DNA of 64,000 nt from Saccharothrix sp. HUAS TT1 (GTDB lineage: Bacteria; Actinomycetota; Actinomycetes; Mycobacteriales; Pseudonocardiaceae), in NCBI RefSeq assembly GCF_040744945.1, contig NZ_CP160453.1:4898001-4962000 (forward strand). The letters are read 5' to 3'. The notes beneath the pieces are model-generated. The model was not told where the DNA came from. It did no database searches and worked only from the letters and a program-made list of their open reading frames with translations. Numbering within the stretch: position 1 is the first letter of the stretch; each line of letters begins with the position of its first letter. A program made the position numbers and the translations under genes. Shown here in pieces: positions 1-64,000 of this stretch.

Positions 1-755
1 CCGGTCCCGCCGAGCGCCACGAGGTGCGCCCGGCGCAGTTCCGCGCCCGGCAGGACGCCCAGCTCCCGGTCCAGGACGCCGCGGACCCGGTCGAACAGGG
101 TCAGCGCCTCCCCGGTGCGGCCCGCGCGGTGCAGCGCCGTCACCATCGTCGCCTGGACGTCCTCGCGGAACGGGTGCCCCTCGACCACGTCCCGCAGCGC
201 GGCCACCGCCTCGTGCGGCCGGTCGAGGTCGAGCAGGGCCCGCGCCAGGGTCTCGCGGCCGGTGAGCAGGCGGTCGGCGAGCCCGGCCCGGACGGCGTCG
301 ACGTCGTCGCCGACGAGGCCGGGGAACGGGTCGCCGCGCCACAGCGACAACGCCTCGGACAGCGTCCGCGCCGCCCGCTCCGGCTCGCCGCCCGCCAGCT
401 CGCCGCACCCCGCCGCCACCCGGTCCTCGAACCGCAGGTGCGCCACCCGGTCGCGGTCGGCGGTGATGCGGTAGCCGTTGTCGTCGTTGTCGATCCGCGG
501 CCGTGCCGAGCCCGGGCCGCCGTCGTCGGCGTCGAGCGACCGGCGCAGCTGCCAGACGTAGGTCTTGAGGTTCCCGGCGGCCGAGCGCGGTGGGTGGTCG
601 CCCCACAGCGCCGCGGCCAGGCGGTCGACGCTCACCGGCTCACCGGCGTGCAGCAGGAGGCACGCCAGCACCAGCCGTGGCTTCCGCGCGACCGGCGGCG
701 TCCTGATCCCGTCGGCGGTCACCACGCCGACGTCGCCGAACACCTCCAGGTGCAT
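1..755 (-). CDS. SARP/AfsR-type transcriptional activator, 3' end cut by window
   Basis: Reading leftwards from an ATG at 755, an open frame runs to the window edge (251 codons seen, no stop). It begins MHLEVFGDVGVVTADG, then has a winged-helix OmpR-like DNA-binding region (LVLACLLLHAGEPVSVDRLAAALWG, shown here as key residues only in part; NLKTYVWQLRRSLD) at about residues 20-100, followed by a helical bacterial transcriptional activator domain (LSLWRGDPFPGL; HPFREDVQATMVTALHRAGR) at 100-245. This order is the family's: DNA binding, then TPR-like activation. SARPs switch on secondary-metabolite clusters; larger relatives carry an NB-ARC domain, and whether this one does lies outside the window. 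The target is unknown. It is divergent from the secreted-protein gene at 892 and the two share a 136-bp intergenic region. Confidence 0.88.
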   Translation of the reverse strand, partial: MHLEVFGDVGVVTADGIRTPPVARKPRLVLACLLLHAGEPVSVDRLAAALWGDHPPRSAAGNLKTYVWQLRRSLDADDGGPGSARPRIDNDDNGYRITADRDRVAHLRFEDRVAAGCGELAGGEPERAARTLSEALSLWRGDPFPGLVGDDVDAVRAGLADRLLTGRETLARALLDLDRPHEAVAALRDVVEGHPFREDVQATMVTALHRAGRTGEALTLFDRVRGVLDRELGVLPGAELRRAHLVALGGT

Positions 756-891
756 CCCCACCCCTGGGACAACGTAGCGCAGCGGTCCAGCCGCGACTGG
801 ACCGCTGCTGGACCGCCCGGCGGCACGCTCCCGGTGGTCGTCCCGCGGAGGGGTGGGGACGACCCCGAGTCCCGACTCACGAGGAGTGCGA

Positions 892-1353
892 ATGGGGAAG
901 TTCAAGACCGCGCTGATCGCCGCCTGCCTGGGCGTGATGGCGCTGCCGGCGGGAGCGGGACCGGCCGCCGCCGCGCCCGCCGGCCTCGGCGCGACGCAGG
1001 CGGACGGGCACTGCCTGCTGGAGGTGCCCGCCTGGAACACCGGCTACCTGCTGGGGATGGACTGCTCGTCGTGGGCGCGGGCGGAGTGGAACTCCGACGG
1101 CTCCCGCCCGGAGTACTTCGCGGTCGCGGCCAACCGGACCGTGTGGCACGCCTGGCCGGGCAGCGGCGGGTGGCGCCAGGTGCCGGGCAACAAGTCCGCC
1201 GACGACATCATCAACGGCACCGTCGGGGGCAAGCGGGCCTGGTGGTGGTCGGGCGGCGCGCGGCACGTGTCGATCTGGGTGACCGGCGGCACGGGCTACT
1301 GGTGCACCAGCGACCTCGGCAGCGGCTGGACCGGTGTGTGGCGCGACTGCTGA
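892..1353 (+). CDS. small secreted protein of unknown function
   Basis: 153 residues. Start chosen at the ATG at 892, with GAGGAG about 6 nt upstream, rather than the in-frame ATG at 853, because MGKFKTALIAACLGVMAL reads at once as a Sec signal peptide (positive n-region, hydrophobic core, AxA cleavage near residue 28). The mature part of about 120 residues is Trp-rich (NTGY, SSWARAEWNSDG, WHAWPGSGGW, WWWSGG, WTGVWRDC) and has four cysteines that could form two disulfides. The repeated WxxG..W spacing suggests a small beta-sheet, perhaps lectin-like, fold, but I recognise no family. It ends before a strong bidirectional hairpin. Function is not assignable from sequence. Confidence 0.8.
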   Translation: MGKFKTALIAACLGVMALPAGAGPAAAAPAGLGATQADGHCLLEVPAWNTGYLLGMDCSSWARAEWNSDGSRPEYFAVAANRTVWHAWPGSGGWRQVPGNKSADDIINGTVGGKRAWWWSGGARHVSIWVTGGTGYWCTSDLGSGWTGVWRDC

Positions 1354-1384
1354 CGGTCACGCCGCCCGCTCACGCCGGGTGAGT

Positions 1385-1423
1385 GCCGGGCCCCGCTCAG
1401 GGTAGGACCGGGCGGGGCCCGGC
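1385..1423. terminator. bidirectional hairpin between convergent genes
   Basis: A 12-bp perfect GC stem (1385-1396 pairs with 1412-1423) with a 15-nt loop lies between the stops of the convergent genes ending at 1353 (+) and 1432 (-). There is no clear U-tract, as is usual for high-GC actinomycete terminators. Confidence 0.7.
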
Positions 1424-1431
1424 GGTCGCGC

Positions 1432-2457
1432 CTACTCGGCGTGGTGCGCGCGACCGAGCGACCTCGCGGGCGCGGCCCGCAGTGCGCGGATCTTCCTGCG
1501 GACGCGCCAGAGCGCGAGGACGATCCCCAGGAACAGCGCCAGGGCGGCCAGGGCGGTCCAGGGCACGGCCCACAGGGACGCTTCGGCGGTCGCGGGTTCC
1601 ACCGCGCCGCCGAGGGACTGGGTCGCCGACGTGACCGGCTCGGCCGTGACCCGGACGTCGAGCGGTCCGAGCGGCCACACGTCGGTGAGGGTCCGGGTCA
1701 GCGTCACGGCGTTGCCCGGCAGCAGTTCCGGCAGCACCTCGTCGGTGGTCGAGCGCTCGCCGAGCCCGAACGGGCCGCTCAGGCTCACCGACGGCAGCAG
1801 CGACAGGCGCAGGTTGCCCTCGTTGACCAGGGTGAAGGTGACGTCGGCCTCGCCGGTCCCCGCGGGGTTCGGCGTGCCGCGGTAGGACGGTGTCACCGAG
1901 TCGATCCGCACGCCCGCCTCGATCGGGCCGGCGACCCGGGCGTAGAGCCTGGCGCCCACTCGGCGCTCCACCTCGACCTGGGCGTCGGCGCCGGTGGTCA
2001 GGGCGGCGACGAGCCCGCCCACGTGGTCGCCGGGCTCGGCGTCGGCGGGGACCGTGACGCTGAACGGCACGACGACGGTGTCGCGGGCGGGGACGACGAC
2101 CCGCGGTGCGGAGAGGGCGACCCAGTTGCCGACCACCGCGGACGTCTCGTCGCGGGCGAGCAGGTCGAACCCGCCGGTGCCGGTGTTGACCGCGTCGCCC
2201 GCGTAGAGGTCCAGCGTCAGCTCGCCCTCCCCGAGGTTGCGCACGGCGAGGTGGTCGTCGTACCGCATCCCGGGTTCCACGACGTAGTCGAACCGGGCCC
2301 GGCCGTCCGGACCGGCGGCCGAGGCCGGGGTCACCGACCAGGTCTGCCGGTCGGTTCCCGGCTCGGCGGGCTGCGCCACCGCGGGCTGCGCCGGCAGCAG
2401 TGCGGCGACCGCCAGGACGGCTCCGACGCGTCGAGCCGCGGCCAACAGGGTTCTCAC
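1432..2457 (-). CDS. DUF916-like (WxL-interacting) membrane-anchored surface protein
   Basis: 341 residues from a GTG at 2457 (GGAG 7 nt upstream). There is a signal peptide (VRTLLAAARRVGAVLAVAAL, cleavage near AVA-QP), then an Ig-like region of about 130 residues (FDYVVEPGMRYDDHLAVRNL; WVALSAPRVVVPARDTVVV; PGDHVGGLVAAL) with the features of the DUF916/WxL-protein peptidoglycan-binding family. A second Ig-like domain follows, then one TM helix near residues 300-322 and a basic tail (RVRRKIRAL). In Firmicutes, DUF916 proteins hold WxL proteins at the cell wall. The next gene upstream in this operon (2526-4016) ends in a WxL-like domain, so the pair may form such a complex. The family call is by recognition, the partnership by context. 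Confidence 0.72.
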   Translation of the reverse strand: MRTLLAAARRVGAVLAVAALLPAQPAVAQPAEPGTDRQTWSVTPASAAGPDGRARFDYVVEPGMRYDDHLAVRNLGEGELTLDLYAGDAVNTGTGGFDLLARDETSAVVGNWVALSAPRVVVPARDTVVVPFSVTVPADAEPGDHVGGLVAALTTGADAQVEVERRVGARLYARVAGPIEAGVRIDSVTPSYRGTPNPAGTGEADVTFTLVNEGNLRLSLLPSVSLSGPFGLGERSTTDEVLPELLPGNAVTLTRTLTDVWPLGPLDVRVTAEPVTSATQSLGGAVEPATAEASLWAVPWTALAALALFLGIVLALWRVRRKIRALRAAPARSLGRAHHAE

Positions 2458-2482
2458 GAGCGCTCCAGCACGGGGAATGGGT

Positions 2483-2516
2483 GGTGCGGGTCCGCGACTG
2501 AGAGCGGACCCGCACC
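2483..2516 (-). terminator. intra-operon hairpin downstream of the WxL-like gene
   Basis: A 13-bp perfect stem (2483-2495 with 2504-2516) and 8-nt loop sit in the 68-bp gap between the co-directional genes 2526-4016 and 1432-2457. It may attenuate read-through and lower expression of the DUF916-like gene relative to its partner. Confidence 0.6.
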
Positions 2517-2525
2517 GGGGGTGGA

Positions 2526-4016
2526 CTAGATGGCGGTGAGGATGAGCAGCGCCCGGTAGGCGCCCGGCGCCAGGTCGGCGGGGGCCTCCAGGCTCAGCCC
2601 GGCGCCGAGCTGGGCCGTGCCGCGACCGGCGCCGGCCGCCGCGGTGCCCAGCTGCGACCAGGTGGCCAGGCCGTTGCCGGCGGTGAAGCCGGAGGCGACC
2701 TGCGGACCCGCGGTCACGGTCTGGTTGGCCGAGGTCGACAGCACGGTGGGCGTCCAGCCCAGGTGCTTGCCGCCGAGCTGCTGCCCGTCGACCGTGGTGA
2801 AGGCCCGCACCCGGCCGGAGGCGTTCCAGCCGGGGTTGTCGGCGCGGGTGTCGGTGACCGTGATCGGCTTGAGCGCGCCGGCGGCGGTGTAGCGGTCGGC
2901 GGCCGGGTTGAGCGTGAGCGCGCCCAGGTCCACCTCGCGGTTCTCCGGCGCGACGCTGATGGCCAGCACGCCCTCCTGCGCGCTCAGCGTCGTGGTGATG
3001 GTCGGGCCGTTGACCGGGTCGTTGCCGTGGTCGTCCACGTCGATGACGACCGGCGCGGACTCGGCGACCACCTTGTGGTCGTGGTCGTACAGCACGACCT
3101 TGACCTCGCGGTTGTCGTCGGCGGTGCGCACGACGAAGCCGTACTTGCCGCTGAGGGCGCCCGGCACGACCGACCACTCGGCCTCACCCGCGGCGCGGGT
3201 GAACCAGTGGTAGTGCTCCTCGCCGGTCGGCGGGGTCTGCACGGCGGTCAGGGCCGCCACGCCGCCCGCGTGGTAGTGCGCGCCCAAGCCGGTGATGGTG
3301 AGCTGCGTGGCCGGTGCGCCGGGGTCCGGCGTCGGTTCCTGCGGCAGCTCCTCGCCGACGAAGAACGTGTAGGTGGTGGGCGGCAACCGGGTGGCGGCGC
3401 CGCCGGGCGGCGTCACCGAGGCCCGCACGGTGACGCGGTACTCGCCCTGCTCGGTGAAGCCCCAGTTGACGTGCTCGTGGTCGGCCGCGCTGGTGAACGA
3501 CTTCGGGCCGCCCTCGGCGGAGGCCAGGAAGACGTTCGGGCCGTCCTCGGTGTTCTGCCAGAGCGCGAACGCGCCGGGACCCTCGACGGAGTCGAGGTCG
3601 TAGGTCACGGAGGTGCCCTGGGCGACGGCCGAGCTGTAGCCGAAGCCGCCGAACACCTGACCGGCCTGGGACGTCTGGGGCAGCAGGTAGTAGGTGCCGC
3701 CCTGCGGCTTCCAGCCGGGCAGGCCGGCGACGGTCGCGCTGACCGTGCGCGAGGCGACCGACGGCTTGGCCTGGACGACGAGGTCGGCGGGCGCGACGTT
3801 GCCGGCGGCGGTGTGCGCCACCAGGGCGTGGGCCGAGTCCACCACGTCGATGTAGAACACGTCGACGTGGCCCTCGGACACGACCTGCCCGTCGGTGGCG
3901 GCGTGGGCTGTTCCGGTCAGGGAGCCCAAGGCGAGCCCCAGGGCGGTGACCGAGGCCAGGGTGGCGGTGTACCGCCTCGCCCGGCGTCCGGTCCTGCGGT
4001 CCTGCACTGCGTTCAC
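2526..4016 (-). CDS. surface protein: anchored-repeat domain fused to a WxL-like domain
   Basis: 496 residues from a GTG at 4016, preceded by GAGGAAG at good spacing. A signal peptide with a twin-arginine-like run (RRTGRRARRY) is cleaved near AHA-AT (about residue 40). Residues 45-225 are an actinobacterial surface-anchored repeat domain (family of TIGR03769 / 'choice-of-anchor M'): GHVDVFYIDV, QVFGGFGY, HEHVNWGFTEQGEYRVTV, YTFFVG. An Ig-like linker (240-330) follows. The last 160 residues (LTLNPAADRYTAAGALKPI ... LSLEAPADLAPGAYRALLIL) look like a WxL-type wall-binding beta domain rather than an LPxTG anchor. Its operon partner is a DUF916-like protein. It lies in the arm divergent from the ABC transporter, probably under the same Zur-like control. 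The WxL assignment is inference. Confidence 0.78.
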   Translation of the reverse strand: MNAVQDRRTGRRARRYTATLASVTALGLALGSLTGTAHAATDGQVVSEGHVDVFYIDVVDSAHALVAHTAAGNVAPADLVVQAKPSVASRTVSATVAGLPGWKPQGGTYYLLPQTSQAGQVFGGFGYSSAVAQGTSVTYDLDSVEGPGAFALWQNTEDGPNVFLASAEGGPKSFTSAADHEHVNWGFTEQGEYRVTVRASVTPPGGAATRLPPTTYTFFVGEELPQEPTPDPGAPATQLTITGLGAHYHAGGVAALTAVQTPPTGEEHYHWFTRAAGEAEWSVVPGALSGKYGFVVRTADDNREVKVVLYDHDHKVVAESAPVVIDVDDHGNDPVNGPTITTTLSAQEGVLAISVAPENREVDLGALTLNPAADRYTAAGALKPITVTDTRADNPGWNASGRVRAFTTVDGQQLGGKHLGWTPTVLSTSANQTVTAGPQVASGFTAGNGLATWSQLGTAAAGAGRGTAQLGAGLSLEAPADLAPGAYRALLILTAI

Positions 4017-4034
4017 AGTTCTTCCTCGGTTCTG

Positions 4035-4054
4035 GCCGGGCGGGGGTGCCCGGC
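4035..4054 (-). terminator. weak intergenic hairpin
   Basis: A 7-bp perfect GC stem (4035-4041 with 4048-4054) and 6-nt loop lie in the 96-bp gap between two co-directional surface-protein genes. This may be a pause site or attenuator; short stems are common in such GC-rich DNA. Confidence 0.3.
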
Positions 4055-4112
4055 GCGGTGGGGTGGCGTCCTCGGACGCCGGAGGGGACGTGCTCCTTCC
4101 TCGCGGGGTGGT

Positions 4113-6329
4113 TCAGGGACGTCGACGGGCCGCGGCCAGGGTGGCCAGGCTGGTCAGGAGCAGGCCGAGGGGGATCAGCAGCGCGGCGGCGACGGCCAGG
4201 CCGAGCAGGTGCTCGCCGCCCAGGCCGGTGCTCGCCAGGCCGGGCGCGCCGAGCGCGCACTCCTGCCCACCCGCCGTGCGGCCGACCGTCTCCACGACCT
4301 CGGGCGCGGTTCGCGCCGTGTCCGGGTCGCCCGGGCCGACGTGGAAGGCCAGGGTGCTCTTCGCCGACAGCGGTCGGCCGTCCACCGTGCCGTTGAAGGA
4401 GAAGGTCGCCGAGTACGCCCCGGGCGCCGTGAAGGCCCACACGGCGTGGACGTGGACGCCGGAGCGGCCGACCGGGACGGTGGTGGAGCGGGGGAAGCCC
4501 TCGGCGGTGCCGAAGTGGCGGGCGCCGACGCCGCCGAACGGGTCCTGGCCGTACACGGCGAGCCTGCCGGGTCCTTCCAGGCCCTCCAAGGTCATGGTGA
4601 CGTCCCCGGTGACCGCGGCCGGCACGGACGGGTGCTGGGTGTTCCACCCGATCCACGGCACGCCGGGGGACTGGGTCAGCGGGATCGTCCACACCGGACC
4701 GGAACCGAGGAAGTCGTAGCCCGAGCCCGTCGGCGGGGTGGTGCGCGCCGCGTCGGTCAGGTGGAACACGTACCCGGAGGGGTCGCGCCACGCCGGTGTC
4801 CCGTCGCGGTCGTCCTTGACACGTGCGACGAACGCGCCGTCCTCGACCACCGGTCCGTAGTCGAAGTGCCCGTCGGAGACGACTTCCGCCGCTCCGGCTT
4901 CGGCGGTTCGGGTGACTGCGGTCGGGACGCACGGCGCGGTGGTGCTGCTCGGAGGTGGCGGGGTCTCGGGGACGGTCGTCGTTGGTGGCGCGGTGGTGGG
5001 CGCCGAGGTCGTCGGAGCCGTCGACGTGGTCGGCGGGGCAGGGGGAGCAACGCGCAGGGTGACGGACCGGGCGGAGGCCGCGACGCCGCCTTCGGGGTCC
5101 AGCAGGTCGAAACCGAGTTCGGCGCCGTCCAGGTCGGCGGTGGCCGCGAGGCTCAGGGCGTCACCGGTTCCGCGCGGCGTGGCGGTCGCGCCCTTTTTGG
5201 TCCACCACGCCACGGTGTGGTCCGGGCGCGGCGGGGTGACCAGCGCGGTGGCGGTGATGGTCTCCCCTGCGGAGTAGCGGTCGCGCGCACCGACCACGGC
5301 GACGCCGGGCGGTGCTCTCGGGTCGGCCACGGCAGGTGACCACGAGGGCGCGACCAGGTCCCCGACCTCCGGCACGAACCGCGCGGTGTAGGCGAGGGCG
5401 GTGCGATCGGGGACGTCCAGCACGGCCTGGCCGCCGTCGAGCGCGGCGTGGCCCACGACCTCGTCGCGATCGGGGTGGTGGCCGTGGAACTCGACCCACC
5501 CGGTGGGGACGCCGCCGTGCAGGTGGGCGGGTCCGCCGGTCACCCGGCCCGTGAGCCGCGGTCCGTCGGCGGTGTCCGCCACGTCGAGCGACGTCGTGGT
5601 CGGCGTGGTCGTGCGCGGGCCGACCACGACGACGTAGCGCGCGGGGGCCGATGTCAGCGGTGCGCCCGACGAGGCGGTGGCCGAGGCGGTGAACTCCAGC
5701 TCGTAGACGCCCGGTGCGGTGAACGCCCAGTTGGCGTGCGCGTGCGTCGGCACCGCGACGCGCGACGTCCGCAGGCCGGGGTCGTGCGAGCTCCAGACCC
5801 GGTCGGGCCCGTCGACGCCGGTGAGGTAGACCTCGACCCGGCCGGGCCCGCGCGCCTCGCGGAGGGTGATGTCGACCGCGTCGCCGGCGAGCGCGCCGCG
5901 CGGCACGGACTCGGTGTTCCAGCCGGCCCACAGGACCCCCGGCTGGAACGCCTGCGGCACCACGTGGACCGGTGCGCCGGCCGGGACGCCGAGGAAGTCG
6001 TAGGCCGGAGCGCTCGGCGCGGGCCGCAGCGCGGCGTCGGTGACGTTCACGGTGGTGCGCGCGGTGTCGAACCGGGTGGCCACGCGGTCCACATCGGACT
6101 GACCGCCGACTGCCAGGGTTTCCGCTTCGAGGAACACCGACACCAGGTCGACGTGCCCCGTCGCGAGCAGCTGCCGCTGTGGTGGCCCGGGAGCCGGTCC
6201 TTGTTCGGCCGCCGCCGTCGCGGGCGTCGCGCCGGAGACGGCGGTGGTGAGCAGGAGGGCGGTCGTGGCGCGCGCGAACTTGACCGCGAGGGTGGCGCCT
6301 GCGTGGGACTTCACTGGGCGGGACCGCAT
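4113..6329 (-). CDS. ABC-transporter-associated surface protein with two anchored-repeat domains and sortase signal
   Basis: 738 residues from an ATG at 6329 (GAGAGGGAG upstream). A signal peptide ends near residue 41. Two copies of the anchored-repeat domain occupy about 55-240 (GHVDLVSVFL, GVLWAGWNTESV, VEVYLTGVDGPDRVW, HAHANWAFTAPGVYELEF) and 480-680 (GHFDYGPVVEDG, VPWIGWNTQHPS, HVHAVWAFTAPGAY). Between them are an Ig-like spacer and a Thr/Pro-rich stretch. The C-terminus is LASTG, a hydrophobic helix and AARRRP, a sortase-type wall anchor with A in place of P. This is the architecture of the TIGRFAM 'ABC transporter-associated repeat protein' (TIGR03773-like). Conserved His/Asn pairs (H-x-H-x-NW) may bind metal for the divergent transporter; that is inference. 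Confidence 0.85.
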   Translation of the reverse strand: MRSRPVKSHAGATLAVKFARATTALLLTTAVSGATPATAAAEQGPAPGPPQRQLLATGHVDLVSVFLEAETLAVGGQSDVDRVATRFDTARTTVNVTDAALRPAPSAPAYDFLGVPAGAPVHVVPQAFQPGVLWAGWNTESVPRGALAGDAVDITLREARGPGRVEVYLTGVDGPDRVWSSHDPGLRTSRVAVPTHAHANWAFTAPGVYELEFTASATASSGAPLTSAPARYVVVVGPRTTTPTTTSLDVADTADGPRLTGRVTGGPAHLHGGVPTGWVEFHGHHPDRDEVVGHAALDGGQAVLDVPDRTALAYTARFVPEVGDLVAPSWSPAVADPRAPPGVAVVGARDRYSAGETITATALVTPPRPDHTVAWWTKKGATATPRGTGDALSLAATADLDGAELGFDLLDPEGGVAASARSVTLRVAPPAPPTTSTAPTTSAPTTAPPTTTVPETPPPPSSTTAPCVPTAVTRTAEAGAAEVVSDGHFDYGPVVEDGAFVARVKDDRDGTPAWRDPSGYVFHLTDAARTTPPTGSGYDFLGSGPVWTIPLTQSPGVPWIGWNTQHPSVPAAVTGDVTMTLEGLEGPGRLAVYGQDPFGGVGARHFGTAEGFPRSTTVPVGRSGVHVHAVWAFTAPGAYSATFSFNGTVDGRPLSAKSTLAFHVGPGDPDTARTAPEVVETVGRTAGGQECALGAPGLASTGLGGEHLLGLAVAAALLIPLGLLLTSLATLAAARRRP

Positions 6330-6371
6330 GTCTCCCTCTCGTGGGACCGGATGCCGTCACGCTAATCTAAA

Positions 6372-6386
6372 TGATAATCCTTTTCA
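6372..6386. promoter_or_regulatory. Zur-like box upstream of the surface-protein operon
   Basis: TGATAATCCTTTTCA matches 12 of 15 positions of the palindrome TGAAAATGATTTTCA, which I use from memory as a typical actinobacterial Zur site. It lies 43-57 bp upstream of the ATG at 6329, in an AT-rich patch unlike the surrounding GC-rich DNA. Zinc control of this arm is the simplest reading; a manganese- or iron-sensing Fur homologue is possible. Confidence 0.55.
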
Positions 6387-6456
6387 ACAACTTGCCGTGC
6401 GTGACCGGGTCGTCACGCTTCCGCTTGCGGTGCAGGGACTTCGGGTCCGCCGGCGG

Positions 6457-6651
6457 TCAGGGCTGCACGGTGAAGCTGTAGCTCCTCTGGCCAGTGGTGA
6501 CCGCGCCGCCGGCCGCCTTGGTCGTGGTGGCCTCGAAGACGGCGGCGACCAGCGCGGTCGGCGGGCCGACCGTGTCGGTGGTGAAGACGCTGAAGTCGCC
6601 GGGCGCGCCGCGGACCTGGCGCCCAGCAGGACCGCGTTCCCACACTCGCAC
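6457..6651 (-). pseudogene. remnant of an anchored-repeat domain gene
   Basis: A 64-codon minus-strand frame in the gap between the divergent operons reads APGDFSVFTTDT and then, after a missing stretch, VFEATTTKAAGGAVTTGQR and SYSFTV. These are two pieces of the same surface domain seen in the neighbouring genes (the VEGPG.xVY segment and the YRLTFEAxA...YTFxV segment), but the H-x-H-x-NW core between them is gone. There is no signal peptide or anchor. A Zur-like site (6653-6667) sits directly upstream, as it would for a former operon gene. I read it as a deletion remnant of another surface-protein or binding-protein gene. A short functional peptide is possible but unlikely. Confidence 0.62.
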
Positions 6652-6652
6652 A

Positions 6653-6703
6653 CGGTTATCGTTTTCAGAACGGCCGGACGGCGTATTGAAAACGGTTGTC
6701 GTT
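6653..6703. promoter_or_regulatory. paired Zur-like sites upstream of the ABC operon
   Basis: Two half-conserved sites lie in tandem: GGTTATCGTTTTCA ending at 6667 (about 9/15 to TGAAAATGATTTTCA) and TGAAAACGGTTGTCG at 6687-6701 (11/15). The second is followed by TATTAGG at 6706-6712, which could be a -10 region for the + strand operon starting at 6765. Two sites about 20 bp apart would suit cooperative repressor binding. The identification rests on motif similarity only. Confidence 0.48.
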
Positions 6704-6764
6704 CGTATTAGGTTCGCCGTGCCCCCGCCGATCGGGCGACGGGTGTCTGGAGGTTCGAGAACAC

Positions 6765-8294
6765 ATGCGAGTGCGTGCGCCCTCGCGGGCCGCCGCGACC
6801 TTGTGCGCGGTCCTGCTCACCGTGACCGCGTGCACCTCGGCGGGGGAGCGGGGCGACGGCGACGGCCTGTCCGTGGTCGCCACCACCGAAATCCTCGCCG
6901 ACCTGGCGCGCAACGTCGGGGGAGGGCGCGTCCGGGTCGACTCGCTGGTGCCGCCCGGCGGTGACCCGCACTCCTACGAGCCCACGCCCGCCGACGCGAA
7001 GAAGGTCGCGGCGGCGGACGTGACGTTCACCAACCACCTGCTGCTGGAGGAGCAGCGCCTGATCAAGGCGGTCGACGCCAACGCGCGCGAGGGGACGCCG
7101 AACGTCTCGCTGGCCGAGGCGTCGGAGACCTACGGCGCGCACGTGATCCCGTTGGTGGAGGACGTCGGGCTCGACGTGCTGTGGCTCGGGCTGCGCGTGC
7201 GCGGCGACGGCGCGCAGCGCGGCGCCACCCGCACCTCCGAGGTGCGGCTGACCGCGACCGCGGTGGAGGGCCCGGGGGAGCTGGTGGCCTACCTCACCGA
7301 GTCCCTGGGCAAACCGGTGGTGTACTTCGACTCCGGCGACGGCCTGTCCGATGTGGACTCCACCACCCTGCCGCCCGCCGCGCACACCCACCTCAACTGG
7401 GCGTTCACCGAACCGGGCGCCTACCGGCTGACCCTGCGCGCGTCCCTGCTCAACGACGGCGCCGCCGAGGCGCCGCTGGGGGAGAGCACCTTCACGTTCG
7501 CGGTGGGCGTCGACCCGACCGGCATCGCGGGCACCGTGCTGGGCGAGGGGCACACCGACCTGACCGTCGACCTGGACACCGGCGAGCTGTACACGTTCAA
7601 CGACCGCGCCGGCGGCACCACGCAGCAGGTCGTGCCCGCCTCGGACGCCGTCATCGAGGTGCCGAACAAGGCCATCACGACGGTGCCCGACGACGCCCGG
7701 TTCGCGTTCCTGGGCAGCGGCGGCGCGTCGGTGCACCAGCTGCCGCAGGCGGTGCTGGGCAAGCACGTGCACGGCGAGATCGACCCGCACCTGTGGCAGG
7801 ACGTGCGCAACGGCCGCGCCTACGCCGAGCTGATCCGGGACACGCTGCGCGCCGCCGACCCCGGCGGCGCGGCGGACTACGACCGCAACACCCGCGACTA
7901 CCTGGCCCGGCTCGACGAACTGGACGCGCGGGTCCGCGAGACCGTGGCGGCCGTGCCCCGGCACCGCCGCCACCTGGTCACCACGCACGACGGGTTCGGC
8001 TACTTCGCCAACGCCTACGAGATGACCGTGGCCGGCTTCGTGGTGCCCAACCCCGCGCAGGAACCCAGCGTCGAGGACGTCCGCAAGCTGACCGAGACCA
8101 TCCGCAACCTGGAGGTGCCCGCGGTCTTCATGGAACCCAACCTCGCCCAACGCGGCTCGGTGCTCACCCAGGTCGCCCGCGACCAGGGCGTCCAGGTGTG
8201 CCTGCTGTACGGGGACTCCTTCGACGAGCGCACCCGCAGCTACGCCGACATGATGCGCCACAACGCGGAGGAGGTCGCCCGGTGCCTCGCCTGA
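6765..8294 (+). CDS. anchored-repeat ABC transporter, metal-binding lipoprotein with inserted surface domain
   Basis: 509 residues from the ATG at 6765 (GGAGG 11 nt upstream). The lipobox TVTAC puts the lipidated Cys at 23. It is a ZnuA/TroA-type metal-binding protein (family of TIGR03772): GGDPHSYEP with His69, IDPHLWQDVRN with His342, THDGFGYFANAY with His408, and YGDSFD with Asp484 as the likely four ligands. Between ligands one and two, residues of about 130-335 are foreign to ZnuA and consist of anchored-repeat domain sequence: a C-terminal half (VEGPGELVAYLT, HTHLNWAFTEPGAYRLTL, FTFAVG) followed by an N-terminal half (GHTDLTVDLDTGELYTF, FAFLGSGGASVHQLPQAV). It is the first gene of a five-gene overlapping operon. 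It captures Zn2+ or Mn2+ at the membrane. Confidence 0.9.
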   Translation: MRVRAPSRAAATLCAVLLTVTACTSAGERGDGDGLSVVATTEILADLARNVGGGRVRVDSLVPPGGDPHSYEPTPADAKKVAAADVTFTNHLLLEEQRLIKAVDANAREGTPNVSLAEASETYGAHVIPLVEDVGLDVLWLGLRVRGDGAQRGATRTSEVRLTATAVEGPGELVAYLTESLGKPVVYFDSGDGLSDVDSTTLPPAAHTHLNWAFTEPGAYRLTLRASLLNDGAAEAPLGESTFTFAVGVDPTGIAGTVLGEGHTDLTVDLDTGELYTFNDRAGGTTQQVVPASDAVIEVPNKAITTVPDDARFAFLGSGGASVHQLPQAVLGKHVHGEIDPHLWQDVRNGRAYAELIRDTLRAADPGGAADYDRNTRDYLARLDELDARVRETVAAVPRHRRHLVTTHDGFGYFANAYEMTVAGFVVPNPAQEPSVEDVRKLTETIRNLEVPAVFMEPNLAQRGSVLTQVARDQGVQVCLLYGDSFDERTRSYADMMRHNAEEVARCLA

Positions 8295-9115
8295 TCCGAG
8301 CCGTGCTCGTGGCCGCCGCGGCGCTCCTGCTCGTCCAACCGGCCGCGCACGCCGAACCGCCGGTCGTCATCGCGGACGGCCACGTCGACCTCGGCCCGCG
8401 CCTGGTCGACGGCGCGTGGACCCTCCAGCTCCGCGACGACACCGGTGCCGGGCCGGTGTGGCGCGAGCCCGCCGACGTGGTGCTCCAGGTGGCGGACGCG
8501 GCCAGGACCACCGTTCCCGACGATCCCGCGTACGCGTTCCTCGGCACGCCCGGCGCCGACGTGTGGGTGCTGCCCCAGGTCCAGGACCAGGAGGTGGTGT
8601 GGCCGGGGTGGAACACCCAGGACCCCAGCATCGCCGACGTCTCCGGCCGCGAGGTGGACTGGCGGCTGCACGACGTGCGCGGGCCCGGCCGCTTCGAGCT
8701 GTTCCTCACCGGCGCCTTCGGCGCCCCGGAGACGATCTTCAGCAGCGAGCGGCCCTACCCGCAGGAGACCGGTGTCGAGGCGGGCACCCACGTGCACGGC
8801 AACTGGGTGTTCACCGCGCCCGGCGCCTACTCGCTGGACGTGGAGATGGCCACCGCCGAGGGTCGCGGCGACCGCGCGACGCTGCGGGTGCACGTCGGGC
8901 CGGGCGACCCGGCCGCGGCGTTCGCCATGACCGGGCAGAGCGCCCCGCCCGTGGACACGACCGGGCAGAACGTCCCGCCGCCCGGCACGGCGGGGGCACG
9001 ACCCGCCGGGAACCCGCCCTGGGCGTGGATCGCGGTGGGCGGCGTGCTCGCGGCGGGGCTCGTGGCGGCGCTCGTCGCCCGTTCCCGCCGGACCGCGAGG
9101 AGGACCGGTGGCTGA
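8282..9115 (+). CDS. membrane-anchored surface protein with one anchored-repeat domain
   Basis: 277 residues from a GTG at 8282, overlapping the binding-protein gene by 13 bp, with GGAGGAGG 8 nt upstream. A signal peptide is cleaved near AHA-EP (residue 23). One complete anchored-repeat domain covers about 28-215: GHVDLGPRLVDG, YAFLGTPGADVWVLPQVQ, VVWPGWNTQDP, HVHGNWVFTAPGAYSLDV, LRVHVGPGDP. After a short Gln/Pro-rich linker there is one TM helix (WAWIAVGGVLAAGLVAALV) and a basic tail. No LPxTG is seen, so it is membrane- rather than wall-anchored. Its place between the binding protein and the ATPase suggests a direct partner of the transporter, passing metal from wall proteins to the lipoprotein (inference). 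Confidence 0.85.
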   Translation: MPRLIRAVLVAAAALLLVQPAAHAEPPVVIADGHVDLGPRLVDGAWTLQLRDDTGAGPVWREPADVVLQVADAARTTVPDDPAYAFLGTPGADVWVLPQVQDQEVVWPGWNTQDPSIADVSGREVDWRLHDVRGPGRFELFLTGAFGAPETIFSSERPYPQETGVEAGTHVHGNWVFTAPGAYSLDVEMATAEGRGDRATLRVHVGPGDPAAAFAMTGQSAPPVDTTGQNVPPPGTAGARPAGNPPWAWIAVGGVLAAGLVAALVARSRRTARRTGG

Positions 9116-9860
9116 GCCCGTGCTGGACATCACCGGAGTGACCGTGCACCTCGGTGGCCGGGAAGTCCTGTCCGCTGTGGACTTCCGACTCCGGGAGGGC
9201 GAGTTGGTCGGCCTGATCGGCCCCAACGGCGCGGGCAAGACGACCCTGCTGCGCACCGCGCTCGGCCTCGTCCCGATCCACCGGGGCTCGGTCGTCGTCG
9301 GCGGTCGCGCGCCGCGCCAGGCGCAGGGGTCGCTGGGCTACGTGCCGCAGCGCCACGAGTTCGCCTGGGACTTCCCCATCACGGTCGAGGGCGCGACGGC
9401 CACCGGCCGCACCCACCTGACCGGCCTGCTGCGCCGCCGCACGGCCCGCGACCGGGAGGCCGTGGCCGAGGCCCTGGACCGCGTCGGCATGGCGGACCTG
9501 CGGACCCGGCCGGTCGGCGAGCTGTCCGGCGGCCAGCGGCAACGCGTCCTGGTCGCCCGCGCGCTGGCCCTGCGACCGCGGGTGCTGCTGCTGGACGAGC
9601 CGTTCACCGGCATCGACGCGCCCACCCAGGAGCTGCTGAGCACGTTGCTGGCCGAACTGCGCGACGAGGGTGTGGCCGTGCTGATGACCACCCACGACCT
9701 CGCCGCCGCGACCGCGCTGTGCAGCCGGCTGTGCCTGCTCAACCGCGCGGTCGTCGCCGACGGCGAACCCGTCGCGCTGGCCGACACCGACATCTGGCTG
9801 CGCACCTTCGGCCTGGACCGGGCCGGGCAGCTGCTCAAGGCGTCGGGGGTGACCGGGTGA
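9108..9860 (+). CDS. anchored-repeat-type ABC transporter, ATP-binding subunit
   Basis: 250 residues from a GTG at 9108 that overlaps the previous stop by 8 bp. All ABC ATPase motifs are intact: Walker A GPNGAGKTT (38-46), Q-loop VPQRHEF (Gln81), signature LSGGQ (139-143), Walker B VLLLDEP (159-165), D-loop and His196 in MTTHDLAA. It resembles ZnuC/MntA-type ATPases and matches the TIGR03771 class in context. It powers metal import through the permease encoded next. It is translationally coupled on both sides. Confidence 0.93.
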   Translation: MAEPVLDITGVTVHLGGREVLSAVDFRLREGELVGLIGPNGAGKTTLLRTALGLVPIHRGSVVVGGRAPRQAQGSLGYVPQRHEFAWDFPITVEGATATGRTHLTGLLRRRTARDREAVAEALDRVGMADLRTRPVGELSGGQRQRVLVARALALRPRVLLLDEPFTGIDAPTQELLSTLLAELRDEGVAVLMTTHDLAAATALCSRLCLLNRAVVADGEPVALADTDIWLRTFGLDRAGQLLKASGVTG

Positions 9861-10747
9861 CCGCGTTCTTCGAGGCGCTGGCCGCGCCGTGGGAGTACGA
9901 CTTCTGGCGCCGGGCGCTGCTGGTGGCGCTGATGTCGGGGGTGGTGTGCGGCGTGATCGGCAGCCACGTGGTGCTGCGCGGGATGGCGTTCATCGGTGAC
10001 GCGGTCGCGCACGCGGTCTTCCCGGGCATCGCGATCGCCTTCGTGCTCGGCGCGAACCTCGTGCTCGGCGGCGCGGTCGCGGGCGTGGTCACCGCGCTGC
10101 TGATCGCGGTGTTCACCCAGAACCGCAGGCTCAAGGAGGACTCGGTCATCGGGATCTTCTTCGCCGGCTCCTTCGGCCTGGGCATCGTCATCCTCAGCAC
10201 CGCGCCCGGCTACGGCGGGTCGCTGGAGTCGTTCCTGTTCGGCTCGATCCTGGGCATCAGCGACACCGACGTGGTCTCGGTCGCGGTGATCGGGGCGGCG
10301 GTGCTGCTGTGCACGGCGCTGTTCAACAGCCGCTTCGTGGCCGCCACCCTGGACCGCGAGCAGGCCCGCGCGGTCGGCCTGCCGGTGTTCTGGCTGGACG
10401 TCGTGCTGCACGTGATGGTGACCCTGGCGATCGTCATCTCGTTGCAGGCCGTGGGCAACGTCCTGGTGCTGGCCCTGCTGGTCACGCCCGCGGCGGCGGC
10501 CCGCCTGCTCACCGACCGCCTCGGCGCGATGATGCTGCTGGCCCCGCTGATCGGCGCGGGCGGCAGCGTGCTCGGCCTGTACCTGTCCTACGCGCTCGAC
10601 CTGGCGGCCGGCGGTCTGATCGTGCTCACCCTCACCGCGATCTTCCTGCTGTGCTGGTTCTTCGCGCCGCGCCACGGCCTGCTCACCCGGAACCGCCGGA
10701 CCGCCGTTCCCGTTCCCGTCCTCGCCCTCACCGAGGAGAACCCGTGA
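9857..10747 (+). CDS. anchored-repeat-type ABC transporter, permease subunit
   Basis: 296 residues from a GTG at 9857 sharing GTGA with the ATPase stop. It is a ZnuB/ABC-3 family integral membrane protein with eight to nine predicted TM helices, including VALMSGVVCGVIGSHVVL, AGVVTALLIAVFT and GNVLVLALLVTPAAAA. Family marks include RGMAFIGDAVAHAVFPGIA near the N-terminus, the cytoplasmic EQARAVGLP helix that contacts the ATPase (about 170), and the conserved LLVTPAAAARLL segment. It is the metal channel of the operon (TIGR03770-like). Its stop overlaps the start of the decayed fifth gene. Confidence 0.93.
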   Translation: MTAFFEALAAPWEYDFWRRALLVALMSGVVCGVIGSHVVLRGMAFIGDAVAHAVFPGIAIAFVLGANLVLGGAVAGVVTALLIAVFTQNRRLKEDSVIGIFFAGSFGLGIVILSTAPGYGGSLESFLFGSILGISDTDVVSVAVIGAAVLLCTALFNSRFVAATLDREQARAVGLPVFWLDVVLHVMVTLAIVISLQAVGNVLVLALLVTPAAAARLLTDRLGAMMLLAPLIGAGGSVLGLYLSYALDLAAGGLIVLTLTAIFLLCWFFAPRHGLLTRNRRTAVPVPVLALTEENP

Positions 10748-11279
10748 CCACCCCGACCCGCGCACGAGCCGTGCTCGCGGCCCTGGCCGCGCTGTCCGTC
10801 CCGAGATCCAGGACCCGAACGTCGTCCGGGTCGGGTGGAACACCGAGGCCCTGACCGCCGACCAAATCGACCTGGGCTCGGTGCGCTGGACTCTCGACGC
10901 GATCGGCGGCGACCTGTCCGGCAGCGCCGCGCCCGGCGAACACACCGTGTTCCAGAGCGGCCCGGTCGGCGAGCCGCTGCCCCGCGTCTTCGACACCGCC
11001 CTGCCCCTGCCCCAGCAGCACCCGCCGGCGCCGGGCACGCACGCCCACGCCAACTGGGCGTTCGGCGCCGAAGGCGCCTACCGGATCACCGTCGAGGTCG
11101 CCGCCACCCTCACCGACAGCGACGTGTTCACCATCGCCAACGGGGCCTGCGCGCCTTCCAGCACTCCACCGACGACCTCCACCGACACCGGCCCCACCAC
11201 CACCGCCCCGGTTCCGACTGCGTCACCGGCGGCCTGGGCGCGGCCGTCCTGCTCGCCGCCCTGCTGACCACGGCGGCTG
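10744..11279 (+). pseudogene. decayed anchored-repeat surface protein gene
   Basis: A GTG at 10744 overlaps the permease stop (GTGA) and begins a signal peptide (VTTPTRARAVLAALAALSV) that runs directly into an out-of-frame segment at about 10797. In the next frame the second half of an anchored-repeat domain is intact: EIQDPNVVRVGWNTEAL, GSVRWTLDAIGGD, HAHANWAFGAEGAYRITVEV, DVFTIANGAC, then a Thr-rich linker. A second frame change near 11205 is needed to read the residual C-terminus (CVTGGLGAAVLLAALLTTA). So the first half of the domain was deleted and the frame broken twice. It was the fifth operon gene and probably the wall-anchored member. Confidence 0.75.
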
Positions 11280-11295
11280 ACCGGTCCAGCGCAGG

Positions 11296-12300
11296 TCACC
11301 GCGACGGGGTGCTCATCTCGGCCACGGTGTGCGCCCGGAGGTCGGGACGCGCCCCATTGGCGACCTGCGCGGTGACGGCGCGGACGTGGTCCTGGGCCGG
11401 TTCGGCCAGCCCGTCGTACACCGCGAGGAACACCTCGCGGGCCCGGGCGCGCGGCCAGTCGGGCGGCAGCAGCCCGGCGGGGAGCCGGGGGTCGAGCGTG
11501 GGGAAGCGGCGGTAGGTGTCCATGACCTCGGTGCGGGCCCGCACCGAGGCCGCGCCGGTCACCCCGCCCGCCCGGAGGCGGGGGAGCAGCGGGTCCCAGC
11601 GCGCGACGAAGGCCCGGTACTCCCGCGCGATGGCCGCGAGGTCCCAGGCTTCGACCGGGTCGCGGGCGACGTCCGACTCGAACCGCAGGTGACGCGCGCG
11701 GAACGTGGTCAGGGCGCCGGAGGTCGCCGCGACCAGCTCGGCGTGCGCCTGCTCGGTCATCGGGTGGGGCGAGACCCAGACCCCGTCGTAGAGCGGCGCG
11801 TACCCGCGCCACCTCAACTGCGCCCGCAGCGAGCTCCGCTGGGTGTTCTCCTCCTTCGGCATGGTGAAGACGACGACCGTCCACGAGCCGTCCCAGTCGT
11901 CGGGCTCGGTGGCGAAGGCGGCGATGGACGCGCCGCCGGCCGACAGGTTGGCGATCGCGGGTCCGGTCAGGCGGTAGGAGCTGGACCGCCCCTGCCGGCT
12001 GCCCTCCAGCACGCCTCGGCGGGCCAGCCTGCTGACGGCGGTGCGCGCGGCGCCGGTGGTCACGCCGAACTCGCCCAGCAGGGCCACGATCGCCGCCGTC
12101 GGCAACCAGGCCCGCGTGCGGATGGTGTAGTCGGCGATCAGGGTCACCGCCAGGCCCTGCGGCGAGCTGCCGCTCTGCCTGCGCGGCAGCCGGACCGGGC
12201 CGGCGTCGAGGTCGGAGAAGATCTCCTCCACGGTGAACGGGCTTACCACGCCGTGCTCCTGTCGCAGGTCCGCGCTGGTTCGACTGCCTGTTGAGACCAT
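11296..12300 (-). CDS. PaaX-family transcriptional regulator
   Basis: 334 residues from an ATG at 12300 (AGGAAG about 9 nt upstream); a GTG giving a start at VVSPFTVEEIF is an alternative that would remove about 17 residues. The N-terminal winged helix (TAAIVALLGEFGVTTGAARTAVSRLARRGVLE, key residues TTGAARTAVSRL) and the YRLTGPA wing are typical of PaaX. The central region has the family's WVVVFTMPKEE-like Cas2-fold segment (SWTVVVFTMP) and GVWVSPHP, and a helical C-terminus follows. PaaX proteins repress aromatic-acid or other acyl-CoA catabolic genes, but no such genes adjoin. It is divergent from the cutinase-like gene at 12394 and could regulate it. Confidence 0.85.
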   Translation of the reverse strand: MVSTGSRTSADLRQEHGVVSPFTVEEIFSDLDAGPVRLPRRQSGSSPQGLAVTLIADYTIRTRAWLPTAAIVALLGEFGVTTGAARTAVSRLARRGVLEGSRQGRSSSYRLTGPAIANLSAGGASIAAFATEPDDWDGSWTVVVFTMPKEENTQRSSLRAQLRWRGYAPLYDGVWVSPHPMTEQAHAELVAATSGALTTFRARHLRFESDVARDPVEAWDLAAIAREYRAFVARWDPLLPRLRAGGVTGAASVRARTEVMDTYRRFPTLDPRLPAGLLPPDWPRARAREVFLAVYDGLAEPAQDHVRAVTAQVANGARPDLRAHTVAEMSTPSR

Positions 12301-12393
12301 TCGTTGACACTTCCTGATGCCGGAGCCAAACTAACTGACACATGTGAACGGGGCCGTGAGGCTGTCCACCTCTCCTGGTCGGAGGTACCACAC

Positions 12394-13710
12394 GTGTTAC
12401 ACCGTGGAAGCGCTTTCCCAGTGCTGCTCGGGAAGTTCCGGCACCTCCGCTCCGGGCGACCGACGAGGTTCGGCGCTGCCCTCGTCGTGGCCGCGGTCGT
12501 GCTCGGGTCGTTCGCCATCGCGAGCGGGAGCCGCCCCGCGCTGGGCGCCGCGGACAACCCCTACCAGCGCGGCCCGGACCCGACCCCGGCGAGCGTGTCC
12601 GCCAACCGGGGCACGTTCGCCACCGCGCAGGTCTCCGTGCCGGCCGGGAACGGCTTCGGCGGCGGGGTCGTCTACCACCCCACCGACACCACCCAGGGCC
12701 GGTTCGGCGCGATCGCGGTCGTGCCCGGCTACACGGCCACGTGGGCCGCCGAGGGCGCCTGGATGGGGCACTGGCTGGCGTCGTTCGGGTTCGTCGTCAT
12801 CGGGATCGACACCAACAACCGCGACGACTGGGACACCGCGCGGGGCGCCCAGCTGCTGGCGGCGTTGGACTACCTGACCCAGCGCAGCGCGGTGCGGGAC
12901 CGGGTGGACCCCGCGCGGACGGCCGTGATGGGGCACTCCATGGGTGGCGGCGGGGCGGCGAACGCGTCCCTCCAGCGGCCTTCGCTGAAGGCGTCGATCG
13001 GGTTGGCCCCGGCCAGCTTCTCGCAGAACCTGACGACCACCCGGGTGCCGACCATGCTCCTGTCCGGGCAGAACGACGGCACGATCACCCCGGCGAGCGT
13101 GCTGAACCTCTACAACGGCATCCCGTCCACCGTCGAGAAGGCGTACCTGGAGCTGGCCGGCGCCGGTCACGGCTTCCCCACCTCGAACAACGCGACGATG
13201 ATGCGCAACGTCATCCCGTGGTTCAAGGTCTTCGTCGACAGCGACACCCGTTACACGCAGTTCCTGTGCCCGCTGTCGAACTGGAACGGCATCAGGACGT
13301 ACCAGAGCACGTGCCCGCTCGTGCCCTCGCCGGTGCCGACGGACCCGACCACGACCACCACGACGACTACGACCACGACGACGACCACCACCACCACCAC
13401 GACCCCGCAGCCGGACGGCGCGTGCAGCGCGACCTACCGCACCACCAACTCGTGGTCCGGCGGCTACCAGGGCGAGGTCACGGTGACCGCGGGCGACTCG
13501 GCGATCAGCGGCTGGACCGCCCGGTGGGCGCTGGCCGGCGGCCAGACCGTCAGCCAGGTCTGGAACGGCGCGCTCTCGGTCAGCGGGTCGACCGCGTCGG
13601 TGCGCAACGCCCCGTACAACGGCGCGCTCGCCGCCCGCGCCTCCACCACGTTCGGCTTCATCGGCGGCGGCGCACCGCCCACGTCCTCCTTCTCCTGCGG
13701 CAGCCCGTGA
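12394..13710 (+). CDS. secreted cutinase / polyester-hydrolase-like enzyme with CBM2
   Basis: 438 residues. Start taken at the GTG at 12394 because GGAGG lies 8 nt upstream; a TTG at 12304 is possible. A signal peptide/membrane segment ends near residue 53. The catalytic domain (54-310) has the start NPYQRGPDPT and ends RYTQFLCP...STCP typical of actinomycete cutinases and PET hydrolases. The catalytic triad is Ser182 (GHSMGGGG), Asp228 and His259; oxyanion residues are Tyr113 (PGYTAT) and Met183. The aromatic clamp Trp of PET hydrolases (APW) is Ala207 here (LAPAS). A linker of about 19 Thr residues leads to a C-terminal cellulose-binding CBM2 domain with three exposed Trp and a terminal Cys pair. 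Likely substrate: cutin or other plant-surface polyesters near cellulose. Activity on synthetic polyester is untested inference. Confidence 0.87.
   Translation: MLHRGSAFPVLLGKFRHLRSGRPTRFGAALVVAAVVLGSFAIASGSRPALGAADNPYQRGPDPTPASVSANRGTFATAQVSVPAGNGFGGGVVYHPTDTTQGRFGAIAVVPGYTATWAAEGAWMGHWLASFGFVVIGIDTNNRDDWDTARGAQLLAALDYLTQRSAVRDRVDPARTAVMGHSMGGGGAANASLQRPSLKASIGLAPASFSQNLTTTRVPTMLLSGQNDGTITPASVLNLYNGIPSTVEKAYLELAGAGHGFPTSNNATMMRNVIPWFKVFVDSDTRYTQFLCPLSNWNGIRTYQSTCPLVPSPVPTDPTTTTTTTTTTTTTTTTTTTPQPDGACSATYRTTNSWSGGYQGEVTVTAGDSAISGWTARWALAGGQTVSQVWNGALSVSGSTASVRNAPYNGALAARASTTFGFIGGGAPPTSSFSCGSP
12406..12419. promoter_or_regulatory. palindromic LacI/CebR-like operator at the cutinase start
   Basis: TGGAAGCGCTTTCC covers an AAGCGCTT palindrome flanked by GG/CC and agrees with 10 of 14 positions of the CebR box TGGGAGCGCTCCCA as I know it. 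It lies just inside the chosen start codon. Given the CBM2 on this enzyme, cello-oligosaccharide control is plausible. It could equally be a chance GC-rich palindrome. Confidence 0.4.
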
Positions 13711-13719
13711 TCGTCGGGC

Positions 13720-14583
13720 TCAGGCGGGCGCGCTCGACTGGCTCTTCTTCAGCTCGTTGAGCGCGCGCCAGAAGGCGTCGAATAGGTCGCGCAGCTGCAC
13801 CAGCCAGGTCAGCGCGCTGGACAGCGCCTTGCCGAGGGCCTTGAGCAGACTGGCCACGATGCGCACCACCTGGGCGATCTTGCTGGTGGCCTGCGCGACG
13901 ACCAGCGGCGCCGCGGCGCCGAGGGTGCAGGCCAGCTCGATCGCCCAGCTGACCAGCGCGCCCGCCAGCGTGGCCAGCAGGTCCCGGATGGCCACGCGGA
14001 TGCCGCCGACCACCTCGGCCATCGCCAGGGTGATGCCCGCGATGCCGTGCGCACCGCCCGCGGCGCCCTTGGCGATGCCGGCGATCGCGTCCGCCTTGCG
14101 CAGGTAGCCGTCGGCGGCGTCGCCGGTCCAGGAGGTCACCCCGGTGCGCGCGGTCTGCTGGAACTCCTCGCCGAGCTTCAGCACCTCCTGCTCGATGTTG
14201 GTCCACGTCTGGGCGTAGCCCTTGACCATGTCCGGGTTGCCGGTCACCGCGTGCAGCGCGGCCCGCGCGGGCTCGACGTGCTCCAGCATCCAGGAGAACA
14301 GCTGCCCGGCGACGTAGGCGATCGGGTCGACGGCGGCGCTGACCACGTCCAGGGTCGCCGCCGCCACGCCGGAGATGATCAGGCCCAGGTCGTTCTGGTC
14401 GACGCCCTGGGCGATGGTCCAGCCCGCTTCGAACGCGGTGATGCCGGTCATGAAGCCCGTGCCCTGCTCGGCGTCGGGCGCGCCCATGTTCTCCAGCGGG
14501 TTGGCGTCCTGCAGGTAGTTGTTCCGCAGGTCGGACCGCTGGTCGACCAGGGGGTTGGTGCTGGTGTCGTCCACGTCGACCAT
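13720..14583 (-). CDS. WXG100/ESX-type secretion-associated protein
   Basis: 287 residues, starting at an ATG whose codon overlaps the stop of the gene upstream by one base. After a hydrophilic first 40 residues there is a helical region with SWTGDAADGYLRKADAIAGI at about 150-170, a WXG100-like turn, and preceding long helices (NIEQEVLKLGEEFQQTA). The C-terminal 110 residues are strongly amphipathic to hydrophobic (VVGGIRVAIRDLLATLAGALV, LACTLGAAAPLVVAQ). It belongs with the two genes upstream in an ESX-associated set commonly found in Pseudonocardiales. No LXG toxin domain is recognised. Role in type VII export is inferred. Confidence 0.68.
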   Translation of the reverse strand: MVDVDDTSTNPLVDQRSDLRNNYLQDANPLENMGAPDAEQGTGFMTGITAFEAGWTIAQGVDQNDLGLIISGVAAATLDVVSAAVDPIAYVAGQLFSWMLEHVEPARAALHAVTGNPDMVKGYAQTWTNIEQEVLKLGEEFQQTARTGVTSWTGDAADGYLRKADAIAGIAKGAAGGAHGIAGITLAMAEVVGGIRVAIRDLLATLAGALVSWAIELACTLGAAAPLVVAQATSKIAQVVRIVASLLKALGKALSSALTWLVQLRDLFDAFWRALNELKKSQSSAPA

Positions 14584-14936
14584 CAGTTGCCCCCTCCGAC
14601 CCGTGGCGCCGCCGACACGGCGTCCAGCGACCGGGCCAGTGCCTGCACCACTGCTGTGATCCTCTCCTCGGCCTCGCGGTAGACCTTCGCGGTCTCACCG
14701 AGGTCCGTCACCAACTGGCGCATGTTCTCCGCGGTGGCCTGGAGGGTGTCCACGCCGCGTTGCTGCGGTTCCTCGAGCAAGTCGGCGAACGGCCGGCACA
14801 GCAGTCCGTAGGCGTCGTCGAGGCTCGTGACGTGCTGCCCGGCGGCCGAGGCCGTGTCCGCGCGCGAGGCGAGCCCGTCCAGCGCGGCGGCCTGGGCGGC
14901 CAGCTCCCCGGAGTCGACGGTGAACCCGTCTGCCAT
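14583..14936 (-). CDS. ESX-1 secretion-associated protein (DUF2580-like)
   Basis: 117 residues, almost wholly helical: an N-terminal FTVDSGELAAQAAALDGLA, a turn with SLDDAYGLLCRPFADLLEE, and a second long helix (QATAENMRQLVTDLGETAKVY, key part NMRQLVTDLGETA). This is the excreted virulence-factor EspC/DUF2580-like hairpin, a type VII secretion target fold. It sits between the YbaB-like gene and the WXG protein, 14 bp and one base apart, so all three are probably one transcript. Confidence 0.75.
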   Translation of the reverse strand: MADGFTVDSGELAAQAAALDGLASRADTASAAGQHVTSLDDAYGLLCRPFADLLEEPQQRGVDTLQATAENMRQLVTDLGETAKVYREAEERITAVVQALARSLDAVSAAPRVGGGN

Positions 14937-14949
14937 GGTTCTTCCCCTC

Positions 14950-15483
14950 TCAGCGCAGGAACGACCGGTCTTCCCAGCCGTCGTCGGGACCGTCGTCGCC
15001 CGGCGACCGCCGCGGTGGCGCCGGAGGTGGCGGCGGTGGTGGCGGCGCGTCGTCCTCGACCTGGCCGATGCGCATCTCCCGGTGCACCTCCTGGCCCGCG
15101 CCCGGCTCCACGACCGCGTCGGGGAACCGCTGCTCGTACTGCGCGACGAGGTTGCGCGCGGGCTGGTCGTCCGCCGGCACGGTCGCCGCGACGAGCTCCT
15201 GCACCTGTTGCCGCAGCCTGGCCTGCGCGTTGCGCATCGCGGCCATGATCTGGGCCGAGAGGGCGCCCGGCTCGGCGCCGCGGGCGCGATCGGTCAGCGT
15301 GATGTCGGTGGGGACGCCGTTGCTGTCCACGGTGACCCGGGCCGAGCCGTCGGGCGAGGTCGCGCCGGCGGTCGTCGCGTTCATCCGCTGCTGCAGCTCG
15401 ACGTACCGCTGCGCCCGCTGCTCCAGGCCGGCGGCCCACTTGTCCAAGTCCTCCGCCGCTCTGGCGGGATCGGGGTTGATCAC
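14950..15483 (-). CDS. YbaB/EbfC-family nucleoid-associated protein
   Basis: 177 residues. Residues 1-105 form the YbaB fold: a helix with LEQRAQRYVELQQRMNATTA, a central sheet (ARVTVDSNGVPTDITLTDRA) and a C-terminal helix (QIMAAMRNAQARLRQQVQEL). A tail of about 70 residues follows with a run of eight prolines at about 150 and an acidic end (GDDGPDDGWEDRSFL). This version, in which YbaB carries a disordered Pro-rich tail and precedes ESX-like proteins, differs from the canonical YbaB next to recR/dnaX. It may be structural or secretion-related rather than DNA-compacting. Confidence 0.82.
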   Translation of the reverse strand: MINPDPARAAEDLDKWAAGLEQRAQRYVELQQRMNATTAGATSPDGSARVTVDSNGVPTDITLTDRARGAEPGALSAQIMAAMRNAQARLRQQVQELVAATVPADDQPARNLVAQYEQRFPDAVVEPGAGQEVHREMRIGQVEDDAPPPPPPPPAPPRRSPGDDGPDDGWEDRSFLR

Positions 15484-15593
15484 GGGAGCCCTTTCCGGTC
15501 GTGTCGTGGCGCGAGGACGCGATCGGCCCGCACGCTAGTGCGTTCGACGACGCCTTCGTGGGCCTTTTGTCGATTTCGTCCGCCCATCCGGGT

Positions 15594-16442
15594 TCATCCG
15601 CCACCCGATCGGCGCAGCCGGCGGCTCATCCTGGCCGTGATCAGGTCCCGCACCAGGAGGGCGTCGTGCACCGGGACCATCCACTCGCCGGAGGCCGTCC
15701 GCAGCAGCACCGCCGGGCCGGGTGGGGCGTGGAGCACCGTGCCGTCCGGGAGCTGGAGCCACGTCAGGGGCGAGGGGCTTGGCGGCAGCGTGATCGGGAC
15801 CACGTCGCGCAGGTGGTCGAGGGGCACGGAGTGCTCGGCCCGCGGGCCCGCGCCCCGGCCCCGGTGCAGCCGGGCCGACCAGGTGATCCGGTCGGTCCCG
15901 ACGTCGAGCCGCGCCGAGGCCAGGTCCGACTTGGCGAGCGCGAACCGCACGGCGACGGCCAGCGTGAGGCCGGTGGCGCCCAGTTCCGGCACCACCGGCG
16001 TCATCAGGGCCCGGTTCGCCCGCTGGGCGGTCACGCAGGACGCGGCGGCGCACGTCCACGCCACGACGAACAGCACGCCGACGACCGCCGCCGCGCCGCC
16101 CGAGGCCGAGAACGCCAACCCGGAGCCGGGGATGACGCCGAGCAGCACCTGGCCGCCCGCGACGAGGAATGCCGTCGGCAGCCACGACGGCGGCTCGGCC
16201 AACCCGCGCGACCGCAACCGCAGCACCCCGCCCAGTGCCACCGCGGCGGCGGCCAGAGCCGGCAACGCCGCCCACCACGCCCCGGCGACCACGGCGAACA
16301 CCGCGCAGATGGCCACCACCGCCGACGGCAGGACCACCGCCGACCAGCGCAGCAGCCCGGTCGTCCGCACCCACCGCGGCTGCAGCGCGGCCGCCGCTCT
16401 GGGGTCGGCCACACCCGGGATCGCGGTCGGGAACACGGTCAC
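15594..16442 (-). CDS. multi-pass membrane protein of unknown function
   Basis: 282 residues from a GTG at 16442. There are about five hydrophobic helices between residues 30 and 180 (LLRWSAVVLPSAVVAICAV, AALPALAAAAVALGGVL, AFLVAGGQVLLGVIPG, AVVGVLFVVAWTCAAA and a fifth near VPELGATGLTLAVAV). A soluble C-terminal half follows with PH-like beta features (LDVGTDRITWSARL, WLQLPDGTVLHAPPG, WMVPVHDALLVRDLI). It lies 110 bp from the YbaB-like gene and may be part of the ESX-related set. No family is recognised. Confidence 0.7.
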   Translation of the reverse strand: MTVFPTAIPGVADPRAAAALQPRWVRTTGLLRWSAVVLPSAVVAICAVFAVVAGAWWAALPALAAAAVALGGVLRLRSRGLAEPPSWLPTAFLVAGGQVLLGVIPGSGLAFSASGGAAAVVGVLFVVAWTCAAASCVTAQRANRALMTPVVPELGATGLTLAVAVRFALAKSDLASARLDVGTDRITWSARLHRGRGAGPRAEHSVPLDHLRDVVPITLPPSPSPLTWLQLPDGTVLHAPPGPAVLLRTASGEWMVPVHDALLVRDLITARMSRRLRRSGGG

Positions 16443-16774
16443 GCTCCCCGGTCCGGCGTCGACCGCCGGTCGGTCCGGCGCGGTCCGGTTCGGCGAGCTG
16501 GTCGAAGGCGCATGGGACTCCCGTCCACGTCGTGCGGCCCACCGCGGTCGCCGGTGGGGATGTGGGTCAGGTTGCCCGACGGCCGGCGGCGACGACGCCC
16601 GAACCGCCGAAACGGGACGAGCGGAACACGGCCGTGCGACGAGCCGCCTCGCGTAACGGATCGGCCTGACCCGTCGATATCGGGGACAACGCTGTCACCG
16701 CTCCGGCGACCGCGCGGTGTGCCGGGAAGTCCGGTCGGCGATGTCGGGCAAACTCGTCGTCACCGGAGCCACCA
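16443..16774. other. intergenic stretch, no gene seen
   Basis: This 332-bp gap separates the divergent membrane-protein genes. Frames here have no homology signal, start context or codon pattern of real genes. It probably carries the two promoters. I see no strong palindrome or repeat. Confidence 0.5.
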
Positions 16775-16972
16775 TTGAGACGTCCCTCCCTCGTCCACGT
16801 CGTCCTCGCCGTGCACGTCACCTGCGCCGCGGCGAACCTGCTCCTCGCCGTCGTCTGGTCCAGCCGGGCGCTCGCCGTCGTCGGCGTCGCCTGGGCCTTC
16901 ATCGCCTCCGTGCTGCACGCGCACCGGGCGGACCCGCCGGAGGTGCTGTCGAGCACATCGCGGTCCGCCTGA
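16775..16972 (+). CDS. small membrane protein
   Basis: 65 residues from a TTG at 16775 (GGAG about 7 nt upstream). Two hydrophobic segments (HVVLAVHVTCAAANLLLAVVW and ALAVVGVAWAFIASVLHA, the first written without its edges) are separated by SSRA, giving a two-helix hairpin with a hydrophilic tail. No family is recognised. The GC3 pattern is that of a coding frame, but its small size limits certainty. Confidence 0.5.
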   Translation: MRRPSLVHVVLAVHVTCAAANLLLAVVWSSRALAVVGVAWAFIASVLHAHRADPPEVLSSTSRSA

Positions 16973-17053
16973 AGCGTTGGCGTTGGCGTTGGCGGGGACG
17001 GCCGGTGCTCGGGCACGGTCACCGGCGGCGTCACCCGCGGTGACGCGAGAGGT

Positions 17054-17263
17054 GTGCCGGGCCTGGTCGCCCACGGCATGGACCCGACCCCGTGCGGCAC
17101 GCCCCGGACGGAACTGCTCGCGCCGGAAGCGCCCTACCTGTTCATCCCCGACCTGCCCGCCAACGTGTCCTTCGCGGACCTCAGCGACTACATCTGCGAG
17201 GTCGCCTGCTCGGAGTGGAGGAGGACGAAGGGTGAGCGTCCGGGGGGGCAAAGGTCACAATAG
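17054..17263 (+). CDS. small hypothetical protein
   Basis: A frame of 69 codons from a GTG at 17054, or 61 from the ATG at 17078. The sequence (MDPTPCGTPRTELLAPEAPY, FIPDLPANVSFADLSDYI, CEVACSEWRR) looks protein-like, with three Cys and a basic tail, but neither start has a good ribosome site. It ends just upstream of the conflict-module promoter. I do not recognise it. Confidence 0.38.
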   Translation: MPGLVAHGMDPTPCGTPRTELLAPEAPYLFIPDLPANVSFADLSDYICEVACSEWRRTKGERPGGQRSQ

Positions 17264-17322
17264 CTTCAGTGATGACCGAAGTCAGCTCTGGCGCGGGTGA
17301 CTGTCGGCTTCGCGCGGAGCGC

Positions 17323-17351
17323 CGGACAAGGATCGGTGGCAGCTATAGGAT
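17323..17351 (+). promoter_or_regulatory. candidate promoter of the conflict module, leaderless
   Basis: CGGACA (17323-17328, four of six to TTGACA) and TAGGAT (17346-17351) are separated by 17 bp. The TAGGAT box ends 7 bp before the GTG at 17359, so transcription would begin at or next to the start codon. There is no Shine-Dalgarno sequence, which fits a leaderless mRNA. Confidence 0.5.
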
Positions 17352-17358
17352 TCCGGTC

Positions 17359-17688
17359 GTGGAGGACGACGTCCGCGAGGATTCGCTGAGCCTTTTCGGA
17401 GAGGTGCTGCGCTGGCGGCTGGTCGGCGACCGGTGGCACGCCGTCCACCGGTCCCTGGACGACCTGGCGACGGCGCTGGCGCGAGGTGACTCCGACGCCT
17501 TCCGGGAGGTGCTGTGTGAACTGGAGCTGGCCGGCCCGGTGCGCGTCGTTCCTGTCGAGGGCGCGTCGGACCTCCCCGTCCCGGAGCGGGTCCGGGAGCG
17601 GATCAACCAGCTGGTCCACGCGTTGGAAGACGTCGACCGGATCGACCGGCGGCCCGAGGGCACCGAGGACACCACCACCGCGCGTTGA
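17359..17688 (+). CDS. small protein of the CHAT/TPR conflict module (CATRA-associated-like)
   Basis: 109 residues from a GTG at 17359, chosen because a -10-like box ends just upstream; a GTG/ATG at 17269 would add 30 residues with no clear structure. The protein is soluble and helical: SLFGEVLRWRLVGDRWHAV, LDDLATALARGDSDAFREVL, ELELAGPVRVVPVEG, and an end of VRERINQLVHALEDVDRI. It has no catalytic motif. Together with the next gene and the CHAT protease it resembles the three-part CATRA-type systems described in computational work on bacterial conflict proteins; that match is by recollection. It is likely an adaptor or sensor. Confidence 0.68.
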   Translation: MEDDVREDSLSLFGEVLRWRLVGDRWHAVHRSLDDLATALARGDSDAFREVLCELELAGPVRVVPVEGASDLPVPERVRERINQLVHALEDVDRIDRRPEGTEDTTTAR

Positions 17689-19111
17689 GGCCCTTGTCGT
17701 CCACCTGTTCGTCGCCGCCGACGGCCCGCACCGCGCCGCGGACGTCGAGTGGCTGCGGAAGACGTGGCAGGCGTGCGGGAACGTGCTCGGCATGACCGAA
17801 CCGGTGGCGGGCATCGCCCTCGACCCCGGAGCGGGCTGGGACGGTGGCGCCGGTCGGTCGGCGAGGCTGCTGGCGGCGCGGTCGCGGCCGGGTGGCGGGG
17901 TGCACCAGGCGGTGCTGCGCCGCGAGCACGACGTGTTCTGCCTGTCGGTGGTGCTGGAGCCGGAGCCCGCCGAGGGCGTCGGCTGGGGTGTGCTGGACGA
18001 CCGGTGGTCGGCGGTGGCGCCCGAGCCGTCGCCGGGGCTGCTCGGTGTGGCGCGGCTGTTCCTGGGCCGCACGGCGGACCCGGTGGTGTCGCCGGAGGCC
18101 GTTCGGACCGGTGTCCCCGCCGCTCCGGGCGCGCCGGTCGCCTGGGGGGAGCGCGGGATCACCGCGCCCGGGGGGTTCGCGGTCTGGGAGGCGTCGGCGT
18201 CGGCCGACACCCGGCTGGAACGGCGGCTGGTCGTGCTGGCGGCGGAGGACCGGGACGCCGAGTTGAGCGCGTGGACGTGGATCGGGGCCGGGCTGGAGCT
18301 GCCGCCGCTGGCGAAGTACCTGCTGCACGCGGCGAAGTTGCGCTACCAGCTGCGCGTCTGGGAGGCCGCCCGTGGTTTCCGGGACCTGCGCGGCGAGGCC
18401 GACGCGACCATCCGGGAGCTGCTGGCGGCGGTGCGGCCCGAGGCCGGGTCGGGTCGGGCGGACCTGGTGGCGGCGGCGCGTGAGCTGACCTCCCTGCAGG
18501 CGCGGGAGCTGGGTCTGATCGACCAGGCGACCCGGCTCCGCGAGATGTGCCGCACGGTCGACATCGCGACCGCCAACCTGGCGGCCCTCGCCGGCGACGG
18601 GCTCGGCGGGCCGTTCGCCGACGACCGCGAACTGGCCCGGTGGTTCGCCCACCAGCTCGACGACGACGCGACCTACCTGGAAGCGGTGTTGCAGCGGGCC
18701 ACCCAGGTGGGCGCGTTGATGGACCAGCTCGTGCAGCGCGGCAGGCAGCAGCGCCAGGAGAGCATCAACCTCGGGCTGACGGGGTTCGTCGGGGCGATCC
18801 TGATGAGCCTGGCCGCGATCCAGTCGCTCCAGTACAGCGTGCCGCTGCCCACGCCGGTCAAACCGGCCGTCGTCGCCGTGCTGGGCGGGTTGGCGCTCCT
18901 CGTGTCGGTGGTGGTGCTGCGGATCGTCGTGCCGGACCGGCGCTGGTCGCTGGCCCTCGTCCACGCCGGGGTCGGCCTGGTGGGCGGGACGCTGGGGTGG
19001 GTCGTGGCGGCGGCGTTCGCCGTCGGCGGGGGCTGGACCTGGGCCGCCGCCGGGCTCGGCCTGGTGCTGGGGAGCGGGACGGCCGCGCTGGTGACCAGGT
19101 TCAGGCGCTGA
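17516..19111 (+). CDS. membrane protein of the CHAT/TPR conflict module (CATRA-type)
   Basis: The core, EALVVHLFVAADGPHRAAD onward, begins at about 17687 and runs for 475 residues. No ATG, GTG or TTG lies in frame just before it: the codons there are CGC GTT GAG GCC CTT. The nearest upstream start in frame is the GTG at 17516, inside the small gene, and that is used here with reserve. The N-terminal 200 residues form an alpha/beta domain; the central part is helical, with a coiled coil (LTSLQARELGLIDQATRLREM trimmed) and the conserved SINLGLTGFVGAILMSLAA. The C-terminus has four TM helices (LGGLALLVSVVVLRIVV, AGVGLVGGTLGWVVAAAFAV and others). It is probably the membrane-acting effector, released by the CHAT protease encoded convergently. 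Effector role is inference. Confidence 0.72.
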   Translation: MNWSWPARCASFLSRARRTSPSRSGSGSGSTSWSTRWKTSTGSTGGPRAPRTPPPRVEALVVHLFVAADGPHRAADVEWLRKTWQACGNVLGMTEPVAGIALDPGAGWDGGAGRSARLLAARSRPGGGVHQAVLRREHDVFCLSVVLEPEPAEGVGWGVLDDRWSAVAPEPSPGLLGVARLFLGRTADPVVSPEAVRTGVPAAPGAPVAWGERGITAPGGFAVWEASASADTRLERRLVVLAAEDRDAELSAWTWIGAGLELPPLAKYLLHAAKLRYQLRVWEAARGFRDLRGEADATIRELLAAVRPEAGSGRADLVAAARELTSLQARELGLIDQATRLREMCRTVDIATANLAALAGDGLGGPFADDRELARWFAHQLDDDATYLEAVLQRATQVGALMDQLVQRGRQQRQESINLGLTGFVGAILMSLAAIQSLQYSVPLPTPVKPAVVAVLGGLALLVSVVVLRIVVPDRRWSLALVHAGVGLVGGTLGWVVAAAFAVGGGWTWAAAGLGLVLGSGTAALVTRFRR

Positions 19112-19121
19112 TCCCGTCGGG

Positions 19122-22100
19122 TCAGCGCCCGTAGTAGACGAAACCGGCCCAGTGGTACGGGTGGGAGTGGCGGCGGGTCGTGCGCATCCACCACTGCGCC
19201 CTCCGCAGGGACTCGGCGGGCGGGAGGCCCGATCGCCAGTGCTCGTAGAAGCGTTCGACCAGCAGCGCGGCGCTGCGGTCGTTGACCGGCCACAGGGTGC
19301 CGATCACCCCGGCGACGCCGCAGGACATCAGCATGGCGGGGAAGCCGAGCGCTTCGTCGACCCACGAGTCCGAGAACGCCGAGTCGCACGCGGACAGGAT
19401 CGCGAGCCTGAGGTGGTCCAACCGCTTGCGGGCGAGGTCCCGGACGGCCAGCCGGTGCCCGCCGCTCAGCAGCATGGCGCTGTCGGCGAGCACCGAGAGG
19501 TTCAGGACGCCGTGGCAGGCGAGGTGGAGCGCGGTGTAGTCGGGGATCAGGCGGAAGATCTCGGCCGGGGTCGCCGCGGCTCCGGTGAGGAGCAGGGACC
19601 GGGGGTGGGTCGTCGCCGCGCGCAGCTCCGGCAGGGTCCACGGCAATCGCGCGCCCTCGGGGTCGCCGACGGCCAGGACCGCGTCCGGCGCGGTGTCGAC
19701 CGGGTCCGCCGCGACGACGGACGCGGTCGGCGCGTAGGTGATCAGGCAGCTGTCCGACCAGTGGACGCGCTCACCGTCCGCGCCGGTGGTCCAGGCCGCG
19801 TGCCACGGCATGTGCGAGGTGATTCCCACCGGGACGAGGACGATGGCCTCGACGTCGGGCAGCGCCGCGGCGAGTCGTGACACCGCGACGTCCCAGAGCC
19901 ACCGGGTGGTCGAGTCCAGTCGGTCCGCGTGGCGGCGGGCGTCGACGACCCGTCCCGATTCGGCGGTCAGGTACTCGTGCAGGTGCTGGTGGAACGAGTC
20001 CGCGTCGAGGTCCGGCAGCGCCAGGGCGCGGACGCCGTCGGGGCGCGCTATGAAGGCGAAGCCACCGCTGGGCGCGGTGATCAGGTAGACGATCGGGGAG
20101 GCCGCCGCTTTGGCGTGCACTTCGCGGATGCCCGGCCTGCGGAGGAAGCTCGCGAGACCGGGTAATCGGCGGACCTCCTCGCTCAGGGACGCTACCTCGG
20201 CCCGGACGGCGAGCAGCGCCGACGCGGTGGCCGTGACGGAGTCGGGGGACCGGGTCAGGACGGCCTGCAGCTCGGTCGAGCGCTCCCGCGCGGCCAGCCA
20301 CTCGCCGTGCAGGGCGGGGTCGAGGTCCGAGAGGAGGGCGAGGTCGGCCGAGTCCCGGTCCATCACGTCGTCGAGCCACAGGCAGCGCGACTCCTCCAGC
20401 GCGGCCACGGCCGCGACGCCGTCGCCCACCATCCCGCACGCGTAGGCCATGCGCTCCGCGTAGTCGCGCATCTGCTCGACCACCGCGCGCCGTTCCGCCG
20501 CGGTGTGCTGGTCCCGGTACCACTGGTCCAGCAACGAGCCGGCGTGCTCAAAGGCCTCGACCACCTCCGGCCAGTCCCCGCGCCGTTCCGCCCAATGCGC
20601 CCACGCGTCGACGCACCGCCACGTCGCCTCGGTGGCCCCCACACCGCGCGCGGTCGCGCGGGCGCGTCGGTAGACCTCCTTCGCGCGGGCCAGGTCCGGG
20701 TCTGATCCCGTCCGGTCGGCTCGGGCCGCGAGCGCGCGGGCCAGGTTGGAGGTGCGCACCAGGCCGGACCAGGCGAACCCCGCGGACTCGTCGGTCGTGG
20801 ACTCGTGCAGCCGGACGGCGCGGTCCAGGTCGGTGGTCGCCCCGGTCGCCTCGTAGCGCGACAGGAGGCAGGTCGCGAGGCTGACCACGTGTCCCGGCTT
20901 GATCGGGCTCGTGTCCGGTTCCTCCGCCAGCAGGTGTTCGAGGTGGCCGATCGCCGCGTCCAGGTCGGCCGGTTCGTCGCGGAGGATGGCGCGGAGCGCC
21001 AACGACAGCGCGAGGTTGTTCCGCGCGCCGTAGCGGGTCGTGGCCCAACCGCGCTCGGAGTCGATCAGCTCTTGGAGGACGTCGACGGACTCGTCCAGGG
21101 CCTCCTCGTCGTTGGTCGCCTCGCAGAGCTGCCGCAGGACGTTCCCGAGGGCGCTGACCCTCCTCGGCCACGGGGACTCGGACCGCCCGGTGGCGGCGAC
21201 GCTGCGCCGGTGGAGGTCGACCGCCGCCCGCAGGAACGCCAGGACGCCGGTGAACGCGTAGCTGTCGCTCATGGCCCGGCCGAGGTTGTGCCGGGCGCGG
21301 GCGGTTTCGCCGGGGTGGTCCGCCGCGGCGTCGACCACCAGCGTGAGGACTTCCCGCGCCTGCGAGAGGTCTTTCGGGTCGGCGCCGCGCTGGGCGCGAT
21401 CCCTCAGCCCGGTGCCCAGGCCGGTCGCCGCCACCCTCCACTCCGGCGAAGCCGGGTCGAGCTCGTCGGCCAGGGAGCGGCAGATGTCGATCCTGCGCTC
21501 CAGGTCCGCGAGTTCGCCCCAGCCCGAGTACCGGTCGTCGAGGACTCCCGACAGGTTGAGCAGCGCGCGCACGGCCACGCTCCGCGTCCGGCCGGTCGCG
21601 GCGGCGCGTTCGAAGCATTCCACCGCTCGGTCGACGTCCGCCAACAGGGCGTTCCGCTGGTAGCGGTCGTGGTGGGCGTTGCCGATCGCGAAGTGGGTGT
21701 CGGCCTGGCCGTCGGGGTCGGCGGTCAGGAACGGGGTCGAGGCGGCGACGCCCGGGTACAGCTCCACGAGGGCGTCGCGCCGGCTCGTGCCGGGCGCCCA
21801 CGCCGAGTCGACCAGTCCGACGCAGGCGGGCGGGAACGACGAGTGGGGGAACGCCACCTCGAAGTCCACCTCGGCCGCCGCCGCTGCCGCTCCGACCTCG
21901 GCGCAGCGGACGAGCAACCGCCGGATGTCGCGGAGGCGACCGCCGACGGCCTTGTTGTTGTCCCGGAGGATCGAGTCGATCGTGGTGAGGCTGCGGGTCA
22001 GCCCGGCTCCGGTGTGCAGGTCGGCGTGGTCGGTCAGGAACGCCGTCAGCGCGGTGCGGTCGTGGTTGCCGAGCAGCCGGAGCAGGTTCGTGGTCCACGC

Positions 22101-22388
22101 GTCCGCCTCGTGGGGGAGGGAGACCACCGCGGCGTGGTCCACGAGCAGCATCGTGTGCCGCATCAGCGGAATCGCTCGCCTTTGTTCGGCGGTGCCCCGT
22201 CGTTCGAGTTCGGCGAGGATCGCCCCGGCGAAGTCCCGCATCGCCTCGCTCAACAGCCAGAGGTGCTGCAGCAGGTAGTCCCTGACCTCGATCCAGGTGG
22301 ACGCGAAGCGCAGCCCGGCCAGGTGGCGGAGCAGCTCGTCGACCTCCACCTCGCGCTGCTGCCCGTCCACCGCCACGGGGTCGAGCAT
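19122..22388 (-). CDS. TPR-CHAT domain protein (caspase-like protease)
   Basis: 1088 residues from an ATG at 22388. This start is preferred over upstream frames because MLDPVAVDGQQREVEVDELL opens the helical N-domain, and the sequence before it belongs to a broken oxidase gene. Residues about 20-230 are helical; 250-720 carry TPR-like repeats (FAIGNAHHDRYQRN, ALGNVLRQLCEATNDEEALDE, YGARNNLALSLAL). The last 290 residues are a CHAT protease: SGGFAFIARPDGV, IVLVPVGITSHMPWHA, His959 in LHLACHG and Cys1001 in ILSACDSA, then GVIGTLWPVND. The His-Cys dyad is intact, so it should be an active cysteine protease. CHAT proteins act in caspase-like defence, and its partner here is probably the adjacent membrane protein. 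Confidence 0.85.
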   Translation of the reverse strand: MLDPVAVDGQQREVEVDELLRHLAGLRFASTWIEVRDYLLQHLWLLSEAMRDFAGAILAELERRGTAEQRRAIPLMRHTMLLVDHAAVVSLPHEADAWTTNLLRLLGNHDRTALTAFLTDHADLHTGAGLTRSLTTIDSILRDNNKAVGGRLRDIRRLLVRCAEVGAAAAAAEVDFEVAFPHSSFPPACVGLVDSAWAPGTSRRDALVELYPGVAASTPFLTADPDGQADTHFAIGNAHHDRYQRNALLADVDRAVECFERAAATGRTRSVAVRALLNLSGVLDDRYSGWGELADLERRIDICRSLADELDPASPEWRVAATGLGTGLRDRAQRGADPKDLSQAREVLTLVVDAAADHPGETARARHNLGRAMSDSYAFTGVLAFLRAAVDLHRRSVAATGRSESPWPRRVSALGNVLRQLCEATNDEEALDESVDVLQELIDSERGWATTRYGARNNLALSLALRAILRDEPADLDAAIGHLEHLLAEEPDTSPIKPGHVVSLATCLLSRYEATGATTDLDRAVRLHESTTDESAGFAWSGLVRTSNLARALAARADRTGSDPDLARAKEVYRRARATARGVGATEATWRCVDAWAHWAERRGDWPEVVEAFEHAGSLLDQWYRDQHTAAERRAVVEQMRDYAERMAYACGMVGDGVAAVAALEESRCLWLDDVMDRDSADLALLSDLDPALHGEWLAARERSTELQAVLTRSPDSVTATASALLAVRAEVASLSEEVRRLPGLASFLRRPGIREVHAKAAASPIVYLITAPSGGFAFIARPDGVRALALPDLDADSFHQHLHEYLTAESGRVVDARRHADRLDSTTRWLWDVAVSRLAAALPDVEAIVLVPVGITSHMPWHAAWTTGADGERVHWSDSCLITYAPTASVVAADPVDTAPDAVLAVGDPEGARLPWTLPELRAATTHPRSLLLTGAAATPAEIFRLIPDYTALHLACHGVLNLSVLADSAMLLSGGHRLAVRDLARKRLDHLRLAILSACDSAFSDSWVDEALGFPAMLMSCGVAGVIGTLWPVNDRSAALLVERFYEHWRSGLPPAESLRRAQWWMRTTRRHSHPYHWAGFVYYGR

Positions 22389-22391
22389 GCC

Positions 22392-23109
22392 AGACCCGTC
22401 CGTCGCGGTAGGCGGACTTGTAGTCGGCGCGCCGGTTCCAGGTGCCCTGGCCCAGTTCGTGGGTGGCGTTGAGCCACGGGCGGGCGGCCCAGTGGTCCAG
22501 GGCGCGGGGCTTGGTGGCCGCCGAGGAGACGGTGAGGACGGCGCCGAGGAAGTCCTTGAGCGTGGCGCGGGCGCGGAGCGGTGCTCGCACCAGTGGCCGA
22601 AGCGGCGCAGCACCGCGGCCGGCTCGACGCCTGCCGGACCGACCTCGTCCCACGGGATGGTGATGTCGTGCAGCAGCACCTGCCTCGCGGCGCGACAGCA
22701 GCCCGTACCCGCCGCCGACGATGTGCCCGCCCGCCCCGACGGTGGCGCACGACCCGCCGGGGAGGGTGGCGCCCCACCGGCGGTGCAGCTCGAGGTGGAC
22801 GTCCCACAGGCCCTGCCCGGGGCCGACGGCGACGCAACCGGTCACCGGGTCGTGCTCCACCGCGCGCAGCAGGCCGAGGTCGACCACGGCGCGGACCGAG
22901 GAGTTGAACACGTGGTCCTCGTAGCAGTGGCCGCCGCTGCGCACGGTGAAGCGCCGCCCCTCGCCGACCAGCCCCCGCACGCAGGCCGCGACCTCGCCGG
23001 CGTCGCGGGGGAGGTGCACCTCGTCCGGGGTCCCGACCCAGCGCAGGTCGCTGCCCTGCACCAGGTCCGGGTAGCGCACGTCATGCCTGTCGACCCCGTG
23101 CACGGTCAT
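22392..23109 (-). pseudogene. broken FAD-binding (BBE-type) oxidoreductase gene
   Basis: From an ATG at 23109 the first 150 codons encode a normal PCMH FAD-binding half: DLRWVGTPDEVHLPRDAGE, TVRSGGHCYEDHVFN (the His and Cys that bind flavin covalently in this family), GVAVGPGQGLW-like VGPGQGLWDVHLELHRRWG and GGHIVGGGYGLLSR. About 22680-22700 the frame breaks and roughly 80 residues are missing, then HDITIPWDEVG appears in another frame, and ATLKDFLGAVLTVSSAATKP and NRRADYKSAY in the first frame again. The C-terminal substrate (BBE) half is absent: the reading ends at about 22395, seven bases from the CHAT start codon. The gene was an oxidase of about 500 residues. The CHAT module appears to have replaced its 3' end. 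Confidence 0.82.
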
Positions 23110-23129
23110 CTGCTCCGCTCAGGTGGTCG

Positions 23130-26100
23130 TCAGGCCGGCGTGGTCGGCGGCGTCGGTGCGTCGGGGGTGCTGATCGGGCGGCGCTGGTGCTGGTGCTGGT
23201 GGTCGGGGAACATGCTGATGAAGTACTCGCTCCAGCCGCCCATGCGGACGCGCAGCAGGTCGTACTGCTCGGGGTCGCGGCGCGCGGCGGTCATGGTGGC
23301 GGGGTCGGCGCAGGTGATGGTCAGCAGGTTGGAGCCGGTGCCGCGGGCGAACTCCTCGACGACCTCGACCAGGGCGCCGTGGGGGAAGTCCTCGCGGATG
23401 TTGAAGTCGGTGGGCGCGGCGTCCCACAACGCCTCCGCGCCGTCGCCGGTGAAGCCGCGCAGTGAGGCGAGGATGCCCTTCTCCTGGTGGTCGACGGGCA
23501 GGTCGGCCGGGCTGGGCACGGGGCTGAGGTCGGAGGTCAGGGTCTCACCGCGCCGCCGCCCCTCGGGGGAGGCCCCGGTGGCCGCGCCGAACTCCAGGTA
23601 GTTCTCGAAGGTGCCCACGCCGGGCTGGAGCTGGACGCCGAAGGGGTGCTCCGGGGTGCCGATGCGCTCGGCCAGCTCGACCATCGTGCGGGCGGTGGGG
23701 GGAGCGGGTCGGGTGAGGACGGAGACGACGGTGTCGGAGACGCGGCGCAGGAACCGGTTGCCGAAGTCGTCGACGTCCTTGTCGCCCCGGCCGTAGCGGG
23801 GCAGCTTCAGCGCGGCCTTGCGAAGGTCCCGGAACCGCTCGGCGTGGGCGGCGATGCGGCCGGCACCCACCGTCGAGTTGGTGAAGGGCTCGGCCATCGA
23901 CTCGCCCCAGTCGCACATCAGCGCCTCGACCAGCTCGGGCAGCGAGGTGGCGGCGGTGGTGGGTTCGTAGACCAGGTGGTTGATGGCCAGCAGCGAGTTG
24001 ATGGCGTTCGGCAGGGCGATCAGTCCGGGCGCGATCACGTTGTAGCGGGCGCCGCCCGCGTAGTAGTCCAGCCCGGTCTCGATGCAATCGTCGATGAAGC
24101 AGGACAGCAGCGGTGACGGGCACACGTCGCTCATCTGCCCGAACGCCGCCAGCTGGCCGTCGACCTGCTTGGCGTACATCCAGCGCACGTGCTGGAAGTA
24201 CAGCTCCAGCAGCTGTTCGAAAGAGGTGATCTCGGCGGGCTTGGGCGAGGTGAACGACACCTTCTGCCCCCGGAAGTACATCGGCCCGGCGGTGAGCCAG
24301 GACTTGCCCTGGTTGAGGGTGGCCTCCAGCACGTGCAGCATGTTGACCTGGCCGAGGGTGAACCAGTTCTTGCCGACGAACTGGGGTTCGTAGCACCCGT
24401 CGCAGGCGTAGTCGCGGGCCACGTCCAGGGGCACCTCGCTGCGCCAGAGCCCCCCGGCCTTCTCCCGCACGGGCGTGAACTCGGTGCGGTCGTCGCCGTC
24501 GCCGATGCCCTCGCCGCTGCGCACCAGCCCGGGGATGATCTTGGCGTCGTTGAGCAGGATGGGGTGCGCGCCGCCGCTGAGCAGCGCGCGGGCGGCTTCC
24601 TCGGCGTACTCGCGGGGCATGTCCGGTCGCACGCGCAGCGACAGGCAGGGCGCGTTGAGCGGCAACCGGCGGGCCGCGAGCAGGCAGAGCATCGTCGTGT
24701 CGTTGTAGGCGGGCGTGCCCTCGCCGGGCGCGCCGTCGGCCAGCGTCCCGCCGACGGTGACCTGCTGGACCCACTGGTTGTTGGCGCCGCCCTGCGGGTA
24801 GTTGCCGCTGAAGCCGCCCATGGCCATGTTGCCGAAGGGCTGGTGGTCCTCGACGAACGTCCGGTTCCACAGGACCTTCTCGCCGAGCTTGACCCACAGG
24901 CAGTCGATCACCTCCTGCGCCTGCTCGTCGGTGATCAGCCCGAGCCCGCGGTCGTTGGCGCGGAAGGGCTCCAGCATCTGGTCGAGGCGGCCGATGGCGG
25001 TCGGCTCGCCCACCAGGTGCAGGCAGGAGTGCAGGGTGAAGATCAGCTGCGCGGCTTCGAGGAGCGTGTCGGGCGGCTGGTGGGCCAGCTTGCGCATCCG
25101 GCCGTGGATGGCCAGCAGGTTCTCCAGCTCGGCCCGCTGGGACGGCCGGGTGTCGTGGGCGAGCTGGGCGGCCAGGTCGGCGAAGGCCAGGCAGTGGTCG
25201 CTGACGCCCTCCAGGGCCAGCACGACCGCGCGGTAGAACTGCCGCTTGCCCTCGTCGTCGGTGCTGTCGAGCTTGGCCGTCACCTCGGAGATCAGCCCGT
25301 CCAGGCCCTTGTCCAGCAGGCGCTGGTGGTCCGGGACGACGTGCCCGACGCCGGAGGCCGCGCTGAGGCCGCGGAAGAAGTTCTGCAGCTGCTCGTCCTC
25401 GCGGGTGTAGTCGATGACGTGCTTGCCCTGGCCGAGACCGAGGTTGGGCATCCCGCCGACGATCAGCTCGGCCGGGTCGATGTGGTAGGTGTCGGCGCCG
25501 TTGACGGTCCGGCCGTTCTCGTGCCGCCGGCCGCGGAACCCGTAGTCGTGGCTCGCGAACACCCGGCCCAGGCCGATCTTGATGGTCCAGCCCATGCGCT
25601 CCACCACCGGCAGGGCCATCACCCTCCGGGCCTGCTCGACCCCGGCGTACCGCTCGACGTAGGCCGACAGGTGCTCCAGCTCCTGCTGGGCGCGGTCGAA
25701 GTACCAGCCGTCCTGCCACCGGGAGAACGTGCTCTCCAGCAGCCGCAGCACCCGGCCCGAGGGCGGCCGGCAGTGCTCCCGCTGGTCGGCGGGGAGCGTG
25801 GACATGCGGTGCAGGTAGTCGTGGTGGTTGTAGTACATGTAGCCGTTGGTCGAGCGCCGGTCGAAGTGCCGGTCCAACCTCTCCCAGTCCACGCCCGGGA
25901 ACGCCTCCCACGACCGCGTCAGGTCCGGCACCGGCGTGGGGTCCAGCCGCAGGTTGAGCTGGCTCGGGATGAAGTAGAACCCGCCGAGGTCCGACCGCAC
26001 GTTGGACAGCAGCCGGTCGGCCATGAACCCGTCGGTCCGCCCGATCTGCTGGTCCATGATCTTCTCCAGCGTCGCGACCGAGTTGGCGAAACCGGCGAAG

Positions 26101-27083
26101 TAGATGCCCCGCTCGTCACGGCGGCTGGCGCCCTTGGCCAGCATGTCCTCGTCGTCGAGGGCGGCCGAGCTGCCGTAGGGCAGGCTCAGCCGCAGCAGCG
26201 GGGTGGTGTCGCCCGCCTCGTCCTGCGCGCGCGAGCGGCTGAGGTGGCTGCGGTCGTCGCGGGACGGGATGATGATGTCGTCCGCGGTGCGCCCGACCAG
26301 GTCCTCGATCTGGTCGGGGTTCATGTTCAGCAGGTTCGACCAGTTGATGGTGAAGCGCTGCGCCAGCACGAACGACGCGCCGAGGTACCCGGGGTCGTCC
26401 AAGCCGACCAGGGTGTGCTTCTGGAAGCTGACCGGGCTGGTCGGGTTGTTCAGGTTCTCGGAGAAGCGGCAGCCCACGACCTTGCCGCCCCGCTTGTCGT
26501 CGCGCACCGACTTGGTGGCGGCCTGCTGGTGCGCGGTCCTGGAGGTATCGACGCGGCCGGTGCGGGCCAGTTCCCCGCTGAGCAGTTCGAACACCGCGGG
26601 GCAGTGCCCCTCCTCGTCGGACTTGATGTGGAACCACAGGTCCCCGCCGGAGTCCACGAAGGTGCCGTTCGAGCGCTCGAACACCTTCGACGGGGCGAAC
26701 CCCGCGTCCGCTCCCCGCTCGCCGGAGGGGAAGCGCATCCGCATCCCCCTGGGCGGCTCCACCCCCTCTTCACGGCACCACTCCTGCCACAGGCGGAACC
26801 CGACCCCGGTGACGACGGTGGTGTTGGAGCTGCCGAAGTTCGCGTGGATCTCCTCCCGCAACCTCGCCAGGATCTCGGACACCTGGGCCAGCGTGGGCGC
26901 CAGGTCGTCCGCGGCGCGCCAGAAGGTCGCGAACACCGCGTACGGGGACGGGTAGATCAGGCCACGCTGCACGTGTTCCCACACGTCGTGCCCGACAGGA
27001 CCGTCGGCGGCGGCGAACAGGTCCGGCACCTCCGGGGCGTCCGGGTCGGTCGGTGTCCCGGTGTGCGACTCCTGCAGCGTCAA
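23130..27083 (-). CDS. DyP-peroxidase-like / glycyl-radical enzyme (PFL family) fusion
   Basis: 1317 residues from a TTG at 27083 with GGAGGAAG about 6 nt upstream. Residues 50-385 resemble a DyP-type peroxidase: GGDLWFHIKSD, RSHL with the presumed haem ligand His280, LLRLSLPYG with Arg298, and a GIYFAGF...FYFIPS end. The usual catalytic Asp of GxxDG is replaced (FSEN, Glu209). Residues about 440-1317 are a complete pyruvate formate-lyase-type glycyl-radical enzyme: ACDGCYEPQF with Cys897 and Glu899 (as in GCVEP dehydratases/lyases), DDCIETGLDYYAGGARYN, and VRMGGWSEYF with radical Gly1283. No radical-SAM activase gene lies in the window. The reaction is unknown; GCxEP suggests a diol-dehydratase- or lyase-like activity. 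The C-terminal tail is His/Gln/Pro-rich. The fusion is very unusual in an aerobe. Confidence 0.88.
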   Translation of the reverse strand: MTLQESHTGTPTDPDAPEVPDLFAAADGPVGHDVWEHVQRGLIYPSPYAVFATFWRAADDLAPTLAQVSEILARLREEIHANFGSSNTTVVTGVGFRLWQEWCREEGVEPPRGMRMRFPSGERGADAGFAPSKVFERSNGTFVDSGGDLWFHIKSDEEGHCPAVFELLSGELARTGRVDTSRTAHQQAATKSVRDDKRGGKVVGCRFSENLNNPTSPVSFQKHTLVGLDDPGYLGASFVLAQRFTINWSNLLNMNPDQIEDLVGRTADDIIIPSRDDRSHLSRSRAQDEAGDTTPLLRLSLPYGSSAALDDEDMLAKGASRRDERGIYFAGFANSVATLEKIMDQQIGRTDGFMADRLLSNVRSDLGGFYFIPSQLNLRLDPTPVPDLTRSWEAFPGVDWERLDRHFDRRSTNGYMYYNHHDYLHRMSTLPADQREHCRPPSGRVLRLLESTFSRWQDGWYFDRAQQELEHLSAYVERYAGVEQARRVMALPVVERMGWTIKIGLGRVFASHDYGFRGRRHENGRTVNGADTYHIDPAELIVGGMPNLGLGQGKHVIDYTREDEQLQNFFRGLSAASGVGHVVPDHQRLLDKGLDGLISEVTAKLDSTDDEGKRQFYRAVVLALEGVSDHCLAFADLAAQLAHDTRPSQRAELENLLAIHGRMRKLAHQPPDTLLEAAQLIFTLHSCLHLVGEPTAIGRLDQMLEPFRANDRGLGLITDEQAQEVIDCLWVKLGEKVLWNRTFVEDHQPFGNMAMGGFSGNYPQGGANNQWVQQVTVGGTLADGAPGEGTPAYNDTTMLCLLAARRLPLNAPCLSLRVRPDMPREYAEEAARALLSGGAHPILLNDAKIIPGLVRSGEGIGDGDDRTEFTPVREKAGGLWRSEVPLDVARDYACDGCYEPQFVGKNWFTLGQVNMLHVLEATLNQGKSWLTAGPMYFRGQKVSFTSPKPAEITSFEQLLELYFQHVRWMYAKQVDGQLAAFGQMSDVCPSPLLSCFIDDCIETGLDYYAGGARYNVIAPGLIALPNAINSLLAINHLVYEPTTAATSLPELVEALMCDWGESMAEPFTNSTVGAGRIAAHAERFRDLRKAALKLPRYGRGDKDVDDFGNRFLRRVSDTVVSVLTRPAPPTARTMVELAERIGTPEHPFGVQLQPGVGTFENYLEFGAATGASPEGRRRGETLTSDLSPVPSPADLPVDHQEKGILASLRGFTGDGAEALWDAAPTDFNIREDFPHGALVEVVEEFARGTGSNLLTITCADPATMTAARRDPEQYDLLRVRMGGWSEYFISMFPDHQHQHQRRPISTPDAPTPPTTPA

Positions 27084-27244
27084 GGGTCTTCCTCCAGTGC
27101 CCGGATCGACACCGCGTCGACCACCGGTCGATGCTCGCAGGGGCGGCCTGCCGCGTGCGCCTGCCACAACGCGCATGACTCGACAGGGGAATCTCTTGGC
27201 ACCATAGGGGAATGCGGAGGACTCGACGTGGCCGCAGTGGCTAC

Positions 27245-27319
27245 GGGGCGTGCTCGACGTTCGCTCTTCGGGTGTCGCGAATGCACCTGCGGGTGCGGCC
27301 GCCTTGGTCTTGGATGGCC
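27245..27319. repeat. 75-bp direct repeat, copy 1
   Basis: Starts GGGGCGTGCTCGACG and ends CTTGGTCTTGGATGGCC. It is 72/75 identical to 28059-28133, in the same orientation. It contains a CACC-TGCG-GGTG hairpin near its middle. It lies 3' of the secreted-protein gene at 27366 (minus). No ORF of its own is convincing. Confidence 0.85.
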
Positions 27320-27333
27320 CGTTGGAGGTCTTG

Positions 27334-27367
27334 GAGCCGGCGGCCGCACCACCTTCGGCGCCGGCTC
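27334..27367 (-). terminator. hairpin at the 3' end of the secreted-protein gene
   Basis: A 9-bp perfect stem (27334-27342 with 27359-27367) with a 16-nt loop begins at the stop codon of the gene at 27366-27899, a plausible rho-independent-like terminator. Confidence 0.5.
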
Positions 27368-27899
27368 ACGGGGTGACGATCTCCAGGACCACCTGGCCGT
27401 ACAGGGCGGACAGGGCGCCGAGGCCCAGGTTGCACAGCAGGATGTTCTGGCTGGGGTAGACGATGGTGTGCACGAACGTCGCTCCCGCGAACACGCCCGA
27501 CGTGACCGTGCCGGTGGTGACGACGGTCAGGGCCACGCCGCTCAGGCTCGACACGTTGTTCCCGGACAGGACGGACGTCTGACCGGTGTTCCAGGTGATC
27601 GGGATGGTGATCGCGTTCGCGCCGAGCAGGCTCAGGCAGGTCGCGCCCGAGGAGGTGCCGGTGGCGGTCGAGTGGCCCGAGGTGATGTCCGGGTGCGTGG
27701 CCGAGACGCACGGGCCGTACTGCCGGGACACCGTGAGCCCCACGGTCTGCGGGGAGTTGGTCGCGGGCGGGTCGAACAGCAGGCTCGCGCTGCTGGGCGG
27801 GGTGCACGTGAGGTCGAGACCGGCGGCGGTGGCCGTGCCGGGCGTGACGAGCGCGACGAGCACCAGCAACGCGGCGAGGGCGGAGGCGACTCGGGACAT
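27366..27899 (-). CDS. secreted protein of unknown function
   Basis: 177 residues from an ATG at 27899, with a clear signal peptide (MSRVASALAALLVLVALV, cleavage near ATA-AG). The mature part of about 150 residues is Ser/Thr-rich, has six Cys and no acidic cluster (LTCTPPSSASLLFDPPA, TVGLTVSRQYGPCVSA, FVHTIVYPSQNILLCNLG), giving a predicted beta-sandwich. I know no family with certainty. Copies of the 75-bp repeat flank it at 27245 and 28059, so it might have moved or duplicated as a unit. Confidence 0.72.
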   Translation of the reverse strand: MSRVASALAALLVLVALVTPGTATAAGLDLTCTPPSSASLLFDPPATNSPQTVGLTVSRQYGPCVSATHPDITSGHSTATGTSSGATCLSLLGANAITIPITWNTGQTSVLSGNNVSSLSGVALTVVTTGTVTSGVFAGATFVHTIVYPSQNILLCNLGLGALSALYGQVVLEIVTP

Positions 27900-28058
27900 G
27901 CGAGATTCCCCTTTCCGAACACATTTCCGCAGAAATGCGGATTCGATGGCGTCGGCATTGTTCTATCGCGCACCGAAAAGATCTGTTACGCGGGACGGGC
28001 GGGTCGCTCGACCCCGCCGGCCCGGGGTCGGATGACGCCGAGTGGCCACAGCGGGTGC

Positions 28059-28133
28059 GGGGCGTGCTCGACGTTCGCTCTTCGGGTGCCGCGAACGCAC
28101 CTGCGGGTGTGGCCGCCTTGGTCTTGGATGGCC
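28059..28133. repeat. 75-bp direct repeat, copy 2
   Basis: Differs from copy 1 (27245-27319) at three positions. It lies directly 3' of the MmyB-type regulator gene (stop at 28150, minus) and upstream of the secreted-protein gene. Both copies are just downstream of minus-strand genes or at gene ends, a position typical of dispersed extragenic elements. Confidence 0.85.
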
Positions 28134-28149
28134 GGTCCGGCCACCCCGG

Positions 28150-29055
28150 TCACGAGGACGGGCCGGGCGAGCGCGGCAGCGACCGCGCCGGAGCGCCGGC
28201 CCCCGGCGAGGCGGCCCAGGACGCGAGCAGCCGCAGCGCCTCCTCGGACGGGGAACCGGGTTCCGCGGCGTAGACGGTGAGGGTCAACCCCGGCTCGGCC
28301 GCCATCTCCAGGCCCTCGTAGGCGAGGGTGAGCTCGCCGACGACGGGGTGGTGGAAGGTCTTGGAGCCGGTGCCGTGGTGGCGCACGTCGTGGGCGCCCC
28401 ACCGGCGGCGGAACTCGTCGCTGCGGGTGGACAGCTCGCCGACCAGGTCGTGGAGGTCCCTGTCGTGCGGGTTGCGCCCGGCCTCGGTGCGCAGGATGGC
28501 GACGCACGTGTCGGCGAAGAGGTCCCAGTCCGGGTGGAACCGGTGGGACGCGGGGTCCAGGAACTGGAACCGCGCCAGGTTCGGCGGCTGCTGGGGGAGC
28601 GCGTGCAGCGGGGAGTGGAAGGCCCGCGCGAGGGCGTTGGAGGCCAGCAGGTCCATGCGGCCGTTGCGGACGAACGCCGGACCGGCGGTGATCGCGTCCA
28701 GGGTCCACTGCAGGCTGGGGTGCGGCGCCCAGTGCCGGGTCCTGCTCCGGCGCGGGCGCACCAGGGCGCTCGTGCCGTCGGCGGCCCGCGCCAGGTCGAA
28801 CAGGTGGGCGCGTTCCGCCTCGTCGAGCCGGAGGGCGCGCGCGACGGCGTCCAGCACCCCCGCCGAGACCCCGGCGAGCGCACCGCGTTCCAGCTTCGAG
28901 TAGTACTCGACGCTCACCCCGGCCAGCACCGCGACCTCGGTGCGGCGCAGACCGGGCACGCGGCGGTTGCCGCCGGAGGGCAGGCCGGCCTGGTGTGGGG
29001 TGACCCTGGCCCGCCGCGAGACGAGGAACTCGCGAACTTCGGAGCGGTTGTCCAC
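28150..29055 (-). CDS. XRE/MmyB-type transcriptional regulator
   Basis: 301 residues from a GTG at 29055, the usual VDNRSEVREFL opening of this family; an ATG at 29106 would add 17 low-complexity residues. The helix-turn-helix (VPGLRRTEVAVLAGVSVEYY, SKLERG) covers about 35-80. The MmyB-like ligand-binding domain follows: LDAITAGPAFVRNGRMDLLA, FHPDWDLFADTCVAILRTEA, HHPVVGELTLAYEGL, GLTLTVYAAEPGSP. Such regulators usually control an adjacent oxidoreductase. Here the divergent gene, 212 bp away, is a zinc alcohol dehydrogenase, so it is the likely target. Confidence 0.88.
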   Translation of the reverse strand: MDNRSEVREFLVSRRARVTPHQAGLPSGGNRRVPGLRRTEVAVLAGVSVEYYSKLERGALAGVSAGVLDAVARALRLDEAERAHLFDLARAADGTSALVRPRRSRTRHWAPHPSLQWTLDAITAGPAFVRNGRMDLLASNALARAFHSPLHALPQQPPNLARFQFLDPASHRFHPDWDLFADTCVAILRTEAGRNPHDRDLHDLVGELSTRSDEFRRRWGAHDVRHHGTGSKTFHHPVVGELTLAYEGLEMAAEPGLTLTVYAAEPGSPSEEALRLLASWAASPGAGAPARSLPRSPGPSS

Positions 29056-29266
29056 CCCACCACGGTAGGTCCCGCGCCGCGCGCGAGGGGTGCCCTGCCG
29101 GTACACCCTTCAGCGGGGACTCCCTCGTGGTGGGCGGGAGTGGTGTCCTGGACACCGAGGTGATCGGGCGGTCGCCACCGGTCACACCATCGGGTCACGT
29201 TTCGCCGCGGCACGGGGTCCACCCGGGTCAGGCGGGCACCCACGGAGAAGATCGAGGAGAACCACC

Positions 29267-30289
29267 ATGCTCAGCGCTGTCCTGCACGCCCCCGGCGACG
29301 TCCGGGTCGAACAGCGCGAGGACCCGCGCGTCCTCGCGCCGACCGACGTGGTGCTCCGCCTGTCCGCGACCTGCGTCTGCGGGTCGGACCTGTGGCCGTA
29401 CCGGGGCGTCGAGGAGGTCGGCGGCCCGACGCCGATGGGCCACGAGTACGTCGGCGTGGTCGAGGAGGTCGGCGGCGAGGTCCGGGACCTGCGACCGGGG
29501 CAGTTCGTGGTCGGCTCGTTCTTCGCCTCGGACAACACCTGCGAGGTCTGCCGCGCCGGCTACCAGTCCTCGTGCCTGCACCGCGTGCCCATGGGCGGCA
29601 TCGGCTCCCAGGCCCAGTACCTGCGCGTCCCGCTGGCCGACGGCACCCTGGTCGCCACCCCGGAGCTGCCCGACGACGACCTGGTCCCGTCGCTGCTGGC
29701 GGCTTCCGACGTGCTGGGCACCGGCTGGTTCGCCGCCGTGGCCGCCGAGGTCAGTCCCGGCAAGACCGTCGCCGTGGTCGGTGACGGCGCGGTCGGCCTG
29801 CTGGGCGTGCTGGCGGCCAAGCAGCTGGGCGCGGAGCGGATCATCGCCATGAGCCGCCACGAGTCCCGCCAGAAGCTCGCTTCGGAGTACGGGGCCACCG
29901 ACATCGTCACCGAGCGCGGCGACGAGGGCGTGGCCCGGGTCAAGGACCTGACCGACGGGCTGGGCGCGCACTCGGTCATCGAGGCGGTCGGTACCCAGGA
30001 GTCGATGATGCAGGCCATCCGCTCCACCCGCCCCGGCGGGCACGTCGGCTACGTCGGCGTCACCCACGACGTCGCGCTGCCGGGCATGGACCTGTTCTTC
30101 TCCCACGTCCACCTGCACGGCGGCCCGGCCCCCGTCCGCCGCTTCCTGCCCGAGCTGATCGACCTCATCCAGAACCGGGCGATCGACCCCGGCAAGGTTT
30201 TCGACCTCACCCTCCCGCTGGAGCAGGCCGCCGAGGGCTACCGGGCGATGGACGAACGCCGCGCCATCAAGACCCTGCTGCGCCCGTGA
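29267..30289 (+). CDS. zinc-dependent alcohol dehydrogenase (MDR superfamily)
   Basis: 340 residues from an ATG at 29267 (GAGGAG upstream). Catalytic zinc ligands are Cys38 (CVCGSD) and His59-Glu60 (MGHEYVG). In the structural-zinc lobe three of four Cys remain (C92, C95, C103), with Asp89 at the first position, so this site may be weak or absent. The Rossmann motif VVGDGAVGLLGVLAA is at about 165-185 and SRHESRQKLA suits NADP(H). The end (EGYRAMDERRAIKTLLRP) is typical of this subgroup. It oxidises an alcohol or reduces an aldehyde or quinone; the substrate is unknown. Divergent from the MmyB-type regulator. Confidence 0.9.
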   Translation: MLSAVLHAPGDVRVEQREDPRVLAPTDVVLRLSATCVCGSDLWPYRGVEEVGGPTPMGHEYVGVVEEVGGEVRDLRPGQFVVGSFFASDNTCEVCRAGYQSSCLHRVPMGGIGSQAQYLRVPLADGTLVATPELPDDDLVPSLLAASDVLGTGWFAAVAAEVSPGKTVAVVGDGAVGLLGVLAAKQLGAERIIAMSRHESRQKLASEYGATDIVTERGDEGVARVKDLTDGLGAHSVIEAVGTQESMMQAIRSTRPGGHVGYVGVTHDVALPGMDLFFSHVHLHGGPAPVRRFLPELIDLIQNRAIDPGKVFDLTLPLEQAAEGYRAMDERRAIKTLLRP

Positions 30290-30430
30290 CAACCGTGCCC
30301 TGGCGGTTCACCGGCGACGGCCTAGCGTCGACCGCAAATGATTTCCGCCGGTGAGACCGCTGCGGCTCTCCATTCGAAGGAATTCGCGAAGAAATCGTCG
30401 AACGAATTCCACCCGAACGCGCCGCCTCGG

Positions 30431-30458
30431 CCGGGCGGGGTCGACCGACCCCGCCCGG
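30431..30458 (-). terminator. terminator of the glutamate dehydrogenase gene
   Basis: A 12-bp perfect stem (30431-30442 with 30447-30458) and GACC tetraloop starts 8 bp after the gdhA stop codon. It also faces the convergent alcohol dehydrogenase gene and may act in both directions. Confidence 0.8.
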
Positions 30459-30465
30459 CACGGGA

Positions 30466-32270
<1,805 letters not shown>

Positions 32271-33806
32271 GTGATCAGAACCTTACGAACGGCCGGTCCT
32301 CCACGCCGGACGCGCACGACCGCTGTTTGCCTCATGGCGGCGCTCTCCTTTTCGCCCGTCGCACCCGCTCAAGCCGCCGAGCCGGCCGCGCCGACGTCCG
32401 GGGCCCGGTACCAGGCGCCGGAGAAGCCGGTCTCGACCACCCTCACGGCGAACGACTCCCGTGAGCACGTGCACGTGAAGTTCGCGGAGGGGAGCCGGGT
32501 CCGGCTGCGCGGCGCCGAGCTGACGTCGGCGGCGGGCACGGACCTCTCGGCGGTCCGGGACGTGCTCCGCTCCGGCTCGGTCTCGGCGGTGCGGCGGCTG
32601 TTCACCGCCCCGGAGGAGGCGCTGCGGGCGTTCACCGACCAGGCGGCGACCCGCTCGGGCCGCGCCCAGGCCGACCTCACCCTCTGGTACCGCCTGGACC
32701 TGCGGCCGGGCGCCGACGCGGCGGCGGTCGTCGACGCGCTCAACGCGCTGCGCGAGATCGAGATCGCCTACGCCGAACCGCTCGCGGTGCCGTCGCCGAT
32801 CGCGCCGGACTTCACCCCTCGCCAGGGCTACCGCTCCGCCGCCACCAGCAGCGGCATCGACGCCGACTACGCCCGGACGGTCCCCGGCGGCACCGGCGCG
32901 AACGTGCGCGTGGGCGACATCGAGTACGCCTGGAACACCGCCCACGAGGACCTGTCCAAGCTGCGCGCCCCCGGTGCGTTCGTCCGCAACGGCACCGTGC
33001 GGGACCCGTTCAACGACAACAACCACGGCACCGCCGTGGTGGGCATCCTCGTCGGCGACGCCAACGCGGGCGGCGTCACCGGCCTGGTCCCCGATTCGCC
33101 CATCCACGTCACCAACGCCGCCAACACCGAGCGCGGCTGGGACGTCGCCAACGCCGTCCTGGTCCTGGCCCGCGCCCTGCGGCCCGGCGACGTGCTGCTC
33201 GTCGAGCAGCAGACGTCGGGCCCGGCCGGCTGCACCGGGTACGTCGCCCCCGAGTGGGTCCCGGCGATCTACGACGCGATCGTCGCCACCACGTCCTCGG
33301 GCATCAACGTGGTCGAGACGGCGGGGAACGGCTCGATGAACCTGGACGACCCGTGCTTCGGCAGCCGGTTCCCGCGCGGCAGGCCCGACTCCGGCGCGAT
33401 CATCGAGGGCGCCGGAGTCGCCCCGGGGTGCGGCACCGCCCGCACCCGGCTCAACTTCTCCACCCACGGCAGCCGCATCGACGTGCAGGGCTGGGGCAAC
33501 TGCGTGGTGAGCACCGGCTACGGGAACCTCCACAGCAGCGGCGGCGCCAACGCCCACTACACGGCGAGCTTCAGCGGGACGTCCAGCGCCGGTCCGATCG
33601 TGGCGGCGGCCGCGGCCTCGCTGTCCAGCATCGCCGAGCAGCGGGGCGTCATCCTCAGCCCGGGTCAGGTGCGCGCCATCCTGAAGTCCACCGGCACGCC
33701 GCAGGTCAACCCCGGCACCGGGAACATCGGCCCGCTGCCCAACCTGCGCGCCGCCATCGCCGCCCTCCCCGCCGCGCCGTCGTCCTCGTGGCCGCGCGGT
33801 CTCTGA
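32271..33806 (+). CDS. secreted S8 (subtilisin-like) serine protease
   Basis: 511 residues from a GTG at 32271 (GAGAGG upstream). A signal peptide ends near AQA-AE (residue 36). A propeptide of about 150 residues follows. The catalytic triad is Asp216 (VGDIEYAW), His252 (NNHGTAV) and Ser438 (SGTSSAGP). The order and spacing fit the S8 family, though VGDIE is an uncommon form of the Asp motif. Four Cys lie in the catalytic domain (AGCTGY, DPCFG, GCGTAR, GNCVVS), suggesting two disulfides. An exported protein-degrading enzyme, encoded next to a metzincin-like protease 48 bp downstream in the same direction; the two may be co-transcribed. Confidence 0.9.
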   Translation: MIRTLRTAGPPRRTRTTAVCLMAALSFSPVAPAQAAEPAAPTSGARYQAPEKPVSTTLTANDSREHVHVKFAEGSRVRLRGAELTSAAGTDLSAVRDVLRSGSVSAVRRLFTAPEEALRAFTDQAATRSGRAQADLTLWYRLDLRPGADAAAVVDALNALREIEIAYAEPLAVPSPIAPDFTPRQGYRSAATSSGIDADYARTVPGGTGANVRVGDIEYAWNTAHEDLSKLRAPGAFVRNGTVRDPFNDNNHGTAVVGILVGDANAGGVTGLVPDSPIHVTNAANTERGWDVANAVLVLARALRPGDVLLVEQQTSGPAGCTGYVAPEWVPAIYDAIVATTSSGINVVETAGNGSMNLDDPCFGSRFPRGRPDSGAIIEGAGVAPGCGTARTRLNFSTHGSRIDVQGWGNCVVSTGYGNLHSSGGANAHYTASFSGTSSAGPIVAAAAASLSSIAEQRGVILSPGQVRAILKSTGTPQVNPGTGNIGPLPNLRAAIAALPAAPSSSWPRGL

Positions 33807-33854
33807 CCCGCCCGACCGCCGCCACCCACCCCTGCCTGATCCTCGGAGGTCCGA

Positions 33855-34946
33855 GTGTCCGTCACAAGGCTCCTCGCGTCCGGCGCGGCCATCGCTTCCC
33901 TCCTCGCCCCGACCGGCGCGGCAGCCGCCGACACCCCGGTTCCCGCTGCCGCTGCCGCCGCCGCCGTCGCGGAGCACTGCCACCACGACGAGTCCGCGCC
34001 CAAGCCCGCACTGGGCGACGACGCGTGCGCGCTGGGCAACGGCCAGTTCAAGGTGCGCACCGCGCACGGCGACCAGGTGACCCACTTCGACGCCCCGCGC
34101 CCCGAGCACGAGGGCGTCCGGGACGTGGTGAGCCCGTCGGCGACGGCGTCCCTGGCCGCGCGCTCCCACCACTGCGCGACGGACTCGTACCGCATCCAGC
34201 TCGTCTACCTGATCCCCTCCGGCGCGCCCGACGCGTCGGCGACGATGGTCCCGCTGATCAGGCAGCACTTCCTGCAGTCCAACGACATGGTGTCCAGCCG
34301 CGCCGCGCAGCACGGCGGCGACCTGTCGCTGCGCGTGGCGTGCGACTCCACGGGCCGGCCCGCCGTCCGGGTCCTGCGCAGCGGCCACGACAACAGCGCG
34401 ATCAGCGCCATCGACCAGGAGGTCGCGCGCCAGGGCCAGCGGGTCGCCGGCCAGGACAACGTCGTCTACTGGGGGGACGGCGGGTGCGGCGGCGGCGTCG
34501 CCTACGGCAGCGGCGACACCCGGCCCGGCGTGGAGAACTCCGTCAACAACGCGCCCGGCATCGCGGTGGTCTACGGGCGGTGCCCCTTCACCTACATGCT
34601 GCACGAGCAGGGTCACTCCATGGGCGCGGTGCTCCCGAACTCGCCCAACAGCTCGGGCGCCGGTCACTGCAACGACGACGCCGACGTCATGTGCTACAAG
34701 GACGGCGGCCCCCACTCGGGCAACTACCGCTCGAACGTGTGCCCGTCCCCGAACGGGAACCTGGACTACTACTGGGACTGCAACGTCAACGACTACTTCC
34801 ACCCGAACCCGCCGGCGGGGTCGTTCCTCGCGACGAACTGGAACCTCGCGAAGTGCGCCAACCGGATGGTGTACCGGCCCAACTGCGGGGTGGCGCTGAC
34901 GGCGACGAGTCGCCGGGCCGGCACGACCTCGTGGATCGTGCGCTAG
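33855..34946 (+). CDS. secreted metzincin-like zinc metalloprotease
   Basis: 363 residues from a GTG at 33855 with GGAGGT 5 nt upstream. Signal peptide cleaved near AAA-AD. The zinc site is H250-E251-QG-H254-SMG with a third ligand probably His271, and a Met-turn at Met279 (DADVMCY), the metzincin pattern. The gap between the second His and His271 (17 residues) is longer than the HExxHxxGxxH norm of 5, so this is a variant. At least ten Cys, including GRCPFTYML and WDCNVNDYF, suggest a disulfide-rich extracellular protein. The first 100 residues may be a propeptide. It follows the S8 protease and ends at a strong terminator. Confidence 0.8.
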   Translation: MSVTRLLASGAAIASLLAPTGAAAADTPVPAAAAAAAVAEHCHHDESAPKPALGDDACALGNGQFKVRTAHGDQVTHFDAPRPEHEGVRDVVSPSATASLAARSHHCATDSYRIQLVYLIPSGAPDASATMVPLIRQHFLQSNDMVSSRAAQHGGDLSLRVACDSTGRPAVRVLRSGHDNSAISAIDQEVARQGQRVAGQDNVVYWGDGGCGGGVAYGSGDTRPGVENSVNNAPGIAVVYGRCPFTYMLHEQGHSMGAVLPNSPNSSGAGHCNDDADVMCYKDGGPHSGNYRSNVCPSPNGNLDYYWDCNVNDYFHPNPPAGSFLATNWNLAKCANRMVYRPNCGVALTATSRRAGTTSWIVR

Positions 34947-34964
34947 CGGCGCCTGGACACCAGG

Positions 34965-35004
34965 CAGGACGAAGCCCTTCCCGCGCGGGAAGGGCTTCGT
35001 CCTG
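34965..35004. terminator. long perfect-palindrome terminator
   Basis: Forty bases form a perfect 20-bp inverted repeat (34965-34984 with 34985-35004), 19 bp after the metalloprotease stop and 27 bp before the stop of the convergent lactonase gene. It should end transcription from both sides. Confidence 0.9.
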
Positions 35005-35030
35005 CTGTCATGACGCCGGGGTGGTCCTGT

Positions 35031-36035
35031 TCAGTAGTGGTTGCCCGGCACGTTCAGGCGCACCTGGTAGAGGCCGAACGAGCCGGGCACGCCCGAGGTG
35101 AGGTACAGCGTCCGGCCGTCCGGGCCGCCGAAGGCCGCGTTGGTGGTGTTGCGACCGGCGGAGATGGCGCCCAGCCGCGTTCCGGTCGGCGAGAAGACGT
35201 GCACCAGGCCCTCTTCGTAGGACGCCCAGTACACGTTGCCCGCGCAGTCGATGGTCGCCCCGTCGGGAGTCCGGATGCTCGCGAACGTCGTGCGGTTGCC
35301 GGTGGAGCCGTCGGCGGCGACGGCGTACTTCACGATCGAGTTGCTGCCGCCCACGTAGAGCGTCCTGCCGTCCGGCGACAGGACGATGCCGTTGGGCTGC
35401 GACAGCGTGTCGTCCACCAGGCTGACCACGCCGTTGCGGACGCGGAAGACGCTGGTCCGACCGCCCTGCTCGTCGGCGCGGTTGCCGCGCTGGAAGTTGG
35501 GGTCGGTGAAGTAGGTGGTGCCGTCCTGGCCGGTGGTCAGGTCGTTGGGGGAGTTGAACGCCCGACCCTGGTGGTTCGCCGCGACGGTGGTGCGGCTGCG
35601 GTCGGTCAGGCTGTAGGAGGAGACGGTCCGGTTGTCGTGGGTGGCGGCGAGCAGCCGCGAGCCGTCGGGGGTGACCGCCAGGCCGTTGCTGCCGGAGTCG
35701 GCGATGAACGTCCCGAACGTGGCCGGCGGGGTGAACCGGAGCACCGAGGACGGCTGCACGCCTTGGGGACCGGTGGGGTTTTGCATGTTCGACAACAACA
35801 GGGTGCCCGTCCGCTGGTCCCACGTGGGACCTTCGAGGAAGTTGAACCCCCCTCGGATGAGCTGGGACGTCACCGCCCTGGTCGGTAACGGCGGTCCGTA
35901 GGTCGCCCCCGGGGTGCACGGCGATGCCAGTGCCGCGTGGGCGGAAGCGCCGGGAGCCACGGTGCCGGCGATGGTGATCGCCACCGCCGTGAGCGTCCAC
36001 GTGCGACGGCGCCGCGCTGTCGTGCGGTGGGTCAT
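35031..36035 (-). CDS. secreted SMP-30/gluconolactonase-like protein
   Basis: 334 residues from an ATG at 36035. The signal peptide has twin arginines (TTARRRRTWTLTAVAI), a possible Tat substrate, cleaved near AHA-AL. A six-bladed beta-propeller of the SMP-30/lactonase type: the metal ligands Glu in FNFLEGPTW, Asn in FNSPNDLTT, Asp in FTDPNF, and PDG blades (LSPDGRTLYVGG, VTPDGSRLLAA). It probably hydrolyses a sugar lactone, which would suit the upstream sugar dehydrogenase in the same operon. It could also act as a strictosidine-synthase-like binder. Confidence 0.83.
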   Translation of the reverse strand: MTHRTTARRRRTWTLTAVAITIAGTVAPGASAHAALASPCTPGATYGPPLPTRAVTSQLIRGGFNFLEGPTWDQRTGTLLLSNMQNPTGPQGVQPSSVLRFTPPATFGTFIADSGSNGLAVTPDGSRLLAATHDNRTVSSYSLTDRSRTTVAANHQGRAFNSPNDLTTGQDGTTYFTDPNFQRGNRADEQGGRTSVFRVRNGVVSLVDDTLSQPNGIVLSPDGRTLYVGGSNSIVKYAVAADGSTGNRTTFASIRTPDGATIDCAGNVYWASYEEGLVHVFSPTGTRLGAISAGRNTTNAAFGGPDGRTLYLTSGVPGSFGLYQVRLNVPGNHY

Positions 36036-36060
36036 GGGCTTTCCTCTCGTGATCGGCGGA

Positions 36061-36094
36061 GCCGCGGGGTGGAGCGGTCACCCCACCCCGCGGC
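36061..36094 (-). terminator. intergenic hairpin between sugar dehydrogenase and lactonase
   Basis: A 12-bp perfect stem (36061-36072 with 36083-36094) with a 10-nt loop lies in the 63-bp gap between two co-directional genes. It may cut expression of the lactonase or end most transcripts. Confidence 0.6.
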
Positions 36095-36098
36095 CGGG

Positions 36099-38213
36099 TC
36101 ATCGTCCGAGCTCGACCTTGAGGATGCTTTCGCTGCTGTTGTTGGCGATGCTGTCCTTGTCGCCGCGGGTGCTGGTGGTCAGCCACAGACCACCGTCGGC
36201 GGACGGCTCCACGGTGCGCAGCCGCCCGTAAGTGCCGTTGAGGTACTGCTGGACGTTCGTCAGGCTCTCGCCGGAGATGTCGGCCCGGTACAGCCGCGCA
36301 CCGCGCAGGCAGGCGAGGTAGAGCGCGTCGCGGACCACGGCGATGCCGCTGCACGAGCCCTCGGCGACCGGGTAGGTGCGCTTGGGCGCGATGAAACCGG
36401 GTTCGCCGCAGCTGCCGGTCGTGCCCTCGCAGCGCGGCCAGCCGTAGTTGCCGCCGCGCACGATCAGGTTCGTCTCGTCCATGACGGAGTTGCCGAACTC
36501 CTGCTCCCACAACCGGCCCTGCGAGTCGAAGGCCAGGCCCTGCGGGTTGCGGTGGCCGTAGCTCCAGACCGGGGTGCCGAAGGGGTTGTCCGACGGGACG
36601 CCGCCGTCGCGGTCGATGCGCAGGACCTTGCCGGCGAGGTTGCCGCGGTCCTGCGCCCACTCGGCGTTCTGCCCGTCGCCGGTGGCGACGTAGAGCTTGC
36701 CGTCGGGACCGAAGCGCAGCCGGCCGCCGTTGTGGTACTTGTTGCGCGGGATGCCGGTGAGCAGCACCTGCGGCGTGCCCGTGAGCGCGCCGCCGGTGTA
36801 GCGGATGCGCACCACCCGGTTGTCGGTCGGGCTGGTGTGCATGACGTACACCCACGGGTCGGCGGTGAAGTCCGACGCCACGGCGATGCCCAGGACCCCG
36901 CCCTCGCCGTCCGTCCCGGCCGCGTTCGGCACGCGCCCGACGACGGTCTTCGCGCCGGTCGCGGGGGTGAGGCGGACCAGCTCGAAGGTGTCGCGGCGAC
37001 CGAAGAGGACCTGCCCGTCGGGCAGCGTGGCCAGGCCCCAGGGCAGGTCGGTCTCGGTGGTGACCCTGGTGACCGAGCACAGCGCCGTGGCGCAGGCGCC
37101 GCCGGTCGTGACGGCGACCGCCGCGCTCGGGGCCGAGCGGTTGGCCTGCGCGTCGCGCGCCCGCACCCGGTACTCGTAGCGGGTGTTCGCGGCCAGGCCG
37201 CTGTCGGTCAACGACGTCGAGGTCGCGCCGCTGGTCGAGCCCACCTGGACGCCGTCGCGCAGCACCTCGTAACCGGTGACGCCAATGTTGTCCGTGGCGG
37301 GTGACCAGCGGACCGCGACCGAGGTGCCCGACGCGGTCGCCGTCACCCCGGTGGGCGTGCTGGGCGGCGTGGTGTCGGCCTGGCACTGCGGCACGGTGAT
37401 GGTGACCGTGGAGCTGGCCTGGGAGACGTTGCCCGCGGCGTCACGGGCGTTGACGTACAGGCCCCAGGTGACGCCCGGCACGACGGCCAGGCCCACCGAC
37501 AGCGCGGTGCCCGGCACCGAGGTCCTCAGCTGGCCGTCCTGGTAGACGTCGTAGAACGCCACCGCGACGTCGTCCGTGGCCGCCGACCACGAGAACGTCA
37601 CCCCGGTGCACGTCAGGTTCGAGGCCCGGGGGTCGCCGGGCGTGGTCGGCGGCGTGGTGTCCGCGCCGAGCCTGACCAGCCGCCACTGCTGGTTGGCGCC
37701 GCCCGTGTCGGGCCACTGGACGACCTGCGCGCCGTCGCCGGTGGAGGCGTTCAGCACGTCCACGGCCTTGCCACTGGCCCGGTTGAGCAGGCGCACGTGA
37801 CCATCGGGCGAGTCGACCAACCGGAACTGCTGACCGGTGAGCCCGGCGTCGGTCGTCTGCACCAGGCCGGCGCGGTCGGCGGTGGACGGGAAGCTCAGCA
37901 CCCGGTTGCTGTGCCTGGACCTGATCCGGTAGTAACCGCCGCCGGAGTCGACGAACTGCCACTGCTGCCACGCGCCGTCGTTGCGGGTGTACTGGGCGAT
38001 CCGGGCGCCTTCCGCGGTGCTGCGCCCGTACACGTCCAGGACCTTGCCGCTGTTGCGGTTGACCAGCACGTACGAGGCGCTGGTGTCCACGGTGGCGGCC
38101 GACGCGGCGGGGAGTGGGAGCACGACACCGAGGGCTGACAGGGCCACCACCCACACCGCGCGGAAACGCGAGCGGGGAAGGGCTTTCTTCCTGGTCGCCA
38201 GGGGATCTCGCAT
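36099..38213 (-). CDS. secreted PQQ-type sugar (sorbosone) dehydrogenase with ricin and FN3 domains
   Basis: 704 residues from an ATG at 38213 (GAGAGGAAG upstream). A signal peptide ends near ASA-AT (about residue 40). A ricin B-type lectin domain (45-175: VNRNSGKVLDVYG, QQWQFVDSGGGYYRI, NQQWRL) is followed by two fibronectin type III domains (about 185-370) and a glucose/sorbosone dehydrogenase propeller (370-704): DLPWGLATLPDGQVLF, GEGGVLGIAVA, YHNGGRLRFGPDGKLYVATGD, GHRNPQGLAF, EFGNSVMDETN, GGNYGWP. The family binds PQQ and oxidises aldoses to lactones; no PQQ biosynthesis gene lies here. The lectin domain suggests action on polysaccharide surfaces. Flanking ROK-type operators suggest repression by the ROK protein at 38571. 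Confidence 0.9.
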   Translation of the reverse strand: MRDPLATRKKALPRSRFRAVWVVALSALGVVLPLPAASAATVDTSASYVLVNRNSGKVLDVYGRSTAEGARIAQYTRNDGAWQQWQFVDSGGGYYRIRSRHSNRVLSFPSTADRAGLVQTTDAGLTGQQFRLVDSPDGHVRLLNRASGKAVDVLNASTGDGAQVVQWPDTGGANQQWRLVRLGADTTPPTTPGDPRASNLTCTGVTFSWSAATDDVAVAFYDVYQDGQLRTSVPGTALSVGLAVVPGVTWGLYVNARDAAGNVSQASSTVTITVPQCQADTTPPSTPTGVTATASGTSVAVRWSPATDNIGVTGYEVLRDGVQVGSTSGATSTSLTDSGLAANTRYEYRVRARDAQANRSAPSAAVAVTTGGACATALCSVTRVTTETDLPWGLATLPDGQVLFGRRDTFELVRLTPATGAKTVVGRVPNAAGTDGEGGVLGIAVASDFTADPWVYVMHTSPTDNRVVRIRYTGGALTGTPQVLLTGIPRNKYHNGGRLRFGPDGKLYVATGDGQNAEWAQDRGNLAGKVLRIDRDGGVPSDNPFGTPVWSYGHRNPQGLAFDSQGRLWEQEFGNSVMDETNLIVRGGNYGWPRCEGTTGSCGEPGFIAPKRTYPVAEGSCSGIAVVRDALYLACLRGARLYRADISGESLTNVQQYLNGTYGRLRTVEPSADGGLWLTTSTRGDKDSIANNSSESILKVELGR

Positions 38214-38247
38214 GGTCTTCCTCTCAAGGAGGGCAAGGGCACTCGCC

Positions 38248-38263
38248 TTGTTATCGCTAACAA
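38248..38263. promoter_or_regulatory. ROK/LacI-type operator upstream of the sugar dehydrogenase
   Basis: TTGTTATCGCTAACAA is an imperfect palindrome (14/16) 35-50 bp upstream of the start at 38213. Its core GTTATCGCTAAC differs by one base from the perfect GTTAGCGCTAAC at 38539, next to a ROK repressor gene. It is a likely operator. Confidence 0.6.
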
Positions 38264-38373
38264 AATGCGTCGTCACAACGCCACGTCGGCGGCGGTCGAC
38301 GTGCGCAGGAGGGGTGTGGCGGAAGTGCCGCAGGACGCGGCGGGCGATCGTCCCGAAGGGAGCGAGCCGCGTC

Positions 38374-38421
38374 TCAAGCGGAACGAGAACGGTCCGAGCG
38401 TCTCTTGCGCACGTGGTCCAT
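38374..38421 (-). CDS. short leader-type ORF (15 codons)
   Basis: ATG at 38421 is preceded by a perfect AAGGAGG with 6-nt spacing, the strongest ribosome site in this neighbourhood. The peptide is MDHVRKRRSDRSRSA, with 6 Arg in 15 residues. It lies about 160 bp upstream of the sugar dehydrogenase start and downstream of the 38539 operator on the same strand. It may be a leader peptide controlling the downstream gene, or the head of a lost gene. It is too short to judge by composition. Confidence 0.45.
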   Translation of the reverse strand: MDHVRKRRSDRSRSA

Positions 38422-38538
38422 GCTTCGCCTCCTTGCGAGCAGGGTCATCGGGCGGCGCGGCTGGGAGCGTTCCCAGGGGCACCGTAGCGCGACGCGTTCA
38501 CCGTCGACAAGAGCAGCGGAGGTTTGTCCCGGATCTTC

Positions 38539-38550
38539 GTTAGCGCTAAC
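38539..38550. promoter_or_regulatory. perfect GTTAGCGCTAAC palindrome
   Basis: A perfect 12-bp palindrome, AT-rich at its edges and unlike the surrounding DNA, 21 bp after the ROK gene stop and about 330 bp before the sugar dehydrogenase start. It could be a second operator for a long-leader transcript that includes the 15-codon ORF at 38374. Confidence 0.58.
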
Positions 38551-38570
38551 ACCGAGGCTCGCGCCCGTGA

Positions 38571-39704
38571 TCAGCCCCGGTCGGTGATCGTCGCTTTGAC
38601 GGCCAGGGCGGCGCTGGACCTGGCCCACTCGCTGAAGTCGAACGGCCGCACGTCCAGGTCGATCAGGCCGGGGTCGTCGTCGAAGGTGTCCTCGATGCCG
38701 TCGTGCACCAGTTGTGCCGATACCTCGTACAGCGGCAGGCCCTCGCCGGTGAGCAGTACCTTCTGCGGGTCGGTGGCGTTGGCGACGGTGCCGATGAGCA
38801 CGCCGAGCGCGTAGCCTGCCTCGTCGAACACCTGCCTGGCTTCGGGGTCTCCGGCGCGGGCCCGGTCCAGGGCCTGGTCGTAGGTGGGTCGGCCGGTCAG
38901 CCGCCGCAGCATGACGTGGGTGAGCAGGTAGCTGGAGACGCAGCCGCGCCGGCCGCAGCCGCACAGCGGGCCGCCGGTGTCGACCAGGGTGTGGCTGAAG
39001 CGGGGCGGCAGGCCGTGCGCGCCTTCGACGAGGGCGCCGTTGGCGATCAGACCGGTGCCGACGCCCGCGCCGACGGTGATCACCGCCATCGAGGTCAGGC
39101 CGGCGCCGGGGCCGAACCAGTGCTGGGCGGCGGTGAGCGCCTGCACGTCGTTGCCGACCGCGGTGGGGACGCCGGTGGCCCTGGTCACCGCGGACTTGAG
39201 CGGCACGTCGATCCAGCCCAGGTGCTCGTCGCGCACGACCACGCCGTCGAGGACGACCCCGCCCAGGGTCACGCCCACGCCGGTGGCGGTCGGCAGGCGG
39301 GCGGCGACCCGCGCGATCTGGTCGACCACGTCGTCCGGGTCGTGGGAGCGCAGCGGCTCCTCGGTGGTGGCGACCGGGACCGTGGTGAGGTCGGTCATCG
39401 TGGCGTGGAGCCGGTCGGCGGTCAGCTTGACGCCGAGGAAGTGGTGGGCCGCGCCCCGCACGTGCAGCATCTCGGAGGGCCGCCCGGCCGAGGGCCGCGG
39501 CCTGGTGTCGCCTTCGACCAGCAGCCCTTCGAGCATCAGGGACCTGGTCACGCGGGTGAGGGTCGGCCGGGACAGGTGCAGCCGGTCGGCGATCTCGGCC
39601 CGGGACAGCGGTCCGTGGACCAGCACGTCCAGCAGGACGTCCCGGGCGATGTCGGACAGCTCCGGCCACGCGGGGGTGGTGCGGGCGCCGGCGTCCGAGG
39701 TCAC
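38571..39704 (-). CDS. ROK-family transcriptional repressor
   Basis: 377 residues from a GTG at 39704. An N-terminal winged helix (HGPLSRAEIADRLHLSRPTL, TRVTRSLMLEGLL) covers 30-75. The ROK sugar-kinase-like domain begins at about 90 (HFLGVKLTADRLHATMTD), with GVGVTLGG, AVGNDVQALTAAQHWFG and GAGVGTGLIANGALVEGAHG, and the zinc motif CGCGRRGC. It is a regulator, not a kinase, because of the HTH and the lack of strong catalytic features beyond the fold. It probably responds to a sugar and represses the sugar dehydrogenase-lactonase operon downstream through the two GTTAnCGCTAAC sites. Confidence 0.88.
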   Translation of the reverse strand: MTSDAGARTTPAWPELSDIARDVLLDVLVHGPLSRAEIADRLHLSRPTLTRVTRSLMLEGLLVEGDTRPRPSAGRPSEMLHVRGAAHHFLGVKLTADRLHATMTDLTTVPVATTEEPLRSHDPDDVVDQIARVAARLPTATGVGVTLGGVVLDGVVVRDEHLGWIDVPLKSAVTRATGVPTAVGNDVQALTAAQHWFGPGAGLTSMAVITVGAGVGTGLIANGALVEGAHGLPPRFSHTLVDTGGPLCGCGRRGCVSSYLLTHVMLRRLTGRPTYDQALDRARAGDPEARQVFDEAGYALGVLIGTVANATDPQKVLLTGEGLPLYEVSAQLVHDGIEDTFDDDPGLIDLDVRPFDFSEWARSSAALAVKATITDRG

Positions 39705-39983
39705 CGGCCGACGATAGCGGGCCCGGTGCGAAGTCCGCGTCAGCGAACGCCGGGAACGCGCGGGCCGAATTCCGCTCCGACTTGTCGCCCGATCATTTCA
39801 AGAGTTTACCGGACTCTTTGTGAAAAATGAGTCGTTGCTCCGCGCTTCCGGGCGGTGTCAGACTTCCGACCTGCGGCGGTGAGCTTCGCCGACCGGAGAG
39901 GGCCCATCGACCGAACGCGCGAATCAATTCACGCGCGTTTTGTCCCCTGTGGTGGCGTTCCCCGGCGTTGAAAGGTTGTCGTA

Positions 39984-41180
39984 GTGCTTCGGAACAAATT
40001 GTTGGGCGTGGTCGCCCTGTCCTGCCTCTTCTCCACGACCCTGTTCACCGGCGGCGCGGTGGCGGCGCCCGCCACCGGCTCCGGGTACGAGCCCGAGATG
40101 GTCGCCGCCCTGGCGCGCACGCTGGGCGTCGACGAAGCCGCCGCGGTCCGGCGGCTGGACCGCGAGGCCGACCAGCAGCACCGGCTGTCCGGGCTCGCGG
40201 AGCGCGGCGTGCGGGTCGACGGCGCGTTCTTCGACGGGTCGGGCACGCTGACCGTCAACGCCGACCGCGCGGGTGCGGAGCGGGCTCGGGCGGCCGGCCT
40301 CGCCGCCCGCACGCCGGCCCGCGGCGAGGCCGCGCTGAACGAGGTGCAGGCGCGCCTCGACCGGCTCGCGTCCCGCCAGGTCCCCGCCGGTGTCGCCTCG
40401 TGGGGCGTGGACGTGGCGGCGGACGTCGTCACGATCCAGGTGGTCGACCGCACTAAGCCGCCGGCTCGGGCGTTCCTGGCGGCGGCGGCCGAGCACGGCT
40501 CGGCGGTCCGGGTGGAGGAGGTGCGGCAGGAGCTGACCGCGCAGGCGGCCATCTACCCCGGCAGCAAGATGACGCTGAACGGCGGCTCCGGCTACTGCTC
40601 GGTCGGGTTCGGCGCCCGGTCGAGCAGCGGGGTGCAGTACCTGGTCAGCGCCGGGCACTGCGTCGCGGGCAACGCCACGCTCCACTACAACGGCGCCCGC
40701 TTCGCCAGGGGCGCCGGCAGCCGGTACGCGCTGGGTTCGGACAGCGTCGACATGGGCGTGGCCCGGCTCGACGCGGGCAACTCGATCACCACCCAGGTCG
40801 GCACCTGGGGCGCCGCGGGCCTGATCACGGTCAGGGGCGCCTCGCGCGGCTCGGTCGGCTCGTCGATCTGCAAGTCCGGCGCCACGACCGGCTGGACCTG
40901 CGGTTCGATCACCGGCTACAACCAGACCGTCACCTACATCGACCCGAACGGCGGTCCCTCGACCGTGGTTCGCGGTCTGGGCAAGTCGACCGTCTGCACG
41001 ATGGGCGGCGACAGCGGCGGCGCCTACATCTCCGGCAACCAGGCGCAGGGCATGACCTCGGGTGGCCCGACCAACCAGCAGTGCACGTTCAACGGGGGCT
41101 ACCAGAGCGGGAAGTCCTCGTACTTCCAGCCGTTGAGCGACGCGCTGTCCTACTACGGGCTGACCCTCAACGTCGGCTGA
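39984..41180 (+). CDS. secreted S1 alpha-lytic-type serine protease
   Basis: 398 residues from a GTG at 39984. Signal peptide (LLGVVALSCLFSTTLF, cleavage near VAA-AP), then a long pro-region (30-187: EPEMVAALARTLGVDEA; GVASWGVDVAADVVTIQVV) of the alpha-lytic/streptogrisin type that folds the protease. The mature enzyme starts near AIYPGSK. Triad: His225 (SAGHC), Asp256 (SVDMGVARL), Ser344 (GGDSGG). Disulfide Cys lie at conserved places (YCSV...GHC; ICKSG...WTC; VCTMGG...QQC). It resembles streptogrisin C-like enzymes without a chitin-binding domain. An exported peptidase for nutrient release. Confidence 0.92.
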   Translation: MLRNKLLGVVALSCLFSTTLFTGGAVAAPATGSGYEPEMVAALARTLGVDEAAAVRRLDREADQQHRLSGLAERGVRVDGAFFDGSGTLTVNADRAGAERARAAGLAARTPARGEAALNEVQARLDRLASRQVPAGVASWGVDVAADVVTIQVVDRTKPPARAFLAAAAEHGSAVRVEEVRQELTAQAAIYPGSKMTLNGGSGYCSVGFGARSSSGVQYLVSAGHCVAGNATLHYNGARFARGAGSRYALGSDSVDMGVARLDAGNSITTQVGTWGAAGLITVRGASRGSVGSSICKSGATTGWTCGSITGYNQTVTYIDPNGGPSTVVRGLGKSTVCTMGGDSGGAYISGNQAQGMTSGGPTNQQCTFNGGYQSGKSSYFQPLSDALSYYGLTLNVG

Positions 41181-41197
41181 TCCGGTCACGAGGTGGG

Positions 41198-41226
41198 TGT
41201 CGATACTCCGTCCAGGGGTATCGACA
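41198..41226. terminator. inverted repeat after the S1 protease gene
   Basis: TGTCGATAC (41198-41206) pairs with GTATCGACA (41218-41226) across 11 nt, 18 bp after the protease stop and 30 bp before the next start. It may be a terminator, or an operator for the HTH gene that follows. Confidence 0.45.
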
Positions 41227-41255
41227 TTCACCAATTTGGGTGGTCATACTCGGTC

Positions 41256-42179
41256 ATGGCAGCTCCAGAGCGACATCCCGGACCTGAGCAGGTCCTGTGC
41301 CAGGAGAAGTTCGCCGACGCGCTGCGCGCGGCCATAGCACGGCGCGACCTCACCCTCGACCGCATCCGCGCCCGGCTCGCCGACCGCGGGGTGGAGATCA
41401 GCATCGCCACGCTGAGCTACTGGCAGCAGGGGCGCAGCCGACCCGAGCGGCCGAACTCGCTGCGGGCGCTGCGCGAGCTGGAGGGCATCCTCGACCTGCC
41501 GCGGGACACGCTGTTCGAATTCCTCGAACCGCCGCGCCCGCGCGGCCGGCGCACGACCGGTGGCCGGCTGAGCCTGGAAACCCTCTACGGCGCGAACCCG
41601 CCGATCCGGGCGGTGCTCGGCGACCAGCCGGAACCGAACCCGGACATCGCCGTGCTCACCGCCACCGAGACGTGCTTCGTCGACGCCCGCCGGTCGTTGC
41701 GCCGGGTGTCGACCACGCAGGTGCTGCGCTGCACGGGCGACGGCTGCGACCGCTTCGTCACCGTGCACGGCGTGGACGAGGGCGACGTGATGCCGTCGCA
41801 CGTGGTGGTGCGCGGCGGCAAGCTCGGCGCGCTGAAGGTGTCCGAGGACAGCGGGTACGCCTCGGCCGAGATCGAGTTCGGCCGGTCGCTGGGCAAGAAC
41901 GAGACCGCGGTGGTCGAGTACGAGTGGGTGATGGGGGAGAGCGAGGTCCCCTCGCGCGGCCACGAACGCCGCTTCCGCGCCACGCCGGACAACTACCTGC
42001 TCCGCGTCTGCTTCGACCGCGTCACCCTCCCGGCCCGCTGCTACGCGTACCAACGTCCTCGCGTCGACGCGCCCGCCCAGCAGCGCCGCCGCATCCCGGT
42101 CGACCCCGCCGGCCAGGCGCACCTCTACCTGTCCAAGTGCGACCCCGGCGTGCACGGCATCTCCTGGGAGTGGGAGTGA
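41256..42179 (+). CDS. HTH (XRE-like) protein with unknown C-terminal domain
   Basis: 307 residues from the ATG at 41256; upstream in-frame starts would extend into the inverted repeat. The N-terminal 80 residues form a helix-turn-helix (ALRAAIARRDLTLDRIRARL, ISIATLSYWQQGRSRPER, LEGILDLPRDTLFEFL). The remaining 220 residues are beta-rich with four Cys (LRCTGDGCDRFVTVHGV; RVCFDR; ARCYAYQ) and EYEWVMGESEVPSRGHERRF. This layout is common in actinobacterial hypothetical regulators. Ligand and target are unknown. It is followed by a two-component locus 165 bp away. Confidence 0.78.
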   Translation: MAAPERHPGPEQVLCQEKFADALRAAIARRDLTLDRIRARLADRGVEISIATLSYWQQGRSRPERPNSLRALRELEGILDLPRDTLFEFLEPPRPRGRRTTGGRLSLETLYGANPPIRAVLGDQPEPNPDIAVLTATETCFVDARRSLRRVSTTQVLRCTGDGCDRFVTVHGVDEGDVMPSHVVVRGGKLGALKVSEDSGYASAEIEFGRSLGKNETAVVEYEWVMGESEVPSRGHERRFRATPDNYLLRVCFDRVTLPARCYAYQRPRVDAPAQQRRRIPVDPAGQAHLYLSKCDPGVHGISWEWE

Positions 42180-42344
42180 GGGTGCGCGATTCCGATCCGG
42201 AACCCGTCCCGCCTTTGCCCGAGGCCCGTTCGACCGCGGTGACCAACCGCTGCCGCCTCCCACACGGCGTGACCGCCCCTCGGGCTGCCCGGTGGCGCGA
42301 CCGCGAGGGCGCTTCCCGCACTTCGGCGGGTTAGAGTCCGGCCC

Positions 42345-43406
42345 GTGGCGGGTCAGGTCGAGGCAGGGGTCCGCGCCGCCGTCGGCCGGTTCGCCGGGCC
42401 GGTGCGAGGGGTCGGGGTGGTGCTGCTCAGCGCGTTCGGCGTCTGCTCGGTGTCGGACGAGGCGCTGCCGGTCGGGTTCGCGCTGCTGGGCCTGATGGTG
42501 GTCGGCGCGGTCGCGGACTTCTTCGACCGCCGGGTCGCGCTCGGCTTCGCCGTCGTCCGGGTGGTGGCGGTGTGCGCGGCGCAGGGCGTCCTCGGCGGCG
42601 AGTCCGGGCTGTGGGCGTTGAACGTCCTGACCACCACCGCGATCACGCTCCAGTGGGAGTGGCGGCCCGCCGTGGCGGCCCCGGTCACCGCCGCGCTGCT
42701 CGGCGTGCAGGTGTGGGCCGCCGGGTTCGACGGCGCGGTGGTGCTCCGCGTGCTGCTGGAGTGCTCGCTGGCCCGGCTGGCCCACGTCGTGGTCCGCCGC
42801 TCGACGTGGCGGGTGGACGAGCAGCGGGTGCGGCAGGCCGAGGTGGAGCGGGCGGAGGTGCTGGCGGCCGAGCGGCGGGCCCGCGAGCGGGAGTACCTGG
42901 CGCTGCTGCACGACACCGCCTCGGCGACGTTCCTGGTGGTCGCCACGCAGGGCAGCGCGGTCGACGCCGGCGCCGTCGCCGGGTTCGCCCGGCGCGACCT
43001 GGAGCTGCTGACCCGCGCCCGCGAGTCGGGCGACAGCCTGGTGGACGTGGGCACGTCGCTGCGGGAGGTCGCGGACCGGTCCCCGGTGGAGGTCACGACC
43101 CGGACGTCCACCACTCCGGTGCCCGCCCCGGTGGCCCTGGCGCTGGTGCGCGCGGTGCGGGAGGCGCTGCTGAACGTCGAGCGGCACGCGGGGACGGCGC
43201 GCGCGGAGGTCGCGGTGGTCCCCGCCGGCGACGGGGTGGTGGTCACGGTCGTCGACCGGGGGCGCGGGTTCGACCCGGACCGGGTGTCCGGGCACCGGCG
43301 CGGGATCAGCGGGTCGATCGTGGCGCGGATGGCGGACGCGGGCGGGTCGGCCGCCGTGACCTCGGGCGCCGGCGGCACGGTGGTCCGGTTGGCGTGGCCG
43401 GCGTGA
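42345..43406 (+). CDS. NarL-type sensor histidine kinase
   Basis: 353 residues from a GTG at 42345. About five TM helices in residues 20-145. A linker coiled coil (RQAEVERAEVLAAERRARERE) leads to the phospho-acceptor His189 (EYLALLHDTASA, HisKA_3 type). The ATPase has N-box EALLNVERHAG, G1 VDRGRGFDPDRV and G2 HRRGISGS. The N-terminal region has no extracytoplasmic domain, so sensing is probably through the membrane. Overlaps the next gene by 4 bp (GTGA). Cognate regulator is most likely encoded at 44470. Confidence 0.88.
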   Translation: MAGQVEAGVRAAVGRFAGPVRGVGVVLLSAFGVCSVSDEALPVGFALLGLMVVGAVADFFDRRVALGFAVVRVVAVCAAQGVLGGESGLWALNVLTTTAITLQWEWRPAVAAPVTAALLGVQVWAAGFDGAVVLRVLLECSLARLAHVVVRRSTWRVDEQRVRQAEVERAEVLAAERRAREREYLALLHDTASATFLVVATQGSAVDAGAVAGFARRDLELLTRARESGDSLVDVGTSLREVADRSPVEVTTRTSTTPVPAPVALALVRAVREALLNVERHAGTARAEVAVVPAGDGVVVTVVDRGRGFDPDRVSGHRRGISGSIVARMADAGGSAAVTSGAGGTVVRLAWPA

Positions 43407-44485
43407 TCGAGCCCCGGGCGTCGGTCGACGAGGTGGCCGCGAGCATCCGGCTGGTGCTGCTCGGGGTGGTGGCGGTGATCCAACCCGGGCTGGGGCTGGT
43501 TCCGCTCCTGTCCCACGACAACGGTCCCGGCGCGACCGCCGCCTACCTGGCGCTGATCCTGGTGACGCTGGTCAGCGCCCTGTGGATCGTGCGGCGGCGG
43601 CCGATCCCGGGCCCGGTCGTGGCGCTGGGCACGGTGGTGGTGCTGGTCGCGTCGGCGACGGCCACGGCCGCGCTGCCGCCGGACGGGCACTTCGGCGCGG
43701 AGCACTGGTCCTTCGGCCAGGCCGGCTGGCACCTGCTGGTGCTGCTGGTCGACCGCGCGCGGTGGTTGGCGGTCGCGCTCGGCGCGCACGTCGCCGCCGA
43801 GATCGCCCAGTTCGCGCTCGCCGGCGCCCCGGACCGGACGGAGGTCGGCGCGGCCGGCGTGGTGGTGCTCGGCGTGACCAGCTTCCAGCTCGGCGTGCTG
43901 CTGCTGACCCGGTTCCTGCTGCGCAACGCGCGGCGGGCGGCGGAGGCGGCCGCCGCGCAGGAGCGGGCCGCGACCGGGGCGGCGGCGGCCGAGCAGTGGG
44001 CGCGGGACCTGCGGGCCGGGTTCGCGGGCGGGCTGGGCAGCACCCTGTCCCTGCTCGCCGACCTGGCCGACGGGGTGCTCGACCCGCGCGCGGAGGAGAC
44101 GCGGCGGCGGTGCGCGTTCGCCGCGACCCAGCTGCGCCGCCTGTTCGCCGAGCACGACGAGTCGCCCGACCCGCTGGTGCACGAGGTGTCGGCGTGCGTG
44201 GACGTCGCCGAGCGGCGCGGCCTGGTCGTGTCGCTGGCGGTGAGCGGCGAGGTGGTGCCGGTGCCGACGGACGTGCGGCGGCAGCTCATCGCCCCGGTGG
44301 CGGCGGCGCTGTCGGCGGCGCGGGAACGCGCGCGGGTCAGCCTGCTGCGCGCCGACGGCGAGGTGCGGTTGGCGGTGGTGGCGGACACGGCGGCGCCCGT
44401 GGGACCCGCGTCGGGCCCGGTCGACGTGCGGTGCGACACGTACGGTGGGCAGACCCGGACGGAGGCCCGATGGCGGACGAGCTGA
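43403..44485 (+). CDS. degenerate histidine-kinase-like membrane protein
   Basis: 360 residues from a GTG at 43403 sharing GTGA with the kinase stop; a GTG at 43394 is an alternative. Four to five TM helices (LVLLGVVAVIQPGLGLVPL, PVVALGTVVVLVASATA) are followed by an Ala/Glu-rich coiled coil and a helical pair where the kinase His would be (WARDLRAGFAGGLGSTLSLL), but no His is present. The ATPase-like end (RRQLIAPVAAALSAARERA, VRLAVVADTAA) lacks clear N and G boxes. It looks like a kinase paralogue that has lost phospho-acceptor and ATP-binding residues. It may modulate the partner kinase. It overlaps the response-regulator gene by 16 bp. Confidence 0.72.
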   Translation: MIEPRASVDEVAASIRLVLLGVVAVIQPGLGLVPLLSHDNGPGATAAYLALILVTLVSALWIVRRRPIPGPVVALGTVVVLVASATATAALPPDGHFGAEHWSFGQAGWHLLVLLVDRARWLAVALGAHVAAEIAQFALAGAPDRTEVGAAGVVVLGVTSFQLGVLLLTRFLLRNARRAAEAAAAQERAATGAAAAEQWARDLRAGFAGGLGSTLSLLADLADGVLDPRAEETRRRCAFAATQLRRLFAEHDESPDPLVHEVSACVDVAERRGLVVSLAVSGEVVPVPTDVRRQLIAPVAAALSAARERARVSLLRADGEVRLAVVADTAAPVGPASGPVDVRCDTYGGQTRTEARWRTS

Positions 44486-45120
44486 GCGCGGTGGTGGTGG
44501 ACGACCACCCGGCGGTGCGGGCCGGCGTCGCGTACTGGCTGTCGTCGGGCGAGCCGCCGATCCGGGTCGTCGCCGACGGCGAGGACGTCGGGGTGGCCTG
44601 GCTGGACGAGGGCGCCCGCGCCGACGTGGTCGTGTTCGACCTGCACCTGGGCGGCCCGACGCCCGCGCTGGGCGACCTGCGGCGGCTGGCGGAGGTCGGG
44701 CGGCGGGTCGTCGTGTACTCGATGCGCGCCGACGACCGGATCGCGTTGCAGTGCCTGGAACTGGGCGCGCTGTGCTACCTGACGAAGGCGGAGGGCGCGG
44801 AGCACCTGGTGCCGGCCGTGCGGGCGGCGGGGGAGGGGCGGCCGTACACGCCGCCGTCGCTGGCGGGCGCGCTCGCGGGCGACCGCTCGGAGACCCGGCC
44901 CGCGCTGTCCCACCGCGAGACCGAGGTGCTGGTGGAGTGGTTCCAGTCGGAGTCGAAGGACTTCGTGGCCCGCCGGCTGGGCATCTCGGTGAGCACGGTC
45001 AACTCGCACCTGGAGCGCATCCGGATCAAGTACGCCCTGATCGGGCGGGAGGCGCCGACCAAGGCCGCGCTGGTGGCGCGCGCCATCCAGGACGGACTGA
45101 TCGGCCTCGACGACCTCTGA
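44470..45120 (+). CDS. LuxR/NarL-family response regulator
   Basis: 216 residues from an ATG at 44470 with GGAGG 6 nt upstream. The receiver domain has the acidic pair VVVDDHP and phospho-acceptor Asp57 (VVFDLHL), with Lys in YLTKAEG. The C-terminal LuxR HTH reads LSHRETEVLVEWFQ, FVARRLGISVSTVNSHLERI, RIKYALIGR. It is the third gene of the two-component operon. DNA target unknown; the adjacent lipoprotein gene is one candidate. Confidence 0.92.
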   Translation: MADELSAVVVDDHPAVRAGVAYWLSSGEPPIRVVADGEDVGVAWLDEGARADVVVFDLHLGGPTPALGDLRRLAEVGRRVVVYSMRADDRIALQCLELGALCYLTKAEGAEHLVPAVRAAGEGRPYTPPSLAGALAGDRSETRPALSHRETEVLVEWFQSESKDFVARRLGISVSTVNSHLERIRIKYALIGREAPTKAALVARAIQDGLIGLDDL

Positions 45121-45225
45121 CCGCACCACGTCACCCGCGCGGGTGTGGTGCGAACGACCCACAACCCAGGGCGTCCGACAGGGCTAGCCTGCGAGGCGAA
45201 TCCCTCGCCCGTTAGGAGTACCGTT

Positions 45226-45870
45226 TTGACGCACGTCCGCGGCGCCCTGTTCCTCGCGGCCGGTTCGGCGGCCCTGCTGCTGTCGGCCTGCGGCAGTTCC
45301 ACCGACGGGTCCGCCACGCCCGGCGAGACCACGGCCTCGTCCGCCACCGCCGAGAGCACCACCGCCAAGAGCACCACCAGCAGCCGCGGCACCGCCACCA
45401 GCGCCGCCCAACCCGCCGGGGACGTCACCGCGCCCGGGTCCAAGCTGAAGGTCGGGGAACGCGCCGTCGTGCCGTTCAAGTACGGCACCGAGAAGAACGG
45501 CACCATCGCCCTCACGGTCACCGCCATCGAGGAGGGGACGAACGCGGAGCTGGCCAAGTTCGGCGAGAAGGCCAAGGGCATCACCCCGGTCTACATCCGG
45601 GTGACGGTGGAGAACGTCGGCGGCACCGACCTGGCCCACAGCTCGGTCAGCCTGCGCGCGCTGGGTGGCGACGGCAAGGGCACCGGCGTGATCATCAGCG
45701 GCGACACCGACCGGTGCGAGTCCGAGAGCGCCGGCCGCGACTTCACCACCGCCGGGGCGAAGTACGAGACCTGCGTGCTCCAGGGGACCCGCGAGGGTTC
45801 CGCGGTGGCGTCGGCGAGCTTCGACCGCGCCGAGGGCTACGAGAAGGCGCCCCTGATCTGGGAGAAGTGA
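45226..45870 (+). CDS. DUF4352-like lipoprotein
   Basis: 214 residues from a TTG at 45226 (AGGAG 7 nt upstream); a GTG at 45145 would put 27 polar residues before the signal peptide and is not used. Lipobox LSACGSS (Cys about residue 22). A Ser/Thr-rich linker of about 45 residues is followed by an Ig-like domain (LKVGERAVVPFKYGTEKNG, IALTVTAIEEG, PVYIRVTVENVGGTDLAHSS, CVLQGTREGSAVASASFD), typical of DUF4352/TelA-like lipoproteins. It has two Cys that could form a disulfide. It lies after the two-component operon; function unknown. Confidence 0.82.
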   Translation: MTHVRGALFLAAGSAALLLSACGSSTDGSATPGETTASSATAESTTAKSTTSSRGTATSAAQPAGDVTAPGSKLKVGERAVVPFKYGTEKNGTIALTVTAIEEGTNAELAKFGEKAKGITPVYIRVTVENVGGTDLAHSSVSLRALGGDGKGTGVIISGDTDRCESESAGRDFTTAGAKYETCVLQGTREGSAVASASFDRAEGYEKAPLIWEK

Positions 45871-45901
45871 GCACGAGCGGGTGACGGCCGCCGCGCGCGG
45901 C

Positions 45902-46147
45902 TCACGTCCGGTCGACCTGCCGGCCCAGGTGCGCCACGATGCTGTCGATGGTCGGGAAGTCCCAGGCCAGCGTGGGTTCCACCAGGACGCCCCAGCGTTC
46001 CTCGATGTCGACGCACAGCCCCATGGCGTGCACGGAGTCGAAGCCGAGCGACCGCAGCGCCGCCTCGGTGTCGACCTGTGACGGCGGCAGCTCCAGGTAC
46101 CCGGCCACGGCGTCGACGAGCCAGGCCCTCAACGTCTCGTCAGACAT
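45902..46147 (-). CDS. stand-alone acyl carrier protein
   Basis: 81 residues from an ATG at 46147. The phosphopantetheine attachment site is Ser38 in SLGFDSVHAMGLCVDIE; the four-helix ACP pattern is clear (LRAWLVDAVAGYLEL; IDSIVAHLGRQV). It is the third gene of a reductase-FAAL-ACP operon and overlaps the FAAL by 8 bp. It likely receives the acyl group activated by the FAAL. Confidence 0.88.
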   Translation of the reverse strand: MSDETLRAWLVDAVAGYLELPPSQVDTEAALRSLGFDSVHAMGLCVDIEERWGVLVEPTLAWDFPTIDSIVAHLGRQVDRT

Positions 46148-47819
46148 GGTCCCCCTCCGGGTCGGCGATGATGGCGGCCACGGCGGGGGACAGCGCGCTG
46201 TGCAGCGCCGGCAGCTCACCGCCGAGGAACAGCTCCCGCATGTGCCCGCGCCGCACCTTGCCGCTCGTGGTGTGGCGAATCGCGTTCGACCGGACGACCA
46301 CGATGCTCACGGACACGCCGAACTGCCTGGTCACGGCGTCGAGCACGGCATCGGCGAACGCGGCGGGGTTCCCCTGCGCGGCGCGGCGCACCTCCTGCAC
46401 CAGCACGACGTGCTCCCCGGAGTCGGCGTCCCGCACGCCGAAGGCCGCGCCCCGGCCCGCGTCCGGGTGCGCCTCCCGCGCCGAGACCTCGACGTCCTGC
46501 GGGTAGAGGTTCCGGCCGCGGACGATGATGAGCTCCTTCAGCCGCCCGGTGACGTACAGCTGCCCGTCGAGGAGGAACCCCAGGTCGCCGGTCCGCAACC
46601 AGCGGCCGTCCGGGCCGGTGACGAACGTGGCGCTCGTCGCGGCGGGGTCGCCGTGGTAACCTGCGGCCAGGCTGGGCCCGGCCACCCGGATCTCGCCGAT
46701 CGTGCCGTCGCCCACCTCGACGCCCGTGACCGGGTCGGTGACGCGCACCCGCATGTCGCTCGGCTCGCCGCACCCGACCAGCGGCACCCCGTCCGCGGCC
46801 GGCGCGGGCACGGCCTCGCCGGCCGCCAGCGACGCCGGGGCGAACGAGCGGACGGTCAGGTCGCGCTCGCGTGACGTGCAGGTGACCACCAGGGTGGACT
46901 CGGCGAGCCCGTACCCCGGTTTCAGCGCGCCGCGCCGGAACCCGACCGGCCCGAACCTGTCGGCGAACGCGTCCAGCGTGGCGATCCGGATCGGCTCGGC
47001 CCCGCTGACCGCCATCGTCAGGCAGGACAGGTCGAGCCCGGCCAGCTCCCCGTCGCCGATCCGGCGGGTCGCCCACGCGTAGCCGAAGTCGGGCGCCACG
47101 GTCCAGTCCACCCGGTGGTCGCTGATCGCGCGCAGCCAGCGGATCGGCCGGGCGACCACCGCCTCCGGCGAGAGCAGGACCAGGTCGGCCTCCGCGTGCA
47201 GGGACTGCAGCAGGAGCCCGACCAACCCCATGTCGTGGTGGTGCGGCAGCCAGCCGCCGATCCGCCGGACGGGGACGCCGCCGCTGATCTTCCCGAACAG
47301 CTCCAGGTTGTGCGTCAGGCTGCCGCGGGTGACCTCGACGCCGCGCGGCCGGCTGGTCGACCCGGAGGTGTACTGCAGGTAGGCGACGGTGTCGGCGCCC
47401 ACCTCCGGCGGCTCCCAGGAGTCGGGGTCGGCGGTCTCGTCGAAGGCGCGTGCCGACAGGCCGCCGAGCGCGGCCACGTGCGCCTCGTCGGTGAGCACCA
47501 CCCGTGCGCCCGAGTCCTCGACCAGGCGGTCCACCCGGTCGGCCCGCGAGGCCCCGGACGAGGGCAGGGGCGCGGGCACCGCCACGGCGCGCGCGTAGAG
47601 GCAGCCGAGGAACGCGACGAGGAAGTCCGGCCCGGCGGGGTAGAGCAGCAGCACCGGTTCGTCCGCCAGCCCGGACCGGGTCAGCCAGGCCGCCACCGCC
47701 CTGGCCCTCCGGTCCAGTTCGAGGTGGGTCAGCTCGACCGCCGGGCGCCCGTCCCGGAGGAGGGTGATCTTCCGGTCGGCGCGCGGGTGCGCGCGGAAGC
47801 GGGTGACGAAGTCCGTCAT
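46140..47819 (-). CDS. fatty acyl-AMP ligase (FAAL)
   Basis: 559 residues from an ATG at 47819 that overlaps the previous stop by 4 bp. Adenylate-forming motifs: YTSGSTSRPRG (150-160, Arg in place of the usual Lys), LPHHHDMGLVG (191-201, typical of FAAL), GYGLAEST, TGDLGFLLDGQLYVTGRLKE and RNLYPQDVE. FAAL rather than CoA ligase is favoured by the HHDMGL motif and by the adjacent ACP. It activates a fatty acid as acyl-AMP and loads it on the ACP encoded next. The catalytic Lys near the end is in TTSGKVRRGH. Confidence 0.9.
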   Translation of the reverse strand: MTDFVTRFRAHPRADRKITLLRDGRPAVELTHLELDRRARAVAAWLTRSGLADEPVLLLYPAGPDFLVAFLGCLYARAVAVPAPLPSSGASRADRVDRLVEDSGARVVLTDEAHVAALGGLSARAFDETADPDSWEPPEVGADTVAYLQYTSGSTSRPRGVEVTRGSLTHNLELFGKISGGVPVRRIGGWLPHHHDMGLVGLLLQSLHAEADLVLLSPEAVVARPIRWLRAISDHRVDWTVAPDFGYAWATRRIGDGELAGLDLSCLTMAVSGAEPIRIATLDAFADRFGPVGFRRGALKPGYGLAESTLVVTCTSRERDLTVRSFAPASLAAGEAVPAPAADGVPLVGCGEPSDMRVRVTDPVTGVEVGDGTIGEIRVAGPSLAAGYHGDPAATSATFVTGPDGRWLRTGDLGFLLDGQLYVTGRLKELIIVRGRNLYPQDVEVSAREAHPDAGRGAAFGVRDADSGEHVVLVQEVRRAAQGNPAAFADAVLDAVTRQFGVSVSIVVVRSNAIRHTTSGKVRRGHMRELFLGGELPALHSALSPAVAAIIADPEGDHV

Positions 47820-48874
47820 CCGGGCAGCCCCTCTCGGGTGTACCAGGAGATGAGGAGGTCGAGGACGCGGGGGCTGACCGGTGGTGTCTCGGCGTCCGCG
47901 CGGGACTCGAACTCGTACTCGTGGCGCAGGTAGGGGGAGGTGAACTTGCACCGCATGTTGACGATCGCCTCGAACCTGCCGAACGGCTCGGCCTCGACGT
48001 CCGCGGCGGTGACGGCGACCAGCTCGACGGGCAGGTGCCGGGAGATCGCGGCGAACAGGTCGGCCACCGGCACCGCGGTCGGGGGCACGAGGTGCCGCAC
48101 CGGCCGGTCGAGCGGACCGCCCACCAGCGCCAGCAGCCGGTCCACCGTGCTGTCGACGGGCGTCAGGTGCAGGGTCGCCCTCGGGTGGCAGACGAAGCGG
48201 ACGCGTTCGCCGGGGGTGCGCCTCGCGAACAGCGCGATGACCCTGATGAAGTCGTAGACGCCGAGGTCGGACAGCGCCCGCCCGGTGCCGGAGTGACCAA
48301 CCATGACGCCCAATCGGGTGACCAATACATCACCCTTCTGTGCTAACTCGGTCTGGGAGAGTGCTACTTCGGCGAGTCTTTTGGAGTGCTCGTAGTGATT
48401 TCTGAACTCGGATGGGTGACCGTATTCAGGCCATTGCTCCAGCGCTTTGCCCTGAGTGGTTCCGTGTTGGTAAGCGGTGCTGACGTGGACGTACCGGGAA
48501 CCGGGTTTCGCGTGCCGCGCGAACGCGGCAGCGGTGTTGGCCGAGCCGACCACGTTGACCGCGTGCAATTCGGCCTCGCGACGCGGGAAGAACGTGATGA
48601 GGGCGGCGCTGTGCCAATAGGCGCAGGGTTCGGCGAACAGCTCGGACGTCGGTGTCCCCAGGCCCGGTTCGGCCAGCGAGAACGGCCTGACCTGCACCTT
48701 CTTCACCAGGGCGGGGTCCAGGTGCAGCGTGGTCAAGGCGTCGGCGACCTTTCTCCTGACGACTTCCTCGCTGGCGCGCGCCAAAGCGATCACCGAGTCG
48801 CCGCGTGCCACGAGCGCGCCGATGAGGTGGGAGGCCACAAACCCATTGGCCCCGTCTACCACGTGGTCGGCCAT
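47816..48874 (-). CDS. SDR-family thioester-reductase-like / epimerase-like protein
   Basis: 352 residues from an ATG at 48874 (GGAAGG upstream). The Rossmann motif is degenerate at the start (VDGANGFVASHLIGALV), with YVHVSTAYQHG and the catalytic YEHSK present. Homology is to the NAD-binding-4/male-sterility reductase side of the extended SDRs. With the FAAL and ACP in one operon, it could reduce an ACP-bound acyl thioester to an aldehyde or alcohol. The 5' half of the gene (about 48290-48960) is notably AT-richer than the neighbours, a sign of recent acquisition. Confidence 0.78.
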   Translation of the reverse strand: MADHVVDGANGFVASHLIGALVARGDSVIALARASEEVVRRKVADALTTLHLDPALVKKVQVRPFSLAEPGLGTPTSELFAEPCAYWHSAALITFFPRREAELHAVNVVGSANTAAAFARHAKPGSRYVHVSTAYQHGTTQGKALEQWPEYGHPSEFRNHYEHSKRLAEVALSQTELAQKGDVLVTRLGVMVGHSGTGRALSDLGVYDFIRVIALFARRTPGERVRFVCHPRATLHLTPVDSTVDRLLALVGGPLDRPVRHLVPPTAVPVADLFAAISRHLPVELVAVTAADVEAEPFGRFEAIVNMRCKFTSPYLRHEYEFESRADAETPPVSPRVLDLLISWYTREGLPG

Positions 48875-48959
48875 GGGGACAACCTTCCCGTGTTCGCACA
48901 GCTGACAGTAGCCTTCGCATCGCCAGAGTAGTGCCCCTCGGAGAAAGGGTCGCAATCCC

Positions 48960-49517
48960 ATGCTCGACGAACTGATGAAACGGAAACTCGCGCACCTCTT
49001 CGCACTGCTGGACGTCGACGACGACGGCACCATCGACAGGATGGACTACACGGCCTCCGCCGACCGGCTCGTCACCGCGTTCGGGTACGCGCCGGGCTCG
49101 GCCGAGAGCGAACTCGTCCGGGACCGCTACGACCGGTTGTGGGAGGCGGTCACGCTCCCGATGGACGCCGACGGGGACGAGCGCGTCGACGTCGAGGAGT
49201 ACTCCGCGGGCATGGACCGGTTCGTGGCCGCGTCCGAGGAGGGCTATCGGAACCACATCGCACCGGTCGCCGACGCCTTCTACGACCTGATGGACGTCGA
49301 CGGCGACGGCCGGATCACCCGGACCGAGTACGTGCGCATGGCCGCCAGCGCCTTCCGCCTGTCCGAGGACGCGGGCAGCGCCGCCTTCGACAAGCTCGAC
49401 CTGAACGGCAACGGCTGGCTCGACCGCGACGAACTGCACGCCGCCAACGAGCAGTTCTTCCGCAGCTCGGACGAGGGCGCCAGGGGGAACTGGATCTTCG
49501 GCCCGATCGCGGCCTGA
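48960..49517 (+). CDS. four-EF-hand calcium-binding protein
   Basis: 185 residues from an ATG at 48960. Four EF-hand loops are seen: DVDDDGTIDRMD, DADGDERVDVEE, DVDGDGRITRTE and DLNGNGWLDRDE, all with the expected Asp/Asn ligands and final Glu or Asp. No signal peptide, so it is cytoplasmic. The layout matches calerythrin/sarcoplasmic-type bacterial EF-hand proteins. It probably buffers or senses Ca2+. It is divergent from the reductase-FAAL-ACP operon, 85 bp between starts. Confidence 0.93.
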   Translation: MLDELMKRKLAHLFALLDVDDDGTIDRMDYTASADRLVTAFGYAPGSAESELVRDRYDRLWEAVTLPMDADGDERVDVEEYSAGMDRFVAASEEGYRNHIAPVADAFYDLMDVDGDGRITRTEYVRMAASAFRLSEDAGSAAFDKLDLNGNGWLDRDELHAANEQFFRSSDEGARGNWIFGPIAA

Positions 49518-49803
49518 CCCGCCTCCTCCTCCGAAGTGGCCCCAGCGGTGTTCCGAGTCGCGCCGTCCCCGGCGACCGGGCCGTGACGTCACCGCGTTGC
49601 GGTGGCGCCACGGCCCTTCGTGCGCGTCGGATGGGGCGGACGTCGACCCGGAAGCGCGTTGATGTCGCGGGACGTCCGGGTTCGGGACCGGTGGTGCGGG
49701 GTGCGGGTGGGGCATTGACAACTGCCGGGAAGAGTTCGTGTAATTCTTTCAGGTATCACTCTCCCCAACCGTCCCTGCACGCGGAGTAACGGGAGGTATG
49801 GCC

Positions 49804-50889
49804 ATGTCACTGCCGCGCCACACTCGGGTCGTGGTCTCGACGCTCGGAGCCCTGGCGGTCGCCGCCGGCCTGACGACCGCGCCCGCGCACGCCCAGCCCG
49901 CCGCCGCCCCGGCCGGCTCGGTCGCCGCGGTCACCGACCGGATCGCCGCACGGCTGGCGGGTGAGTTCGCCGACGACGCCCGGCGCGCCGGCCTGCTGTC
50001 GGCCACCTCGACCCACCCGGTGCCGCTGGCGCGGGCGGCCGGGGACACCGCGCTCGGGCGGGCCGTGCGCGACGCCGACCGGGCGGTCCTGACCGCCAAG
50101 GGGTTGCCGCAGGACGGCACGTCCCTGCTCACGATCCGACTCGCGCACGCCGACATGGCCGCCGCGCTGCGCCGGGGCGCCGCACCGCTGGTCGCGGCCT
50201 CCTCCACCGACGACGCGGCGACGACCGTGACGGCCTACGACCGCGCGGGACGGCGGGTGGCGCTCGCCGCCGACCGGGTGCCGACGCGCCCGGTCTACCT
50301 GGTGGAGGTCGACGCCGCCGTCGCGCTGACCAAGGGTTCCGAGGTGCTGCGCTCGGCGCTGTCGCAGCGCGGCCTGTCCTCCGCCGTCGCGCCCGCCGCC
50401 GGTTACTGGGCCACGCAGCTCACGTCGATCCGCCTGGACGACGACCACGAGCCGTGGCACAAGGGCGACGCGGAGATCTTCACGATCACCGCCGGGTTCG
50501 GCCTGGACGGCAAGGTCAAGGTCGACACCGTCCAGCTCCCCTACCTGGACGACGACGGCAAGACCTACTACCCCAACCAGCTCCTGGTCCACTTCTCCGA
50601 GTACAAGTACGACCTCGCCGACATCGTCATGATGGAGGAGGACGGCGGCACCAACTACCGCGACCTCGCCCTCGCGCTCACCCAGGCGCTGCTGACCATC
50701 GTCGACGGCGGCGTGTACATCCCGCTGGTGAACGCGATCCTCAACGCCCTGCCGGACGGCTGGTGGACCGACGACCCCGACTACGTCGACTCCTGGTACA
50801 CCCTCTCGACCGCGACCGGCGGCACCCTGCGCGGCGCGGCGGGCAACGGCACGATGACCGTCGCCCCGTACTGGGTCGCGCCGCTGTAG
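49804..50889 (+). CDS. secreted protein, DUF3103-like
   Basis: 361 residues. Two ATGs lie close together; the GGGAGG ends only one base before the one at 49798 but 7 nt before the one at 49804, so 49804 is chosen. Signal peptide (STLGALAVAAGL, cleavage near AHA-QP). The second half is rich in Asp/Glu and aromatic residues (LDDDHEPWHKGDAEIF, YLDDDGKTYYPNQL, FSEYKYDLADIVMMEEDGG, WWTDDPDYVDSWY), which resembles the DUF3103 family. Function unknown. A 280-bp upstream region without genes carries its promoter. Confidence 0.75.
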   Translation: MSLPRHTRVVVSTLGALAVAAGLTTAPAHAQPAAAPAGSVAAVTDRIAARLAGEFADDARRAGLLSATSTHPVPLARAAGDTALGRAVRDADRAVLTAKGLPQDGTSLLTIRLAHADMAAALRRGAAPLVAASSTDDAATTVTAYDRAGRRVALAADRVPTRPVYLVEVDAAVALTKGSEVLRSALSQRGLSSAVAPAAGYWATQLTSIRLDDDHEPWHKGDAEIFTITAGFGLDGKVKVDTVQLPYLDDDGKTYYPNQLLVHFSEYKYDLADIVMMEEDGGTNYRDLALALTQALLTIVDGGVYIPLVNAILNALPDGWWTDDPDYVDSWYTLSTATGGTLRGAAGNGTMTVAPYWVAPL

Positions 50890-50933
50890 GGCGCGCACCG
50901 CGGGACCGGTCCCGCCCCCCTACGATCCTCGCC

Positions 50934-51794
50934 ATGATCCCCGAACCGCCGCTGCCCGCCGACCTGCGGGCGCTGTTCGCCGACGGCGCCGACGCCGGCC
51001 GAGCGCTGACGGTCCCGCTGCCGCCCGGCCGGTCGATCACCTCCGAGGAGGAGGACGACGCCGGGCGGCCCGCGTTCTGGCTCAGCGACGGCCCCGCGCC
51101 CGCGGGGCTGTGGGAGCGCCTGCGCGCGGAGCACGCCCGATCGGGTCTGTGGCCGCTGCTGCTGGACTCGCTGGACGACGAGGACGACGAGTACCGCCCG
51201 TGGGGGAACGGCGAGGTGCTGCCCGGTGAGATGTCCTCGCCCGGCGACCACGTCGCCGAGGAACTGCTGGCCGGCTGGTGGGCGGACAACACGGCGGACG
51301 ACCCGGACGACGCGTTGACCCCGGCCGAGCGCGCGGCCGTCACCGCGCCGTTCGGGCGGACCTGGCCCGGCCTGGCGCTCACCCCGCCGCTCGGCGCCGA
51401 CCCCGACCGCGTCGCCGACGGCCTGGCCGAACAGCTCGTGGCGGGCCACCCGTCGATCCGCCTCGGCCTGGTCGCCGCCGACCGCGGCGCGGACGCGCTG
51501 ACCACCGCCGGGTGGGTCGGTCCGACGAACCACACCGGCGACACCGCCGAGGTCTCCGCGGTGCTGCGGAGCTGGGAGGAGCGGTTCGGCGCGCGGGTCG
51601 TCGGCGTCGGGTTCGCCACGCTCGTGCTGAGCGTCGCCTCCCCGCCGACCACGCTCGCGAGCGCGATGGCCGTCGCCGCCGAGCACTTCGCCCTCTGCCC
51701 GGACAACGTCTGGCAGGGCGAACCCCCGAACACGCTCGCCGGCTACGCCGAACGCCTCCTGCACGACCACTCGTGGACCTTCTGGTGGGACTGA
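50934..51794 (+). CDS. DUF4253-like protein
   Basis: 286 residues from an ATG at 50934. The N-terminal 60 residues (LPADLRALFADG) precede an acidic region (SEEEDDAGR; LDDEDDEYRPWGNGEVLPGE). The C-terminal 150 residues carry the DUF4253 pattern: LGLVAADRGADALTTAGWVG, NHTGDTAEVSAVLRSWEERF, GFATLVLSVASPPT, AAEHFALCPDNVWQ and a WTFWWD end. It is cytoplasmic, without a signal peptide. Function unknown. Confidence 0.82.
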   Translation: MIPEPPLPADLRALFADGADAGRALTVPLPPGRSITSEEEDDAGRPAFWLSDGPAPAGLWERLRAEHARSGLWPLLLDSLDDEDDEYRPWGNGEVLPGEMSSPGDHVAEELLAGWWADNTADDPDDALTPAERAAVTAPFGRTWPGLALTPPLGADPDRVADGLAEQLVAGHPSIRLGLVAADRGADALTTAGWVGPTNHTGDTAEVSAVLRSWEERFGARVVGVGFATLVLSVASPPTTLASAMAVAAEHFALCPDNVWQGEPPNTLAGYAERLLHDHSWTFWWD

Positions 51795-51885
51795 CCCGAC
51801 GGCTCTGGGGCTCAGTGAAATTGCACTGACGCGGGAAATGGGGCGGGCGGGACGAAAAACCCTGGCCCTTCCTCAATCCTGGAGT

Positions 51886-51896
51886 CATGTGACATG
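51886..51896. promoter_or_regulatory. CATGT-G-ACATG palindrome before the hydroxyproline operon
   Basis: A perfect 11-bp inverted repeat ends 8 bp before the first start codon of the hydroxyproline operon. Such a short palindrome suits a FCD-type GntR dimer, and the operon ends with a GntR gene. It would overlap or follow the promoter, as expected for repression. Confidence 0.5.
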
Positions 51897-51904
51897 GTAC
51901 TGAC

Positions 51905-53101
51905 GTGGTCGCCCCCGATCGGGTAGTCGTCGTGGGCGCGGGCATCGTCGGCGCGGCGATCGCCCGCGCCCTGGCCCGCGCCGGCGTCGCGGTCACCGTC
52001 GTGGACCGCGGCGCCAGTGCGGGCGGCGCCTCCGCGAGCGGCGAGGGGAACCTGCTCGTCTCCGACAAGGAACCCGGCGCCGAACTCGCGCTCGCGCGGC
52101 GCTCGCTCGCCTCCTGGTCGCGCGTCGAGGACGAGTTGCGCGACGAGCTGCCCGCGGACTTCCCCGGACTGGAGCTGGAGCGCAAGGGCGGCCTCGTCGT
52201 CGCCACCACCGAGGCGGGCGCGGCGGCGCTGCACGAGCTGGCCGACGCCCAGCGCGCCGTCGGCGTCCGGGCCGAGGCGGTCGGCGACGACCGCGTCCGG
52301 GAACTCGAACCCGACCTCACCCCGCACCGCACCGCGGCCGTGTTCTACCCCGAGGACATGCAGGTGCAGCCGGTCGTCGCCACCGAGGCGCTGCTCGCCG
52401 CCGCGCGCCGCCACGGCGCGCGGGTGCTCCAGGGCGTCGAGGTCACCGGCCCGGTGCTCGACCGGGGCAGGCTCGTCGGGGCCGCGACCACCGCCGGAGC
52501 GCTGCCCGCCGACGCGGTGGTGCTCGCCGCCGGCCCCTGGTCCGGCGCGGTCGCCGCGCGGTTCGGGGTCGTGCTCCCGGTCGCGCCCCGGCGGGGCACC
52601 GTGCTCGTCACCTCCCGGATGCCGCAGCGGGTGCGGCACAAGGTCTACGACGCCGACTACGTGGGCGCGGTCGGTTCCGACGCGGCCGACCTGCAGGTGT
52701 CCGGCGTGGTCGAGTCGACGGCGGCGGGCACCGTCCTCATCGGCTCCTCCCGCGAGCGGCGCGGGTTCGACGAGCGGATCGAGGCGGGGGTCCTTGCCGC
52801 GCTCGCCGCCAAGGCGCTGCTGCTGTTCCCGTTCCTCGCCGACGTCCAGGTCATGCGCGCGTACGGCGGCTTCCGCCCGTTCGTCCCCGACCACCTGCCG
52901 GTGATCGGCCCCGACCACCGGCTGCCCGGCCTGTGGCACGCCACCGGGCACGAGGGCGCGGGCATCGGCCTGAGCCTGGCCACCGCCGAGGTGCTGTGCG
53001 GCCAGGTCGTGCGCGACGGGCCCGGCGAGGACCCGCTGGCCGCCGCGTTCCGGCTGGACCGCCCGACCCTGCTCCCGCACCTCGGAGGCGCCGCCCGATG
53101 A
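51905..53101 (+). CDS. FAD-dependent oxidase subunit (hydroxyproline/D-amino-acid dehydrogenase beta-like)
   Basis: 398 residues from a GTG at 51905. The FAD dinucleotide motif VVVGAGIVGAAIARALA is at 7-23, with the DAAO/GlyOx fold: SGEGNLLVSDKEPG, YPEDMQVQPVV (about 145), PRRGTVLVTSR, and the FAD-closing WHATGHEGAGIGLSLAT near 350. It is the catalytic subunit type of the heterotrimeric hydroxyproline or opine/HcnC-like dehydrogenase, oxidising the D-amino acid to an imine. The next two genes encode the 2Fe-2S and NAD(P)/FAD subunits and overlap it, supporting a complex. Confidence 0.88.
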   Translation: MVAPDRVVVVGAGIVGAAIARALARAGVAVTVVDRGASAGGASASGEGNLLVSDKEPGAELALARRSLASWSRVEDELRDELPADFPGLELERKGGLVVATTEAGAAALHELADAQRAVGVRAEAVGDDRVRELEPDLTPHRTAAVFYPEDMQVQPVVATEALLAAARRHGARVLQGVEVTGPVLDRGRLVGAATTAGALPADAVVLAAGPWSGAVAARFGVVLPVAPRRGTVLVTSRMPQRVRHKVYDADYVGAVGSDAADLQVSGVVESTAAGTVLIGSSRERRGFDERIEAGVLAALAAKALLLFPFLADVQVMRAYGGFRPFVPDHLPVIGPDHRLPGLWHATGHEGAGIGLSLATAEVLCGQVVRDGPGEDPLAAAFRLDRPTLLPHLGGAAR

Positions 53102-53355
53102 CGGACATCCACGTCGAGGTCGACGGAACGCCCGTCGCGGGCCTGGCGGGCCAGAGCATCGCCGCGCTCCTGCTCGCCTCCGGCCGCACCTCGTGGCGCC
53201 GCACCCGCGAGGGCCGGCCGCGCGGCGTGTTCTGCGGGATCGGCGCCTGCTTCGACTGCGTCGTCACCGTCAACGGCCTGCGCGACGTGCGCGCCTGCCT
53301 GCGCCGCGCCGTCGACGGCGACCGCGTCGAGCTGCAGGAGGACGACCGTGCCTGA
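53098..53355 (+). CDS. 2Fe-2S ferredoxin-like subunit of the hydroxyproline dehydrogenase
   Basis: 85 residues from an ATG at 53098 sharing ATGA with the previous stop. Cys cluster FCGIGACFDCVVTV with a further Cys in DVRACLRR gives the plant-type 2Fe-2S motif (C-x4-C-x2-C...C). It is the small electron-transfer subunit (gamma, LhpE/HcnA-like). It overlaps the next gene by 8 bp. Confidence 0.87.
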   Translation: MTDIHVEVDGTPVAGLAGQSIAALLLASGRTSWRRTREGRPRGVFCGIGACFDCVVTVNGLRDVRACLRRAVDGDRVELQEDDRA

Positions 53356-54760
53356 CGTCCTCGTGGTCGGCGGCGGACCCGCCGGGATGACCGCCGCGCT
53401 CGCCGCCCGCCGCCACGGCGCGGAGCGGGTCGTCCTCCTCGAAGCCGACGACGACGTCGGCGGCCAGTACTGGCGGCACCCGCCCGCCGGGCGCGCCGAC
53501 CCCGACGAGGGGGAGTGGCACCACCACTGGCAGCGCTTCGTCTCGCTGCGCGCCGCCCTGCTGCGCGACCCCGGCTGCGAGGTCGTCACGAACGCCCACG
53601 TGTGGTCCGTCGACCGCCGCGACGGCATGCCCCCGCTCGTGCACGCCCTCGTCGGCGAGCCCGACGGGCAGGACCGCGCCCAGCGCACCTTCGACCCGGC
53701 CGCGCTCGTCCTGGCCACCGGCGCCCACGAGCGCACCCTGCCGTTCCCCGGCTGGGACCTGCCCGGCGTCTTCACCGCGGGCGCCGCGCAGGCGCTGGCC
53801 AAGGGCGAGCGGGTGGCCGTCGGCCGGCGCGTCCTCGTCGCGGGCTCCGGCCCGTTCCTGCTGCCCGTCGTGGCCGGCTTGATCCGGGTCGGCGCGCAGG
53901 TCGTCGGCGTGGTCGAAGCCTCCGGTCCGGCACGGCTCGCGAAGGGCTGGGGCGCCAAGCCGTGGCGGCTGGCCGGCGTCGGCGTCGGCGGCAAGGCCGT
54001 CGAGCTGGCGGGTTACCTGCGGGTGCTCGCCGCGCACCGCGTCCCCTGCCGGACGGGCGCGGCCGTCGTCGCCGCCCACGGCGTCGACCGCGTCCAGGCC
54101 GTCACCGTCGCCCGGCTGAACCCCGACTGGTCGCCGGTCGCCGGCTCCGGGCGGCGGATCGAGGTCGACGCCGTCTGCGTCGGCCACGGCTTCGTCCCGC
54201 GCGCCGAACTCGCCATCGCGGCGGGCTGCGCGCTCGACGGGCACGGCGCCGTCGAGGTCGACGACCGGCAGCGGACCTCCGTGCCCGGCGTCCTCACCGC
54301 GGGCGAGCTGACCGGCATCGGCGGCGTCGACCTGGCGCTCGCCGAGGGCCTGGTCGCCGGGGCCGTGGCCGCCGGGGGAGAACCCGCCCCCGCCGCACTG
54401 CGCCGCCGCGCGGTCTTCCGCGAGTTCGCCACCCGGCTCGCCGCCGCCCACGCCACCGGGCCGGGCTGGCGGTCCTGGTTGGACGACACCACGGTGGTCT
54501 GCCGCTGCGAGGACGTCACCGCCGGCGCCCTGCGCCGGGCCGCCGGGTCGACCCGCTCCCGGGGCTTGCGCTCGCTCAAGCTCACCACCCGCGCCGGCCT
54601 CGGCCTGTGCCAGGGCCGCACCTGCGGCCGGACCGTCGAGGACCTGCTCACCGGCGTGCTCGACCCGGGCCGCACCGCCAACCGACCCATCGCCGTGCCG
54701 CTGCGCCTCGGCGAGCTGGCCGACCACGGCCGCACCGGCAACCGAGAGGACGTCCCATGA
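53348..54760 (+). CDS. FAD/NAD(P)-dependent oxidoreductase alpha subunit with BFD-type 2Fe-2S domain
   Basis: 470 residues from a GTG at 53348. FAD motif VLVVGGGPAGMTAALAAR at 4-21; second dinucleotide site VLVAGSGPFLLPVVAG (about 160). ATGAHERTLPFPGWDLPGV is the typical disulfide-free reductase segment of the HcnB/LhpF type. The C-terminal BFD-like 2Fe-2S domain is intact (VVCRCEDVT, GLGLCQGRTCG). It passes electrons from the oxidase subunit to an acceptor. It lies between the ferredoxin and the deaminase gene, overlapping both by 4-8 bp. Confidence 0.9.
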   Translation: MPDVLVVGGGPAGMTAALAARRHGAERVVLLEADDDVGGQYWRHPPAGRADPDEGEWHHHWQRFVSLRAALLRDPGCEVVTNAHVWSVDRRDGMPPLVHALVGEPDGQDRAQRTFDPAALVLATGAHERTLPFPGWDLPGVFTAGAAQALAKGERVAVGRRVLVAGSGPFLLPVVAGLIRVGAQVVGVVEASGPARLAKGWGAKPWRLAGVGVGGKAVELAGYLRVLAAHRVPCRTGAAVVAAHGVDRVQAVTVARLNPDWSPVAGSGRRIEVDAVCVGHGFVPRAELAIAAGCALDGHGAVEVDDRQRTSVPGVLTAGELTGIGGVDLALAEGLVAGAVAAGGEPAPAALRRRAVFREFATRLAAAHATGPGWRSWLDDTTVVCRCEDVTAGALRRAAGSTRSRGLRSLKLTTRAGLGLCQGRTCGRTVEDLLTGVLDPGRTANRPIAVPLRLGELADHGRTGNREDVP

Positions 54761-55689
54761 GTTCCGGACCGGCATCCCTGCGCGGGGTCGTCGTCGCCAC
54801 CGCCCTGCCGTTCAAGGAGAACCCCGCCGCGCCCGCCGGCCTGGAGGTCGACTTCGACCGCTACGCCGAGCACTGCGACTGGCTGATGGCCAACGGCTGC
54901 CACGGCATCGGCGCCAACGGCTCGCTCGGCGAGTACTCCGCGCTGACCGACGCCGAGCGCCGCGAGGTCGTCAGGGTCGCCGTGGCCGCGGTAGGCGACC
55001 GAGGCGTCGTCGTGGCGGGCGTGCACGGTCCCGGCTGGCACCAGGCCAGGCACTGGGCCGAGCTGGCCGCCGAGGACGGCGCCCACGGCGTGCTCGCCCT
55101 GCCACCCACGACGTACCGGGCCGACCACGCGCAGGTGGTCGAGCACTACGCCAGGATCGACGAGGTCGGCCTGCCGATCATGATCTACAACAACCCGATC
55201 GACACCAAGGTCGACCTGGTGCCGGAACTGGTCGCCGAGATCGCCGAGCTGCCCAACGTCACCGCCGTCAAGGAGTTCAGCGGCGACGTGCGCAGGCTCT
55301 TCCAGATCGCCGAGCTGTGCGACGTCGACGTGGTCGTGGGCGCCGACGACGTGCTCTTCGAGCTGATGGCCGACGGCGCCGTCGGCTGGTTCGCGGGCTT
55401 CCCCAACGTCTTCCCCGCCGAGTCCGCCGCCCTCTACGAGCACCTGCTCGCGGGCCGCCTCACCGAGGCCAGGGAGCTGTACCGGCACCTCGTCGCGCTG
55501 TTCCGCTGGGACTCGCGCACCGAGTTCGTGCAGGCGATCAAGCTGTGCATGGACGAGGTCGGCCGCTACGGCGGGCCGTGCCGCCCGCCGCGCGGCCCGC
55601 TCACCGCCGACCACGCCGCGCGGGTGCGGGCGGACCTGCGCCGGGCCGTCGCCGGCATCGAGGCGTCGCGCACCGCCGAGGTGGTCTGA
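54757..55689 (+). CDS. DHDPS-family pyrroline-4-hydroxy-2-carboxylate deaminase
   Basis: 310 residues from an ATG at 54757 (ATGA overlap). Class I aldolase/DHDPS fold with the Schiff-base Lys172 (VTAVKEFSGD) and Tyr144 (MIYNNP). The GANGSLGEYSALTDAER segment is at about 52-68. By family and context it dehydrates and deaminates the pyrroline made by the dehydrogenase to 2-oxoglutarate semialdehyde. It is not a lysine-pathway DapA: the setting is hydroxyproline breakdown. Confidence 0.87.
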   Translation: MSSGPASLRGVVVATALPFKENPAAPAGLEVDFDRYAEHCDWLMANGCHGIGANGSLGEYSALTDAERREVVRVAVAAVGDRGVVVAGVHGPGWHQARHWAELAAEDGAHGVLALPPTTYRADHAQVVEHYARIDEVGLPIMIYNNPIDTKVDLVPELVAEIAELPNVTAVKEFSGDVRRLFQIAELCDVDVVVGADDVLFELMADGAVGWFAGFPNVFPAESAALYEHLLAGRLTEARELYRHLVALFRWDSRTEFVQAIKLCMDEVGRYGGPCRPPRGPLTADHAARVRADLRRAVAGIEASRTAEVV

Positions 55690-55690
55690 G

Positions 55691-56692
55691 GTGCGCGCGT
55701 CGCGGATGTTCTCCGCCGTCGACTCGCACACCGAGGGCATGCCGACGCGGGTGGTGACCGGCGGCGTCGGCGTCATCCCCGGGGCCACCATGAACGAGCG
55801 GCGGCTGCACTTCGTCGAACACCTCGACCACGTGCGGCGGCTGCTGGTCAACGAGCCGCGCGGCCACTCGGCGATGAGCGGCGCGATCCTGCAGCCGCCC
55901 ACCCGTCCCGACGCGGACTTCGGCGTGCTCTACATCGAGGTGTCCGGCTGCCTGCCCATGTGCGGGCACGGCACGATCGGGGTGGCCACGGTGCTGGTCG
56001 AGACCGGCATGGTCGAGGTGACCGAGCCGGTGACCACGATCCGGCTGGACACCCCGGCCGGGCTGGTGGTGGCCGAGGTGGCGGTCCGCGACGGGCACGC
56101 CGACAGCGTGACCCTGCGCAACGTCCCGTCGTACTGCGACCGGCTCGACGAGGTGGTGGAGGTGCCGGGGCTCGGCGCGGTCCGCTACAGCCTGGCGTTC
56201 GGCGGCAACTTCTACGCGATGGTCGACCTCGACCAGGTCGGGCTGCCGTTCGACCGGGCGCGCAAGGACGACATCCTGGCCGCCGGGTTGGCGATCATGG
56301 ACGCCGTCAACACCTCCGCGCCGCCCGCGCACCCGGAGATCGAGGGCGTCGACCACTGCCACCACGTGGAGTTCATCGCGCCGGGCTCGGACGCGCGGCA
56401 CTCGCGGCACGCGATGGCCATCCACCCCGGCTGGTTCGACCGCTCGCCGTGCGGCACCGGCACGTCCGCGCGGATGGCCGAGCTGCACGCGCGCGGCGAG
56501 CTGCCGCTGGGGCGGGACTTCGTCAACGAGTCCTTCATCGGCAGCCGGTTCACCGGTCGCCTGGTGGCCGAGACGACCGTCGGCGGGCGGCCCGCGGTGG
56601 TGCCGACCATCACCGGCCGCGCCTGGGTGACCGGGGTGGGGCAGTACCTGCTCGACCCGACCGACCCGTACCCGGCGGGGTTCGAGTTCTGA
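55691..56692 (+). CDS. proline-racemase-family 4-hydroxyproline 2-epimerase
   Basis: 333 residues from a GTG at 55691, one base after the previous stop. Both catalytic Cys of the family are present, Cys91 (MCGHGTIG) and Cys254 (SPCGTGTSA), so it should be an epimerase/racemase rather than the Ser/Thr-substituted trans-3-hydroxyproline dehydratase. Other motifs: DSHTEGMPTRVV, NEPRGHSAMSGA, GGNFYAMVD, NESFIGSRFTGRL. It turns trans-4-hydroxy-L-proline into the cis-D form for the heterotrimeric dehydrogenase. Confidence 0.92.
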   Translation: MRASRMFSAVDSHTEGMPTRVVTGGVGVIPGATMNERRLHFVEHLDHVRRLLVNEPRGHSAMSGAILQPPTRPDADFGVLYIEVSGCLPMCGHGTIGVATVLVETGMVEVTEPVTTIRLDTPAGLVVAEVAVRDGHADSVTLRNVPSYCDRLDEVVEVPGLGAVRYSLAFGGNFYAMVDLDQVGLPFDRARKDDILAAGLAIMDAVNTSAPPAHPEIEGVDHCHHVEFIAPGSDARHSRHAMAIHPGWFDRSPCGTGTSARMAELHARGELPLGRDFVNESFIGSRFTGRLVAETTVGGRPAVVPTITGRAWVTGVGQYLLDPTDPYPAGFEF

Positions 56693-56775
56693 CGGGTGAC
56701 GACCCGCAGGTCAGGGGTAAGGTCGGCGCCGTGCGACCCGGCGCCGCGGGTCCACGACAGCGGGAGGCTGCGGAG

Positions 56776-57444
56776 GTGGGTCCGTCGACCATCAACCCGG
56801 TGGCCGCGGGCGCGAGCCTGCGCGGCTCGGTGGAGGACGCGGTCGCCGCCGCCATCGTCTCGGGTGAGCTGGCGCCGGGAACCCTGGTCACCGCGCCCAC
56901 CCTCGCGGCCCGGTTCGGGGTGTCCGCCACCCCGGTGCGGGAGGCGATGCTCAACCTGCGCAAGCGCGGGTTCGTCGACGTGGTGCGCAACAAGGGCTTC
57001 CGCATCACGGAGGTCAGCGAGCAGGACCTGTGGGAGATCGTGCGGCTGCGCCAGCAGCTGGAGGCGCCGCCGATGCGGGAGATCGCCCGGACGTTGCAGC
57101 CCTCGACCGCCGCCGAGCTGCGGGTGAAGGCCCAGGCCATCGTGGACGCCGCCGCGGCGGCCGACCTGGCCGGCTACCTGGCGGCCGACCTGACCTTCCA
57201 CCTGAGGTTGCTGGAGCTGCACGGCAACCGCCGGCTCGTCGCGATCGTGGAGGACCTGCGCCAGCAGACGCGCATGGTCGGGCTGGCCGGCATGGTCGGC
57301 ACGCCCGAGCTGGCCAGGTCCGCCGCCGAGCACCACAGCCTGGTCGACCTCCTGGAGGCCCGGGACGGTCGGGGGGCGGAAGCGCTGCTGACCGCCCACA
57401 TCGGCCACGTGCTCGGCTGGTGGAGCGGCAACTCCGAGGACTGA
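56776..57444 (+). CDS. GntR-family (FCD) regulator of hydroxyproline catabolism
   Basis: 222 residues from a GTG at 56776 (GGAGG 8 nt upstream); a GTG at 56731 would add 15. The winged helix (VEDAVAAAIVSGELAPGTLV, APTLAARFGVSATPVREAML) covers 15-75. The FCD ligand domain follows with a His-rich metal site (LTFHLRLLELHGN; EHHSLVDLLEARDG; LLTAHIGHVLGW). It is the last gene of the operon and probably represses it, perhaps through the palindrome at 51886. Confidence 0.9.
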   Translation: MGPSTINPVAAGASLRGSVEDAVAAAIVSGELAPGTLVTAPTLAARFGVSATPVREAMLNLRKRGFVDVVRNKGFRITEVSEQDLWEIVRLRQQLEAPPMREIARTLQPSTAAELRVKAQAIVDAAAAADLAGYLAADLTFHLRLLELHGNRRLVAIVEDLRQQTRMVGLAGMVGTPELARSAAEHHSLVDLLEARDGRGAEALLTAHIGHVLGWWSGNSED

Positions 57445-57461
57445 GGCCACTCCGCTCCGGG

Positions 57462-58457
57462 TCACGGGGTGTCGCGGAGGCGGAGGAGCCCGGCGCCCTT
57501 GCCGGACACGCCCCGGGCGGCGGCCTGCCGGGCCAGCCACTCCAGGATCGCCCGGTTCGTCTCGGCCGGCTTCTCCTGCTGGATCCAGTGGCCGCAGTCC
57601 AGGCCGACCACCTCCACGGCGGGCACGAACTCCGGCAGGCGCTCGAACCTCGGGATCGTGTCGCGGTCGCCGTAGATCATGAGCGCGGGTTGCCGGATGA
57701 CCGGGTCCGCGTCGGCCAGCAGGCGCCAGTTGCGGTCGAGGTTGCGGTACCAGTTGATGCTGCTCGTGAAGCCCGTCGACTCGAAGGCGGAGATGAAGAC
57801 GGCCAGTTCGCCGTCGCTCATGACCGGTTCGCCGAGAGGCGCCTCCGCCCTGGCGAGGTCGATCATCGCCATGCCCGGCTGAGGCGGTTGCGGGGGCACG
57901 TCCTTGCGGAACGCGTTGCGCAGGAACCGGGCCGCGTGCTCGTCGAGCACGGCGTCCGCGACGCCCGGTTGCCGGTTGAAGTGGACGAAGTAGAAGTCGG
58001 CGCCGAACACGGCCTCCATGAACTCGATCCAGGGCGTCTCCCCGCGCTCCTGGTAGGGCAGGCTCAGCGCCACCACGCCGTTCACCCGGCCCGGGTGCAG
58101 CAGGGTCAGGCCCCAGACGACGAACGCGCCCCAGTCGTGGCCGACGAAGGTGGCGTCCTCGTAGCCGTAGTGGTCGAGGAGCGCGACGAGGTCGCCCGAC
58201 AGGTGCGCGATGTCGTAGTCCGCCACCTCGGCCGGGCGGGACGAGTTGCCGTAGCCGCGCTGGTTCGGGACGATCACGTGGTAGCCCGCCGCGACCAGCG
58301 CCGGCACCTGGTGGCGCCAGGAGAAGGCGTGCTCCGGCCAGCCGTGGCAGAGCACGACGGGCCGTCCCGCGTTCTCCCGGCCCGCTTCGAAGACCTCCAG
58401 CTCCACACCGTTGACGGGGACGAGGGTGGGCCGGGGAAAGTCGATCGGGTCGGACAT
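57462..58457 (-). CDS. epoxide-hydrolase-like alpha/beta hydrolase
   Basis: 331 residues from an ATG at 58457. Oxyanion HGWPE (38-42), nucleophile Asp108 in VGHDWGAFV, acid in YGDRDTIP, and base His in CGHWIQQEKP. An Asp nucleophile with cap-domain Tyr residues (FYFVHFNRQPG) fits epoxide hydrolase or fluoroacetate dehalogenase-like enzymes. Cytoplasmic. It is divergent from a WYL regulator, 114 bp between starts, a likely regulator-target pair. Confidence 0.87.
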   Translation of the reverse strand: MSDPIDFPRPTLVPVNGVELEVFEAGRENAGRPVVLCHGWPEHAFSWRHQVPALVAAGYHVIVPNQRGYGNSSRPAEVADYDIAHLSGDLVALLDHYGYEDATFVGHDWGAFVVWGLTLLHPGRVNGVVALSLPYQERGETPWIEFMEAVFGADFYFVHFNRQPGVADAVLDEHAARFLRNAFRKDVPPQPPQPGMAMIDLARAEAPLGEPVMSDGELAVFISAFESTGFTSSINWYRNLDRNWRLLADADPVIRQPALMIYGDRDTIPRFERLPEFVPAVEVVGLDCGHWIQQEKPAETNRAILEWLARQAAARGVSGKGAGLLRLRDTP

Positions 58458-58571
58458 CGCACTTCCTGTCTGTGGTTCGGGGTCGCAGCCGGCGGCCGAT
58501 GCGGTCAGGTGACCATCGTGTCGCCGAAACAGGCCACCTCGTGACCGGTTTGCTGTGGGAGTCTCGGCGGT

Positions 58572-59522
58572 GTGCGAGCCGACCGGCTGATGGCCGTCCT
58601 CCTGCTGCTGCAACAGCGCGAGCAGCTGACCGCGGCGGACGTCGCCCGGGAGCTGGAGGTGTCCGAGCGCACCGCCCGCCGTGACCTCGACGCCCTGGCG
58701 ATGGCCGGTGTGCCCGTCTACTCCACGCGGGGCCGGGGCGGCGGCTGGCGCCTCGTGGGCGGCGCCCGCACCGACCTGTCCGGGCTGACCGCGGGTGAGG
58801 CCCGCGCCCTGTTCCTGGTCGCCGGTCCGGCCTCGACCGCGACGCCGACCGTGAAAGCTGCGCTGCGCAAGCTCGTCCGCGCCCTGCCGGAGCCCTTCCG
58901 GGCGCAGGCCGAGGCGGCGGCGTCGTCGCTGGTCGTGGACCCGCAGCGGTGGGGGTCGAGCCGGGTCGAGCACCGGCCGCCGCCCCGCTTCCTCGACCAG
59001 CTCCAGGACGCGGTGATCCGCGGCGCCCAGGTGCGGCTCGGCTACGTCGACAGCACCGGCGCCGGGACCGAGAGGACCGTCCACCCGCTGGGCGTCGTCG
59101 CCAAGGGCCCGTTGTGGTACCTCGTCTGCGACACCGAGGCCGGTCGGCGGACCTTCCGGGTCGACCGCGTGTCGTCCGCCGACCCGACCGGCGACCCCGT
59201 GCGCCGACCCGACGACTTCGACCTCGCCGCGAGCTGGCGCGAGATCGCCGACGAGGTCGACCGCAGGCGAACGCCCCTCGAGGCCCGGGCGACCTGCGCG
59301 CCCGACGGGCTGGCGCGGCTCCGGATGGTGCTCCGCGACCGGCTGGAGGTCGGCGGCCCCACGACCGACGGCCGCGTCGAGGTCGTGATCCGCGGCTACA
59401 ACGAGTACGCGCTCGCCGGCGAGCTCGCCGGGCTGGTCGAGTGGCTGGAGGTGACCGGCCCCGAGGAGGTGCGGGACCGCCTGGCGTCGATCGGCGAAGC
59501 ACTCGTCGAACGGTACGGCTGA
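58572..59522 (+). CDS. WYL-domain HTH transcriptional regulator (YafY/DeoR type)
   Basis: 316 residues from a GTG at 58572. HTH at 1-60 (LLLLQQREQLTAADVARELE, VSERTARRDLDALAMAGVPV), wing with TRGRGGGWRL. The WYL domain is at about 140-220 (VRLGYVDSTGAGTERTVHPL, KGPLWYLVCDTEAGRRTFRV, DRVSS). The WCX-like end (VVIRGYNEYALAGELAGL, VEWLEVTGP) follows. Likely controls the divergent hydrolase gene; ligand unknown. Confidence 0.9.
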   Translation: MRADRLMAVLLLLQQREQLTAADVARELEVSERTARRDLDALAMAGVPVYSTRGRGGGWRLVGGARTDLSGLTAGEARALFLVAGPASTATPTVKAALRKLVRALPEPFRAQAEAAASSLVVDPQRWGSSRVEHRPPPRFLDQLQDAVIRGAQVRLGYVDSTGAGTERTVHPLGVVAKGPLWYLVCDTEAGRRTFRVDRVSSADPTGDPVRRPDDFDLAASWREIADEVDRRRTPLEARATCAPDGLARLRMVLRDRLEVGGPTTDGRVEVVIRGYNEYALAGELAGLVEWLEVTGPEEVRDRLASIGEALVERYG

Positions 59523-59568
59523 AGTCGGGGCGAAGCCGGGAACCGGTGCGGCTCGAGCACTTCGCGCG

Positions 59569-59964
59569 TCAGCGCTGCAAGTCCGCGGTGTCCTCCGAAG
59601 CCCCGCGCACGGCCAGTGCGGCGTCACGCACGTCGGAGTGCAGGTCGAACACCTCGTCCATGCCGGTCATGCGCAGGGGGCGCAGGACGGAGTGCTGGGT
59701 GGCGACGATGACGAACGCGGTGCCCGAGCGCTCGGTGTGCTGGTCGATCTCCGCCAGCAGCGCGAGGCCGCTGGAGGCCATGAAGGTCACCCCGGTCAGG
59801 TCGAGCACCGCGGCGGGGCCGGCGCCCTCCAGCCACTCCAGCAGGTCCCGGCGCACCGCCCGCGTGGTGTCCATGTCGATCTCGCCGGTGACGTGCAGCA
59901 CCGGCACGCCCTCGACCACGGCGGACGCCACCGCCGCGGTCGCGCCAGGACCCTGGTGGCCCAT
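59569..59964 (-). CDS. STAS-domain anti-sigma factor antagonist
   Basis: 131 residues from an ATG at 59964 (GAGGGGAAG upstream), preferred to a GTG 108 bases earlier. STAS fold: VPVLHVTGEIDMDTTRAVRR, AAVLDLTGVTFMASSGLALL with the phospho-acceptor Ser in MASSG, and FVIVATQHSVLRPLRMTGM. It would bind a RsbW-type kinase when unphosphorylated. It is probably one of several antagonists in this cluster. Confidence 0.9.
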   Translation of the reverse strand: MGHQGPGATAAVASAVVEGVPVLHVTGEIDMDTTRAVRRDLLEWLEGAGPAAVLDLTGVTFMASSGLALLAEIDQHTERSGTAFVIVATQHSVLRPLRMTGMDEVFDLHSDVRDAALAVRGASEDTADLQR

Positions 59965-60096
59965 CGGTCCACTTCCCCTCGAAGCCGTGTCAACGGCGAT
60001 GAATTGCGCGCTCGATCCCCGATGCGGTCGCGTCGACCACCACACAGAGTAGGTTCCGCCTGTCACGGCCACATGACGAGTCCCCGACCCCGGCGG

Positions 60097-61041
60097 CTAC
60101 CCGGCCAGGCACAGGAACGCGTGCACGGCCGTGCCCTGGTCACAGGTGTGCACGCGGACGAGGTCCGCGAGGGTGTTGACCACCAACAGGCCGCGGCCGC
60201 CCTCCTGGCCGGGGGCGACGGGCCGGCGCCCGGCGAGCGGGTCGGTCAGCCGGCCGGTGTCCTCCACGGTGCAGACGAGGTGGTCGGCGTCGTTCCAGAC
60301 GGTCAGCAGGCAGCCCGAGCCGGTGTGCCGGAGGCTGTTGGTCACCAGCTCGGTGGTGATGAGGGCGAACTCCCCGGTGCGCTCGTCGGGCAGTCCGCGC
60401 CGCCGCGCCTCGGCGGTGGCCAGCCGGCGGGCGTCGCGGATGCCGGCCGTGGTGGTGACGGACAGCGTGCACCTCTCCGCGGCGGGGGCGACCGGGCGGT
60501 TGTAGCGGTCGACGACGTCGGCGGGGGCGTAGCGGTCGCTGTCGGAGCGCCGGGCGGTGTCCCACAGCAGGGGGTGGGTGGCCAGGGCGTCGGCGAGGAC
60601 GTCCTCGGTGAGCGCCGTGGTGTCGTAGGGGCAGGCGATGGTGACGTCGCGCCCGGCGAAGGCGAAGTTGATCAGCGCTTCGTGCTGCGCGCAGGCGGGG
60701 TACTCGGTGTCCGTGCGGCCGGCCCAGATCGGTTCGCCGACGATGCGCACGTGCGCGTCCCGGTGCGCGTCGGCGAAGCGGCGCAGCACCGCGGGGATGA
60801 TCCGGCCGGGGTTGCGGCCCTCGACCCGCATGTCGAGCAGTAGCACGTCGTCGGCGGCGTCGCCCAGCGCGTCGCGCAGCAGCAGCACCCTGGCGCCGGG
60901 CACCGCCGCCGCCACCGCGTGGCCCCGTTCGAGGCCGTCGGTCATGAACGGGACCAGCAGGTCGAGGTAGTCCTCGTCGGAGGCGTAGAACACGGCGGGG
61001 TGGACGAAACCGCCCGGGGCGTCGGCGTGGGTGGTCGTCAC
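60097..61041 (-). CDS. MEDS-domain RsbW-type anti-sigma ATPase
   Basis: 314 residues from a GTG at 61041 overlapping the next stop (GTGA). The N-terminal half (about 10-165) is a MEDS sensory domain (HPAVFYASDEDYLDLLVPF, GHAVAAAVPG, HVRIVGEPIWAGRT). The C-terminal half is a GHKL ATPase: N-box ITTELVTNSLRHTG, G1 VCTVEDTGRLTDP, G2 GGRGLLVVNTLADLV. It can act as a serine kinase/anti-sigma factor. It is co-transcribed with the MEDS-STAS gene upstream (61038-61880). Confidence 0.87.
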   Translation of the reverse strand: MTTTHADAPGGFVHPAVFYASDEDYLDLLVPFMTDGLERGHAVAAAVPGARVLLLRDALGDAADDVLLLDMRVEGRNPGRIIPAVLRRFADAHRDAHVRIVGEPIWAGRTDTEYPACAQHEALINFAFAGRDVTIACPYDTTALTEDVLADALATHPLLWDTARRSDSDRYAPADVVDRYNRPVAPAAERCTLSVTTTAGIRDARRLATAEARRRGLPDERTGEFALITTELVTNSLRHTGSGCLLTVWNDADHLVCTVEDTGRLTDPLAGRRPVAPGQEGGRGLLVVNTLADLVRVHTCDQGTAVHAFLCLAG

Positions 61042-61880
61042 GAGACGGCCTCCACGCGGATGTTGTCCAGGCCGAGCAGGTCCACCAGGGTGGTCACGCC
61101 CGTCCACGGGGAGCGCAGCACGACCTCCGAGTCGAAGGCGGCGACGTGCGAGGACAGGCGAATGAGGGCGCGGTGGTCCACGAAGTCCAGCTCCCGCGCG
61201 TCCAGCACCACCGTCCCGCCCCGCGGGCGCAGCTCGGCCTGCCGCAGCGCGAGGGCGAACAGGTCCTCGTTGTGCAGGTCCAGCTCACCGCCCAGCGCGA
61301 CCACCCGGTCGCCCGCGGCGTGCAGCCGGAAGCCCGGTGAGGGGCTGTTGGTGCCCGGGTGCATGCAGGCGATCCGGTCGAACGCGTCGGCGTCGACCTC
61401 GACGGCCGAGTAGGCGCACATCGCCGAGAACGGGTGGTCGGCCATGTGGTGGTCGACCAGGTGCTCGTAGCGGGCGAAGGCCGCCAGCTGGTCCGGGGTG
61501 CGCACCAGCGGCGTGCAGTCGGCGGCGACGCGCAGGCCGGCGAACCCGGCCGCCAGGGCCGCCGCCGTGGCGTCGGCGTAGGCCCGGACCTGGGAGGCGG
61601 GCTCGACCACCGCCCCGACCGGGTAGGTGGCGTCCAGCGAGACGACCCGGGCGGCGCCGGTCCGCAGCGCCGCGGCGAGGGAGTCGTCGCCGCGCAGGTC
61701 CTCCGCCAGCTCTGCCACCGCGCCGGCGGCGACGTACCAGACCTGCAGGCCGCGGTCGAGCCCGTCGGCCAGGAACTCGCGGGCCCGGGCGCGGAACTCC
61801 TGCCCGTCGCGGTAGTGCCAGCACACGTGGTCGTGCGCGCCCAGTCCGCTCACCCGGTCCGTCAGACCTGATCGGCGCAT
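61038..61880 (-). CDS. MEDS-STAS two-domain protein
   Basis: 280 residues from an ATG at 61880. MEDS domain at about 10-175 (LGAHDHVCWHYRDGQEFRAR, GLRVAADCTPLVRTPDQLAA, YEHLVDHHMADHPFSAMCAY) and a STAS domain at about 190-280 (VVALGGELDLHNEDLFALAL, TVVLDARELDFVDHRALIRL). The STAS part has His (VDHRAL) rather than the usual Ser at the phospho-acceptor, so it may not be phosphorylated. It shares a GTGA overlap with the anti-sigma gene downstream. Confidence 0.87.
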   Translation of the reverse strand: MRRSGLTDRVSGLGAHDHVCWHYRDGQEFRARAREFLADGLDRGLQVWYVAAGAVAELAEDLRGDDSLAAALRTGAARVVSLDATYPVGAVVEPASQVRAYADATAAALAAGFAGLRVAADCTPLVRTPDQLAAFARYEHLVDHHMADHPFSAMCAYSAVEVDADAFDRIACMHPGTNSPSPGFRLHAAGDRVVALGGELDLHNEDLFALALRQAELRPRGGTVVLDARELDFVDHRALIRLSSHVAAFDSEVVLRSPWTGVTTLVDLLGLDNIRVEAVS

Positions 61881-62013
61881 GTCGGCCACCTCTGGGGTAC
61901 TCGTCGCCGGCGCACCGGTGGGTCGGGTGTGACGCTCCGGTCGACGGGACGTCGAGTCCACCATGCCAGTCCGCCACCGGGCAGTCGAGGCCGAGGTGTC
62001 GGGCGTTCGCAGG

Positions 62014-62325
62014 TCAGGGACCATCGGAGGGGACGACTTCCACGGTGGTCAGCTCGGTCAGCCCGGAGACGGTGAGCACCGGTCGCAGCAGCGGACCGGT
62101 CCGGACGCGGATGTCGTCGGCGTGGGCGAACAGGGAGTGCAGCGCGCTGCTGTCCAGGTAGCCCACCGCCGTCAGGTCGACCACCAGCGGGGCGCCCGCG
62201 GCGACGCCTTCGGCCACCGCCGCGGCGAACACGTCGTTGTTGCTCATGTCGATCTCGCCGACGACCTTGAGCACGCGGGTGCCGTCGGGCAGGGCGGCGG
62301 TGGTGATGTCCAGCGCAGTGGTCAC
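62014..62325 (-). CDS. STAS-domain anti-sigma factor antagonist
   Basis: 103 residues from a GTG at 62325 sharing GTGA with the stop of the phosphatase gene. STAS: DGTRVLKVVGEIDMSNNDVF, PLVVDLTAVGYLDSSALHSLF with the likely phospho-Ser in LDSSAL. It is the partner of the SpoIIE-type phosphatase encoded upstream, which would dephosphorylate it to release a sigma factor. Confidence 0.88.
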   Translation of the reverse strand: MTTALDITTAALPDGTRVLKVVGEIDMSNNDVFAAAVAEGVAAGAPLVVDLTAVGYLDSSALHSLFAHADDIRVRTGPLLRPVLTVSGLTELTTVEVVPSDGP

Positions 62326-64000
62326 GGGGCGATCCTCGCGTGCATCTCGATGGTGGTGCCAGTGGGGCCGGGCGACACGGTGACGACGTCGACCAGGCCG
62401 TGCATCAGGCGCAGGCCGTGGCCCCGGCTCCGGTCGGCGGGGGGAGAGGGTTCCCGCCACGCGCCGGTGTCGGTCACGACCACGCGCACCTGGCCGGGGA
62501 GGGCGATCGCCCGCAGGCGGACCGAGCGGTCGGGGTGGTCGCGGTGGCCGTGCTCGACGGCGTTGGTGCACGCCTCCCCGGCGGCGACCAGGATGTCGAA
62601 CCGCTGCTGGGCGGTGATGTCGCAGCCGTCCAACCAGGCCCGCAGGGTCGCCCGCGCCGGCGCCAGCTCGGTCGACGTCGCGGGGAAGGCGACGTCCAGC
62701 GGCGCGGGGTGGCGGTAGACCAGCAGGGCGACGTCGTCCTCGTAGCCGTTCGCGGGTGTCAGGTCGGCCATGACGCGGCTGGCCAGGTCGTCCACCGGGA
62801 CGTCCCGGGCCTCCTGCACGGCGGCGGAGGCGGCTTCGATGCCGTCGGTGAGGGAGCGGCGGCGGCGTTCGACCAGGCCGTCGGTGTAGAGCAGCAGCGT
62901 GGCGCGGGCGGGCACCGAGACGGTCACCTCGGGGCGCTCCCGGCCGGGGCGCACGGCCAGCGGGAGGCCGCGGCCCTGGTCGAGCAGTTCGGTGGCGCCG
63001 TCCGCGGTGACCAGGATGCCGGGCGGGTGCCCGGCGCTGGAGTAGACGAGGTCCCCGGTGGCGGTGTCGAGGACCGCGCAGAACACGGTGGTGCACATCG
63101 CGCCGGGCAGGGTGGCGGCGAACCGGTCCAGGGCGGTGAGCGTGCGGCCGGGGCTGAGCTCCTGGAGCAGCAGCGCCCGGCAGGCGCTGCGCAGCTGGCC
63201 CATGACGGTGGCGGCCTCCAGGCCGTGGCCGACGCAGTCGCCGACCACGATGGCGGTGCGCCCGTCGGGCAGCGCGAAGGTGTCGTACCAGTCCCCGCCG
63301 ACCTTCAGCGGCCTGCTCGCGGGTTCGTAGCGCACGGCGAAGCCGTCGGGCAGCCGGGCCGGGCCCAGGATGGCGCGCTGCAGGGCGAGCGCGGTCTCGC
63401 GCTGCTGGTCGATCTGGTGCATCCGGTGCAGGCCCTGCCCGAGGTGCCCGGCCAGCAGGGCCAGCAGGGTCTGGTCCTCGTCGGACGGCGTGCGCCTGCC
63501 CTCCAGCTCGATGCGCACCACGAGCACGCCCAGCGGGTGCTCCAGCGTCACCGACACCACCCCGGACCGCTGCGTGACGGGCGTCAACAACGGTCCGGCG
63601 CGCAGCGCTCCTAGCGATTCCCGCGTCGCCGACGACAACTCGGCCCAGGTGATCGCACCACCCACGGACACCACGTCGGGGTCGCCGCTCGGGCCGAACA
63701 GCACCGCGAGGACGCGGCGGGCCTCCCACAGCTCCTTCAGCTCGACCAGCACCCCCCGCAGCGCGTCGGAGGTGTCCTCGGCGCGGGAGAGCCGCAGGTT
63801 CACCGCGGCCAGCGCGGTGCTGCGCTGCACGGCGTAGTGCTCGGCGGTGATGTCGCGGATCGTGCCGACGGTCACGTGCCGCCCGCTGTCGGGGTCGGTC
63901 ACCCGGTTGAACGACGCCGCCACCCACAGCCGACGACCGTCGCGGTGGGTCACGGGCAGGGTTTCGGCGCCGGAGCCGTGCTCCCTGAGGCGGTCGAACG
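62322..64000 (-). CDS. SpoIIE-type phosphatase with PAS, GAF-like and RsbW-type ATPase domains, 5' end cut by window
   Basis: At least 559 codons; the frame stays open to the window edge. From the edge: end of a PAS domain (VTHRDGRRLWVAASFNRV, VGTIRDITAEHYAVQ), a GAF-like region (LRGVLVELKELWEARRVLAV), a PP2C/SpoIIE phosphatase (about ALQRAILGPARLPDGFAVRY, KVGGDWYDTFALPDGRTAIV, GDCVGHGLEAATVMGQL, YSSAGHPPGILV, LLLYTDGLVERR, NGYEDDVALLVYR) with the metal-binding Asp residues intact, and a C-terminal GHKL ATPase (AGEACTNAVEHGH, VTDTGAWREPS, RGHGLRLMHGLVD). One protein therefore holds both phosphatase and kinase of a partner switch. It overlaps the STAS gene by 4 bp. Confidence 0.9.
   Translation of the reverse strand, partial: FDRLREHGSGAETLPVTHRDGRRLWVAASFNRVTDPDSGRHVTVGTIRDITAEHYAVQRSTALAAVNLRLSRAEDTSDALRGVLVELKELWEARRVLAVLFGPSGDPDVVSVGGAITWAELSSATRESLGALRAGPLLTPVTQRSGVVSVTLEHPLGVLVVRIELEGRRTPSDEDQTLLALLAGHLGQGLHRMHQIDQQRETALALQRAILGPARLPDGFAVRYEPASRPLKVGGDWYDTFALPDGRTAIVVGDCVGHGLEAATVMGQLRSACRALLLQELSPGRTLTALDRFAATLPGAMCTTVFCAVLDTATGDLVYSSAGHPPGILVTADGATELLDQGRGLPLAVRPGRERPEVTVSVPARATLLLYTDGLVERRRRSLTDGIEAASAAVQEARDVPVDDLASRVMADLTPANGYEDDVALLVYRHPAPLDVAFPATSTELAPARATLRAWLDGCDITAQQRFDILVAAGEACTNAVEHGHRDHPDRSVRLRAIALPGQVRVVVTDTGAWREPSPPADRSRGHGLRLMHGLVDVVTVSPGPTGTTIEMHARIAP

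Follow-up and report, generated by a model that had tools for sequence, protein, structure and literature searches.

We found that a single gene in a 64,000-nucleotide stretch of Saccharothrix DNA, hereafter the window, encodes one protein made of a complete B-type-like DyP peroxidase fold followed by a complete glycyl-radical enzyme (GRE) fold. The protein is part of a large GRE clade of aerobic-type hosts that retains its radical residues, for which no activase is recognised and which is linked to a haem peroxidase. GREs are taken to require a radical-SAM activase and anoxia, and the clade thus raises the question of whether peroxide chemistry may start glycyl/thiyl radical catalysis in air. 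Our preferred reading, plausible while still short of probable, is that the DyP haem, fed with H2O2, would oxidise the GRE domain in place of a radical-SAM activase.

The DyP-PFL architecture has been in print since 2016: it was reported from Chaetomium cochliodes as well as "distantly related prokaryotic & eukaryotic genomes", with its function stated as unknown (PMC5041501). As far as the literature searched shows, that paper does not cover what we add here: the test for an activase, the glycine-loop signature and a sister family, unfused but linked to a DyP.

One chain, two complete folds

The fusion CDS (positions 23130..27083 of the window, minus strand, like all features below) encodes 1317 amino acids from a TTG start, 4 nt downstream of a Shine-Dalgarno-like GGAGGAAG (27088..27095). 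An N-terminal DyP and a C-terminal PFL-like domain lie in a single chain, which is the arrangement that defines the DyP-PFL family. The first-pass annotation had proposed one protein, with an assembly error as the alternative, and had called for a search of the fused architecture across genomes: this search returned 384 homologues, and both Pfam domains were present in all 120 of those listed, which confirms one intact gene and rules out a chimaera of assembly. The two domains are predicted to pack confidently together in one model (pTM 0.91). Among three congeners, dN/dS ranges from 0.24-0.39 for the DyP part and 0.14-0.27 for the GRE part to 0.51-0.84 for the linker; both domains are under purifying selection, the GRE more strongly so.

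The N-terminal region (about residues 38-385; 25929..26972) matched both the DyP profile and the DyP fold, as the initial assignment had it. In all 121 aligned sequences, His280 (26244..26246) aligns with the proximal haem ligand and Arg298 (26190..26192) with the distal Arg of DyPs, in keeping with membership of that family. The GXXDG motif with its catalytic Asp is absent from the fusion: the alignment puts Glu209 (26457..26459) at the place of the Asp, a replacement noticed early on and found in 120 of 121 sequences, the remaining one having a gap. The distal loop that surrounds it (200-210) is of low confidence in the DyP model. Relative to the B-type enzymes DtpB, DypB and KpDyP, the DyP domain of the fusion has Glu for the GXXDG Asp and Ser for the Asn following the Arg, and is joined to a GRE.

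The C-terminal region (about residues 433-1305; 23169..25787) forms a PFL-like barrel, and its assignment as a GRE held. Cys897 (24393..24395), at the thiyl position in GCYEP, and Glu899 (24387..24389), at the general-base position of CxE-type GREs, align with GREs of solved structure and are kept in 121/121 sequences. Gly1283 (23235..23237), at the glycyl-radical position in the loop R-M-G-G-W-S, aligns with the GRE radical glycine in 118/121, and the adjacent Trp1284 is likewise conserved in 118/121. All three positions first proposed as the radical site were therefore recovered, and conservation of both active sites, that of the DyP and that of the GRE, persists in relatives of 38-42% identity. 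The glycine loop of the fusions reads R-[MT]-GGW-[ST] and departs from the RVxGY form (RVSGY), whereas the canonical GREs in fusion hosts carry RVSGYAV. The PF01228 glycine-radical domain scored 14 bits, below its cut-off of 22.2, and the fusion GRE falls under every curated NCBIfam GRE cut-off. An ordinary PFL is excluded as the GRE type by the single Cys followed by Tyr-Glu and by best matches of the dehydratase type; in the structure comparison, among the families listed, dehydratases rank above class III RNR and PFL.

Distribution of the fusion and its unfused sisters

The claim that this GRE resides in an aerobic-type host is supported, and fusion homologues occur in Actinobacteria, Myxococcota, Cyanobacteria, Proteobacteria and a fern (among the 120 listed of 384; sets A1, A2 and A3 comprised 98, 93 and 50 sequences, and P0125, from a separate step, was added to the last). 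Scanning genome contigs for the fusion gave five loci. In the phylum of G258 (Myxococcota-type), 2 of 282 matched, both being seeds; in the phylum of G260, 6 of 398 matched, the fusions being the seed and G787, while in three others the match is confined to the GRE part and G923 holds just a fragment. A tblastn search against plasmids hit 35 records, with coverage of at least 80% of the query in Asticcacaulis only (42% identity), a Hymenobacter match (38%) being limited to the GRE part. One IMG/VR contig, possibly host DNA, carries a fusion ~50% identical. A tree of 118 sequences (6 of the 121, shorter than 1240 aa, were removed and 3 added; rooted manually on Asticcacaulis) served only to place the window gene, which falls beside Saccharothrix.

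Among the unfused sister GREs, of which 119 were compared (the 120 listed, less the query itself), every one kept the Cys/Glu pair and 116 kept the GGW loop. In Hymenobacter, at the one locus seen, a DyP gene lies 11 bp downstream of the unfused GRE. If a haem peroxidase does make the GRE radical, the GREs of aerobic-type bacteria that have the GGW loop but no fused DyP might represent a two-protein version of the fusion. Such unfused relatives may number thousands and their adjacency to DyP comes from this one locus, an observation that weighs against activation by H2O2.

Activase search and gene neighbourhood

No activase is found at the locus, as the first-pass annotation stated, and no conserved radical-SAM activase partner stands beside the fusion among 14 loci (window 13001-38000, L015-L018, L050-L052 and L054-L059; L053, which duplicates the L015 genome, was left out, as were L014 and L024, on short contigs). 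No neighbour is common to more than three of these 14 loci. An FAD-oxidase ORF 21 bp downstream of the fusion, considered as a supplier of H2O2, is a truncated remnant and was therefore excluded. In Chromobacterium, a complete focA-pflB-pflA set is located ~4 kb downstream of the fusion, which weighs against the H2O2 reading.

At the genome scale, the GRE activase family TIGR02494 passed its threshold in 4 of 16 fusion genomes, which are exactly those with a second full-length PFL-type GRE; there, the activase lies less than 1 kb from the canonical GRE, the one that carries RVSGYAV. None passed the cut-off in the other 12 (11 distinct, G257 being G046 again) or in G787, whose fusion is ~41% identical, although TIGR02494 and PF04055 would miss a diverged or unrelated activator. 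The control gave TIGR02494 above cut-off in 4/4 genomes with canonical GREs. Sub-threshold radical-SAM matches of 33-37 bits do occur in other fusion genomes; these are possible partners and weigh against the H2O2 reading.

The window genome contains one PF02901 protein, hence a single GRE, and no recognised activase, the best match reaching 15.9 bits where the cut-off is 174. Its radical-SAM proteins number 16, and none matched an activase family; 12 pass another family's curated cut-off and 4 pass none. As a hidden activase, L067 is unsupported, since it occurs across the genus whether or not the fusion is present and is missing from the nine fusion genomes of other groups, and so is L074, found in 1/17. 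The remaining two, L077 and L078, are lysine-aminomutase-like and could be partners, which again weighs against the H2O2 reading.

Routes to activation and related systems

The path we infer, from haem binding and peroxide use through radical transfer to a Gly/Cys radical, a reaction type and a substrate, would run as follows. H2O2 would convert the DyP haem (His280/Arg298/Glu209) to a ferryl/radical state; the hole would pass along conserved Trp/Tyr residues to reach the GRE barrel, where it would oxidise Gly1283, which neighbours Trp1284, or act on Cys897 directly. With Glu899 serving as base, the thiyl radical on Cys897 might then abstract an H atom from a small substrate in a dehydratase- or lyase-like reaction. 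In DyPs, hole transfer to Tyr/Trp has been described at about 1 V (PMC10646903). A glycyl radical in the fusion would still meet O2, a consideration that weighs against the H2O2 reading.

A radical-SAM activase unrecognised by profiles or shared with another pathway, with a separate role for the DyP, is an unlikely alternative in our judgement. The conserved Gly1283 and its loop, the foc-pfl-act set close to the Chromobacterium fusion and the four radical-SAM proteins that pass no family cut-off speak for it, and so does the putative PFL activase reported in Chaetomium cochliodes (PMC5041501), which counts against activation by H2O2. However, none is seen near the fusion gene or above cut-off in 12/16 fusion genomes, the other four having theirs beside the canonical GRE; two of the four unassigned radical-SAM proteins do not track the fusion, and the fusion loop is unlike RVSGYAV. 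Glycyl radicals are cleaved by O2 rather than H2O2, which argues against a guard role, in which the DyP would clear H2O2 (or organic peroxides) to protect a radical made by another route. This role also leaves activation in activase-free genomes unexplained and appears improbable to us, even if the DyP active-site residues are conserved and the Chaetomium fusion transcript rises 3-fold under H2O2 and 18.5-fold under peroxyacetic acid (PMC5041501), an induction that speaks for activation by H2O2 as well. The first-pass annotation had raised both a guard role and unconventional activation; we favour the latter because (i) no activase is recognised genome-wide, (ii) the glycine loop is altered and (iii) the gene is an orphan.

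A two-step catalyst, with the DyP oxidising a substrate for subsequent rearrangement or cleavage by the GRE, or with the order reversed, seems very improbable: a substrate relay would also be expected to yield the fusion and the Hymenobacter gene pair, but no pathway genes travel with the fusion and the missing activase is not accounted for. We give equally little credence to a GRE fold that works with no protein radical, as a scaffold or as a Cys/Glu enzyme of non-radical type, which would need no activase. The sub-threshold PF01228 score, the lack of a recognised activase and the aerobic-type hosts are consistent with it; against it, Cys897, Glu899 and Gly1283 are all kept in very distant relatives, fused and unfused, and the GRE is the domain under stronger purifying selection.

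Extending the preferred reading, activation by H2O2, it is tempting, if still doubtful, to speculate that a haem peroxidase, fused or next door, makes the GRE radical in a third, activase-free route in aerobes, encoded in the fused form by a single self-sufficient gene that has passed among bacteria, fungi and a fern. If true, the dehydrations and the C-N and C-C bond cleavages that GREs carry out would become open to aerobic metabolism and to biotechnology.

By its description, the Chaetomium DyP-PFL resembles the window protein, with the same domain order and a DyP called type B; the two systems differ in the putative PFL activase reported in the fungus, none being recognised in the window genome (PMC5041501). 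CxE-type GREs (B12-independent diol/glycerol dehydratase, CutC, PflD/YbiW, HypD) have an xGY loop where the present family has GGW, and the latter is fused or paired with a DyP, the fusion occurring without a recognised activase gene in aerobic-type hosts. As proposed, the fusion would stand to ordinary GREs as the peroxide/O2-activated class I RNR stands to class III, and GREs would gain a counterpart of the class I solution; in contrast to the RNR case, the oxidant would be a haem peroxidase and the glycine is still conserved.

Spread and conservation of the fusion

A protein search with the product of the minus-strand gene at 23130-27083 (1317 residues) retrieved 384 homologues from 5.8 billion proteins. 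All 120 homologues among the matches listed carry both Pfam domains, which bears out the first-pass annotation's reading of one protein joining a DyP haem peroxidase to a glycyl-radical enzyme (GRE). The architecture is not new, since a 2016 paper (PMC5041501), with reference to a 2014 encyclopaedia chapter, reports a DyP-PFL fusion; a literature search, with most subscription papers outside its scope, found no further papers on it. Named hosts include actinobacteria (among them Saccharothrix, Actinosynnema, Actinoalloteichus and Actinophytocola), Corallococcus, Archangium, Polyangium, Nannocystis, one cyanobacterium, Reyranella, Hahella, Xenorhabdus and Chromobacterium. The fern Ceratopteris richardii has a fusion 55% identical to ours on a 186-Mb contig; used as query, the fern protein gave 440 homologues, and the Ceratopteris fusion has relatives at 77-86% identity, either unnamed or from EukProt (P0079, P0055, P0056 and P0067 being the fern protein and these relatives), an apparent transfer into plants.

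The active-site residues are conserved. When our protein was aligned with the 120 listed homologues (n = 121), His280, Arg298, His581, Cys897 and Glu899 were invariant, Glu209 was present in 120 (the remaining sequence is gapped), and Gly1283 and Trp1284 were each present in 118, the other three having C-termini that fail to align through the loop. DGCYE and R-x-GGW are retained even at 38-42% identity (Asticcacaulis, G787, Hymenobacter). Both halves are under selection, because dN/dS against three congeners is 0.24-0.39 for the DyP part and 0.14-0.27 for the GRE part vs 0.51-0.84 for the linker.

Neighbourhood and unfused relatives

No gene family is common to more than three of 14 fusion loci (20-25 kb each); the remaining widely shared ORFs are other-frame overlaps with the fusion itself. 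This orphan context and the patchy presence (4 of 25 genomes in the genus, 10 of 249 in the family) suit a self-sufficient gene spreading alone. The short remnants in one congener (L010, L012; G010:C1:311229-311549; 82-85% identical, with an internal stop) are a recent loss, and in another family member (L028, L029; G132:C5:300476-304346) the gene is divided between two frames. An intact fusion, about 50% identical, lies on a contig filed as viral (L101, IMGVR_UViG_3300043778_000135, 6627-10550), where flanking ORFs resemble host or transposon DNA. On Asticcacaulis plasmid NZ_CP084912.1 (L087, 6855-11870) a SUMF1/EgtB-type gene lies 30 bp upstream of the fusion.

In our window, the N-terminal ~140 residues of a FAD_binding_4 oxidase (22680-23109, minus) begin 21 bp past the fusion's stop; the ORF looks like a truncated remnant, because third-position GC collapses beyond ~22683. 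A CHAT-domain gene (19122-22679, minus; PF12770, 159 bits) faces a CATRA-N/CATRA-C gene (17486-19111, plus), possibly a conflict or defence pair. A near-identical direct repeat of ~90 bases, seen by eye (ggccatccaagaccaaggcggcc...gagcacgcccc, about 27230-27325 and 28035-28150), brackets a small ORF (27241-27924, minus) with a signal-peptide-like start.

The GRE piece of a Hymenobacter plasmid, searched with a length filter that leaves out fusions, matched 502 proteins. They form a large, unfused sister family: among the 120 matches listed (including P0127-P0245) nearly all full-length members have ~820-860 residues. Their sources include Hymenobacter, Sphingomonas, Mesorhizobium, Ensifer, Rhizobium, Flavobacterium, Lacipirellula, Haloferula and Acidobacteriota; the genera are mostly known as aerobes. 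Cys and Glu are kept in all 119 examined and the GGW loop in 116, the other three being gapped there. At the one locus read (L086, Hymenobacter cellulosilyticus plasmid NZ_CP095048.1, 8109-11448), a GRE in two pieces is followed 11 bp downstream by a separate DyP gene, the frames of both being broken in this record, and no activase is annotated within 18.5 kb. The pair is not simply a fusion cut in two, because its DyP retains the GXXDG-type Asp.

The activase question

A radical-SAM activase partner, sought at the suggestion of the first-pass annotation, was not recognised in our genome (8.7 Mb, two contigs, 99% complete): with the activase model TIGR02494 (cut-off 174 bits) the highest score was 15.9 bits, and the fusion is the one PF02901 protein. 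The 17 radical-SAM matches represent 16 proteins, 12 of which pass curated cut-offs of non-activase families (MoaA, MiaB, PqqE, HemW, TIGR03960, BioB, RimO, LipA, CofGH, FxsB, RlmN and arginine 2,3-aminomutase). Four (L067, L074 and the aminomutase-like L077 and L078) pass none, and no activase family stands among the profile matches listed for any of these proteins (the best 25 matches for L064 and L067). L067 occurs in each of the eight genomes examined from the genus, of which six lack the fusion; the nine fusion genomes from other groups are all without it. L074 occurs in our genome alone of 17.

Among 16 fusion genomes (15 distinct, G257 being the same as G046), TIGR02494 exceeds its cut-off in four (G006, G009, G151, G260). 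The same four, and none of the others, hold a second full-length PFL-type GRE, G132's two PF02901 matches being fragments of its broken fusion. This second GRE has the loop RVSGYAV, with the activase less than 1 kb away. Of 14 named control genomes, three have PF02901 matches and three exceed the TIGR02494 cut-off. In six further genomes, searched with TIGR02494 only, the model passed in all four with canonical GREs and fell below cut-off in G787 (fusion ~41% identical) and G923 (a fragment). Two cases count against a missing activase, however: Chromobacterium alticapitis (L018, 18007-22288) has a complete canonical focA-pflB-pflA set ~4 kb downstream of its fusion, with a serine dehydratase between, and PMC5041501 claims a putative activase in Chaetomium.

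A possible haem-driven activation

In GREs, an activase makes the glycyl radical, which passes to the active-site Cys. We tentatively propose, at somewhat less than an even chance, that in the fusion the haem domain, with H2O2, would take over the activase's role. According to PMC10646903, DyPs and H2O2 form a ferryl haem whose hole can reach Tyr or Trp at about 1 V. The candidate radical path, read from sequence, would comprise the invariant Trp beside the glycine and the invariant Trp456, Trp460, Trp771 and Trp1059, numbered as in our protein. Such activase-free, peroxide-driven activation would be new. The Cys-x-Glu motif points to dehydratase or lyase chemistry; however, glycerol dehydratase carries an Asp after the Cys motif with no aligned Asp in the fusion, and a known substrate is therefore not predicted.
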